In this document: positions 1 through 64,000 of the stretch, in pieces
Layout of the letters: every line of letters begins with the position of its first letter
Position numbering within the stretch: the stretch's first letter is position 1
Assembly (NCBI GenBank): GCA_037893245.1
Contig: JBAIAA010000818.1
Location: 372,001 to 436,000 of the forward strand
DNA length: 64,000 bases
Direction of reading: 5' to 3'
From: Crossaster papposus
Lineage: Eukaryota > Echinodermata > Asteroidea > Velatida > Solasteridae
Notes under the pieces: generated by a model
What the model was told of the DNA's origin: nothing
Database searches by the model: none
Seen by the model: only the letters and a program-made list of their open reading frames with translations
Translations under genes and position numbers: made by a program

Positions 1-604
1 GATTCTGATTTTGGCATCTTGACTTGGAGGGTATATGACGATTAAGATTTACTGCTCAGTGGCAATGTTGAACTCCTGATCTTGTGACCTGCCTAACGCA
101 TAGTCAGAGGGCAGTAAGTTAAAGGTGTACTACAAATGTATTTCATAAACATTTTGTTTGTGAATGTTTGCAAATGTGGTATATCTTTTTTAACAAGCAC
201 TTTTCCCACATACAAATATTATACATACATGTACAAAATGTATGTAATTAAAGTTTTGGAATTAAAACATTTATAAACTATATTGTGTAGCAGACTATTT
301 GCTATGCAAGCTAGGTATAGTACAAATACAAATGATAAGTAATAACTATACTTTTATAGTGAGGCCTGTCAAAAATGTTTAGTAAAGGAAAGACTCTTAA
401 ATTGCCTTCATTACAATTACTGTACTATTTCAGAAAATGTTATTTGCATTACTTTTAGTTGTTATGTGAGTGGCATTACTGAAAGTGTATAGAAAGTAAT
501 GTACTACTTTTGCACACTACCTGAACATTTTACTTCTGCTTAACTTACAGCAGAGGTTTAATACGCGTTCCTTTTTAAAATTATTTTTTGTTTTGTTCAT
601 TTAG
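1..604. other. AT-rich flank or intron, no exon recognised
   Basis: This stretch lies upstream of the first exon I can support for the HECT gene at 605. It ends in a pyrimidine-rich tract and TTTAG acceptor, so its 3' part at least is intron. Earlier exons of the gene must lie further left, probably beyond the window edge. No open frame, repeat or RNA gene stands out. Confidence 0.5.
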
Positions 605-3532
605 GGACTTCAGTCACGGTGGCTGGAAATATTCAAGATGGAGCAACTGCGCCAGGAATAGAAACAGGTGGGAGAGGTATAACTATACTTGAACTTGCCT
701 ATATTTTAGTGGTTTGGGGTGTGTGTGCATTATTAATTTGTTAACTAAGAAAAGTTTGAATACAATTAAACTGCTGCAAACTGCTTATACTGGCTGGAAA
801 TACACAAATCAAAAATTTTTAGAGGGCCTGATATTTTTATCTTAAAGGTATACACGTTTGTTAAATACTTGAATTGTCAGGAATGGGAGGATTTGGGGGT
901 TGTATTTTATAGTAAAATAATATCGATTGACCTGTCCGAAATTTTACAATCATGGATGCCAGGAAAAAAGGGCAGTTGTTCTTGTTCTTCTTATAGGGTT
1001 TAGGGTTTGTTTTTTTCTTTATTGTTTCGGAACAATTGCAGGATATATATTACAATCATTTTGCAAATGGTGTATCATACCTTTAACAAGAAGATCTTCA
1101 TAGTAGAAATGAATGTAAATGTTCATGAAACAAACACAAGAAGACACACAAGCATGTATTACAGGGTTGGGAGGAGAAACAAATGAGGGATAACAGAAGA
1201 AGAGTCGAAGAACCAATAAAAGATAGGATTATGAATTCAAAGAGTGGACCAGAGTATGTAGAATCAAAGACAGACCATTGGGTGAATAGAGAACAGACCT
1301 TGGTGGGGAACAATAAAACAAAGGGAGATACAACCGGGAAGGAATAAAAAAAAGAGATTAAAACAAAGAGGGACCAGGGGTGTAACATCAGAAGGACAGG
1401 AGTGGAACAATTGAAAAAGTAAAACAAGAGAGGGCTGGCAAGAAATTACTGGCAATGTGATTCTACACCAAGAAACTGGAAATCCCTGGCTGTCACCACT
1501 TTAACCTGCCTAATCATAATCCATTTCTGATATTATACTACTGAGCATACAATATCACTTCAATCATCTGAAAAACTAGGGGGTTGAGTGTCTTTCAGCA
1601 GTTTCGCAAAGCTGTGGGAGTTATAAGGAATACATGTAAGCATGACAATTATTAATAATAAAATTTTTTCATGTTGCAGGGTCAACCTCAAGTACAGGCA
1701 GTGGAAACAAAATTAAAACATTTTCTGCCTACAGAAAATTTAAAGGACAACTATGGAAGGAGAAGGTTGGCAAGGCAGCAGTGAAAGAAAAAGAAAAAGA
1801 CCAGGAAGTAGCTATCACCATTGGCATTATGGAGTTCTATGAGAAGGAATCAAGACTGAAGCCAATAAGAGGGAAAAGGGTAATGCTAAAAATATCTAAT
1901 ACAGCCCCATATGCTGACGTCCGTACCCAAGCTGAGGCCAAGTTCAAAGCCTACCACACAAACTGTTACAGAGAAGGAGAAGAATACAGATTGTTGTACG
2001 AAAGTGGGGAAGAGGCTCAATTTCTTCCAGGAACCCGAGAATTCTTTAACCTTAAGAGATATCAAGATGAACTTGGAAAAGATTACAAGAGAATTGTACT
2101 CTACCTCTGCACATCTGATGACCTCAAGGAAAGTGAAAAGCAAGTTGAGGAAAATGTTACTTCAGAGGAGGAAGACCATCACCCACCAGAGAAGAAGGTG
2201 AAAGGCCAAATAGAAAGTGACGAGATGCTAGCCAGGAAGCTGCAGTCTGAATTGCAGAATGAAAATGCCGGTGACCAATCCATTCACGGAGTGAACAATG
2301 AACGAGGTTCATTTACCTGTGAGTCGTCAAGCCAGGAGGATCTCCACAAATTTGACAGTTGCTTAAGCCTCATATCTTGTTTGCAAGAAAAAATCAACAA
2401 GCAAGATCAGATGTTTATTGTGGTGAGGAGGGGTTCTACGCTTCAAAGGTATCTAACTATTTGGCAAAGAGAAGCAAAGCGCCATTCACCTGAGAATATG
2501 TTAAGAGTTCATTTTGCCGGTGAAGATGGCATAGATAGTGGTGCCATGGCCAAGGAATTTTTGACAACTGCCATTGACAATGTCAGAAGCCAGATCTTTC
2601 CCAATGGTGGACCGATTGATTCAATGCTCTTTGTCCATAATGGTTTCTTTTATGCATGTGGTCAGGTGTGTACAGTTAGTATTGCACAAGGTGGACCACC
2701 CCCTTGTTTATTCGAGGAATGTGTATATGACATGCTAATCAACCAAGAAGTGCAGATGGATCAGCTCACTGCGGAACATTTAACCAAGCATGAAAGAGAA
2801 CTGCTGGGCAGAATCGAGAACGACCCCATAGCGTTTCAGGACACAATACTAGAACATGGGTATACAAGAGCCATACAAGCTGATCACATCAAGGATATAA
2901 CTGGTACAGTGATGCTGAGCATTGTAAGTAGGAGGCTGCTGTACCTGAAAGAGTTCAAAAGAGGACTGGACCAGTATGGCTTCCTATGTGTACTTCAAGG
3001 TAACGCAGACCTGTGTAAGAAGCTCTTCCTCGTTAACCAAGACAAAGTTGATGCCAATTATGTGGTATCTGTCCTGCGTCCACAATTCTCAGAGCAAGGA
3101 ACATCTAAAAGAACAGTGGAAGAAAGTGTATTTGACTACCTACAAGACTTTGTCATGAGTATTGAAGATACCACAGTTACCGGGTACACAGAAGAGCTTG
3201 CTTATGACCATGAGGATACGGAGGACCAAGTTGGACAAAGTAATTCTGAAGAAGCCTCGAAAGTACAGTGTGCTGACATCAGTCCCCCTGGCCTCCTAAA
3301 ATGGTTAACTGGCCAGAAGCACAGACCAGTTGATGGAGACAAGTTGCTTATCTCAATCAAGTTTGACCATGAGTGCTTGCAGCGCAATCCGCATCACACC
3401 ATTTGCTTCCCTGTAGTAGGAGCATGTGCAAGAATCTTCACCTTGCCAGTGACCCATATGCAAGCGGAAGAAGAATTCAGAAGGATCATGCTGCTTGCCT
3501 TTTGTAAGGGACAAGCTTTTGGTATTAGATGA
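605..3532 (+). CDS. HECT-domain E3 ubiquitin ligase (3' part, two exons seen)
   Basis: HECT ligases accept ubiquitin on a catalytic cysteine and pass it to a substrate lysine. Two exons are visible, 605-667 and 1680-3532, and they join in phase (one base plus two bases, giving Gly). The frame has no ATG at the start of the second exon, so the protein continues from exons left of 605. The N-terminal part is Lys/Glu-rich and is followed by an acidic segment. A DEMLARKLQ motif resembles short ubiquitin-binding helices, but its spacing does not fit a classic UIM. The HECT fold begins near LRVHFAGEDGIDSGAMAKEF, about 2500. The catalytic cysteine is probably the TGC at 3404-3406 in HTICF, 41 residues before the C-terminus. 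An insertion of about 60 acidic residues (3180-3300) sits inside the C-lobe region. It resembles the large-exon HECT genes often called G2E3-like in invertebrates and fish. Family is secure, orthologue is not. Confidence 0.85.
842..1086. repeat. Short inverted-repeat element, family A (copy 1, in HECT intron)
   Basis: The ends read TTAAAGGTATACAC and, inverted, GTGTATCATACCTTTAA, so this is a terminal-inverted-repeat element. Internal blocks match other family A copies at 3954, 15488, 26034 and 41684, notably GACCTGTCCGAA followed by TTTTACAATCATGGATGCC, and TTGCAAATGGTGTAT near the right end. It has no coding capacity and looks like a MITE (a non-autonomous DNA transposon). This copy is internally shortened to about 245 bp. 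Confidence 0.75.
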
Positions 3533-3953
3533 ACACGTCAGTCTGCCAAATAACCTCAACAACTAAACTCTTAGTGTCTTGAATATCCCTTGATTTCATT
3601 CTCTGGATTTTGTAGTCTCGATTACGGAAGCCAATTAGTCTGGCAACTAAATCATTTTTGTTGCCTTGCAGATTCGATGTTCGAGCCGCAATTTAGGTTG
3701 TAATTCTAATAATGTTTGATCAGAGAATGTTTTTTGATTTTGCAAAGTAATCTGGATACAGGTACAGATACTTAGCTGGGTTATCATACATTGTGAGTTA
3801 ATTAAGCCAAAAGAAATAGTTCTGCTTCCGATTGCAGTGTATCTAAAAGCGGGGTGGGTAGGTAGGTGGGTATTTTTTTTTTAAATGGCATTTTTACTGT
3901 GAACATCATAATGCGTGTAGTCAAGGGTAAAAGGTAGTATTGATGGTTTGGGA

Positions 3954-4343
3954 TTTAAAGGTAGGATACACTCTTACTAGAATAGTCATGGTAATTACTT
4001 GAATTATCATTAATTAGTAGATTTGGGGAGTTGTATTTTATAGTTTATATCAGTTAACTTACCTGTTCCAAGTTTTACAATCGTGAATGCCGAATGTCGT
4101 TTTTAACCGACGTTGGGCAATTTTTCTTATGTCGTTCTTGTATTTTTTTGGCGATCGCCGCCTGGCGATCATGAATTTATTTTTATAAAATTATATTCTT
4201 CGGAACTATAGGATATCTAGCGCAATAATTTTAATGGATGCCCACAATCATTATTACTTCCAAATGAGTAAGATTTTTCTTAATAATTCGGTACCCGGTA
4301 GTAGAAAATGTATATATCTGCAAATGGTGTATCCTAGCTTTAA
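3954..4343. repeat. Short inverted-repeat element, family A (copy 2)
   Basis: It begins TTTAAAGGTAGGATACACTC and ends CAAATGGTGTATCCTAGCTTTAAA. It shares with the other copies the blocks TTACAATCGTGAATGCC, GGATATCTAGCGCAAT and CAATCATTATTACTT. Length is about 390 bp, close to copy 3 (15488-15868), which suggests near full length. Confidence 0.75.
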
Positions 4344-5310
4344 AAAAATAAAAATACAAAATAAGAAATAAGTGTTGGGATGTCAAAAAAGTAGGTAGGG
4401 TGATCGGGAGCAGAACTGTTTTTGTTTTGCTTAGTGATACTGTTGTTGCGCAATCTGTTGCGTGAGCTGTTAAAAAAACATGCATGTTGTAAAACAAAGG
4501 CTAAAGTTTGGATTGGATTAATATAATCATTTGCCTGGCTATCCGTCGTCATGGCAAGACCTGTTTAATGCTCAAGGGCAAATAATTTCAATCCCAAACC
4601 ATTTCAGCCTTTTTCAAAACATCCAGGATTTTACACAGCTGAAATTTAGACACAGCACTCAGTGAAATTGGTTAAGACAATGAACTTTGTCACAGTGCCC
4701 CCAAAAAATAATGTTGTGATCAATTTACATTATTGTACAGTGATGCAAGACTTGGAAATAATTGAAACTCGTAGAGATTGAGGCAACAAATTTCAAAATT
4801 CGTTAACTGACACTTTTTATTAATGCATTATATTTTTACAAAGACTTTCTCACCTGTTGCTGAGACTGTGTCTGATCCACTGCCCTAATCCTTTTTTGTT
4901 CCAATTCAAAAACTACTGGGACTTTTCAAAAAAACCAAAACACTAATCAATAGAGAAATCCACCCACATAGGAATCCAGCCATACTCTTTATTTTGTGAA
5001 TAAAAGTGATTTTATGGATCCAACATTAAATTTAAACAGTTCAGTAATTCACCGAACTTTAACTCTTGCTCTTGTTTACACTCAACCGCGCTTATGCCCC
5101 CCTCCCTCCCCCCAAAAGCAACTACCCAACACTTGTTAACTACAGAAATGCACTTCCTGAAGCGGCAGTTTATTACAAAATCTTGAATTACCGGTCTTCT
5201 CAGTTGTACTTCCAGAAATATTTATCAGAGAACACTTATTGGTTTGCCATTTGGTGCTGGTGTGGAGCAAGCTGTATTACACCAAACTGTGCCCATTGGT
5301 AGTATAGAAC

Positions 5311-5332
5311 CCCCCCCCCCCCCCCCCCCCCC
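5311..5332. repeat. Poly-C homopolymer tract
   Basis: An uninterrupted run of about 22 C. Similar C or G runs occur at roughly 6187-6218, 22713-22730, 50762-50776, 52252-52285, 54078-54094 and 57851-57888. Lengths should be treated as uncertain because homopolymers are hard to sequence and assemble. Confidence 0.9.
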
Positions 5333-6185
5333 GATGCAAATGAGATTATTAAAAACAGACAAGCGTTAGGTAAATTAACAATTATATGTTGTGGTACATG
5401 AGTATCTAAACTTTGGGGTAACTAAGAAAATTGTGAAAGAATGTAAAGTATTGGCTTTGATCAATCTTTATAGCCGAAGATATCTGCCGAAATGATAGTT
5501 ACTTTAACAAAACCATTATTAAACGGTTTGCTTATCATGACGGTTATTTGTTCTTGTATGTTGTATGGTCATTGGTCAATATGGTTACACAATAAAGACT
5601 CAGTTTTCCCACATCTTTGTGTCGCAGCTTTGTAGGTTTTGCCACATACAAATTACTTTTTTTATAGAATCAACATGCAGAACAAGTCAAAAATAATTTC
5701 AGTAAATTGAAATAATTTCTATAACTATTTTGATCGAGTCCTTTAATAACATGGATGTGCATCTAATTGTTGGTTTTCTAGGGAAGCAAGTGCAAATTGA
5801 AAATCTCAATTTCAAACGATTGAATATACTTGTAAAATGTGTTAGAATGCACTGTAGACAGCTGCCAGAATACTGCCAGAAAATACTTTACATACAGATC
5901 TCCTGGCAGTATTTATAGTCGGTAATGAAAAAAGGACCTCATTTGACCCTTAGACTAAATTTAACATCAAATATCTCAGGTGATCTTAAACCCCCTACCC
6001 AACGACTGTCGCTGACTTGTATACGTTTGTATCTACCTTTGCGCATATTTTATCCAAAATTCTTTTTGACTCGTCAAGTGCCGGTGGGTAATATTCTTAG
6101 CCCAGTTGGTAATTGAGGGGTGGGGGTTTGGGGCATTAACCACCGAGTTATTACGGTCGCCAATTCCTGTGACATACAATAAAAG

Positions 6186-6186
<1 letters not shown>

Positions 6187-6218
<32 letters not shown>
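6187..6218. repeat. Poly-C homopolymer tract
   Basis: A run of about 32 C directly downstream (on the minus strand) of the integrase-like gene stop codon, hence probably within or just past its 3' UTR, where it would be transcribed as poly-G. The exact length is uncertain. Confidence 0.85.
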
Positions 6219-6221
<3 letters not shown>

Positions 6222-6249
6222 TATACACCGGAGTAATGAATGCTCAATA

Positions 6250-8663
6250 TTACACAGCGTAACCATTTTCAGCAATATCAATTAGTCTTCGAAATAATTC
6301 CAGTGCAGCTTGCCAGGTGCTAGGTCTTGACACACCCAGAGCATTCCGAACATAGTCAAAGTATTCTTGGTACTCATTATTGTCTGTTACGTTAATGCAC
6401 TGCTGCGAAACATTATTCATTTCCATCTTGGATATCATTAACAGCAAATCTGGGGCACCTCCATGGTACTCTGGCATAAAAAATAACGAGTCTGGTCTTC
6501 CATGCACTGTATCATGTCTGGACTTTCTTATATAATGGGTGTTCCATTGTTCCCTCACATGATCACACTCGTCCTGCAGCAAACCAGAAAAACAGAACCA
6601 CAGGCACTCCTTGTTCGTTTCTGACGTGGTGTCGATTACACCATGGGATTCCAAGTCTTGAAAAAACGCTCTCCACCAAGATGTACGATTCTTGCAAAAG
6701 AAACTCCACCATCCTTCGATCCTCTGATTCCTTGGGGAGGGAACATACCTATGGGCATCGGCATTTTCTCGAAAATAGCTTTGCATAGAAGCAACTAAAC
6801 CATTTTCAGTTCCAAGATCTGTAACTATCTCAACTGGCACACCTTCTAATTCAGCAACAGTGTCTAGATAGTACCTGGCTGGATTCTCAGGCAAATTGTT
6901 TGAGCGTGCAACTTTAAGCCATAGTAAGCGTCTGCTGTAGCCATCAATGCAGCCATGAATTGGGAAACCCCATGGTTTTAATTTGTCATATCCATCTAGA
7001 TGCCACGAGTAATTTGGACCTGGGTTTCTATAAACTCTTCTTTTTAATCGATGTGCTTTACGTGCTGATACCCCTTCAGGATCTAATTCTTTAAGTAGTA
7101 GTTGTACAACTATTCTAGGTACTCTTAAGCCTTCTAATTCGAGTGTGTGCCAGACAGATCGATACCCTCCAGCTGATCCTGGGCCATTAATAATTTCTTC
7201 CACGCGTTTCCGTACATCATCTATTCGATGCAGTGTATCAGGGTTCCTTCTAGACAATCCATATTGATTTAGTCTTCTTAAAAGTGTGCTGTAGCTGATA
7301 CAGTGGTTATGATTCTTGTCGAGAAAGAGGAGGATTTCCTGGTATTCAAAACCTCTGTTGAAATAGTATTTAATCACAGCCTCTTCATCAAACTCAACTT
7401 CACTTTCTTCATCCGAGTCTGATGCACCCTCTTGAAGATCTGTGGAGTAAACAGTTTAAATTATGAGGCTGATCACAATTTAAAACAAGTGTCGCCTTTT
7501 CCCACAGTCGATCCCTACAACTTTAAGTTTTCTGCTCTTAAACAAAATTGAATATAGTGTGTAAGTTGTCCTCGAGAACGTACAAGACTTTACGACAAAC
7601 CAAACTTCCGGGCAACTATAATCACTAAAAATGGCTAATTACTGAAAGGTAGATAGCAACTTGATTTTTATTTTTAAACGACCTCGAATGACCCCTGGAT
7701 GACTTTAGACCTACACGTATTTCGAAAGAGGTAAGCTGAACCAAAACATCACTCAGCCTTCCAAGTAACATTCAAGTTAAAATCTAAATGCTGTATGTAC
7801 ATTAATAATAATATTAATAATAATGCTAGTTTTTATATAGCGCTTTAGACTCGCACAATGTGGGTCTCAAGGTGCTCTCACATTATTACCCCGGTCATTG
7901 GGCCCATGAAACATTCCAAATACCATCTCAGCTCCCTGGGGAGTATACAGCTCGATGCTGCCATTTCGGTGCAAAGCAGCTAAATCAACCACAATAACCA
8001 CCTCTGCCCTCACAGGTACCCATTTACTCCTGGGTACGGTGGCGAGAAGCAATGAGTGACAAAGTGCTTGCCAAGGGCACACGCACAATAGTCCCAGGCC
8101 GGACTCGAACCCAGAACCTGTAGCTTTACATACAGATTAAAAATTCAATGCTCCAGACCACGAGACCACGGCACTCCATACATTACATGTATAGCCTAGT
8201 CAAGGGCAGATTTTAAAGCATATTTGATCAATGCCCTCTAGTATAAATGACCCCTACATGACATTTGACTGCAGGTCTTCCTACCCATGGGTCACCGTAC
8301 CCAAGTTTCATTATATACGGCAGTCAGCGATTAGGTAACACAGTACCAGACCTCATATAATATTTGGATATCGCTCTCTTGGAAACAGATTGGTTGATAT
8401 TACAATATTCAGGTTCCAAGAAGAGTGAAGGTCCAGAGTATTGTCAATGTAAGGCTGGGCATAACTGCCGTAATTAACGAAAGTCATGTTATCATGTGTG
8501 TTTGTATTAATACACTAGCCTTGTTCAGTTGAAAGTTTAGGCCTACACAAAAACACAGTCACAAGTACAAAGAAAGAGAGGTATACCACATACCTTCTCC
8601 ACAGTTTGAACAAAAATTGTCGGCGTTTCTACATTCCTGACCACAGTTGCTACAAAGGGTCAT
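6250..8663 (-). CDS. Integrase-core (DDE) protein with N-terminal zinc ribbon, two exons
   Basis: Exon 1 is 8663-8594 and exon 2 is 7439-6250, joined in phase (G plus AT gives Asp), for 419 residues. Exon 1 starts at a good ATG and encodes a zinc ribbon (C4, C7, C18, C21). An acidic Asp/Glu/Ser linker follows, then a helix-turn-helix-like region and an integrase fold. Candidate catalytic acids are D172 (in WHLDGYDKL), D231 (in VTDLGTENG) and E265 (in NQRIEGWW), with 33 residues between the last two. The block NQRIEGWWSFF is typical of an integrase-core family found in many copies in fish, amphioxus and cnidarians. The frame is intact with canonical donor GTATG and acceptor CACAG, and no terminal repeats or target duplication were seen nearby. 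It is either a young transposase or a domesticated host gene. The longer open frame alone starts at GTG and misses exon 1. Confidence 0.82.
7797..8178 (-). repeat. tRNA-derived SINE, family S1 (copy in integrase gene intron)
   Basis: On the minus strand it starts with a tRNA-like head: an A-box-like GTGGTCTGGAGCATTG and a B box GGTTCGAGTCC. A body of about 250 bp follows, ending in a TATTAATAATAATATTA-type tail. A second copy lies in WDR1 intron 11 (18686-19036) in the opposite orientation, and a body fragment is at 38148-38205. Pol III boxes, shared body and simple-repeat tail together define a SINE. Confidence 0.8.
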
Positions 8664-8874
8664 GGCGCCAGTGCTTCGAAAAGTTAAAACTCAGTGTTGA
8701 TCCTAGCATAACCATGGAGAAAAAAAAAATCCATGTCTATGATCTAGCTTCTGTCCAACAGCATACACTAGCACTGCACGCATGTACATGTACATGTACC
8801 GCCACATGTATCAAGTCAAGCGTACGTACGTACGTGCTGGCCTATCACAAATTTGACCTTTAACCTTTAGTATC

Positions 8875-9207
8875 GCCGCGGCGCTTTTGCTTTCGCCGGG
8901 GCGCTTTTGCTTTTGCCGCGGCGCTTTTGCTTTTGCCGCGGCGCTTTTGCTTTTGCCGTGACCTTTTTGCTTTTGCCGTGACCTTTTTGCTTTTGCCGCG
9001 GCGCTTTTGCTTTTGCCGCGGCGCTTTTGCTTTTGCCGCGGCGCTTTTGCTTTTGCCGCGGCGCTTTTGCTTTTGCCGCGGCGCTTTTGCTTTTGCCGCG
9101 GCGCTTTTGCTTTTGCCGTGACCTTTTTGCTTTTGCCGTGACCTTTTTGCTTTTGCCGCGGCGCTTTTGCTTTTGCCGCGGCGCTTTTGCTTTTGCCGTG
9201 ACAGTTG
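8875..9207. repeat. 20-bp minisatellite with two unit variants in blocks
   Basis: There are sixteen full 20-bp units plus a partial one. Variant A is GCCGCGGCGCTTTTGCTTTT and variant B is GCCGTGACCTTTTTGCTTTT. From 8875 the order is A4 B2 A6 B2 A2 and a partial B; the first two A units each carry a point change. Twenty is not a multiple of three and the unit has no stop codon in any frame used. Long open frames therefore appear on both strands (Lys/Ala/Arg-rich on the minus strand), as a by-product of the period. The array sits between the integrase-like gene start and the WDR1 promoter. Confidence 0.95.
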
Positions 9208-9365
9208 TGGGCCACCGTAATTTCTGGACGGATAACGACGAACGGATAACGACGAACTCGCCTTGACCAAGGCTAATTCATCCCAGGCGCGCTGCATGCA
9301 AATCAAGAAACCAAAACCAAATCAAATAAGCGCGCCAAAGGGGGCGTGGCCACTTGCCCGTTCTC

Positions 9366-9405
9366 CCAAATATGGGCACGCAGGCACTTTAGTTTCCATA
9401 TTTGG
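9366..9405. promoter_or_regulatory. Paired CArG boxes (SRF sites) upstream of WDR1
   Basis: Two perfect matches to CC(A/T)6GG are present: CCAAATATGG at 9366-9375 and CCATATTTGG at 9396-9405. They are 30 bp apart centre to centre, about three helical turns, and 344-383 bp upstream of the WDR1 ATG. SRF is established in vertebrates as an activator of cytoskeletal genes including WDR1, so this pair is a credible SRF enhancer or promoter element. The sites are equally upstream of the divergent integrase-like gene. Binding is inferred, not shown. Confidence 0.7.
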
Positions 9406-9748
9406 CCAGTACGAGTATAGTCCGAGCTTGGTGCATTTGGTAGAGACCGGTTTTTTTAAAACCCAGCTGAGGCTCTGTTTCTGGCTCCATCACGTTTGCC
9501 AAACTGCATGAAAGAAGCCAGGTCGGAGACGAAGCTGAAGTTTAAAAAACGGCCTCAATATGAGGATACAGTGGTCTGGTTCCCGCCTCATCTTGTGTGT
9601 AAACACAAACGTGCGCCCAATGGGCGCGGTATTACCCGGCCGTACCGCACCGGCACCGTATGAACTACCGTCAACTAGAAAGTTAAAGAGGAACTTCTTG
9701 TAACATACAATTTTGCTACATTTGAGCTTGAAAAAACACAGTGCAAAG

Positions 9749-10960
9749 ATGCCGTTCAGTTACGAGAGAAGTGAGTATTATGAAGAATAATTAGTGTCTC
9801 TCTGATTTTGTTTTAGTTATGTGAAATTTCGGTAGTGACAAATAGATTGTTTCGGAGACAAATCCCGGAAGTACGACGAGTTGTGACATTGTACATTGAC
9901 CTATAGTATAGCCTATAGTATAGCTATAGTACGTGCGTACATGTACATAAATGTACATAGTGTATGTGTACTTGTCGATGTACTGTTTTTAATACTACAT
10001 GTACATCATATTACTAAGACTAAGTACTACATGTAGTACACTGAACTAGTAAAATTACCAACAGATACCGGTAAACCAACTGAGAAACAAGTAGGATCGA
10101 AGATTAAGATGGAGGTACTCTATGTTTTCTTATGATTTGGAGGAGAGAGCTTTTAACGCAGTTCTGGCGGGCAGATGTTCAAATGACAATTTTTTTGAAT
10201 GACTTCAATTTTCATGATCTCTTTCCCAGATCAGAGTGAACGACAACATGAACATTGATATGAATAAGATTAAAACTGCTGCAAACTGCTTACTAGCTGG
10301 AATGACCTGAAATATACAAATCAAAAGATATTTTTTTGAGCGAAATATTTAGGCAGTCTTAACTTTATGCCAACACTGGTATAAATTGGTATATGAGGTT
10401 TAAGAAATGGACAATTACCTTCTGCAAGTGCAAGAACAGTTTCGCTTTGAAACAGTGTCACCTTCTGTTAATACAATTGTGTTTGTTTTTCAGAGAGTAT
10501 TTTTGCTGCTCTACCTAGGACAGAGCGAGCCCGTGCATTCAACCTTGGCGGAGATCCAAAAGGCAAAAATTTTCTGTATACAAATGACACCAATGTCTTC
10601 ATTAGAGATATTGAGGTGAGCAAATTTCCAAAATTGATGGCCCTGTTAAATGTCAACCAATTATTCCACACCTCTCCTTCCCTTATCCCCACCCCATCCC
10701 CCTTATCCCCACCCCATCCCCCTTATCCCCACTCCCATCACCCTAATCCCCACCCCATCCACACCCATCCCCTATCCACCCCCATCCCCTATCCACCCCC
10801 ATCCCCTATCCACCCCCTAGCCGCTTCCCGGTGTCAAGAGGAAAGATGACAGACAGTGTAAAGAACCTTTTAATATTCCATCTGAACGGATTATTTTCTT
10901 ATGTGCGACCATTCGTTCTCATTCCAGCTTGTGACACTTATTCTGGAGTTTTGGTCGTGT

Positions 10961-11010
<50 letters not shown>

Positions 11011-14000
11011 TATAATTTGTTGCAGAATCCTTCAATATGTGACGTTTATGCCGAGCACGGTTATCAGACGTCTGTAGCTAAGTACTCCCCCAGTGGTTTC
11101 TACATAGCGTCTGGAGGTACGTTGTGTTGACAAGCCTTTTTGGTTTGTTTTAATGCAAGAGTTGCTGTACAGAAAATATTGATCAGCATTACGCCCAAAA
11201 AAATTAAGAAACAAACATTTAAAGATTTAGGACTGTGTTAAGAAGACATTTATAACCAACTGCAGTGTCATGGATAGAGGGCAGAGTTTGAATTGTAGTG
11301 AGGGATGTTTTGGGGTAAAAACTATGGGCCTTTTCGAATCGCTGGCTTTGTCTTCGTCTTCGCCTTCTGGTGTCTGTTTGTGCTCCAGAAACATTCAATC
11401 CGTCGGTATGAACCTAACAGTTGTCCGTTTGCTTCCATTTCGATTTGTTTCTCAGTGATTTGGAATTTGGAGCTGAAGCCAAAGCCAAAGTTTTAAAAAG
11501 GCCCTTGGAAGACAGCGAAATGAAACAGCGACAAGTCTGAATAAATCCTCGCCATCTGATTGGTCGGAGCAGGAGCGTGCAATGGAAGTTCTATTCACCG
11601 TTAAATGGAACCATTGAATAGAACTTTGTATTGCGGTGCGGCGGTGCCGTGCGATAGAATGAATAATGTATTCAGGTGTTGTATAACATCGACATTTCTG
11701 TTGTTCCCCTCTGTGGCAGATGTCACTGGTAAGCTGCGTATCTGGGACACCACCCAGAAGGAGCATATTCTGAAGTACGAGTACCAGCCAATCTCTGGCA
11801 AGATCAACGACATTGCTTGGGACTCAGAAAGCAAAAGAATCGCCGTGTGTGGACAGGGTCGGGAAAGGTGAGTGACAATCTACAAGCGAACTTGAATCCT
11901 CGATCCTGATTGGTCGATCCATGGCAACAAACACTGTATTGCATGACCTATATCAAACTCTGCGTGTGGCGCTGTTCTAACTCCGCGTATTGCGCAAAAT
12001 GGGAAACGCAGTGCAGCACAATCCATTGGACATTCAAAAGCTGCGCGTGAGAATCGACTGTTCAGTCGCCGCGAGAACGAGGATGATCCTAAAAAAGGAC
12101 TTTTCGAGCCGTGGCGTGAATGGTAGTAATAATAATGATGTGACTTCCACCAATCAAATGACAAGGATTTGTATGTGAGTTATATAATACTACCTTTAAT
12201 GATCAAGTATTTGAATATTCGATGTATTCGAAACAGCCCTAATGACCGCTATATCCAATAAGTATTATGAGTCGGTTTTTTTTTTAAATTCATAGGTTCG
12301 CTGCAGTCATCTTGTGGGATTCTGGCAGTAGCGTCGGCATTCTGAACGGGAATACTAAAAACTGCAATGCTATCGACATGAAGCCGACCCGCCCCTTCCG
12401 CCTTGTGACTGCCTCAGAAGATATGGCGGTAGCGTTCTACGAAGGGGTGCCCTACAAACTGAAGACAAGCCTCAGGGTAAGTGTAAAACTGTGTTCCCAT
12501 TTGACTGTGTACCACAACTTTTCTGTAGATTAAATTTGAAGAGAACGCGTGTTAGACTAACGAATCTCTGTCAACGTACTGCCACTGAAACTACCGGCTG
12601 AAAGTAGTCGCGAAGAGTTTCTGCTCAGCATCGGTTATTCTTTGACTAAAGACGAATGCGTTTGATTGATCGTGTACGTCGCGCATTCTTTTCACGCAGT
12701 CTTTGCAAATCTTTGCAAACGTCTTGGCGAAGTTGCTTTTCAGCGGTTTAACTTTTTTCTTATTTGGTATTGGTATTGTTTTATTTTTCCGCAGCCACTT
12801 GGGGAGCCAATCAGCGATCGCAGAACTGCGATTATCAACACGTACTACGCGCACGCAAAAATGTTCTTTGTGAAGCAGCGCTAATTAGATACGCAACACA
12901 GGCCAGCGCGACCGCTGAATGGTAGTTGACTGCGTGAAGATGCTATGCCTATATTCGAATGGTCGAATTAGCATGAAAAGGTCACGCCCATTTAAGTAGT
13001 TTGCAAAGACCATTGCGTGATTGAGGGAACTGATGGAAAACATGGGAGTCCAATGAAAACAGCTTCACCCAATAGAAGTACAGCGACTACGCGTAAACTG
13101 ATTTGCAGCTGTATTTTTCTGACCACCCAGCTCGGAGGCCACATGTTAACGCTGTTTATCAGTTTGCGCCGGAATTATTTTAACATCACTGAGCCAAGGC
13201 GCGGGATCATTTTTAACGAAACTCGATCCGAGGCAGGTTCAGGCCGATGGTCCAGGGAAGCACACACAGTCGTGAACCACAGGATCGACCAAGGATCGAT
13301 ATTGTGTTTTCCTTTATTCCTTTACTATACCCTAACCCCATTACTTAGCGCTTGCCCCAACGATCGAGGACTGAATTCGGACAAGCAAACCGTCCTTCGA
13401 GGATCCTTTGTTCCCTTTGTTCTCTTTTGTGTTTCGATCCTCGATCGTAATACGATACAAGAACACCCACGCATTTTCAGCCTTGCTCGCTGCTGACAGA
13501 CATTTCTGGCCTTGCTCGTGACGTGTTTCTGCGTCATCCGTTTTGAATTTGGGGAAAACTTTGCGTTTATATACGTCATCCGGCACCAACTGGTTAACCC
13601 TGATCTGCAAGTCCTCTATTACCTTTTTGCAATTTTTGTTCTACCGAATCCATGTATCACTAAAACCAGAGTTTTATCCTGTTTAAGTGGTTGACTATTC
13701 ACTGTAACACAACAGCAGGATTTTTCAAATGCCATTTTCCCCAAAATCAGTTTTACAACTTCAACTAAATTGGTCGTCTATATTTCCGTTACTGAACTAA
13801 ATAAATACCCCTTAATAATGTTATATACGTCCTCCAGCGCGAACTGGTTTAAAATGAACCGAGCCGACGTAACTCGTACTATATTCCCTAAATAGGTTCA
13901 CTCATACATACCCTTAACCCTTTTTCCTCACTCCAGGAGCACTCCAATTTCGTGAACACAACAAAATATTCCCCAGACGGTAATTTTTTTGTTTCCGGTG

Positions 14001-17000
14001 GCTCTGACCGAAAGGTAGGTCTGGATTTGATCCTTGCATCTCCGGCCAAGTTTGCATTGTGTGTGCGCTTGTGTTTAAAAGCTCTAGTATATTTTTTAAA
14101 AGCTGTAGTTCACCAACCAACATACTGTTGAAACGCTGGACTCTAAACTCCGTAAAATTACTCCTTCTGTGAAAAATTATTCATTCTGAAGAAAAAAATA
14201 AAAGAAGTTCATCTTCCAAAGATGCGTCTCAGAGACACATTTTTGGAGATTTCCCTCAGAAGTTGATTTGTGATCCACAAATGGTGCGCACACGCACAGA
14301 TACGCACACACGCATTAGTCAGTCAGTTCAATTTGCTCGTACATGTAGCAGTTTAAAAAAAAAATGCACCCCAAATGCCGATTGTGGTCGCAATTTAAAT
14401 TGTGACTCGGCAAATTTTGAATTAAAATTGAAATCTTTGAATAGTTTTATCTATAGTATATACCATTCACAAAGCTAAAAAAAAAATAAAAAAAAAAAAT
14501 CATCAGGTTGGATTTTGTTGGTTTTCTTTAGGTTTTCTTGTACTCGGGAAAAGAAGGTGAATTGGTAGCTGATTTTAAAGACGGGCAGAAGGACGAAGAC
14601 AACGCCCACAAAGGGGGTGTGTATTCGGTGAGTGTATTCATAAATACCAATATTGTCGTGGGTTCTTCTCTTTGAGAGTCGTGGGATACAGTGTTATTAA
14701 CCCTAACGTCCTAGGCATTAACTTTGGGCTAAAGAATACTACCGTACTACAGAATACTACCGTACTACAGAATACTACCGTACTACAGAATACTACCGTA
14801 CTACAGAATACTACCGTACTACAGAATTTAACTTTTGATTTTATCTGTAGCAATCAGACATGGGTCGGACTTCTCCGAAATCAGAACAACTGACACACCA
14901 AGTCTTACTTTTTCAGCTCGGGCAGTAACGCCAGTGAGCCGGTTGTAAATTTAGCCTCTCAGGTTGTATCATAAAATTGGGCCTGATCCCTGGTCACACG
15001 CATTCTGCTGTTTATGACTTCTGACTAGCGCCCTCGAACAAATATACTGACAATTTGGGAGACTGCCAACATAGGGCAAGATGGCTCAGTTGGTGGAGCG
15101 CCGGTCCGGAGGTCGCAGGTTCGAGTTCCGCCTTGCAAATTTCTTTGTTCTCTTTGAAACTGTTTGCTAAACTGTTGGTTTTTTGTTGTTTTGTTTTTAA
15201 GGTGTTTTTTAGTGCTGACAGTAAACAGCTCATTACTGCATCTGCCGATAAAACTGTCAAATTGTGGGATGTCGAATCACAGCAGCTCATCACGTAAGCG
15301 AAGAGATTTAAAATGCAGTTGTATACTGGTGTCCTTTGATGGCAAAACAGTCCAAAACAATTCTTGTAAGAAAACAAATCTATGAAAGTTGTTTATTGCA
15401 TGGCAGTGGTACATGCCAATGCACTCCAGCTGTGTGCATTGGAGGATTATTGTGCATTGTGCATTTGAGTATAAACGAGAGCAAGGGTTAAAGGTAGGAT
15501 ACACCATTGGTAATTGCTTGAATTATCATGAATGGGTAGATTTGGAGGGTTGTATTGTATAGTAAATATCGTTTAACTGACCTGTCCGAAGTTTTACAAT
15601 CATGGATGCCGAGGAAAGCACGAAAAACAGCGTTTTCACCGGCGTCGACCGTTTATTCTTATGTTATCTTTCTTTTTCGCGCTCGCCGTCCGACGATCGC
15701 GAATTTTTCTTTATAAATTTATATTTTTCGGAATAATTACAGGATATCTAGCGCAATCATTTTGCTGGGTGCCTGCAATCATTATTTACTTTCAAATGAG
15801 TATGATATTTCTTAATAATTCGGTAGTAAATATTTTCGATATTTGCAAATGGTGTATACTACCTTTAAAATAGAGACTTTGTGTAATGTGCCTTCACCGA
15901 GTGCAGTCTTAAATTGAGTGACGATAAATGACTAACTCACTCACAGACCGTTTGGGTACCGGGCCTGGTAAGCCAATTCCTTTCACTCTACTCGGTGTTC
16001 AGCCAGCAGTCACCTGGTTACTGATGAGGAAGTCACTATGAACTACCTTGTGTAGCGGTTCTTGTTGTAATTATCAAGGCACTCAAGGTAATCTAACCTG
16101 GTGTTCCCTTCGCCTTGCTCTATTGTTACAATAATCCACGAGAAAATTTGGCGAAGAAAAAGACAAACATTTATGATAGCCAGACCTTTCCATTCATAGC
16201 TCGCCTCTCTACCAGCTAGGCTAATTGGCGAGTTGGTTGAGGACAGCCGTTCTTTGCAGTTTTTTAATGTAGCCGATTTGCCATTGTTCTTTCTCATGAT
16301 TATACATTCACGCACAACCCAGCTGCTGAAAAAAAATATATCGCGAACCGCTACGCGGGTTAGTATCAAGTGTCTTCCGGTTATTGAATCATGACACCCG
16401 ATCAGTCCCATATACGTATCTCACAACTCGAACCAAAGGCATCTTATTGTTTATTATCGGGCCAGGTTGCTGAGATGAACTGTGAAGAGGGAGAGGAATG
16501 TTTACTTCTTTGCGTTCCAATGTTCACCTACTATAATGATTAGTACCTTACAGATTGGTTCCTTTGTGGTGAGTCAGAGTGTGAGGCGTGAGTCTGGTTG
16601 AGTTAATCCTGCCCGATTGGGTTAGTCCAAAGTCCCAATCCCTTTGACTTACCAGGCGGGCTAGACCCTGAACGGTCGATCTCGGAAGGTATTGTTATTT
16701 GATTGTCTGCATTACGGTGGAAGCATACAAAAGTATTGAAAAGGCCTCACCAGAACCCTCCCTCTAACTTCTCATTTTTGGGTGGTTTTTACTATACCTC
16801 AGGACCTTTACGTTGGGCCAGGCAACTGAGGATCAACAGCTTTCTCTGCTGTGGCAAGGAGATTACATCCTGTCCACTTCCCTCTCGGGTTACATCAACT
16901 ACCTGGACAAGAACAACCCCGACACCCCGCTGCGCATTCTCAGGGTGAATGGAATCAAGATTATATTATCATTGTTATTATTTATTCTTTCTGGTAATGA

Positions 17001-20000
17001 AACCAAGGATCCATCAAAAGTGATGCTCAGGCATTGTAGCTCGTAAGCCTGAAAAAAACCTGTAGAGAAAAGACAGTGAGAAGAAGGTACAGTTTTAGAG
17101 TAGCAGTCTTGATCGTAGCACCACCTTAAACAAAAAATGTAGTAGCTTGTGTTTTAAAATTTCTTAGAATTAAACAATACCTTTGAAATCGGCATCTAAA
17201 AACCTTGCATTACAATGATTAGTATTTTCTCTATGTAGGGTCACAACAAGAATATCTCAACGATGACCCTGTCTAGCGACACCCAGTCCATTTATGCAGC
17301 AAGCCTGGACAACAAACTTCATATCCTCTTTAAAAATTAAAACCATTAGAATCTGTTCTATATTGTTTTTCATGGCAGTACAGGGATAAACGGGCAGGGT
17401 GCAATTTGGGCAGTACAGGGCGCATCTTGGGCGGTACAGGGGCATAATGCAGTCAGCTAGCTATTTCAGCTTCCACAGACCTACAGTCAGATTCACTGCG
17501 CATCTTGGTACACACGTCACAAATTGTATGGCTCTGCTAACCACAAAAGACTAAGTGCATTCCTTGCTTACAGTTGCCATTTTGGGCCAAATTTCATGGC
17601 CCTCTTACTGTAGCAGAAAATTATGTGCTTACGGTAAGCGTTTATCACGGGCTAGCAGGGATTTTTGCGCATGTGTACATCCCGTAACTAAGGATTCTGT
17701 GCTTGCAGGGTTAGCACAGATTTTTTTTACTGCCAGTGCAGTTAGCGCAAAATGTCGTTAAGCAGAGCCATGAAATTTGGTCCAGTTAAAAAAAAAGTGA
17801 ATCCAGTAAGCACAGAATCGTATCAGTTGCGAGAAGCATGCATAGGCATCAATCAAAAATTGCTTACTAAACCCTGCAATACGCTTTATCATAAGCAAGG
17901 ATTTTTCTGCAATAAAAAAACAAATGCTACAGAAACACAAAGTGTGAGTCTACGTCTTGGTGAAGGGAAAACAACAAATGGCCGCTGTATTATATATTAA
18001 ATATTAAATATTTTTCGCTAAGCTCTCATTTTTTCAAGTCTTCTGATGAGAGACTTGAGTTAAGTCATATGTCTGCAGTGACCCAACAATTGTGACTCGA
18101 GTCGGACTCGAGTCGAGTCATTGACTCGAGTCATTAAAACTCTGGATTGTGCCTTGACTGTAACACTGTGCTGGGATGCCGACACCAGTGAGTGTGACAT
18201 TGTCAAGGGTAACGCCCACACCTCCATGGTGACGGCCATGAGTACCGATGGAAACACAGTGGCTTCCATCGGCATGGACGACAAGATCCGGTTTGTTGAC
18301 ACGGAAGCGAAGGCGTTCACGTGAGTAAAAAACAATCTATTGAAAGGTCCACCGTTTGCTCAAAACCTCAAAAGTCAGACTTTTGAAGAATTTAGAAATT
18401 ACATGCTTGGATTCTGCAGATAAAGAGCTTTCCAATGGTATACATTATTAAGGGGTACTTATTTAGTTCAGTAACGGAAATATAGATGACCAATTTAGTT
18501 GAAGTTGTGAAACTGATTCTTGGGAAAATGACATTTGAAAAATCTGTGCTTCCCTGCACTATCGGCCTGAACCCGCTTCGGATCGAGTTTCGTTAAAATT
18601 AATCCCAACCCTCGGCTCGGTGATGTTAAAATAATCCTGGCGCGAACTACTTGAAAACAAAAATGTGAACAAATTTGTACTTTGTCCCACTGTGGAGTCT
18701 CATGATCTGGAGCATTGAATTTGTAATCTTAAAGCTGCAGGTTGTGGGTTCGAGTCCGGCCTTGGACTATGGTGCGTGTGCCCTTTGGCAAGGCACTTTG
18801 TCAATCATTGCTTCTCTGCACCCAGGAGTAAATGGGTACCTGTAAGGGCAGAAATGGTTATTGTGGTTAATTTAGCTGCTTTGGGCCAAAATGGCAGCAT
18901 CGCGCTGTATACTCCCCAGGGAGCTGAGATGGTATTTGGAATGTTTCATGTGCCCAATGACCGGGGTTATAATGTAAAGCTCATTGATACCGTTGGTGAT
19001 AAAGCGCACTATAAGCACAGCACATTATTATTAATATTACTGCAAAAATGACAATTTCCAACAATAGGTTTATTTTGTGGTGCCTATTTGAATATTTATT
19101 CCTGATATTTGTCTTGGATGCTAAACAGAATTGGACAAGTTTTGCACCGTTCAAACATTAGTTTTTCCTTAGAAAATTTGCATTTCATTGGCAAATTTAG
19201 GACTCCGATGTAACACAGTGTCTTGTTTACTTGTTGTTGTCGTGTTGCCAGTTTGACTGTACAAACCTCTGCGTACTACTAACTGACCGCAAAATGGAAC
19301 CGTACATATTTTTTATATGTTTTTTTTTATAAGGTTATTGTAGATGAATTACAAGAGATAGGTTACAAAATATGGTGAAATGACCCCAAAGTAGAAATGT
19401 TTGTTTTGTATCTACTGCAGTGACGAGGTGATTGGACTGGACAAACAGCCGCTGAGTATAAGCACCAAGGGAGATCTGATGGCGGTTGGCACAGTCGGAG
19501 ATGTAAGTCTAAATTCTTAACAACCTAGGGAGCCTCGTGCAGCCATCTCCAATTGTCAAATAATGGCTTGACTGTCTCTTGTACTTCCCAACCCGCCACA
19601 GATTTGCCTGTTCAAGAATAAGGCTCAAGTTTGCACGGAGACGATCGGCTACGAAGCCAAGGCGGTCCACTTGAGTTCCACGGGGAACTTCTTAGCTGTT
19701 GGCGGAAGCGTAAGTGTTCCCTGTAAATAGTTTCTGTGATTCCCTAATAATTACACCGAGATCCTTCAAAATCTAAATTTTTTGGTGGATGGAACGCTTG
19801 GAATTTTATTTGTACAAAGTTAGAACTTTATTTTTTTAATTTGTAGCAAATTTTATTTTTTCTAATTTGTAGCAAATTTTAAGGGCAGAATGTAAAATTT
19901 GATGAGTTTTCCTGAGGTACCCCCTAAAACCCTATTTCAGCCAGTTTTAATTTTGCATTCTCACGTAACATACCTGGCTTAGCCAATAAGTGTGGCTTTG

Positions 20001-21505
20001 CCGAATTTACATGTATTAATTCTTCTGGTAATGAAACCAAGGATCCCTCAAAAGCACCCAAGGCACTGTAGCTAGTAAGCCAGGAGAAACCTGTAGAGAG
20101 AAGACAGTGAGAAGAAGGTACAGTTTTAGAGGTGGAAGGGAAACCCCAGACGAATATCCTGGGGGACACCCACGGAATCAGGCAGGAACTGAAAACCCAA
20201 TTCACATATTGGCCCAGGCCGGATTCGAACCCGGGTCACAGTGGTGGAAGGCGAGGAAAGAACTGCCACGCCAACCTGACTCCCCCCAATCATCAACAAT
20301 CAGCGGTCTCGAGGAGGCGGTGAATAAAGTAATGAAAAGCAAGGTGGACATTGTTCCCCTCAACTTTTTCTCACTTAGATTCGCTCCTTTTTTCTTTTCT
20401 TTTTTCACTGGCAGGACAGCAAATTGCACATTTTTGACGTTTCCGATGACAAACTCAAGGAGATAGATCAGCTGACTACGAGACACCCCATCTCCACTGT
20501 GCAGTTTTCCAGCGACGCGGAGTACCTGGCCTGCACAGCCGAGAAGGCCATCCTGTTGTGGAAAGTCGAGGGCTTTCAGGTGAGCTGATCGACCTGTTTC
20601 ACATCAAAATTACAAAATATTACTAGTAGTAAAAATATAGTTTGCAGTACTCTCACCTACTTGTGTGCAATAACTGTAGTAATTTGTAGCATTTAGTACT
20701 TCCCCCTAAATATTGTAAGTAGTAATATGCAATACTAAAAGTTGCTTGGTGCAGATAGGTACATCTGAACCAATTGTACTCGGCAAGCAGAAAGACCAAT
20801 GCTAAATATTCATGTGCATTCATCGTACACTCTCTTGGCCTTTGTCTTTGTAGCCAATGAAAAACTCTTGGGGTTCCCATGGTGCCCGTATCACATCGCT
20901 CCAATGGAATCCTGAGAATAAACGCTTGGCCACAAGCGGGATTGACAGCGCCATCGGGGTGTGGGATGTCGACAACCTAAACGCCGGCAACATGATCAGG
21001 CGTAATTACTTTCCATTTTTTCTTCCTGGAAGAATTTGTTTTCGTCAAATTTATTGTCTTGCATTTACTATTTGTCTGTCTGAAAACTTGATAATTTCCG
21101 GACGTCTGTACATTGCTCTGTTTCTTCAAAATAGCGGCGGGGCCCAGGCCCTTAAACTGCAAGGGAAACGGCCGGCCTTGCGGGACCCATTTAGACAGGG
21201 TGCCGTGTGTCTAGGGGATCCTTCGTGGCCCGCCTTCCACAGAGTGATTGAGGCATCATTCACTTTGTAGATCGAGCCAGCGCTCTAGTAATTTAATATA
21301 GCTCTATGCATTTAACTGAAATATCAAAACTGTTTATTGCGTGTGGCATATTTGACTGAAATTTGTCCCTATTTTGTCCCTTTTTTGTGTGTGTGGCATG
21401 CCAGATGCCCATCAAAAATCGGTCATCACCGCCCTCGCATGGCGAGACAACACCACCATCGTGTCAGCGGCGCAAGACAAGTGCATCATGCAGTGGACGG
21501 TCTAG
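9749..21505 (+). CDS. WDR1: WD repeat-containing protein 1 / actin-interacting protein 1
   Basis: WDR1 (AIP1) binds cofilin-decorated actin filaments and promotes their severing and disassembly in the cytoplasm. I rebuilt sixteen coding exons: 9749-9770, 10494-10615, 11026-11116, 11720-11867, 12296-12476, 13937-14014, 14532-14627, 15202-15293, 16803-16944, 17239-17320, 18167-18320, 19421-19502, 19602-19709, 20415-20579, 20854-21001, 21405-21505. All phases agree and the sum is 604 codons with stop, giving 603 residues; the vertebrate protein has 606. The product follows the family end to end, for example [50 protein letters not shown] and a final MQWTV. Fourteen introns are GT-AG (the exon 15 donor GTAATT is weak). 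Intron 10 is AT-AC (see separate entry). Introns carry SINEs, TTAA elements and tandem repeats. The ATG context AAAGATGCC and the short first exon fit the start. Confidence 0.96.
10680..10822. repeat. C-rich minisatellite in WDR1 intron 2
   Basis: About 140 bp of imperfect tandem units such as CCTTATCCCCACCCCATCCC and CTATCCACCCCCATCC. The minus strand carries many G-runs of three to five separated by short loops, which suits G-quadruplex formation; the plus strand suits an i-motif. It starts 65 bp past the exon 2 donor. Confidence 0.85.
10964..11004. repeat. (ATTG)n microsatellite before WDR1 exon 3
   Basis: About ten copies of ATTG end roughly 20 bp upstream of the exon 3 acceptor at 11025. 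The tract lies where the branch point and pyrimidine tract would normally be. Length variation could therefore affect splicing of exon 3. Confidence 0.85.
13155..13597. repeat. TTAA-type inverted-repeat element, family B, interrupted copy
   Basis: It lies in WDR1 intron 5. The ends are degraded versions of CCAGTTCGCGCCGG and its inverse, followed by GGTTAA. Left and right parts match the 234-bp copy at 41991-42224. Relative to that copy, about 200 bp (roughly 13265-13462) is extra, and it begins and ends near AACACACAG/GAACACCCACG, as expected for a nested insertion. The insert ends in inverted GATCG-rich sequence. Confidence 0.7.
13717..13853. repeat. Dispersed repeat related to family B (WDR1 intron 5)
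   Basis: This segment, with the blocks TTTTTCAAATGCCATTTTCCC and GTCTATATTTCCGTTACTGAAC, is found inverted at 18449-18655 in intron 11. Both copies lie beside GCGCGAACT ends of family B. It looks like a longer or chimeric member of the TTAA family. Confidence 0.6.
14732..14827. repeat. 18-bp tandem repeat, about five copies (WDR1 intron 7)
   Basis: The unit AGAATACTACCGTACTAC is repeated about five times with almost no divergence. Its period of 18 keeps one frame open on each strand and creates short spurious open frames. The near identity points to recent expansion. Confidence 0.95.
14947..15139 (+). repeat. tRNA-derived SINE, family S3 (WDR1 intron 7)
   Basis: The right part reads as a tRNA-like unit: AGATGGCTCAGTTGGTGGAGC (A-box region) and GGTTCGAGTTCC (B box). 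The segment before it (CCTGGTCACACG, TTTATGACTTCTGACTAGCGC, GGAGACTGCCAACATAGGGC) is matched in inverse orientation at 39160-39305. The element ends about 60 bp before the exon 8 acceptor. Confidence 0.75.
15488..15868. repeat. Short inverted-repeat element, family A (copy 3, WDR1 intron 8)
   Basis: It begins TTAAAGGTAGGATACACCA and ends GGTGTATACTACCTTTAA, giving near-perfect terminal inverted repeats. It has the full set of family blocks (GACCTGTCCGAAGTTTTAC, ATCATGGATGCCGAGG, GGATATCTAGCGCAATC, TTCTTAATAATTCGGTAG) and can serve as a reference copy of about 380 bp. Confidence 0.85.
16989..17100 (-). repeat. tRNA-derived SINE, family S2, truncated (WDR1 intron 9)
   Basis: About 110 bp matching the body of the longer copy at 20024-20290, sharing GGTAATGAAACCAAGGATCC, AAACCTGTAGAGA and AAGACAGTGAGAAGAAGG. 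The tRNA-like head is missing. Orientation is taken from the B box in the longer copy. Confidence 0.75.
17521..17783. repeat. Inverted-repeat element, family C-like (WDR1 intron 10)
   Basis: The left end ATGGCTCTGCTAACCACAAAA and the right end, inverted (CCAAATTTCATGGCTCTGCT), form imperfect terminal repeats. A second CCAAATTTCATGG block occurs inside at 17585. The ends resemble the family at 21977-22215. The element lies in the U12-type intron. Confidence 0.55.
18090..18140. repeat. Palindromic ACTCGAGT cluster near the U12 intron 3' end
   Basis: The self-complementary core ACTCGAGT is reiterated about four times within 50 bp (GACTCGAGTCGGACTCGAGT and so on). It ends some 25 bp before the U12 branch site, and the transcript could form compact hairpins there. 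Confidence 0.7.
18686..19036 (+). repeat. tRNA-derived SINE, family S1 (WDR1 intron 11)
   Basis: A tRNA-like head has GATCTGGAGCATTG and the B box GGTTCGAGTCCGG. The body matches 7797-8178 in inverse orientation (for example AATGGGTACCTGTAAGGGCA and ACTCCCCAGGGAGCTGAG). The tail is ATTATTATTAATATTA. It lies directly beyond the family B fragment that ends near 18655. Confidence 0.82.
20024..20290 (-). repeat. tRNA-derived SINE, family S2 (WDR1 intron 13)
   Basis: On the minus strand the head begins near 20290 with TCAGGTTGGCGTGGCAGTTC (A-box region) and CGGGTTCGAATCCGGCC (B box). The body continues to about 20024 and ends TTTCATTACCAG. The body is shared with the headless copy at 16989-17100. 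Confidence 0.75.
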
Positions 21506-21976
21506 ACGACTTGGGGTCAAAGGTCATACCCGGGGAGGTCGGGTCAAAATTCATCATAGAAAGGAGCATGGCACACAGGCAGGACAAATTCACAGGGAAT
21601 ACTACTAGTAGTTTTTGCTCCAGACCCTGTTTTGTAAATCAGTCAGGGTCATTTCACACCGAGAATACTAAACCACGTTTTAGTTATTTGTCGGTGCGAA
21701 AGGACCACTAATTTTACTTAGTAAAATCGGGTCTGGAGCTAAAACTACTAGCTCAATTCAAGATATCTTGGTATAATTTTTTCTTATCGAAAGATTCTCG
21801 TTCCATTGGTATTGGTAGTTTTGGCCTCAGGGTAGTGGAAGTATGCTTGTCCGTTCAGATATTTTTGTTCGTTTTTACGGGGCGGGCCACCCTGTACAGT
21901 CCAGGTCAAAGGTTACTCGGGATGTAATATGATGCTGATGTGATATAACGCGCGCTGTTACGCAAACATTCATTCT

Positions 21977-22215
21977 GGGGCCAATTTCACGGAGCTGCTA
22001 AGCACAAAAATTTGCTTAGTACAAAAATTTCTTACTCATTAAAAACAAGTTATCAACCAAAATTCTACGTGTTTTTTATGCTAAGCAAAAAACCAGCTGA
22101 TTATCAAAAACAATAAAGATCACGTGAAAATTTGGTATGTAACCTTGTTTTTACCAAGGACAAATGTTCATGCTAAGCAAAATTTTGTGCTTAGCAGCTC
22201 CATGAAATTGGCCCC
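21977..22215. repeat. Inverted-repeat element, family C (in presumed WDR1 3' UTR)
   Basis: It is 239 bp with termini of about 33 bp: GGGGCCAATTTCACGGAGCT at the left and AGCTCCATGAAATTGGCCCC at the right, each followed inward by GCTAAGCACAAAA or its inverse. It has no coding capacity. A second, weaker copy is at 24541-24708. If the signal at 22425 is used, this element is part of the WDR1 mRNA and would fold as a hairpin. Confidence 0.85.
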
Positions 22216-22424
22216 TGATTGTAATTAACACCTCGTGCGATTGCCTCCTTCGCATTTTATTATCCCGATTGACCTGTGACCTTGTGCACATGCGAAATTG
22301 AAACACTGAACTGCTATAAGTATGCCTCAAAGATGCCTTAAAAATTGTAATCTTATGCATGACCTTTAACGGAACAAAATGCGAGTTATATGTATGTTTT
22401 ATACACTTCTTCCAGACTATAGAT

Positions 22425-22430
22425 AATAAA
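22425..22430 (+). terminator. Candidate polyadenylation signal of WDR1
   Basis: AATAAA lies about 920 bp after the WDR1 stop codon and is followed by a GT/T-rich stretch. An earlier AATAAA occurs inside the family C element near 22110, so usage is uncertain. Confidence 0.4.
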
Positions 22431-24540
22431 GTTCAATTGTGTACATGTAAAGCTGAAAGAAGTAACGGAACGTTTTATATTTAGTATACTATCTTTTGTC
22501 AAAGCTGGGAAGTTTGTTTTTGCTTCATTAGAGAAACATGTATGTTATAATATAGTTACGATAGACTTTTATTCCTTTGTTATCTTGATAGTAGTATTTA
22601 AAAAACATAGGGGTAAAAGATATATAATATCAAAGATAATTCTAGTGATATTTTGAGGTTGTGGGCAAAATTGAAGTGGTTAAGGCTATCATGGAGGGGT
22701 CCCAGTAAAGCTCCCCCCCCCCCCCCCCCCATCCCAACTCCCAACCCCGAACCAGTTTTGTTCACTTTTCTAAAACTTTTATCATCAGTTATTTTGTAGG
22801 TGCAACAAAATTCATTAACAATGTGGGTTACTATACGATTTAGAATTGCACCAAAACCACTAGGACAAAATATACGTGATTTAACTGATAATTATCCAAA
22901 TTACAGCGATTAATTTTTATAGATTCTTGTCAGTAATCATTATTCCTAGTATTTGTACCATTTCTGCCAAAATAAAAATTATATGAAAAAAAAAAAAGCA
23001 TTTTAAAACTCGTGTTGTGCTTTATGAAATTAGTGACCGCACATCAACTTAATTGAAAAGTTTGTACACCGAGTATATGATTCGTCTGCACTTTATGCGC
23101 TTTTGTTTTATTTTATAATGTAGCCATTATTATCATAACTAATACATTAACGATATGATCCAGTTGTTTCACTGCTTTGCCGCTCTTATCTAACGCCAGC
23201 CAAGGCACGATAGCTTTGGCCGCAGTGAAAGGCTAGTGCAGCCAATATGCTCATTCAGTACCATGAGCTGGTTGTGCATTTTTATCTGCAGCACACATTG
23301 TCAATGGATCGTGATTACAAATGTATTCAGCCAATTCGATGTTTAGTCATGAAAAATAATGTCGCACCAGTCACGCACCCACAGTAAAGGGGTATAACGC
23401 CTTGAAATCCCTGAAAATGTCATGTTTTGGATTGTTTAATTTTCCTATTTTGAACAAGCACGGACACCAATTTTAAAGCATTTCAAAGAACAGATTTTGT
23501 CGAGCTGCGCTGCCACAGTGTTATGGTTTCACAAGATCCCCGTTTCGAGTTCCATCTAAGCTATGTCAATTGCCATCGAATATTTGTGTTTCCTGATGTT
23601 ATCAATGGGATGTGTTTAATCGAGGGGAAAACACTCCCAGAATGATAAATATTCATGTTAGAGTACGTGATGCGATAAGGTAAAATGCGATGTACATGTA
23701 TGCTGCAAAAATAATATGCGCGGTGACTTGTTACTCATACAATTCAATAAAAGCAAGGCAGAGAATTTCATTACAAAAACAATTGTTGGTATTTTATTGG
23801 TACGTTTAAAAAGAAACTTTTGTGATAATAACTCTTCTAATATAAAAGAAGTGTGACCTGCTCCCACGAAAACAGCGTAAAGTCACGCTATGCTAATAGG
23901 AGTTATGATTGAAATTAGCAGATTTGGCATGATACAATTCCCACATAATGTTTTCTTTCGAACTTCCAAGTATTGTTTTGCAAAAGATAAGCAGAACAAA
24001 TTTGATTTTACTTAGCGTACCCAAGAAGTAAAATGTAACAAAATTAATTCTTAACTATTCTTATTTTGATGTGTGTAATGACCGCTGGTTTTTCTCAATA
24101 CCCTGCCCAATACATATTCAATTTTAAAGCTAAGAATTCAAGGAATCTGGAAATACCAAAAATCTCAACTTTTACTCTGATTTTGTGGGAGCAGGTAACA
24201 TGGTCCTTTGCATTAATCTAGTAAATTTATAGTTCATAGCTTTTAAAATAAACTGTTACAAAAGTATTTATTGATAATACATGACCCAATTCCTTTCAGG
24301 GTAAAATAACCATGTTAATCCCCAGAGAATCAAGTACAAATTTACACCAGACGAATAACTTTTATAATACAAAATGTATTAAACAAAAATTCTGTCACAG
24401 TAAGAGATGAACAATCAATTGATACATATTCAGCTTCCGTGAAAAGTAATTCTAAAAGTAATTTTGTTTAATACCAGTCTTACAATTTTCAAAGTCTAAC
24501 AATCATACCGAAATATAGGGTACGATTAGCTTTGACATGT

Positions 24541-24708
24541 GGGGCAATTTCATGGAGCTGGTAAACAGAAAATACTAAGCATGCAAATTCTTCCTTGACA
24601 AAAACAGGGTTACAAACCTAATTTTCAGGTGATTCTTATTCAGGTGGCTGGTAACCTGTTTTACTAAGCAAAAAAATTGTTGTGCTTAACAGTTCCATGA
24701 AATTGGTC
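24541..24708. repeat. Inverted-repeat element, family C (second copy)
   Basis: The ends GGGGCAATTTCATGGAGCTG and CAGTTCCATGAAATTGGTC (right end as read on plus) are inverted repeats related to 21977-22215. It is about 168 bp and more diverged. Confidence 0.75.
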
Positions 24709-26033
24709 ACTACGTCACTCGCATGCGTTGTTCATGCGAGCTCAAATCAACTTTATTAGAAGTCTTAACAATTGTTATTACTGCCCGACCGACTGAAAAG
24801 CAGTAAATCTCAGTCTGTGAAGAACATTTTGTCAATGGCTAAGGCCGCGGCTATCAACATCACGTGAGGATTGTAAAATAGCCCACTTTTGAGCATTCGA
24901 GTAGGACAGCTTTCGTGGCCTTGTGGCTAAACCCGCCTGCCTTTAAAAGAGCTGATCTGGAATGCACTCATAATGTGAAATTGTTGGTCAGTACAAGCCT
25001 TTGGGTGCATTGGTTTAACTTGCCCAGGCCGATTCGTTTTGGCTCTCATTCTCGGGGCAGAGTCAGTCATCTGAATTATATTTACATGCGATGTACATTT
25101 ATTAACATTAACCCTAACCCCCTAAGAACCATCCCCAATCCGTAGAGGGGTGACCACTGCCTCAATCCCCAATCAATTAATGCTATGGGTTTCAAGAGTC
25201 AGTGCCAATGACATCAGTGTGGGTGGTATTGAGCACAATGAATGGTTGCATTATGCATGGCTTAACATGAATGCTGGGTACGACCTGGACTTATTGCAAT
25301 AGAGCGGCGCTGCATTACATCATGGTCGGACCAGCCAATAAAAACATTTCTCATTAGCATGTGCATTGTTATTGGTTGCTACATGTATGTGTCACCACGC
25401 AGCACTCCAGATTCAAGAACCATTGGGTTTCAAAACAATGGGTCTGGGAGCCAGATAAGCCAATGTAAAATATTCCGACATCTCGTGCCCACAAATAATT
25501 TTTAAATGCAAGACTTTCAAATTCTGTGTTTTCAGAACTGCTCAGAACTGCTCAGAATACAACAAAAGGTAAATTAAAGCCCTTCAAGGCTCCCCCGTAG
25601 AAAAGAATCTTCTTCTAGTATTAAAATTTACTATTAATTTTTCCACACACAAAAAAGCAATTTTAAAGTATTAAAGTGAGCCAAATCCTGCAAGTAAATT
25701 GACCTTCAACTTGAATGCCTAAACATAATCTTCCACACTTTTTTTTTGCAGAATTGTTTGTACACCCGAAATGGCCAAATTATTAATTATAATTAAAGGA
25801 AAATACAAAGTAACAACAAAACTATGTACAAGTTAAATCATACAAATACAATGAATGCTACACAGCTACTACAAAATTATAAGAACAACCTTTAACTCAT
25901 AACATTTTTATCAAACATAAATTTGACATCAGAACACACTTTGCCTTTTATAAGGGGTCTGAAAACAATTGAACTTGCCGATTGTAAAGCCAAAATTGCA
26001 TGTAATTTCAAGTTTTTACATACAATCTGTGAC

Positions 26034-26434
26034 TTTAAAGGTAGGATACCATTTGCAGATATCAAAAATATTTACTACCAAATTATTAAGAAATATCTTA
26101 CTCGTTTGAAAGTAAATGTTGATTCTAGGCATCCAGCAAAAGGATTGCGTTAGATATCCTGTAATTATTCCGAAAAATACAATTTTATAATAAAAAATTA
26201 TAAAAAAAATAAAAGATCGCCGGACGGCGATCGCGAAAAAACAAAGATAACATAAGAATAACTGCTCGACGCCAGTTGAAAAAAAAATCGCTGTTTTTCG
26301 TGCTTTTCTCGGCATCCATGATTTTAAAACTTCGGACAGCTCAGTTAAACGATATTTACTATAAAATACAACCCCCCAAATCTACTCGTTCATGATAATT
26401 CAAGCAATGACCAATGGTGTATACTACCTTTAAA
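26034..26434. repeat. Short inverted-repeat element, family A (copy 4, reversed)
   Basis: It runs from TTTAAAGGTAGGATACCATTTG to GGTGTATACTACCTTTAAA, opposite in orientation to copy 3. It contains the inverse of the conserved blocks (GGCATCCATGATTTTAAAAC, TTCGGACAGCTCAGTTAAAC). The uninterrupted CAGTTAAACGATATTTACT here shows the empty form of the site that is occupied in copy 6. Confidence 0.85.
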
Positions 26435-26611
26435 TCATTCTACCTACCTATGCTGCATGAACTTCAAGGTAATAGACACAATTTGTCGTACTAGTTGCAA
26501 TAATTTCAAGGGATGCTTAATCCTATGATTTACTTACAATCAAGTAGGGAGTATTTTGCTGGTTCATTTAAATGGTGTCTATTACATTTGTATTTTGAAA
26601 ATGTTTGGACA

Positions 26612-26617
26612 TTTATT
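26612..26617 (-). terminator. Candidate polyadenylation signal of the zinc-finger gene
   Basis: AATAAA on the minus strand, about 250 bp past the stop codon of the giant zinc-finger gene and before the family A element at 26034-26434. It is a plausible but untested site. Confidence 0.4.
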
Positions 26618-26868
26618 GGAATATTGTCAACAGCGTAACTGCATTTAAAAAAAAAATCCTCTAATCAGAGGCATGTAAATTAATAGGCATGTTAATGTGA
26701 TCTTAATTTTATGAGGCCAGATTTTATGTACATGTATTTAAATGCTAAATGTTAACAAAACAACAATTATCTAAAGAGGAGAGAAACTTTTTATATTATT
26801 CCCATCTCCTACTGCAAGCTTATTTATATTGTCTTTCCCCTAGTACTTTACCTTTCGGATCGACTTGG

Positions 26869-29800
26869 TTAATACTGAGGCCACTCCGTCATGTGTCTGA
26901 GTTCATGCCGCTGCCACGCCTCGGCAACATCAAAGAACCTCTGACAATAACGACACTCGTAAAGCTTCTTTCCCTTGTTGCTTATAAAGACGTGCTTGGG
27001 GCGCGGCCTTTCTGGGGTAGTGCTTCCAACCTGTCTGTTCTGATTGTCTGCCGATTTCATCGAGGTGCTGGATGTAATTGTCTGGCGTTGTTGTGTGGAG
27101 GCCTTCTTGGACACCAAGGATGTGGAGAGGTTGCGACGAGGAAACCGGTGGATCTTCTGGTGGGTGGCGATGGCAGAGGCAGTGGAGGAGGAGAAGACAC
27201 AGTACTCGCACTTGAAGGCAAGGTTGTAGTTGTGCAGCTTGAAGTGGCGGTTGGCATCTTTTTCATTAGTGCTGGTGAAGGGGCAGAGGGAGCACAGGAA
27301 TGGGGTCCGGGTGCTTATGGTGTGGGTCTGTTCACTGTGGACCTGAGTTTTGTGAATCTGGAGACTGCTAGCATTAGGGAAATTGACTTGACAGTATAGG
27401 CAGGTGACTGGAACGTCGCGCTCAGCAGGAGCGGGATGCTTGTTCTGGTGACGCTGCAGGTGAACCGCTTGGGCCGTCGAGAAGTTGCAGCCTTCCTCCT
27501 GGCACTGGAGAAGGTTTTCCTCCTGATGTATCTGCATGTGGTGCTGCAACTGACCACTGCCTGTCACCAAGCCACACTGGGGACACTGGCATGGAAGACT
27601 AGCCTGTGCTTCCACATGACCCCGTGCCTTGTGCTGGTTCAGATCGCTGCGACGCTTGAATATAAATGAGCAAACCGAGCATTCATATGTCTTCTCAATC
27701 TGTGCTGGTGTAACATTCTCAATAATGACAGAGTAGGATGGCAGATTTCTCATCTCGGGGTTGATCTCGCCGCTGCTGGAATCCTGGACCCGGTTTAGAT
27801 TTTTACCACTTGGGATTCTGCCATGAACCTTGATGTAGTGGTTGCGAAGGGTCTTCTTGTTTTGCAACTCCCTCCCGCAGTCCTTGCAGACGACACGGTT
27901 ACTGGATTCTGCTGTTTGCCAGTCTCCCTTCTTCATCAGCTTGCGGTATCGGCATCTGAAGTTGGGGTTCTTGTGCTTCTCTGCGTGCCGCCGGAGGTGA
28001 TGTCGGTAGGCTGTGGCATAGGTACACAGCTTGCATTGGAAGGGCTTGTGCTGCCTGTGCACTGTCTGTACATGTCGGATCATAAGATGCCTCATCGGAG
28101 TGCGGTACATGCAGGTATTGCACTGCAGGGTCTGGTGCCGATGCAGCTTCATGTGTTGCTCCAAGCGCTCTTGGCTAATGGTGGTGTACTGACACATTGA
28201 GCACTTGAGCTTTTTCGGTCCCAAGTTGCCTTTGTGAACAATGTTAATGTGCCTGTCCCACTCCTCTTTAGTAGAGGCCCGGAAGTCTTTACAATGCGAA
28301 CATGCAAAGTACTCATCAGGAGAATCTGACAATTGGTGAGGATTGTCTTCTGTTTGCTTATCCACTGACCGAGTCGCAGTATCCATGACAGATTTAGATG
28401 CAACTTCCCTCAAAGTGGGATCTTCATGTCCTGAATTTGTCGTACTCTGGTTTCCAACCTGCTCTAGGTGCAGGTTTGATACAATACAAGATTTCTCTGA
28501 CTGGTCCAAGGCCTGTGCTTTTGATTCATAATTGAAACCACTTGAAGGTCGAGTTTCAGGTATTGCTACCCTTTCATTAGGAGAGACAGATGTAGCCTGA
28601 GCTTCAGGTCCCTTTCTCTGCAAAACTGCCTTCAAGTACGCCGACCAATATGCCTGCCGTTCCTTCTTCTCTTTAGCCTCAGAATGCGCTTGAATATGGC
28701 TCTGTACAGACTCAAATGAATGCGAAGAAAACATGCACTCATTGCAGGTGTAAGGCAGCATGAGAGAGTGGGACGATCTGATGTGGTCATCTAACATTGT
28801 GGCAGATAGGAAGGAAAAGGAACACACAGAGCACTTAAACTGGAATAACTGTTCATGGGTTTTCATGTGCTTCTGGTACGTCTTTACAGTGTAGAAGTAC
28901 CTTGAGCAGACAAAACAGTTATAGGCATTCTTTCTGTGTTTTGTACCATCAGATGAAGTCTGGGTGCTTTTAGGAGCGCCTTCAAGACTCAGTGGTGGAC
29001 AGGATGATGAGCTTGGTTCAGGACTCTGTTTTATACCTTCAAGTGGTCTCTTTTTCCCTTTACCCTTGTGAACCCTTGAATGAGCAGCAAGACCATACAC
29101 GTTCTTTGTTTTGAATGAGCAAAGTGGGCAGCTCATCAACTTCTCGCCATCTGCTGCTCCTTTGGTAGGTTCCGCCTCCCTCTTCTCCGAGTGAAATCGC
29201 TGATGGGCCCTGAGGCTCTGGATACATTTGGCCTGAAACGGACATTGTGAGCAGCAGAATCGCATGGCTGGTTGCTTCTTGACATGGCACTTACGGTGCT
29301 GAACTAGCTTACTGTAGCTGGAGAAGCTTCGATCACAACTGTCGCATTCGAATACCTCATGGTAATCATCATGTTTCAGCAACGTATCGATGGCAATTTG
29401 TTCATCTTCATTGTGGAGATGACACTGAAAGCCTGAGGAACCTTTACAAATTGGGCACCCTATTTTGGACTTGTTCCGAAAACGTGGGTTGGGAGCAGGC
29501 ATAGTATCTGCCCTCCTAGTGCTGGCTGCTTGCAGCACATCCTCGGTCCCTTCAGTAGACTGCAAATGCTTTTCTAGGTAATGACGAAGAATGTTTTTGT
29601 GGCAGTAGGCAATCTTTCGACATCCCTTACACTCATAGACCAGTCTGTGTGAATCAGCATCAATTTCCAAGATAATTGACTTCCGTAAAATCCCAATTAT
29701 GTTCTGCATTTGAACTTGTTGGTTTTTCATTAGAGCACGCTTGAGGCTGCCTTTTGGTTGCAACCATTTACCAGCTATCCTCTTTTTATGTCTCTTTTTC

Positions 29801-32800
29801 AACTTAGGTCCGGATAGGAATACCTTGATAACTCTTTTAAGAAGTGCATTGTTTTGACTGCCAGCTGTGAATCGAGGCACCCGTTGGGATGCTATGTACG
29901 CAGGAGAACTTTGGGAAACACTACTCTGATTTCCGTTAACCAAGGACGGACTTTCTTCTACAACTTTCTTTTGCAAACCTCCGTGGACCTTGAGATGACC
30001 ACACAGCTGTCTAGCGAGAGTGAAAGATGCTGGACACAACTGGCACGGAAACCTTTTGTGAACACTCATGTGTCCAGCCACTTGATACTGATTTTTAAAG
30101 GGTTTATCACACACCCGACACTTGAAGGTTTTCTTTTGGGGAGCTTCAACATTTGGGATTTTTATTTCTTCTTTGCTGATTTTTCCCTCTTCTCTGCTTA
30201 TTTTTTCCTCTTTTCTGTCCAACTTGTGTTTCTGAGTTTCTATACTCTCAGCAGGAGTGCCACCATTTTGTGCAGGGAGCTTTTTGTAGTAGGAATGATC
30301 AGTATCTTGCAGTGACATGGTCCTCTTAAACCGCCGGCGACGGCGCTTTTTCCCGTGAAGTCTCATGTGGAGCTGTCGCTGTTTGGACTTAGTGAAGGAC
30401 TTGCCACACAGCTCGCACGTGAATGGTTTCAGCAGGAAAGGCTTACCCTGGGTCATCGGATGGGTAACCAAGATGTGGTTTCTAAACTGAGCAACATTCT
30501 GTAATGTTTCGGGGCAGAATTTGCATGTGAACTTTCCAGCATGTTTTTTGGAGCCTTCTGCAGAGGTAGAATCTTTTCCTTTTGGTTTAATTCCCCTCGG
30601 TTTACTTTCTGACGTGTCCTTGCAGTTCCTCTCTGGTGATCCACTGTTGTATTTCCTGAACTTTGTCAACTTGTGTGAAATGTGCGCACCTCTGTGGCCA
30701 CAAAACTTCTTGTAATTGTAAAATGATGCATGACAGATGGGGCACTTATGAATTTTTCGTCCTTTGCCTTTTGAACCATCTGTACTGCCTTTGTTGTACT
30801 GGCACAACTTACTTGTTTTCATGTGGACTCTTTTGTGGGCATTGAGCTGGTTAATGCGAGTGTAGCTTTTCTCACAATGGGGACAACTGAAGGGCTGCTT
30901 TCCCCCAAAATTAACTTCGGAATTTGATATGGTCTGATGGATTTTACTTTTATCAGTTGGAGGAGCTTTTGAACTTGCATCTACTTCACTATTGCGATTT
31001 GTAGAGCGCAAAGTGAATGCCTTGTTCGGTGATTTTCTTTCAATATCTGCATAGGATGCTGCTTTTCTCACCTTTTCACAAACACTCCCAGATAATGCTT
31101 TTGATTGATCACCAGCTTCCGGGTCTGGACAAAGTTGCTGTAAAGGCTTCACACCGACTTGTGCAAGACAGGCACCACTTAGAAGATTTGGTGCAGTTTG
31201 GGCAGTGCATGTGCTCTGTCCCATTTGCTGATTCACACTGATAACTTTTGCTACTGGACCAACACTATCTGTGGAGTTTGCTGGGAGACCGTTGGCACTC
31301 TTTACTTGTACCCCATCTTCCTCCATCAGCAAGCTGTTGGATGAGTTACCCTTGTCAGTGTTGCAGTCCTTCAGCATTGCAAAGTCTAGCGATTCTTCAC
31401 AAGCCTTGGCAGTGTTGCCTGAGTTTTCCCGACTGCTGTAAGGCCCTACCCTACATATGGCGTGGATCACCTTGTGACCACGGAGTTGGGCTTTCTTAGA
31501 AAATGACTTGTTGCATATGTCACAGATGTATCGTTGGAGATTTGTTAATCTAGTACCAGGACCCTTCAACTTAGAGCCTACTTGGGGAGGGGTGGAGATC
31601 CCACCATCTGACCCCTGTCTAGTTACTTTACTTGGTTTGGTAATTTTCTGCTTCAATGCTTCATAGATACTTGGTCTTGTTGCCCGACCTGCTCTGCTCA
31701 CCACTACAGAATCATCACAATTTGCAGGGGCTTCTGTCAGCTCAGAATCTTGTTGTTTGTCTGCAAATGCACCGCTCGTTTGTGTCAAGGTTTCAGGAGC
31801 CTTCTGCGGTGATACCTTTTCCTGATTTACCTGCAGGTCAGCATCTAAATTAATGATACCTGTGATATCCCTGGTAAGCTTATCAGACTCCTGTGCTTGG
31901 GGCTCACTGGTGTGTGATTGCCCAGACTTCTCTGCAAAGAGTGCATCGGATGAACTTGATTTTGCTTCCGGACATGCATTCATCTTAACTCCAACTGAAG
32001 CATCAAAAGCTGTAGAATGATCAGTAGAGTTGTCTTCTTTTGCTAAGGGTGCCTCAGAACTCTGTAAGAGTTTTGTTTCATGACTTTTGGCGACTGCATT
32101 TGAATCATTAAAAACCACAAGTTCAGCCACTGGATTTAAAGCTGGGGCTTGGTTTGTTGGATCGTCGTCTTCACTGGCCACCTGCAGTTTTACTTGTACT
32201 GCATCATCCTGCCACTGTGTCTCAAATACACATGCTTTCGTGCCTTGAATGCTGTTCTCTTGAACTGCATGCAAGCCATCAATTACTGAAGAGTGTGGCT
32301 CAGAAAAGTCACCATCTGGCACTTTTAAGTTCTGCACACTGTCACTGTTTGTGGAGGCCATTAGTAGTTCACCATCCTGTTTCTGCGAGTGTCCAGAGGA
32401 AGTTTCTAGATTGTTTGTCTCAACCTCCGAGTACTGAAGCTCAAGTGTATTGAGTGTTTTGGGTAAACGTCTATCCTCCAGCAATGGACTGGAACTGCTA
32501 CCATGTGTAGTAATTGCACTTGGTTTATTACTCTCTTTGAGGGTGGAATCAATGCTGTTCTGTGGATGCACCTCACTTCTCAATACGGGAGGCCCATCAG
32601 GTATACCCGCTCTAGGTTTCCAACTTTCAGAAACCATAACAGTAACAGAATCTGCAAGCACATTACCGTTCAATGACATTGATGCTTCTTGACTTTCGGC
32701 AACAACCATGGGGCAGGAATCTTCCTTCGGGAGTTTGACCCAGCTCAATAACGATGGTGGACCATGTACACTTGGCCTCGCTTCTGGACTTCCAGTATTC

Positions 32801-35800
32801 ATTACAATGCTAGACTTCTCACCCTGACCATCAAAGCTCACCAAGGCTGATGCAAGAGGTGTGTTTTTTTGACCGTCAATAACCATTAAAGAGAGTGGTT
32901 CATCATCTACAGATGGTTTAGTTTTCCGACTACTGGTTGCCATTTTAGAACAAGACTCTTGAACATGCTTCAAATCATCAGATAGTTGATCATCTTCTTG
33001 TTTCTTTGTCAGACCTTGATTTTCTTGTAGATTTTTGATATCGCTTGATTGGCTTTTGCAGGAGTAAGCATCTATTAGACAGGACTCGACTTCAGGCTTG
33101 GTCTCTTCCACCTCGGTACTAAAATTATCAGCAATAGTTGTGTTCTCTTTCTGCACTGGTTTATCAGTGGATTGAACATGCTCTTCATTTACTACAGAAT
33201 TTGCTTCACTTTCTTTAATTGAAATTGGCGTAGAATTTTGGTCTTTATTCTCAGTCACAACAGTAGGCTGGGTAGGGGTATCAGCCATGTGCTCCTGTAG
33301 GGATTGATCATCAACCGGAGAGTGTCCTTCACAGTTTTCTAATTGCTGTTTGTTGGGTGTGTTTGGTTTTGCTTCCTGCATAACTGCATTTGTACCATCA
33401 CAAACCATGGCTTGAGTTGTTAGATTTCTGCTTTGCGCAATTTTGCTTTCATCTTTCAAGACATTTGCTGGTGAATTTAGTTTGGCTGAGCAGCCAAGGT
33501 TTTCCACTGTAGAAACTACATCTTGGTGATTCGAAGAGTATTTAGCCAGTTTGCCCTTTCCAGTTCTTGCCATGGTCTCATTTAAACTAGCATCCTTTGT
33601 GTCAACCAGCATTGGGCTCGTCTCTTTACCAACATTTGGGCATGCCGATTCATTGGATGAATTTTGTTTCCTTGCATTCTCCATCTCAGCACTTGCATCT
33701 CCAGAAACTGTGGAGCTAATGACGGGATCTGTATACTTTTGTTCAGTTGATTTATTACTGGCTTGTGGGGATAGTTCATCAGTTACACTTTTCTTCAAAT
33801 TACAACTTGAATCTTCATGAACCGCAGAGTTCATATTTGTTTCACCAACCTTTTCTTCTCGATCCTTTGAACTGGTGCAATTAATCGCTTGTGTTTGGTC
33901 ATCAGTCGCACTTGTTGGCATTGGCCGACTCATGTCTATCCCATCACTTGAATTATCACCACTCACTTTAGTTTCCTTCCATTTCTGCATTGGTTCTTTT
34001 CTGAATCTTGAATATCTGGCTCTGCTTGAAGGGCTGTCTGGGGATAACCTGGAGCCCACCATGTTTGAATGCACAGCCATGTGCCTTGCAAAATGCTGGC
34101 TTGATTTGAAGTAAGAGCGACAGTTTCTGCAGAAATACTTAAACAAGCCCTCTTTCTTGTGTCTGGTCGACCGTCTCTTCTTATTGTTGCTAGAGGCATC
34201 TACCTCAGAAGCTTCCTTGTTTTTCTTCTCGTTGCAAGCTCTCTGTGCAATGGTTCTTTTCTTGACCACACCTGACTTTTCATCGTCCAAAGTCGGTCTG
34301 ATCAGTAACTTCCATGGCGTAGCATGCTGCTTTTTGTGATCATGCAGTTCCCCAGAAGAGCTGCACATCTTGTTGCAGGTGTTGCAAGTGTATGGAATTT
34401 TTGATACCGTGCTGTTTTCTATAGAGAAAATTTGGGGTTCATCTGATCCTCGTTTGACTCTAGCATGCCAAGCTTTGTGACTTTTAAGCTGCCTCTGAGA
34501 GCGAAATGCTTTGCCGCATTGAGAACAAACATACTGAAGCTCCATGTCTGGGTTATCAGTAGCAACCACCTTGATGCGATTTGAGCCCTGCAGAGGCTTT
34601 TCTAAACCATGTTTCTTCAAATGGAACTTTAAATTCACTTGTCTGGCAAATGACTTTTTACAGTAGACACAAACAAACAAAGTCTTTCTCTGTATGCCCC
34701 ATGAAGCCTCGGATGACAGTTTGGTTCCTGTGTCAGCATTTCTCTTCTGGCCGTGAGTCATTCTGTGGTCCCAAAGCTTGTGCTCTGTTGGAAAGCTCCA
34801 CTGGCAGATGTCACAGGTGAATGACATAAGCTTCACGGTTTCAAGAAAGGGAGTGTCAAGTGATTTCATCGGCTTTTTGGTTGCTGGATGGAGCCTGTTG
34901 TTGTGGCATTCACTGTGGAGCTGCATTTGGTCCAGCTTGGGGAAGATTTTATGACAGACACCACACTTGTACTCAACATCTGCAGGCTCCACTACTGGTG
35001 GTCGCTCAATGCACGGTGGGTCAGCTGGGGGAGTGGCTATTGTTGCCGGGGCAGGTGGTGCACTCTTAATGGACCGATGCCTCCTTACATGGCTGCCCAT
35101 GTGACCTTGCATTTGAGGCAATCTTGGAAAGGTCTTGTGGCATATACCACACATGTATTCATAGTCATCATCCACTTGCTTGTCCCCTACTGAGATCAGT
35201 TTGTCTAGGCCTGTTGAGGAGCTGTCCACTCGCTGGGCGAGCCTCCGACACAGACTATCTAGTGTCTGAAAAAGTGGGGGTGCTGTCTTCCTTTCTTTAT
35301 CTCCTTCAGTTTGTTGCTTGTAGCGCATCCCCTCTGGTGTTGACAATGGGATTGCTGTGCTAAATACTGGAATCTGACCATCAATATCATGTTCATTCAA
35401 TTCAGGAATACATGTAAGTTGATCCAATCTACCCAGAGGAGATCCGTCATCGAGAAGGTTTGGCTTGCGTCCCCAGCCAATATTTTCCAGGGAGTCGGAA
35501 TTTGCTGCTGGCCAAGTCTTGATAGCCAAGCTGTGACTCTTGGGAACTTCCATGCTAGCAACTACCTTTCCAGACTCATCCATAACTTGAAACCTCTTCT
35601 TCTTGCTTACTTGGTCTGTGTTCAGAAACAAGTCTTTGGATACACGCATCCACTTATGGTGAGCGTAATAGTCCAGAAAGTTACGAAATTGCCGTGGACA
35701 CAACCTGCAGAACCACATAGAGTTGTTAACAGAGTGCTGGCTTTTGTTGTACATAGACCTCATGAAGTACTGATGGTGGGAACTAAGGCCTCTTGCAGTG

Positions 35801-38080
35801 TGAAAATTCAGTGGGCATAGTCGACAGACAAAGCTCAGTCTTGGTATACCAAAGCTGTTGAAGCGAATTACGCCTTGCTCCATGTCGGCGAGTCCATTAG
35901 GTAGGGTCAATACACCGGGGATGTTCACACATACTGGCTTGCTCATGCAGCCCAGGTGCTGGCTGTTCAGATTCAGAAGCTTTTGTAAGCACCCCTGAAT
36001 CTGGTGCTGTACTTTTAGATGCTGCAACATGGCATAGGGTTCCGAGACTTCATGAGAGCATTTGCGACACTTAATGGAGTAGGCATTCGGATTGTTAGCT
36101 TGGAGGGTAACGTCTAGGTTCTTCTCATGTTGTAGTAGCAGAGCAACTGGGCAACAAATGATTGTTATGTCCTTTTCTTCCAGTTTAACCTTGATGTATA
36201 TTGGCGTGTTCTTTCCAGAAGCTGCATTTCCAGAAGCTGCATTTCCAGAAGCTTGTCCATCCTTAATCAGGATACTGTTCATACCCGAGATGTCAACTTC
36301 TGCCAGAGTGTTGTTCTCACCCACAGAACTGATTACCTTAATTATGGGAACCTTTGGAGCAGCAACAGGGACAACATTTAGAGGTGGGTTTGCTTGTAGG
36401 GGTGTTGACCGAGATGCTTGTCCAGCAGAGCCTATCATCGGTGCATCCTTTTCCTTTAAAGACTCTTCATTGGAGATGCTATCTCCTGACCCATCTTCGT
36501 CAGCAACTGCTTGTTGGTCAACTCCTCTCTCGCTACAATAGCTTTCTGCATCTTCCTTTTTTACAGCATCCTTTGTTTTTGAGCTGGCTTGCAGGGACTC
36601 TCCAACTTTCTTCAGGCCCAACTGACCCAGAAAACACACGTCTGTGCTCTTTGCACTTTGCAGACTGATGATTGGATCTGCAGAAGTTGCCAACTCTGCA
36701 TCTTCGAGGTTTGAATCCTGGGGACTCAGGCTAGAAGAGTCTTTGCTGTTTTCACCCAGGTCTACAGTTTCCTTGTTACAAAAAACAGTCACACTAGAAA
36801 TTGTCTCCGCACATTTTGCTGCCTCATTTTGACTGACAGACATTTTTTTAAAGGGCACGCCCCCTTGATAGTTGGACCCTTTGGCAGCATGTGCATAGAC
36901 TAACAGTTTCTCGGATGGACTCCCTTGTTTTATAAATACAAGAGGGACAGCTTTCTCCTTGGAGGTATTTAATGCTATGCTGCCCATCGGACTACTGGCA
37001 GATTCTGATGCAGGACCTGCAACTCTAGTTGATGTACTCACGAATACTTTGTCAGCATCCGTGCTTGGAGGAAATCGGGCCAATCGTAGAGTTTCACTGC
37101 CTGACTGAAAGCCTTGATCCCGTTTGGAAGGTTGCAAGAGTAGTGCATGTGAGTCCATCTGGAGGATAAAAACGATAATATAATTTAACTTGTAGATTAT
37201 TTGTTATGATTTAGAATTATCATCTTAACATGCAAATCACTCGTCACACAGAAAGAAAACCCCATTTATATGCCTCTTTGAAAAACAACAAATGAAGATT
37301 TACATGTACGTATTTAGTCGCATTTATATTAAATAGCCCTTTTCAACCAAAATCTAAGGTTATTACAAAAACCCTTTCTTATCCATGAAGTGGTGGAGTA
37401 TGGGGCATTTGTTTGTTTATTGTTTGTAAGAACATAACCAACACTCTTTAAGCTCATGAAATAATGCATAATTGTGCAGCTATCAATTGTCAAATCCACT
37501 CTTCTCTTTCTACTGGTAGTCTGCCCATTTGTTTTTTACATCAGGATATATGGCATTCTGCTTTTTGAACACCATGTTGCCAGTCCTGAATCTATTTTTT
37601 ATTAGGGAACTTATCTTGTATACTTGTCTCGTTTCTAGAACCATTTGCATAAAACTGAATGGTTCTAGATTCAGGAGTGCTGAATGGTATTGCCAGTGAA
37701 AATAAACGTTGTGTTTTCACCGGGTGACGTAATGCCACCCTGACCGATATGATATTTGCACACACCCTAGGGAGATGGGTTGAATAACCCCAACTCTCTT
37801 GGGTTTGTGAAAAATCATATTAAAACTAAAGGATTCAGGACTGTTACGGTATTTTCACTTAATTTTAGTTTGAACTTGTTTGACAATATCATGATCTTTA
37901 TCTTTCACTACTAACCTTAGCAGATAAGTCAGTGGTTTCCACATTACCATCCTGTTTGGATGGTGCGATCTCTAATGCCGGGTGTATCCCTTCTGCAGTC
38001 TTCTCTAAGACGCTGCTAATGGTGGACCCATCTTCAGCCGTGTCTTGGTGGGTCGGTTTGCTGCTACGGTCCAACTCCAT
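26869..38080 (-). CDS. Giant poly-C2H2 zinc-finger protein (about 36 fingers)
   Basis: This is a nuclear DNA- or RNA-binding protein by family; its targets are unknown. Exon 1 is 38080-37916 (55 codons, ATG preceded by a CCCCAACAG acceptor and AGCAGG). Exon 2 is 37158-26869, entered in phase 0 through CCTCCAG. Together they give about 3,484 residues, with some 10.3 kb of coding sequence in one exon. I count roughly 36 C2H2 fingers. About ten lie in the first third (exon 2 residues 360-1030). A linker of about 850 residues rich in Ser, Thr, Glu and Gln has no finger. Dense arrays then run from about residue 1875 to the C-terminus, where the last finger is YECRYCQRFF. Linkers are not the TGEKP type, so this is not a KRAB-style array. 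It loosely recalls large proteins such as ZNF142, but I cannot assign an orthologue. A small AASGN repeat lies near 36220. Confidence 0.9.
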
Positions 38081-38654
38081 CCTGCTCTGTTGGGGTGAAA
38101 ATGTTAGCAATGAACCTAAACTGTCTTGGACTCAGCTGCTAAAAAGCATCCTGATGGTTATTGTGGTTGATCGATCTAGCTGCTTTGTGCCAAAATGTTC
38201 GCTTGGGGGATTCCTTAGTTTTATTATCGGAAATATAACCCTAACCCTTATCTCTCATCTAGATGCGGAACAGACTTTGATGAAAACCGTCATAGATGTA
38301 GATGTACCTTCTCCAAATGCCATGCTTCAGTGAGCATACACTACAGCACCTACCTGGCAACTCAGCATCCTGCCTCATCGGTTCACCGAGCTAATCGCCC
38401 GGCACCCGATCCAAACTACTCAACCCCCTGCACAGGCACCAAGTGTCTAGCTGGCACAGTCACCGACGACGAAATAAGCATACTGCTCAAAACGTGGCAT
38501 TTGAAACAATCGTTTCCACACAGCTCAAAAAGAGCCAAATTCCACATGGTGCTACCGCATATTTTCCACCCTTTATTTTCCGTACTTCTGTACTACATGT
38601 AAATAGCTTGACGAAAAACTGTTTTATGGCTTTGCAAAGCTAATCCCACTCACC
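38081..38654 (-). other. Probable 5' UTR intron of the zinc-finger gene
   Basis: The coding start exon opens right after a CCCCAACAG acceptor, so the transcript should begin in an upstream non-coding exon. A good donor, TTGAG followed by GTGAGT, is found on the minus strand with its last exon base at 38654. That would make 38653-38087 or so an intron. The position of the transcription start is not visible. Confidence 0.4.
38148..38205 (+). repeat. Fragment of SINE family S1
   Basis: TGATGGTTATTGTGGTTGAT and CTAGCTGCTTTGTGCCAAAATG match the middle of the body of the copies at 7797-8178 and 18686-19036. It sits just upstream of the zinc-finger gene start codon, in its 5' UTR intron or promoter. 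Confidence 0.65.
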
Positions 38655-38864
38655 TCAATAACGTAGTCAACTCCTATACCTTATGATAGAAGGATTAGCT
38701 TCATGATAACCAGCAGTGACTTGGTGCATCCTGCATAGGAATAAAACAAATAATAAATTCACTCTTTATCTTCCTCTTAATGCTGTATTTTTGCAACGGA
38801 ACAGTATCAATATTATGGGCAGAATACTAGATGTATTAACATTTAGAACACATAAATCTACTAA

Positions 38865-39025
38865 ATTGTGACCCAGCACGAGTAAATGAGACACTTTGCG
38901 GCAAAAATTAAAAATGAGATTTTGATTTCATCATTTAAAGCTAAACAAGCTTTAAATGATGAAATCAAAATCTCAATTTTTATTTTTGCCTCAAAGTGTC
39001 TCATTTACTCGTGCTGGGTCACAAT
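38865..39025. repeat. Near-perfect long hairpin (two arms of about 75 bp)
   Basis: It starts ATTGTGACCCAGCACGAGTA and ends TACTCGTGCTGGGTCACAAT. The inverted arms run almost to the centre, with the loop around AAACAAG near 38945. Arms differ by only a few bases (for example GCGGCAAAAA against TTTTTGCCTC). It is a foldback element with GTGACC termini, like the element at 40219-41667. Confidence 0.9.
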
Positions 39026-39159
39026 TAATATGCGAGGTGTCCTGGCAAAATGAGACGGAACTGGGCAAAGGCCAAACTGAAGGAAAATGAAGAACAAAAA
39101 CTGAATGGGTGTAATTAGTTTTTCTATTTTCAGATTTAAAAGTATTTATATTTGTGACC

Positions 39160-39305
39160 AGCACTCTACCAACTGAGCTATCTTGCCCTATGTTGGCAGT
39201 CTCCTAAATTGCCAGTATCTATGTTCAAAGGCGCTAGTCAGAAGTCATAAACACCTGAATTCCGTGTGGCCAGGGATCACACCTGGTTTTACGATACAAC
39301 CTGGG
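39160..39305 (-). repeat. tRNA-derived SINE, family S3
   Basis: On the minus strand it carries ACTTCTGACTAGCGCC, GGAGACTGCCAACATAGGGC and AAGATAGCTCAGTTGGTAGAG, matching 14947-15139. The B box end is cut off at about 39160, so this copy is truncated at the tRNA-like side. Confidence 0.7.
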
Positions 39306-39587
39306 AAGCGACAATGTGGGAATAACTCGATGAGGATACGACTTTTGTTCTTATAATATGCAAATTAACCACTTGGGAAACTGACGAGGTAAATTTGCAT
39401 AAATTTCAGAGAGAGCAAAGTAATTAGCAAGGCGAAACTTGAAGTTTCATCTCAGCGGATATTATACATTTTGAGAAAAAAGACAAAACGTATGCACCTA
39501 CATTTGTATTTTGGGGTCTTTAAACTGGATTGCATTATTAAGGCGCGTAAACAAATGATAACACCGCTGCATATCTACATTGTAGCG

Positions 39588-39703
39588 CCATCATTTTGCT
39601 GGATGCCTAGAATCATTATTTACTTTCAAATGAGTAAGATATTTCTTAATAAATCGATAGTAAATATTTTTGATATCTGCAAATGGTGTATACTACCTTT
39701 AAA
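39588..39703. repeat. Family A element fragment (copy 5)
   Basis: Only the right part of family A is left, from ATCATTTTGCTGGATGCC to GGTGTATACTACCTTTAAA. The left end is missing, which indicates truncation or a short solo end. Confidence 0.7.
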
Positions 39704-40218
39704 AAATGATTTGAGACTTCAAACTTGGCTGGTGAAATACTTCCTTTAGCCTAAAAAAACACTTTGATAATTTTATCAGCTAAAAAGTGAGTGAAGTTGA
39801 CCTCAACTTTTTTTTTTGGATTTTCAGAACTCCAGGGCCTTGTCTCCAGGGGGTGTTAGTACATATTCTAAAAAATCTAGGCCTTCAAACAATTGCTTTT
39901 ATCCCGTTCCTACAAAGTATCGCATTTAAAGTGCTTGTATAAGTAGACATTTTCTGGACAATGAGTTCAACAGTTCCAGGTCACAGACTTTCCGCATCAT
40001 TTGGAATAAATTTATGTGTAACCAATGGGTTTTTTCCACGATAAGATTTTGTGTTTACCCATTTCCATGTCTCTCAATTTACAATGGTGGGAAAAGAAAT
40101 TTGGAAATCGCTTTAACACTACCCAAAATGCAGAACAGGCAATCAAAACTTGTTTTGATTGCAAACCAAGTACTTGCAAACCAAGTACAATGTAAAGGCA
40201 AAATTCTGGTTCCTAAAT

Positions 40219-41667
40219 GTGACCTGTCGCCACAATATGAGAGTAAAGTCACACGATGTGATTCGCAGATATGGCCATCCAAAGTCAAAATATGAAGCGG
40301 TAAATTTTGAGATTTTGCGCAATTTGAAAAGCCTAAGCCTTCCTTCACATATTCCCATTTTTTTGGTGCAATCAGATGATCAAAAACCTCTTAAATTACA
40401 CGATTTTGCGTAGTGTTTGGATAGATTAAAGTCCATTAGTGGTATAATTAACACGGTAATTAAATATGCAAATCATGCTCTCTTAACTTTCCCAAGTTTT
40501 TGAAATTTTGATATTTTGTTGGTTATATAATAGTTTGTACCGTAATTTCCTGCGGTAAAGACGCGGCTTATTTGACATTCTAGACCACAAAAACATCGCC
40601 GCGCCTTATCTTTCAGTGCGCCGTATATGATGTCGCTTGAGTTCAAAGTGACGGTCTTTGTGTGAAGAATTCTTTGAACGCCGCAATCTTACTCAATAAT
40701 GCGGTCCACCAATTAGCCCAACTCTCCGGTCATTTTGACCGTGTTTCCATTAACAATGCCACGATGTGTTGATCCCCCTACGACCGTACATGTATGTGAT
40801 TTAGCACTCGGCAGCGTGCGTAGTCTTGTTTGCAAGACGTTTTTCGCGATGCGGGGCGCCCTCTAACGTACGCCGTAGACGACGCGTGAATTACCGCATC
40901 GGCGGCCTACGCGCGCTGCATATACCGCGATTAAGATCGTCTCACAACGACTGGAAAAAAGACTAGGGGGTGTCGCAATTAGGGATACCATGCACGCGAT
41001 CGCTGCATGTGATGTACAGTGCATGCAGTTTATACTGCAGTGATACATGATATGTATCGGCAAACCTCGTGCGATATTGTGACTACTGGTTTGAAGTTTT
41101 CATACATTGTTTGCGTGCCAGATAAACTCAAGTACTCAGCAAATTCTTGCTTGGAATAGTGGGATCCTTCTAAGGCAACAAAATGACCCCTTTGTGGCGA
41201 TGTACCTTCACCGGGTGGCGCCTGGTGTTCTTCTGGGTGCGTTCAAGCATGCGCCTTATTCGGCGGTGCGCTTTATCTGTTGACGTTTGAAATTGTTTTG
41301 GGTGATTTTAGGGACCTGCGCCTTAACCGCCGTGCGGCTTTACCGCAGAAAATTACGGTATGTGTGGAGAGTTTCAAGAGGAAAAAATGATTAGAATTAG
41401 AACATAGTCGTTGCTATGCTCAACCGAACCTTACTTGTCCTGTTTTGCAATCTATTGCGTGTTTTGTTAAGATGTTTATTAAGTAAGTTTTCTCACAAAC
41501 ACGTTTTGTGAAACCCATGACTTTCTGGAGCGCTGTAAAATGTATCTATTGCAAAACGCCCAAGTGTTTACATGTACCATTGGAAAGCTCTCTTTCTCAA
41601 ATTTGAAAATACCAATATCTCAATTTTCAATTTTCCGACTTTACTCTCATATTGTGGTGAAAGGTCA
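40219..41667. repeat. Inverted-repeat element interrupted by another element
   Basis: The left end GTGACCTGTCGCCACAATAT and the right end, read inverted (GTGACCTTTCACCACAATAT), form terminal repeats of about 32 bp with three mismatches, continuing into GAGAGTAAAGT. The inner element 40538-41360 lies inside, so the original was about 630 bp. No transposase is encoded. Confidence 0.75.
40538..41360. repeat. 823-bp inverted-repeat element flanked by TA, nested
   Basis: TACCGTAATTTCCTGCGGTA opens it and TACCGCAGAAAATTACGGTA closes it, giving terminal repeats of about 28 bp and TA at both outer edges. Internal sequence is GC-rich, with further GCGCCTTA and GCGGCTTTA motifs that are partly inverted. 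TA duplication fits the Tc1/mariner or a related superfamily, but no transposase is present, so the family is open. Confidence 0.8.
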
Positions 41668-41683
41668 CAAATGAGTTCTGGTA

Positions 41684-42291
41684 CTTAAGGTAGAATACAC
41701 CATTTGCAGATATCTGAAAAAAATTACTACCAAATTATTAAGAAATATTTTACTTAGTTGAAAGTAAGTAATGATTGCAGGCATCCAGCAAAATGATTGT
41801 GCTAGATATCCTGTAATTGTTCCGAAAAATTGAATTTTAGAAGAAAAAAAATCACGATCGCTGGACGGCAATCTAAAAAAACACACAATAACAACATAAG
41901 AACCACTGCCCATCGCCGTTTAAAATGAAGGCCGTTTTTTCTTGCTTTTTCTAGCATCCATGATTGTAAAACTTTGAACAGGTCAGTTAACCAGTTCGCG
42001 CCGGGATTATTTTAACATCGCCGATCCCACGGGCGGGATTATTTTTAACGAAACTCGATCCGAAGCGGGTTCAGGCCGATAGTGCCGGGAAGCACACCCA
42101 CGCATTTCCGGCCTTGCTCGCTGCTGACATACATATCCGAACTTGAACTTGGCGTGTTTATGCGTCATCCGTTTTGAATTTGGGGAAATGTTTGCGTTTA
42201 TATACGTCATCCGGCGCGAACTGGTTAACAATTTACTAGAAACCCCCCCCCCCCCCAATAATTCAAGCAATTACCAATGGTGTATCCTACT
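41684..42291. repeat. Family A element (copy 6) carrying a nested family B element
   Basis: Left end TTAAGGTAGAATACACCATT and right end CCAATGGTGTATCCTAC match family A in the orientation of copy 4. At 41987 the sequence CAGGTCAGTTAA is broken by the 234-bp family B element and resumes as TTAACAATTTACT. This is just what the uninterrupted copies predict. A short poly-C tract (about 42243-42256) lies near the right end. Confidence 0.88.
41991..42224. mobile_element. 234-bp TTAA-flanked element, family B (piggyBac-like MITE)
   Basis: The termini CCAGTTCGCGCCGG and CCGGCGCGAACTGG are perfect inverted repeats of at least 14 bp, flanked on both sides by TTAA (41987-41990 and 42225-42228). The copy at 59776-60009 is also 234 bp and TTAA-flanked. 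TTAA duplication is the hallmark of piggyBac-type transposition. There is no coding capacity, so it needs a transposase from elsewhere. Confidence 0.9.
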
Positions 42292-42624
42292 GTTGTACAT
42301 GTAAATTGAGGCCATTACAACAAAGATTTTTAGGTTTTCATCAAATAAATAAGTTCAGAGGGTTTCTCATTCAGGCCAATCAATATCATTTCAATTTACG
42401 GAGCGTCAGGTTAAAAATCTTTTTTACACGGAATGACCCACTAGCACAAAAAAATCTAACCCTACTCACCATTGCTCACAGAAAAAGCTAGTAACGTATA
42501 ACACTATGGCAACACATAACAGTAACACCACTACTTGCTGGGGCTCTTGATTGATATGATGCAAAATGCACTATTTAGTATTTAGTGGAAGGTACAAATA
42601 CAAACAATACAACTTGTAACCTGA

Positions 42625-43028
42625 TTAAAGGGATCGTATACGTTTGGTAATTACTCCAAAAAATTTATGGCAATAAAAACTTACTTGGTAAGAAGTACAG
42701 CAGCTTTGGATAGTATAATGCATTTTTAGAAACGTTTCACTTCAAAGTACTGCGGTTATGGAAAAGGATATCACTTTTTATACCGAAAAATTTGAATCTG
42801 AGAAGCGTGCCGTTTATACTGCAGTGACGTTTCTCAGATTGAGTATTCCAATGCAGATTATTCTTTCTGCTTGGACATAACCGCTCCAAATTTTCGGCAA
42901 TATCTCAAAATTGCTACCACCTTTTGAAATGAAATTTTTACAGGTTAGTTTTATGGTATATATCTATAACTATATAGGATTGAAACAAACAGTGGGTTCC
43001 AATTACCAAACGTATACGATCCCTTTAA
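42625..43028. repeat. 404-bp inverted-repeat element (TTAAAGGGATCGTATACG ends)
   Basis: It begins TTAAAGGGATCGTATACGTT and ends AACGTATACGATCCCTTTAA; past that core the repeats continue with TGGTAATTAC/GTAATTGG-type sequence. It is AT-rich and non-coding. The ends are similar in style to family A and to 59161-59561 but distinct in sequence. Confidence 0.88.
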
Positions 43029-44872
43029 GTGAGGTCAAACACAACATACATAAGGTACATGAAGTACTAGGGCCTCCAACCTAAATCTAATGATCTGATC
43101 ATGATATGATGGATCTAATCTTGAAAAAACAACAATTCGAGCAAAAACACCCAATAAACCACCCAGGTCGAGTCATTACAGTACGAATACTTTGTGGCTG
43201 CGCGCGCATGTACATTGTACATGTACAAGTTATACACGTATGGGTTGATTCGTTGCGTTGCTGGCTGGCCGGCTTGAGCCAAACCCAAACAAAGCCGTGG
43301 CACGCTATGGCGCCATTTTGCCACACACACACACACAAACGGCTTCCCCGGGCCCCGTACGTACAGTACATGTACATGTACAAAGCCAATGTACCGCGCC
43401 CGTAAATTCACAACCGCGATCTATTGGCGGCAACCCCGGTCCTAAAATCCCTTTTACTGCCCGATCAGGCAGTATTGAAATCACCAGAATACATCTTTTT
43501 TGTCTTTGCGATGTTCCTTACCTACCCTTTAAGAAGTGGACGTCGAACAGTGAATTTATAGGCCTTTTTCCTGGGGTCCAAATGTGTAGACGTACCGCAT
43601 AGTGCCACCGACACCATTTAACGCCAATACGTACATGTACGTACGTTAGCAAGTACCCACGGCCACCCGGCCGTACCCAAAACACACGCGAACCACTACA
43701 CAAATAAAACATGCACAAAGTCGAGCCCGTGCCTTTAAATAAAATAATTCCCGGATGTTTCTGCTCCACCGATTTGCTCGATATATTATGCAAGGTAAAA
43801 ATGTTTGAATTGAATAAACACAACGGCCCAGAACCTGATCAAGCTGGTAATGGTTACCACTGGCAACTTATGTTTTATTATTTTAATATAGGCGTAAATT
43901 ATGTCTACTTCTTTTGCAAAGATTGCGAGCAATGAAGCCTCCGAGTCGTGAAAGAAAGGTGGATCTAGCACCGTAAACTGGGCAGGGGGTGGGGGCAACT
44001 ATGTTCATAATTCAGCACATTATAAGCCCTATCCGGATTTCCTTGATCCTACCCCCTCCTCTTTTAAGGTGGTGTTGCGGGGGGGGGGGGGACTGTCGAT
44101 ACACGGGAAATATACCGGGAAACTCTCAAAGCCAATTGAACAAGCACACTTCCACTAGGCCCCTACCACGAGGCAAAAACTACTATACGAGTACCATGGA
44201 GCTATAACAAGTGGAGAATCTTTCTATAGAAAACATTGATATGGTATACTACCATAGAATAGGAAATATGTACTACTAAACTGATTTTAGCTCCAGGCCC
44301 TATTTTGTGAAGAAAGAATCTGAATGTCAGTTATATAAACAAGTGTATGATGTTATCAGTGCCTCATTGCACAACTGAAGAGCTCGGTAGAATTTTCCAC
44401 CATCTATGTAAACCGAACAAAAAGATCATTGCCACTTCACTGAGGACTGTTAAAAAGGCATTCGCCCACATCCACAGGTACATTATATCTCTACACTAAA
44501 CTGAACAGAATTGGAAGTAGCAACACCGTGACTGCCGGCTTTTCCCCGGCGAATTGGCTCTGTTTGGTATTCTGCATTTAGCGCCGTTATTATTTTGTAG
44601 ATTGCCGAATTATGTAGAAAGTTCCTTGTTGCAACAGGTTGATTCGTGGGTTTAATACGGGTTGCATGACTTTGTGTACTGGCACAAACGACGTAGTTGA
44701 CAAACTTCACACATCCTTCATTTGTATCCTTGTGGAGACATCTCTTTGTTCTCGTTTACAATAGACGAGCACGTTTTTCAACTAATGCTCCTATTTCAAC
44801 AACAATCAATTTTCTGGGTTGAAATCATTCGACTTAATATACCCTATATTATACCCTAGTAACACCAACCCT
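43029..44872. other. Intergenic with alternating ACATGTAC/ACGTACGT tracts
   Basis: Self-complementary simple runs such as ACATGTACATTGTACATGTA and ACGTACAGTACATGTACATG occur around 43200-43390 and 43620-43650, and a poly-G run is near 44081. No exon is supported on either strand. The many open frames here overlap the simple repeats. Confidence 0.55.
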
Positions 44873-44873
44873 A

Positions 44874-45603
44874 ATGGGCCAGTCACAAATCAGTTGCGAT
44901 GCGTCGGCGATGGGTAAAACCGGGAAATTTGAACAAAATCTTGAGACAGATCTCACGATTTTGCACCCGTCGGAGGCGCTCTCCGGACGCCTGCGGCTTG
45001 TCGCAGATTTTTTAGGCATCGCCACACCCGTCGCGGTCCCCAACTTTGAACTTAAAATTTTAAGATTGCTCGCAAGATTTTTCACCCATTTTGGGCATCC
45101 CAGACACAATCTCCGATGACCTACGATGCCCTCCGATTAATCGGAGGCGTCCTCCGAATAATCTGAGACTAGTCGCAAGATTCTGTGTGGGATTGGAAAT
45201 TCAGGTTGAGATTCAATGTCTGCGAGTGGTCTCCGGCGCCCTCCGACTGAATCGGAGGCGCCCTGCGACGATTCGTACGCTTTCTGTGATCGTCTCCGAC
45301 GAATCGTACGGTGGAATCGTAGTAAATCGCCGTGTATATAAGGGCGCCTCCGATCGGATCGCTAAAAGTTTGAGACGCTCTTGCTGCAGATATCGTCTCC
45401 GATGCAATCGGAGGCGATCGGAGGCTAATCCCACGATTTTTCGACAAAACCGGGTCAAAATCCTTGAACAAATCTCAGACAATGTGACTGCTCCACTTTT
45501 ATTAGGATTATTGCTAGGATTGTTCAAGGATTCTTTATTTTCTACGACGACCCCCGGCCAAACTAATCCCCGACAGATCGCCGACATTGTGACTGGGCCA
45601 TAA
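44874..45603. repeat. 730-bp GC-rich inverted-repeat element with internal GGAGGCG motifs
   Basis: The ends ATGGGCCAGTCACAA and TTGTGACTGGGCCAT (one mismatch) are inverted. Inside, motifs such as CTCCGATTAATCGGAGGCG, CTCCGAC and GATCGGAGGC recur in both orientations, making it highly self-complementary. Open frames of up to 170 codons on both strands overlap each other and match nothing I recognise, so I treat them as non-coding. Confidence 0.75.
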
Positions 45604-47504
45604 CCCACATTCTACCCTAGTTTAATTTGAGTAATTTGAGTAAAATCGAAAAATCTATCTCGTGAAATTTCTTGTGGAGGTGGCCGGAAGAATCGTGTGC
45701 TTGCACGAGAGGCGCTCTAAGCTTTTCTGGGACCAGCACTAGCAAAATCACGTTTATTAAAGTACTTTTGTAAGTGTATTCTAATCTTTAAAACAATTAA
45801 ATTTGAACCCCAAAATATGTAATTTTTGAGCTGAAGGGAATATAGCCTATAAACTGACGCAAATGCCGTCAGCGCCCTCTCGTGCGTTCGAGCAAACGGC
45901 CTATTTAATTTGATGTATCTTCGATTTGGCAGAGAACCAGACTACATAGCGCCCTGTTAAATTGACATAGCGCTCTCTAGCGGCGAGTATGATTTGGCAT
46001 GCCTTTTAAAAGATTACCGACAGGGCGATTATACAAAAATGCTGCATTTGCAGAGATTCAGAAAAATTGGGATTGTTAACGTTAGAGAAAGGGCATCGAA
46101 ACCTATCATGTACATGTTTATCTTTAGCTTTTTGCCTGAACTATTAACAAGTGGCTGTTGACAAGTATAGTGTTGTGCAGAGTGATATACAATGGGGATT
46201 TAATTGAATTTTCATTGTTTATCAAAGGTAATGGTCATTTGAAACGCTCCTTTTTAAATCCCAAGACAAATGAGAAAGTTTGTTGTAGGCCTATCTCACG
46301 GTGTTGACACAGAGAAGTCTCCGGGCAGCCAAAGGGCGCGCCATGCCGTCGGCCTTTGTGTCTCGGACGCCGGTTGTCGTTATTTTGGCTGTGGTTAATT
46401 TGTCACTGTCGCGCTGGACGACACTTGACACAGAACAGCGCATTTTAAGTTGACTTCAGAAGCTGGGCGTTTGTGGTGTACCGTATCCAGTATCACAGAA
46501 ACTACCTAGGCTATACTATTGGCAATAGTAAAAAAAAAGTTGACCGACCACCACTTTTAAACAAACCCTTTTCCTGGTTATTTTTGTAATTAGAAAAACA
46601 CCTATATTTAGTTTTCGCACTCTTCACGGTTGAGGGACTGAGGTTTGCCTGTTTTGTTTTCAAATAGAGGGCAGGGCCTTTAATCGAACCATGCGGTATC
46701 TCAAAAGCTTTTAGACTCTCAGGAAATGAAGGAAAAACCGCAAATAAAGTTCCATTACCGTCACGGCAAAAATCCTGGGGTTATGTTACCCCTTGTTGAC
46801 CCCGGGTCAAGTGTTATTATCGCCTAATTTTATTTACACATAACAGGCCGCAAGGTGTGTCATTCACCTTGTCTCAAAAATATACACCATTTGCAAACAC
46901 AACTACTGGATTATTATGAAATACCTTACTTGACTGTAATTGAATGTGTCAAGATTTTTGTGAAATTAAAATGTGCACTTCAAAATAAAATCTGAAAATC
47001 ACGCCCATGATAAAATTAATTCTTTATGATGGGTAGGTAAAGTCAAGATTTATGAACGGAAAAGTGTAGTGCTTGGTGGAACTTTTAATAGCAACTTTTA
47101 CAAGGCATAAGAAACCAAATGTGCGCCATGTTAGGGGCCGCGCCAAGGCCGTTACGATAGAGACATCAACAATTATTTTCGTTGACTCCCTCAATAGACT
47201 TTGCACGTGTGTAAATAAAGATTCTTTGAGTTTTTGCAAGGACTTTATACTAGGGTGACTTATTTTTCAGCAACACTTTTCTTTCTTGCAAAATTCTAAG
47301 TGAGTTGGTTGGAGCATGGGTTGGAGCATAGAGAAAGGAAGGTAGGATGGGGGTCTGGGAGCACCAGGGGAAGAGGGATATGCCACAATAGGTGGGGAAA
47401 TAAGCCACTGAATAGGTGGGAGAGTAACCAACCCCCACCCCTAATTATGCCACTCTAGTAAAACGGTATTCGGCCCAACAAAAATATTAACTAAATTGTT
47501 TAAT
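45604..47504. other. Intergenic, nothing recognised
   Basis: AT-rich sequence with a short family A-like trace (ATACACCATTTGCAAACAC near 46881). No gene, RNA gene or further element with clear ends was seen. Confidence 0.5.
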
Positions 47505-48230
47505 ATAAACACCTCACCAAAAGTAAGTCCCCCTCTCAACAGTTCGTCATAAGTCATAACATCGTCAGGTAAAACATTTTACCAATCAAACTTAGTTAAA
47601 AATAATCCTATGACTGTTCCTAAATGTTGTTTGAAAATAAAAGATGTCCATAACTTCATGGCTGAATGAGCTCAAATGAATGACAAAAACTGCCCTTCTC
47701 AAAAGTTTATGAATGGCTTCTTACTAATGGAAAAAACACCTGTGGTTGAATGCAGTTTAAAATACCCACCAAGTGTACATTACTCTAATCTGTAATCAAT
47801 TCAGGATCATTCAACCATGCAAATCCCTTTCTTGGCTCAGAGCTTAGCACAGTGAGATGTTAGGGGATCAGTCCCATTCCTTGTCGCAATACACCTTGCA
47901 GTTGACAAGCATAGGCCTACTGATTTTCTTTCTTGTTCTATTATGCCCAGACTGTCTGATCAAGACAGGGCCATTGCCATTGGTCTTTTACAAACTAATA
48001 CCCCTGTGAAGCAGGTGGCAGATCAACTTTTGTGACTTTTGAGAAGGGCAGTTTTTGTCATTAATTTGAGCTCATTCAGCCATGAAGTCATGGACATCTT
48101 TTAGTTTTAAACAACACTTAGGAAACAGTCAAAGGATTATTTCTAACTAAGTTTGATTGGTAAAATGTTTTATCTGACGATGTTATGACGAATTGTTGAG
48201 AGGGGGACTTACTTTTGGTGAGGTGTTTAT
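47505..48230. repeat. Foldback element with about 195-bp inverted arms
   Basis: The left arm starts AAACACCTCACCAAAAGTAA and the right arm ends TTACTTTTGGTGAGGTGTTT. Matching continues inward for about 195 bp, through GCCCTTCTCAAAAG (left) and CTTTTGAGAAGGGC (right). About 320 bp of unique sequence lies between the arms. A TA dinucleotide borders each end. Long arms with an AAAAGTA motif near the tip recall Tc1/mariner derivatives, but no transposase remains. Confidence 0.85.
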
Positions 48231-50280
48231 TAATCTCAAACCTGAAGTTTCGAGGGTCGAAACTGAAGCTTGGAAAATTACTCATATTTCATAACTCTGT
48301 CAAACATTATCAGATTTGGACATTATTTTTGTATCTCATTTTAAAGTGTAAGTTGTATCTTTCAAACCTATACTGCTGGTTGCACATTCTATGTTGTATC
48401 ACTCCATTCTATTTTGTTTGCATTTTTGAGACACACTGTTTAGGGCCTCTCTCCATTATTAAACATTGACGGGTGGGAGATTACAACCTTCACGCGGTCC
48501 ACCCTGTCTCCACTATGTCATCAAACCGGCTCATCACATATCATGGAGCAATAAACTAGTTGCTCCATGATCATACGAAAGAAGAAGAATTAGTTAACAA
48601 GACAACTTCCTTGGGTGGTACGCTGACAACGCCGAACGTGCTTCATTAACAACTCGTAAAAGTATTAGGCGTTTAGACCGTCAATCTCTGTTGACTTGTC
48701 GATAGAGCGTTCCAATGTTATGTAAACTATTAATTACAACCCTGTCGGGGACTCTCCAGGTTCGCCTTAATTGTTCTAGGGAGACGTCAGTCTGTCTGTG
48801 AAAAACCGTGGGAAAAGCTATAAAAAACATGGAGTAAATCTGTCAACACGTTAAGGTAATTGAGATAGTTGGAAATCTAGGGACCCTCCCAGGAGCACTA
48901 GTTGTGTGCGGCCGGTGTCTATGGAATTGCACACCAGCAAATAGACTTTCATAGACCCCAAGGATAAATACGTCAACTTTCGACATTTGAGGAGGGAAAA
49001 TTATTGAAACTCTTTAAGGTGTTTGAGACACGCATGAAATTAAAACTAATTTCATCATCTTTGAGATTTTGTTCAAGTTTGTGATGGGGCTAAAGGATTA
49101 CTTTTGAGAGAAAATTCCAAACTGATGCTTAGACATATTATTATTTATTTTTTTTTGGCCAAGAAATAAAAACAGTACAATGACAAAGTTATACAGCTGT
49201 ATATGAAAATATTGTAAGTATAAAGTAACAATGCGATCAAAATAACAGAAACAATAAGTTTGAATAGCAAAACTAAATGATTCAAGAGGTAAAGGGGATT
49301 ATAGCTGGGGTCAGTGGGGAATGGGGTTATCGGATGAAAACTGGAAGGAAAATGAGGAGTAAATTATGCAGTGGGGATTGGTGAAGGATGGAAGTGGTCG
49401 AGGAGAAGATTGGTGGAGGAGGGGAGAGGTTGAGGAGGGGAGTGGTCTAGGGAGAGGGAGTATTGTGAGTGGGTGGGGTAGGTGAGTGTCGAGTGGGTGG
49501 GGGTTTACGGAGGAAAACGAAGGGAAATGGGGAGTAAATAATGTGGTGTTTGTTTTGGGTTTTTTTTTTGGGGGGGAGGGGAGGGGAGGGGGGGGGGGAG
49601 GGGAGGGGGAGTCAGACAAATGATAAAAGATTGAGGGGTGGGATCCAAACAAAGACAAGAAAACATTTCAAGCCGGCCAGGGTAGGCGAAAGTGTACTTA
49701 AACACTGTAGCCCTAAAGCCTGCCTACCCAACCTTGAAATGTCTACATACAATTACTATATATCAAATTAAAATATATTTAAATTAAAACAATACATTTG
49801 ATATACAAAATCTGTAATTTACATACATTGCAAATTAGAATTAAATTCAAATTTTGAATTAGGAGCGTCCCGCTCCTAATTCGTGGGGTCCCAGCATGGA
49901 GCGATTGGCGCAATGATAAAAACCACTTTTTAACAATAAACAAAATCAAATATATATTTGTATTTATTTACACGGTCTTCCTTTAAAATTTGTTCGGACA
50001 ACGACAACTTTAAGTGGCGTGGAACCTCAATTCCCAGTGTGATATTGGGGGTCGTGCATTCAATGCACTGTTGTGGCACCAATCTGAACGTTCACCGCGC
50101 CGACTAGATACAGCCGAGAATTTCATGACGGCTGGAAATGCCTATATATATGAATACCGCCGAGTCAAACGTAAACAACTTGTTTTTTGTCTGTCTCAGT
50201 TTTCTCGGAAACGGTATAGGACATTCGGTTGGTTTTCTTTTCAACCAGATGTTTGAAATAGGATAAGTAAACAATCTAAA
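48231..50280. other. Intergenic with G-rich purine tract
   Basis: A strongly asymmetric GGGGAGG tract occupies about 49390-49612, ending in a run of G (49568-49600). The complementary strand is a long CT/C tract. It explains the proline/serine-rich open frames on the minus strand. No gene was recognised. Confidence 0.55.
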
Positions 50281-50399
50281 AACATGACATTTTCGGGGAT
50301 TTCAGGACTTGAGAGTAAATCCAATTAACCCTTTTATGGTTTTACCTTTCAAAACCTTTTAAAATCTGCTTAATGGGCAAAATGGCTATCAATAAGCAT

Positions 50400-50715
50400 G
50401 AACCTTTCAAAACGCTCCAGAATTTTTTGCTACTGCACTACTACACCTTTCAAAACCTTTTGAAAGTTTTGGGTTTGTTCAGAGAGTTGTTTTACCTTTC
50501 GAAATCTTTCATAGGTTCCTTTTGTCAGACAGTTTTCTCACCTTTCAAAGCCCTTCAGTCCAGAAACTTGAAAGGTATTGTTTTTCTCACACCAGTTTGT
50601 TCAGAGAGTTGTTTTACCTTTCAAAACCTTTCATAGGTTCCTTTTGTCAGACAGCTTTCTCACCTTTCAAAACCTTTCAGTCCAGAAAACATGAAAGGTT
50701 TTGAAAGGTCTGACA
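50400..50715. repeat. Imperfect tandem repeat, 122-bp period plus CTTTCAAAACC motif
   Basis: The block starting GTTCAGAGAGTTGTTTTACC recurs at 50477 and 50599, a period of 122 bp. Within and around it ACCTTTCAAAACCTTTC is reiterated, and its inverse GAAAGGTTTTGAAAGGT closes the array near 50695-50708. The frame across it is open but has no recognisable product. Confidence 0.75.
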
Positions 50716-53700
50716 GCTCTATGGTAACTGCACTACACATGTATAAACCCCCACCTTTTAACCCCCCCCCCCCCCCTTTCCCCCATAATGCAGACGTTTG
50801 CGGTGCAGAAATAAAACAAAATGTCGAGTCTTCTAACTTTCCAACAAAATGATTATCTTTATCTTTATCTTTATTTCATTTTTCGGGATATACAAAATTA
50901 CTGAATTAGAGAACAATTACAAATAACAAACACTGATCAAGAAACATAACAAAAAACATAACAGAAGACAATATCCAAATAGCTCCCGCAGGATTACCCA
51001 AAAGAAACAAGTTTCTGTCGAGGGGCTCTCCAATTAAAAAGACAAATACCACATAAAAGCATTATCATGTTTATGCACCACTTTGATTTGCTTATGGAGA
51101 TAGTAAACGTGCAAGTTACATGGCATGATAAATTACGTCATGGACTCTGCAATGCAATTTAACATTTCCAACACCTTTTTTGTGACCTATCCACGGCAAA
51201 AAGGGGCTCTGCGAACATGGAGCTCCATGCTGATAATGACTAGTTATAATCCCTTTATCCGACGGCCGGGTATGTAAGATCCGACCTCTCTAGAAAAACC
51301 CCACAAAACAACAAATCTCGCCCCAATCTATAATTATGGCCATCGCACTATATACTGACAGTCAACTCTATCCTGAAAGATCAGTACTGACGCGAGCTCA
51401 AAAGGTTAAGAAAATTCAGATTTGTTTTATGGGAATCATTCGGCATACTTGCCATGCGCACTTTTTCACAAACAATTAGGAATTCCCTGTGGTTTAACTT
51501 CTGGAGACGTCCGATTTTAAACCGAGGCGCATGGACGCGCATGGTTTGGCAATCAGTACGGCGGTCACTTCAGTACGAAAATTCAAAGACAAATTTCCCC
51601 AGAAGGAACCAGGGGAAAGTCCAAATTTTTGGTAAAAATGTGAGATGTTTGGGTTTTAAAGTGAACCTGCACAGTACAGCGAGTATCGAGTATCAAGCTG
51701 AAAGATTCCCACGAAAACAAAAACATTATTTGTTTCGCTCGCTTCGGTACGGTACACGAGGCTTCGAGCATGGAGTCTCAAGTCTGTGGCCAGAAACACG
51801 CCACCCCCGATGTGGTGTTATTCACGGGTCATCCGCGATCACGAGTCAATGTTGTTAGTAAAACAGTTAGGCCTATCATGAAGGAATGGCCCTATACAAA
51901 CAGATTAATGATTTTCTTGATTGGTTAATCACGGGGTGCCCATCGCAGATCGCTTCTGTTGGCGCTTGGCGTGAGTTGTCGGGTGGTCGGTAATTATTTA
52001 TGGCATGAAGCTGAAGATTATTTTGCTAACAATGTGCGAACATGGATGGATCTTTCCCCTTTGAGACCATTTTTGTATTTAATTTAGCTGAGTATCAGAA
52101 AATTATTTTCTTAGGAACAGATTTTGGCAACTTTCTACTGACCCGTGTCATATCTTGCTTCATATTACTGAGTATAGGTTCTTGAAGATTGTTTTGCCCG
52201 TGTAAAACAATGAAGGTAGGAAAGCCTGTCCCAATGCATGGAAGTCCGACTGTCCCCCCCCCCCCCCTCCCCCCCCCCCCCCCCCTCTCCACCCCCTCCC
52301 TCTTCCCTCTTCTGCCACAATAAATTCATACGTACATGTACACGAGGGGGATACCTGAACTATAGTGACTTTTCTGCAGGAAGGTTCGTGTGGATTTACG
52401 ACTTCAGTTATATGAGATGTTCCTTGCTCTATGACCCAGGGCCCGTACCTTTCCTACCTTCATGTTTCAAGCATACAACATCGATCTAGACATTCAAAGG
52501 GATCGTTATCTAAAATGTGATGGAGCCACTTATCCAAACAACAACAGCCTAATCCTATCCTCAACAAACTCGCACTTAATAAAAGTCCTCCGCCCCAATA
52601 TACCTTTTCACCCTAATGGAAATGAGGCCCATGAGGCGAACATGTGCGGGGGTCCAATTATTCGGGTCATTTTCTATTAATTTGTTGGTTTTTTTCTTGA
52701 GATGCCTTGAAAGTCGTCAGAAGAATATTATATTTAGCCTGATTTTTTGTTTATGCATTGCACCCTCGAACTCGAAGGTATAAATGTGCACCCCTTAAAC
52801 CCTATAGGTTAAAATATGCGCTCTATGTGCTGCTATTGTATCAATAGTGTGCAAAATTGAACCTTTATTTCTGAGAGTGTTGACAGTTTAAAAGGTTCCT
52901 GTAGTAATAGGGATTCTCAGTCCATTGAAAAATCGCCCGTTGGTTTTTGTTGTTGTTTTTTGTCCACTTCGAGCGAGAAAAACAAAACACGAACGCAGAC
53001 GGCTGTTCAGTCCCGGTGTTCAATGTTTTTCAACATTGCTTGTGTTTTAACGAAGTGCCTGATTGATGTAAACAAGTTCCGTTCGAAAGATTTTTGACGA
53101 AACTTCAAACGTCAATGAACTCAAACTGAGAGCCTATACCTCAATTCCAAACAATATTAACTTGTTTACTATCCCAGAACGTCCTGCCCGACTAAAGATT
53201 CGCGACTCTTTGGTTAAATGCCAAAAATAACTAGCCACTATTGTAATAGTCCATAAGCGCGCGGTTCCTTTTGTGTCATAGATTGTAAGAAAATGTAGAT
53301 GTTTGTAGCAGTTCGCGTTTCGACACCACCTGCGTCTACCAATTCTCTGCAAGCTGATTGGTCGAGAGAACACTTTGGACAGATGTTTAAATCGCAAGAA
53401 TGTTACAATCTTGGCTAGCGTCCCTATATGGGCTTCAACCGTGGGAACGCTTTGAAGAAAAAATAGGAATTTGGGGTTTTATTTTACATTGATCTAAACT
53501 AGATCTCTTCTCTCAAAGGCAATTCTTTTGAGTTTCTTAATCCGATGCAAGCCGAACAATATTTAGGTTAAATCTGCGATTGTAAATTCAAAAGGCTTTT
53601 TTGACCAGAGGTAATTTTAAGAGGAGTGAATTGACAAGGGGATGGGGAGCAATTACGAAAAAAACACCAAATAACACTTTCGCGGTAATCCCCATGACCC

Positions 53701-55822
53701 ACGAATCCTAAATAGAACCACAAGTTACATTCAATCGGGCACATTTGGCCCTATGTATAAACATTATGTAATATTTTAAATGTTTAATGCAGCGAATTGC
53801 CAATACTTTAAGTTAATTTGAAGAGAAAAAAACTTCTAAGAATTTGTTCAGCGTACTAAAAAAAAATTGCTAAATTCTCAGGTGTCGCTACAGATTTATA
53901 TAAGACAAAATTGTAGAATTTACAATTAATACAATTATGTTAAAGTGGTTCTTTTTCAAAATTAATATGAAATAGAACCATCTTGTTCCTTTTATACAGA
54001 CTAATTAAACTTTGTAAATGCAGGTTTTAGTATGTTTCCTTGGGGGACATCCTCAGGATTCACCCCTCCCTTTTTTTCCCCCCCCCCCCCCCCCACCCCC
54101 AACAAATTAGGACCAGCAGAATTAAAGCGTACCAAAAAAAAAATCACCTTAAAGTAACATTCTCATGACATCTTGTCATTTTGTTTTATTCAACATCTCT
54201 AAATAACAAATACAAAGTATCCATATGTACTTTCTCATAATTTACTTGTCCAATTCGAAGAATCTTGGCAATTTCACCAAATAAAATTCTATCACCAATC
54301 TTTTTTATAATTTTGATCTTTAAGCACACTGGGCTATATGTGAATACAGGCTGGAGAGTAATAAGATTAATAAGATTATATATTAACACATTTTAATTTT
54401 AAATAAAAAAAAAATTACGAGCTACTGTTTCTAAGTTTGATAAAATACGGTGCCAAATAAGGTAAAAAACAACAAATTTATAATATAAAAACCGACTTCA
54501 TGCCTTTGATTGTACAATCAATAATGGAAACTAATAGATAAACCAATTAAAAAATTCCATTACATTTCCTACAGGTAATTATAACATTACTGAAAAAGGA
54601 TCATTCAAAAACTTATTTACATGAATCAAACTTTGATTTGTTGGTTATTTTCCAATAATTATTGTATTAAAAAACTGACGGGCTCAATTATAATTCTTTG
54701 ATTTTGCTTTTATCTCCAATAAAACTATCTGAAGCAACTGGAGCTCAGATTTTTTCTTTAAAGAGAGTGAAGCGAATAAAAGGTGCGACTCAATCATTTT
54801 AAACTACTAATAAAAAAAAAAGCGTTAGATTTAAACAAGATAAAAATATGTAATTGACATTTAGGATCTGCACGGGTTGTCCGAAACACATTTCGTGTCT
54901 CTAAAGATTCCTTGCCTTTTCTACTTCACTTTGAAGAAGTTCAAGTTCACAATAAAATTACAAATCGCATTCCTTGCAATTTTTAAACATAATGCATCTC
55001 AGAAACTTTCCAAGACTTTTCCTCATGCTCGCGGCCTCTGGAGAGACAAATTGAATTAATAAACATGCATGTACAACAAGCCAATGTTGTACAAAAAATA
55101 AAAATAAAAATTCCATCGTTCGTTTTTCGTAGTATATTTAGCTTAAAAGTCAGAAAGTCTCGTTTCTTCCCTGGGGTAGGGGGAACCAAGAGTTTGTTAG
55201 GCATTAAAGATCCCTCCCCCAACATAACAAAAGTGTTGTCAATTTTATAAAAACGACCATTTAAAAAAAATTGACTTATTTTTAAGTCACATTTCCGCAA
55301 GTCAAAATGTTTAAATACAACTATGTATGACAGGTGCTCTGAAAATAAATTCACCAGAAATTGGGCAAATTCAGAAACTAAATCTTTTTTTCCGAGTGGG
55401 AAAAAACCAAAACTTAAAATTAAACAAGTTTATGTGAAAACAGTCAATTTGTTTTCCACATTTACTGTTTTAACATAAATTATGATTGTATATCAAGCAT
55501 TTCCTTTTTGTGTATACAAACGAGTAGTCATGCAGATTGGTGCAAAATTTGATAGAATTGTTCACAAGTTTGATGATAAAAAGCATGAAATTTAAGTCAT
55601 AATGATGAAGATTTTCATCATTGGAAAAAATATAAAATAACAAGCAATGGCGGCCATTTTGAACATATTCTACTTTTTTTTTCAAAGGAAAAATCTGCGA
55701 TGGCCCTATTGCCAAACATCTTGCTCATAACATACTCTGTGCCAAATTCCATGTTTAAAAAAAAATGATTAAACAATGTTTTACACCAATCTGTCTGACA
55801 AGTGAACAATTTCCACTTTTAG
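50716..55822. other. Gene-poor AT-rich region with pyrimidine and poly-C tracts
   Basis: It contains (CTTTAT)n near 50850-50870, a C/CT tract at 52252-52312 and a poly-C tract at about 54078-54094. The 54.1-55.8 kb part is very AT-rich and may include the 3' UTR of the first nanos gene. A 134-codon frame at 51454-51855 matches no family known to me. No supported gene. Confidence 0.5.
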
Positions 55823-57173
55823 TTACATAAATAGTTCGTTAATAGTCGTTTGGCACGACTGGGTTTGTGTGCGCTTTCTGCCTGTGGATGTGCGCGCTGT
55901 CTTCAGTGGTGCAGGGGGCACTTCCCCTTTGGTCGTCGGACAGTACTTGATGGTGTGGGCGTAATCCCCACTGGCCCCGCAGAGGGGGCAAGTGTAAGCC
56001 CGCAGAATCGGACAAGTGATCTTGCTGTCGTCGTCCTTCAGGACGTGGGATGCATAAACCATCTCGCTTTCGCCATTGTTCTTGCAGAACACGCACCATG
56101 TTGGGGTGCTGCGGGGCTTGCCTGCTGACAGGAGCCGACTGGTGGAGCGCAGTCCCCTCTGTCTGTCCTCCAGCATGGCTGCCTCCATGCCAAAGGGCGC
56201 ATAGGGCGAGAGGTCGTCCCGGCCATTCTTGCGGAAATCGGTGAAGACGTCTTCAACCATAGCAGCCCGCATCTGGGTGGTGTCGCAGCACTCTGGCTCA
56301 GATTTCCCGCAAAACCTGCTGACTAGCTGGGACAGTCCTAGGTAGTCGTGGTAGGGTTTGAATGTTCTGATGCTGGATGGGCCGTTTGTGGGTGGCCACA
56401 TACTGCTGCTGCTACCATTCACCTTTAAAACAAAATATATATATATAAATGGAGCCAGGATAATTGTTGGGGTAACCAGGTTCTCAAGTAAAATCCTGGG
56501 GACATTTTAGACAAATTGACAAATTTCCTCAGAAAATTACAAGGTAGCTAGAACTTAAGAAACCGAAGAAACATAGATATGTGCATTTCATTTGTTTCGT
56601 TTTTTTTAAGAAGGCAAGCACCTTTTATTAAAGAAAAATGTAGAACAATGTCTGGTTTTAAAATTTAAATTTAAAGTTTGCATTCACTTTGTGTGGCTCA
56701 CAAAAAGTCCAGTAATTTCACACGTTTATGGGGGCTATACAAACATTTTTGTTATTAAAGAATATTGCAAACTTTCACCTGACCTGGCTGGGTTGCCAAG
56801 AATAGATCATGTATAGTATAGAATTAGAAACAGTCCCAACTGAATTAAATTTTGTTAAAACCTGTAGTATCACTCTTTTACTAGTTTTAGTAAACTTCCA
56901 ACTACAATCTTTTCAAACACTATTTCTATAGTTTAGAAAAAAATACGTCAAAACTAAATATCTAAATATCTAAATTTTAAAATAGGCTATTCGGTTGACC
57001 GCGTCCGAGTATTGCGTTAGGCCGACCATGGCCGACTGCATTCTTCAAAATCTTTCAGAATCCAATTTCGAAGGACAACAATTGTTTCAAAATATGGAAT
57101 TAATACTTACATCCCATTGACCAGGGCCTGGCGTGCGACCAAAGTCAGTGCTGAAGTCAAATTTGCTTGCCAT
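55823..57173 (-). CDS. nanos: Nanos-family RNA-binding translational repressor (two exons)
   Basis: Nanos proteins repress mRNAs in germline precursors with Pumilio and the CCR4-NOT deadenylase. Exon 1 is 57173-57111 (21 codons from ATG) and exon 2 is 56422-55823, joined in phase 0 through GTAAGT and TTTTAAAG, for 220 residues. Two CCHC knuckles fit the family exactly: C131, C134, H147, C158 and C166, C169, H177, C182 (C-x2-C-x12-H-x10-C, then C-x2-C-x7-H-x4-C). FKPYHDYLGLSQLV at 42-55 matches the CNOT1-interacting motif of vertebrate Nanos, with Tyr in place of the usual Trp. After the fingers comes [14 protein letters not shown], shared with the paralogue at 60468. The large exon alone starts at GTG and is not a complete frame. 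Confidence 0.93.
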
Positions 57174-57339
57174 GTTTGCAAATAGGTTTTCAAATTAAAT
57201 AGCTTTTTTACTTTCAAGTTTCAGTAATTTTGTTGTCTACACTCTCAGTCTCCGTGGATAAAACTAACGACCTAGTTTACCACGTGCAGCTGATAAGTGT
57301 AAATAATACGCAATTCAAGTAGGCGTGGCTGTTTCAATT

Positions 57340-57460
57340 ATGTTCCAATCAATGCCGTGTCCGTGACACCACTTTTGCTTTACATCCAATCAAATTAAAT
57401 TAATCCCCCAAATACTAACATAACAGGGATTGGAAGTCGTGGCTATCAACCAATCACTTG
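57340..57460 (-). promoter_or_regulatory. CCAAT-box cluster upstream of nanos
   Basis: Four CCAAT pentamers lie about 170-280 bp upstream of the nanos ATG: CCAATC at about 57346, 57387 and 57447, and ATTGG (inverse) at about 57427. CCAATCAAATT at 57387 is repeated as CCAATCAAATT upstream of the second nanos gene (about 61241). NF-Y binding is a plausible inference. An E-box CACGTG is at about 57280. Confidence 0.4.
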
Positions 57461-57844
57461 CAGGCAAAGGTATGAATAGCAAAATAGCAATAGGCCGCAG
57501 TAATTCTATTCATAAATTTGATTTGTTCTTTAGTCCCTTGGAGCGATTACTTTATAGAATTAGAACCCTGGTATCTGATGTTTTGTTGGAGACTTGAAAT
57601 GCGTAGCTTATTATAAGTTTTTTTTTATCTCACAAGGTATGCGCAGTGAAACTACATTGTATGTCTGTGCACATTTACGTCATCAATACCAAAAATACTT
57701 CTCTTTGTCAATAGCCAGTTTGGATTATTCCATTAAATTGTGGGTTGGAGAAGTGGAAGATTCTGATAAAATTCTGATAAAATGGCCTTAATTGCTTCAA
57801 CAGAAAGTAGATTCGTACATCTTTACTGAATTCTTCCCCGTTGT

Positions 57845-57850
57845 TAGAGT

Positions 57851-57890
<40 letters not shown>

Positions 57891-58100
57891 GTACGCAGGA
57901 TTTGTTATGGGGGGGATGCGAATTTGTACTGATGGGACCAAAAATGGGACCAACATTTTTCGTGTGCCTGTAGTACAGTTATTTCTACATCAAAATACCA
58001 TTATTTATCCGGAAAATGTGGACCTTTTAGTAATTTTTTTTTTTTGGGGGGGGGGGGGGGTTCGTACGCACCCCCCTGCGTACGGGCCTGGGGGGGGTCA
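57845..58100. repeat. Poly-G tracts with inverted CGTACGC motifs
   Basis: A run of about 38 G (57851-57888) is followed by GCCGTACGCAGG. A second run near 58043-58060 is followed by GTACGCACCCCCCTGCGTAC. The G runs and the GTACGC motifs suggest a degraded element with unstable homopolymer ends. Lengths are uncertain. Confidence 0.6.
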
Positions 58101-59160
58101 TTGAAAACGTCATTACTTAATTTGTGGGACAACTTTCTAAAAATACACACCGTTTTTTCTGCCTTAAATATTTACTTTGCATAGCCCAAGCCACTGGCCT
58201 AGAACCAATCTTATATTCTCCTTGCTTCATTTATTCAGAAGCATATTTATCGTTTTCCATAAAAAAATTGCAGGGAAAATAGAGTTTTAACAGACCTTTT
58301 TTTCAAATAATGTAATGCAATATACTCCAAGAACGTCACTATAAAAAGAAGCCAAAAGACATTGGTTAATTCCGATTAAAATAGTTAATTCACAAATAAT
58401 AAAATGAAACACAACACATATGAATGCTGTCCTGGAAAATATTTGTTTTAGCATTTATTCAAATTGAAGACATTAATTTACATTTATCACTGACCTTACA
58501 AAAATCTACATGATTTTTACATGTACTTTCAATTTAAAAAAATGTAAAGACCCCAATGTGGCATAATCTAAATGATCAACATTTGCTAAAATTGGAAGTC
58601 AATGAAATACTTGTGAATAAAATAGAGAATATGGCGGTATAAAAATGGTAAACGAATTAATTATCATTTTAAAATCCTTTGCATGCAATTTTCATCAATA
58701 CAGATTTGCGCATACTATCATGATCAAGTACAATTTAAACAATCACTTTTTAAAACGGCTGAAATTATTCATTTTTTTAATTTACAACATTTACAATTTA
58801 TCATTTAGAATACATTTTGCTGCTAAAGACACTTATGTGACATCTACATACCTGACAAGGTTACATAATTCTAACCACATTAAAACATCTATTTTCATAA
58901 TCCATGTGGTTTTGTATGGTTGTTCACCAATGTTAGCACAGTTATTCATCAATCGATTTTGTCAATCCCAGCATTGTTGTTTAAGTTTTGAGAGCATTTG
59001 GAAGAACTTTTGTTACAATGTGTATAAAGAATTACAGCACCGGAAATGGTTAAATACAATGTATATCTTTTGAACAAAACCTACTTCCAGATTCTATTTT
59101 TGGACATTCATGTGCTAAATTACATAAAAGCTCGAATATTTGGTAAGAACAAATTAATGG

Positions 59161-59561
59161 GTTTAAAGGGAATATACAGTTACTTAAATTTACTGTAATT
59201 TTCAGAAATGAACGATTTGGGGGTTTAGTACTACTATTACAAATATTGTGACACCCCAGATTTTAGAAAAACCAAGAAAAATAATGTGTCCTTGTTCTAG
59301 TCTGGTTTCCTGACCCCACTTAAAATGAAACAGCAATTTATAAATGTCATGGAATTGTACGGTCAGGGAATGAACCAGTCTAGCTGGTTTGTACCCGTTC
59401 TTGATACAACTTTTCTTGAAAATGACAGCACACAAGGTGCCATTACATGTAGCTTTTCTAGAATGTCAAATACATGTACCAACAGTCCAGTAAGGACTAA
59501 GGTATTTCATATAAAATATAATGTTTTTTATGTTTGAAAATGATGTATATTCCCTTTAAAC
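59161..59561. repeat. 401-bp inverted-repeat element (GTTTAAAGGGAATATACA ends)
   Basis: It opens GTTTAAAGGGAATATACA and closes TGTATATTCCCTTTAAAC, perfect inverted repeats of at least 17 bp. It is non-coding. Together with 42625-43028 and family A it forms a set of AT-rich elements whose tips all read TTTAAAGG. Confidence 0.88.
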
Positions 59562-59775
59562 TAAAACTTACAAATATAAATCTTCTAAAACATTTACTAG
59601 TGTAGACTTTGTTCACATGGATGTTAAAATCATTGAGAAATATGTCATTTCACTAGAGGTCAAATCATGGAGCTTTATAAAATACAAAAAGATTTTAGAA
59701 CTAGAATACAAAGATTTCACTACACGACTTAAAAGTAAAAATGTAATATTATTAATCACATGATCAAGTCTTTAA

Positions 59776-60009
59776 CCAGTTCGCGCCGGATGACGAATAT
59801 AAACGCAACAATTTCCCCAAATTCAAAACGGATGACGAATATATACGCCAAGTTCAAGTTCGGAAATATATGTCAGCAGCGCGCAAGGCCGGAAATGCGT
59901 GGGTGTGCTACCCAGCACTATAGGCCTGAACACGCTTCGGATCGAGTTTCGTTAAAAATAATCCCGCCCGTCGGCTCGGCGATGTTAAAATAATCCCGGC
60001 GCGAACTGG
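59776..60009. mobile_element. 234-bp TTAA-flanked element, family B (second intact copy)
   Basis: It begins CCAGTTCGCGCCGGATGACG and ends GGCGCGAACTGG, with TTAA at 59772-59775 and 60010-60013. It is in the opposite orientation to 41991-42224 and has the same length. It lies about 460 bp beyond the stop codon of the intronless nanos gene. Confidence 0.92.
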
Positions 60010-60467
60010 TTAAGGAGCCGTAGTTACTATTGTTAGCACGCTGAGTACAGTTCGACAAATCATGAATCTGGGGGTATGTTACAAATTACAATGTCTTACT
60101 TGTGCTTGTTTGTACAATAAAATTGAATTTTTCGTTTCTAATATAAAAAAAGAAAGCAGTTACCGCAAATGGTAAAATGTTCATTATTTTGAGCTACCTG
60201 AGAAGATTAAAATCTGAAAATAACACGGTCTTCAATGGACGTTGTATTGACATCGAATTCGCTGATCTGACGAAAAGTTCCATGACCATTGATACATTTC
60301 TGGCCTGTCATAAACTGTGTGTTACTGTTGCGGTCTCAAAGAACTGGTTCAGGAGGTAGTTGTTGGTAAATTTCTTTGAGACTTTTCAACTGGTTTGCGA
60401 TTAACCAACAATAAACAACAGAGCCGGGTTTTGTTGGTTTATGACTACGCACCGATGGTTAATTGTT

Positions 60468-61028
60468 TTAATAACGTCTTTCGCCCACAGCTCCCACGGA
60501 CGTCTGCAGACCAGCTAGGTGAGTTGACACCTTCCTGAACCCCGTGGACGTCCTGGCCGTCTTCAGCGGAGCTGGTGGTACTTCCTCGCACCCCCTGGCT
60601 GGGCAGTACTTGATCGTATGGGCACCGTCTCCCTTCGCCCCGCAGATCGGACAGGCGTAGGCCCGGAGGATTGGGCAGGTCGTCTTTCCCTGGGAGTCTT
60701 TCAGTACATGTGTAGTATAGATTGACTCAGTCTCACCATTGTTGCGACAAAATACACACCAAGTTACTAGTGCTGGTCGTCGGTGGTTGTACTGTTGGGA
60801 GAATCGGCTTCGGGTTGTCCACCGGCCGCTGGGAACAGTGAACGGCATGAGTCCACCGCAGTCGACCGTTACGCCGTTAGACTCAAAATCGTCATCCACA
60901 TCAAGTTGTTGCACGGACAATTTGTTGCTTGTTGGTGCCGGAGATACCCGCACCAAATCCAACAGTCCCAGGTAGTCCCTGAACGGGGCAAATACGGCAG
61001 CGTCATCTGTGCAGTTTAGCCAGCTCAT
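60468..61028 (-). CDS. nanos: Nanos-family protein, intronless paralogue
   Basis: A second Nanos protein of 186 residues in one exon, starting at a true ATG (context TCACCATGAGC). The CCHC pair is complete: C91, C94, H107, C118 and C126, C129, H137, C142. [14 protein letters not shown] at 13-26 matches the CNOT1-interacting motif with Phe in the usual Trp position. The tail has [14 protein letters not shown], identical to the neighbour, followed by a divergent end. Both genes point the same way and lie about 3.3 kb apart, which suggests tandem duplication. Loss of the intron could mean a retrocopy or simple intron loss. A TATA-like TATAAAA lies about 85 bp upstream on the minus strand (61119-61113). 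Sea urchins are known to carry several nanos genes. Confidence 0.94.
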
Positions 61029-61112
61029 GGTGAGGGTGAGATTTGATCAGAACTCAGATGTTCGGAAAGCGCACGTCAAGGTGAAAACTAAACTTTTAAT
61101 CAAAGCATCTTA

Positions 61113-61119
61113 TTTTATA
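61113..61119 (-). promoter_or_regulatory. TATA-like box upstream of intronless nanos
   Basis: TATAAAA on the minus strand, 85 bp before the start codon, would give a short 5' UTR of about 55 bp. A CCAATCAAATT block lies a further 120 bp upstream (about 61241-61251). Confidence 0.4.
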
Positions 61120-62281
61120 AGACCATTGAAGCGCGAGTTCACTTCCTGAAAAAAAGTAAACACTGAATACCACGCTAAACTAAATTGAATGATAGGCGGA
61201 GCTGGTATCTAATTAGCTAACCATAGTCAACTTTAACAACCAATCAAATTCCACTTTCCCTTTAAGCGCTTTTGGTCAGTGACCACACCCCACGTACGTA
61301 GTCACACTCACGGAGCAGAATACCACATCGAACTCGCACCTTTCCCCTACAGATCTAACACGTACAGGATTTACATTTGAGTTCCCTTTGAGTTCCCTTT
61401 GAAAAAAAAAGGTTGTAGAAAATATGTGTACATAGTATTCACATTACACGAATCGTGCACATTTTGTGTTATTATACCCCAATTTCTTTTCATAATGTGT
61501 AATTTTCGTGATAGGGATCGATGGTCAACCCAACTTCAAACACCCATGTACCGAGTTCATAAATAAAAGTAAAAGTTGCTATGAAATTCTTCTGATGGAA
61601 TTGGGTAATTGAAGACACGTGGCACTGAACCTCTGGCTGGACTTGAAGCTTCCAATTAGCCATGTGTTTGAGAAACAAACAAAAGTCAATGGTCAAAATG
61701 TAAGATGACATGTTGATCATCATTTTTCTGCAGAGCCCGAACATCTGTGTGAGTTCAGAGTATTTTAAAAATAATTTTGAAGTATGGGGACATGTATGTT
61801 CTGTACACATTTTTATGTCATCTTTGATTTGACCGTAGATATTATATAGCGCCACCATATGGCGGCGAACAGCACCACACATCATAAAACTAAAGCAAAC
61901 ACAAGTTTGCCATTTGCCAGTACCATTAGTTCATAGGGGTGAGCTTTAAAAGTAAAATCTTGAATTTAAAACATCTTTTTGTTCAACCACCCTATGAATG
62001 CATACATTATATAAATATTGGGATAAAAACATATCAATTCCACTCTTGTACCCAATTTTGTAAATATCAACTAACTTTTTCACAAATTAAATTTTGGGAA
62101 AAATAATATTACCCATAAACGAACTTTGCAGCAGTCCATACAAAGCGGAAGTGTTGTGAAGTTGTTGTGGGGAATATGGTTCTGTTGGAGTTCATTTGTT
62201 CATATGTTTAATTAAAGTACAGTACAGGATACATTTATTTTTGGCAGCTGGTGATATTAATTGCCAGGGAGTCGAGAAAGG
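61120..62281. other. Intergenic between nanos and the right-hand gene
   Basis: This includes the upstream region of the intronless nanos gene and, at its right end, the promoter and 5' UTR of the gene starting at 62282. The arrangement is divergent. A 131-codon frame on the minus strand (61490-61885) has no family resemblance. No repeat with clear ends was seen. Confidence 0.5.
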
Positions 62282-62363
62282 ATGGAGCCGAATTCAGAAA
62301 GTTCTGCAGTCATGGCAGTGCAAGACAGCGAACTTGCCGCCTTTAAGAAAGCTGCAGTAAAAG
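62282..62363 (+). CDS. Probable first coding exon of an unrecognised gene
   Basis: ATG at 62282 in the context AAAGGATGG opens a 27-codon frame (MEPNSESSAVMAVQDSELAA, then FKKAAVK) that ends at a clean donor G/GTAAAA after 62363, phase 1. It is acidic, then basic, with no recognised domain. The next exon is not visible in the remaining 1.6 kb, so the gene probably runs off the window. Confidence rests on start context, open frame and donor only. Confidence 0.5.
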
Positions 62364-62631
62364 GTAAAAACTAAGTCTAAGCTAAAGTTACGAATTGCGA
62401 ATACGAGTCGTGTCTAGTTTTGTAAGAATAAATTTAGTTTTTACATTTTCATTTCAGCAACTTGAGTTTATCGTTAGACCTTAGGAACTATTGTGTGGCT
62501 CTATATACAAAGGAAGTCCCTGTATTTGAGCCACATTCATGGGGCTCAGTAGTCTCGTAAACGTGGCGTTGTATGTAAACACGAGAAATCGATCAATAAA
62601 TGATAATTTTTTTTAATCATTTTCCTGGTAA

Positions 62632-62853
62632 CCAGTTCGCGCCGGATGACCCATATAATTGCAAAGTTTTCCCCACATTCAAAACGAATGATGCATAAAC
62701 ACGCCACGAGCAACGCCGGAAATGTCTGTCGGCAGCGAGCAAGGCCGGAAATGCGTGGGTGTGCTTCCCGGCACTATCGGCCTGAACCCGCCTCGGATCG
62801 AGTTTGGTTAAAAAAAATCATGCGCGTCGGCTCCGTAATGTTAAAATAATCCC
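62632..62853. repeat. Family B element, right-truncated copy
   Basis: CCAGTTCGCGCCGGATGACC opens it as in the intact copy at 59776. The sequence follows that copy to ATGTTAAAATAATCCC and then stops without the GGCGCGAACTGG terminus. It lies in the presumed first intron of the gene starting at 62282. Confidence 0.8.
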
Positions 62854-63668
62854 ATGCTTCTTTATACCAAATTCCGTAAGCACAGCAAAAAGGGGGAGTC
62901 TAGTAACACGTACATAAACGTGTTTCCTTTTTGGGTTTACATGCGATTGCCAGAAAATGTATGTACGGTGCCCGAATCCTTCATGTGGAAATAGCGGTAC
63001 TGTAGTATGGCTGGAGTGACGTACTAGTATTATCTACCCGGGACCAGACTTTGACGTGGTCACGTGCTCTATTCAGTGCACATGAGCACACTATTTAATG
63101 CTGAAAAATGGTAAATGGTGAAAGTAAAAATGAGTGAAAATGGGCTAAATGGAGCGATAAAAAAGTCTGGTCCCGGCTGGATGGTTACGTCTCTTCAACA
63201 GTACTGCCATTTCCACGTATTTGTTGTATAGCAACGCCACGTTAACAAGTCTATGGGCTCGGCTATATATTCCACTAACTCAGGAAATCATACCAGAAAT
63301 GAACGTATTTGTTTTAAAAGTCATTTAAATATATGTCCTGCATATTCCAGACAATGGGGTATAATCACAGGATACCATACTGGTTAAGCTACCTGAAGAT
63401 CACAGATTAAAGCTCCTGTGTCGGAATTGTAGTTTGAGGCCAGTTTTAGTCTTGTTTGCAAGACGTCATACTTAGGCCGCCAACGTACGCTGTATAGACC
63501 ACGCCATGACCTTCGAATAGGTCGTCTTGGCTACCTAACATAATCTCTTGAAAAATTCCGAGCAGAATTGTGTCGAATTTGCATGCACGTGCGACATTGC
63601 GTGTATAATCACAATTTAAGTTTCGCGTTGGCTTTCGCGCCGAGAATAAACCATGCCGGTCCACCATA

Positions 63669-63940
63669 CAGGGGCGGATGCAGGAATTTATGAATGTGGG
63701 GTCCTAGCCATATGGGCGGGGGGCGTGGGGGCTCTCCCCCGAAATTTTGTTACAGTAGAAGCTCTGAGGTGCATTCTGGTACATTATGAGCCTATGTTTC
63801 TTATATACTTTGATTGTTTTGATCTATTGGGAATCGTTTACAGAAATCACCACGCTGCTATTTTGCATTTGCAAAATTAAAAATCCAGTCCAAAAATGTG
63901 GGGTCCGGACCCCAGCACCCCTTCCCTGGATCCGCACCTG
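63669..63940. mobile_element. hAT-like short inverted-repeat element
   Basis: The left end CAGGGGCGGATGCAGGA and the right end TCCGCACCTG (inverse CAGGTGCGGATCCAGG) are imperfect inverted repeats of the CAGGGGCGGATCCAG type, common in hAT non-autonomous elements. Flanks CCACCATA and CCATACAC are similar but not identical 8-mers. There is no coding capacity. Confidence 0.65.
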
Positions 63941-64000
63941 CCATACACACTCGAGTGAAACCATTAGGCCAGTGGCATAAATCTGCATTGGGTCCTTTGG

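Follow-up and report, generated by a model that had tools for sequence, protein, structure and literature searches.

The WDR1 (AIP1) gene of Crossaster papposus lies within the 64 kb stretch of DNA analysed here (the window), and its tenth intron raises the question of which spliceosome removes it. GT-AG termini are found in 14 of the 15 introns of our gene model, the exception being intron 10, which begins with AT and ends with AC. A preliminary description had read it as an AT-AC intron of the minor, U12-dependent class, and we examined this reading through the gene model, the splice signals, the competing splice pairs and the snRNA genes of the same genome.

Identity and structure of the WDR1 gene

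The gene occupies 9749-21505 (+) and encodes 603 amino acids in 16 exons (Table 1). We set the exon boundaries by hand, guided by homology and by the sequence at the splice sites, which makes the structure a model rather than a transcript, the donor of intron 15 (GTAATT) being its least certain boundary. The reading frame ends with TAG, its single stop. In phmmer searches of PDB sequences the model gave full-length matches to human WDR1 (9qfq_P; residues 4-603 of 603, E 5.8e-171), C. elegans AIP1 (1nr0; residues 5-603, E 1.4e-129) and yeast AIP1 (1pgu; residues 7-603, E 6.1e-66), which places it in the WDR1/AIP1 family. Searched by itself against the same PDB sequences, exon 10 matched WD40 proteins generally, C. 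elegans AIP1 reaching no better than E 1.4, and it is therefore insufficient to name the gene.

A WDR1 retrocopy was sought as a natural cDNA, and the 15 exon-level matches listed for the animal's own genome were all on the WDR1 contig. Six peptide patterns gave no match to WDR1 relatives in viral contigs; in prokaryote genome contigs there were 12 pattern matches, none of which was confirmed.

Table 1. Exons, introns and intron 10 splice signals of the WDR1 model (window coordinates)
Feature	Position	Strand	Basis or remark
Exon 1	9749-9770	+	homology, splice sites
Exon 2	10494-10615	+	homology, splice sites
Exon 3	11026-11116	+	homology, splice sites
Exon 4	11720-11867	+	homology, splice sites
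Exon 5	12296-12476	+	homology, splice sites
Exon 6	13937-14014	+	homology, splice sites
Exon 7	14532-14627	+	homology, splice sites
Exon 8	15202-15293	+	homology, splice sites
Exon 9	16803-16944	+	homology, splice sites
Introns 1-9	within 9749-17238	+	all GT-AG in model
Exon 10	17239-17320	+	ends in phase 1 (C of split CTG codon)
Intron 10, AT-AC, putatively U12-type	17321-18166	+	846 bp, phase 1
Putative U12-type 5' splice site ATATCCTCTT	17321-17330	+	+8 departs from consensus ATATCCTTT
Putative U12-type branch site TGCCTTGAC	18150-18158	+	CCTTGAC at 18152-18158
AC 3' terminus of intron 10	18165-18166	+	intron tail ...GTAACAC
Exon 11	18167-18320	+	model
Exon 12	19421-19502	+	model, human WDR1 match
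Exon 13	19602-19709	+	model, human WDR1 match
Exon 14	20415-20579	+	model, human WDR1 match
Exon 15	20854-21001	+	model, human WDR1 match
Exon 16	21405-21505	+	model, human WDR1 match; includes stop TAG
Introns 11-15	within 18321-21505	+	all GT-AG in model

Splice signals and reading frame of intron 10

The termini that the preliminary description had proposed are present, ATATCCTCTT starting at 17321 and ...GTAACAC ending at 18166, and the CCTTGAC that it had placed ten bases before the exon is found at that distance, with the presumed branch-point A at 18157 and exon 11 opening at 18167. U12-type introns have AT-AC or GT-AG termini, a donor of the form [AG]TATCCT and a branch site close to CCTTRAC, whose A lies some 8-15 bases short of the exon; ATATCCT at 17321 and TGCCTTGAC agree with these patterns. 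Two bases depart from the wider consensus: the donor consensus ATATCCTTT has T at +8, where intron 10 has C, and the branch-site consensus has T at the second base, where TGCCTTGAC has G.

Read without splicing, exon 10 runs into an in-frame TAA at 17338. Joining the C at 17320 to the TG at 18167 restores the frame across AT-AC termini and yields SLDNKLLCWD, which aligns with SHDGHINYWD of human WDR1 with no gap at the junction, as had been claimed. The accompanying statement that no GT donor precedes the in-frame TAA holds for the sequence after 17286 only, since exon 10 has GT dinucleotides at 17240, 17271 and 17286.

A polypyrimidine tract is not needed by U12 introns, and the pyrimidine fraction before the acceptor is lowest in intron 10 (0.55, against 0.59-0.86 in the other 14 WDR1 introns); this is the direction expected of a U12 intron, by a small gap to the next value. 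The intron contains inverted repeats, and a blastn comparison (dust filter) with the rest of the window returned nothing at E 1e-3. An additional exon inside 17321-18166 was sought by tblastn of the WDR1 model and three homologue stretches, and the two matches listed, one of 8 residues (E 8.5) and one of 10 (E 5.1), are at chance level.

How often such signals arise by chance was estimated with Markov models. Under an order-2 model of the window, the donor [AG]TATCC[TC] is expected at 1.9e-4 per site and the branch motif [CT]CTT[AG]AC in an 8-position slot at 2.0e-3, the product at fixed boundaries being 3.9e-7. With looser placement, under a model of positions 17001-18500, the rates rise to 0.0049 for a donor within 44 nt and 0.0084 for a branch motif followed by AC or AG within 60 nt, with a product of 4e-5 and no joint occurrence in 20,000 draws. 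Within the 64 kb window ATATCCT occurs four times on the plus and six times on the minus strand, CCTT[AG]AC five and eight times, and the loose donor-branch-A[CG] pattern with a span of up to 5 kb at 10 and 19 places, respectively; intron 5, whose donor is GTAAGT, likewise contains a branch-like motif within its final 45 bases. The motifs alone are thus not enough, as they are not rare when the coding frame is disregarded, and the case rests on motifs, frame and homology together.

Competing splice pairs and other explanations

With the start of exon 10 and the end of exon 11 fixed, we enumerated the splice pairs that keep the frame free of stops and scored them against a profile built from the stretches of human WDR1 and of worm and yeast AIP1. 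There are 130 such pairs (48 AT-AC, 36 AT-AG, 22 GT-AC, 18 GC-AG and 6 GT-AG), and the AT-AC pair 17321/18166 ranks first with 90.8 bits, ahead of the runner-up (84.0 bits), which shares its AC acceptor but starts from a different AT. These scores bear directly on the possibility that the major spliceosome removes a GT-AG or GC-AG intron with other boundaries, leaving a shortened or altered blade. Exon 10 does contain GT and GC dinucleotides, and the 18 GC-AG and 6 GT-AG pairs would preserve the frame, but the best of them reach only 74.1 bits (GC-AG) and 68.3 bits (GT-AG, rank 27 of 130), and splicing from the GT at 17271 or 17286 would lose the last part of exon 10, a part that aligns with human WDR1. 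Removal by way of such boundaries is accordingly very unlikely.

Still less probable are two readings that accept 17321-18166 as the interrupting segment. AT-AC introns removed by the major spliceosome are known, and intron 10 might be one of them; these U2-type introns have an ATAAGT-like donor, whereas intron 10 has ATATCC together with a U12 branch motif at the U12 distance and, by a small margin, the lowest pre-acceptor pyrimidine content of the 15 introns, so that we give this reading hardly any weight. The inverted repeats could also suggest that the segment is an insertion that has broken a pseudogene. The reading frame of the 16-exon gene is intact, the 15 genome matches listed all lie on one contig and reveal no further WDR1 copy, and the boundaries of the segment bear U12 signals, all of which makes a disrupted pseudogene extremely improbable.

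Minor-spliceosome snRNA genes

The animal's own genome assembly (1.02 Gb in 1841 contigs) was searched for the snRNAs of the minor spliceosome, and all four, U11, U12, U4atac and U6atac, were found with matches above the respective Rfam cut-offs: U12 at 137.4 bits, U11 in at least two matches at 105.5 and 95.1 bits, U6atac at 138.1 bits and U4atac at 83.7 bits, copy numbers being lower bounds because only the best candidates were scored. A full Rfam scan repeated the matches for U12, the two U11 and U6atac. One of the U11 matches and the U6atac match share a contig (C499; L004 and L005), about 0.7 Mb apart. The window itself, scanned with Rfam at gathering thresholds, had no matches.

Duplex calculations, made on snRNA segments of our own choosing and without a random control, gave -6.0 kcal/mol for the branch site with U12 (-8.3 for the consensus), -4.4 kcal/mol for the donor with U11 (-6.5) and -6.0 kcal/mol for the donor with U6atac (-6.4). 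The weaker pairing relative to the consensus is due to the C for T at donor position +8 and the G for T at branch-site position 2.

The U12-type reading of intron 10 in this echinoderm WDR1 is strongly supported at the sequence level, because donor, branch site, acceptor, phase, restored frame, the lack of a good GT-AG alternative and the four snRNA genes agree, as do the homology across the junction and the splice-pair ranking; the assignment made by the preliminary description is thus upheld, and the intron is almost certainly a substrate of the minor spliceosome. Splicing would then proceed as follows: the donor ATATCCTC would be recognised by U11 and subsequently by U6atac, U12 would pair with the branch site TGCCTTGAC, and A18157 would attack the donor. 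With the 3' cut made behind the AC at 18166, C would be ligated to TG, and the WD blade containing SLDNKLLCWD would again be read in frame.

Other features of the window and the genome

Several further open frames were observed in the window. A Nanos RNA-binding domain (PF05741) is encoded by each of two minus-strand frames about 4 kb apart (55826-56506 and 60471-61046), which are apparently tandem paralogues. Also on the minus strand are an uninterrupted stop-to-stop frame of 3444 residues (26869-37203), whose part at 27000-37203 matches C2H2 zinc-finger families, and an open frame at 6253-7455 that encodes an integrase core domain (PF24764) and probably derives from a mobile element. A plus-strand open frame of 628 residues (1646-3529) matches no Pfam family at E 0.001, and a tandem array of 20-base units at about 8900-9200 leaves several frames open.

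COX1 was found on contig C1841 (L015), and for its translation we used table 9, the mitochondrial code of echinoderms and flatworms. In an alignment with PDB chain 8ugh_4A, read by eye, six of the seven AAA codons face Asn; of the seven AGA codons, four are opposite Ser and three opposite Ala or another residue. The codons fit the echinoderm mitochondrial code, table 9 being the one applied, and so support the assignment of the animal to the echinoderms. Stop-free COX1-family frames (L014, L016 and L017) are also present on contig C8, which exceeds 5 Mb and is perhaps the genome of a bacterium, either symbiont or contaminant, included in the assembly.

Comparison with known minor introns

Intron 10 shares with the U12-type AT-AC introns of animals the AT-AC termini, the ATATCCT donor, the CCTTRAC branch site and a distance of some ten bases between the branch-site A and the exon, and its host genome shares with theirs the minor snRNA genes; it differs from their consensus in the two bases described above.

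The preliminary description knew of no report of such an intron in WDR1, a statement now overtaken by a 2025 preprint whose table of 'U12 intron containing genes' has an entry for human WDR1 (Table 2 of PMC12637451). The orthologous human gene is thus listed with a minor intron as here, in an entry that gives neither the position nor the terminal bases of the intron, nor the origin of the gene list. In the literature searched for WDR1 together with minor introns, U12-type or AT-AC, this preprint was the only source that made the link; two further candidates deal with other genes, WDR11 (PMC11039992) and WDR19 (PMC8531310). The density of minor introns in starfish has been reported to be comparable to that in vertebrates (PMC10639083).

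An AT-AC minor intron in an echinoderm WDR1 is therefore unsurprising. It is unlikely, though less so than any of the explanations set aside above, that vertebrate WDR1 has no minor intron at this place, the echinoderm and vertebrate genes having acquired or retained different ones. Intron 10 adds a clean case to a known class and is probably inherited rather than new, in which case it would go back to an ancestor common to echinoderms and vertebrates. Knowledge of minor introns as such is unchanged by it. Gene predictors that have been trained on GT-AG introns may break genes at introns of this kind, and intron 10 could serve to date a minor intron in a gene of the cytoskeleton.
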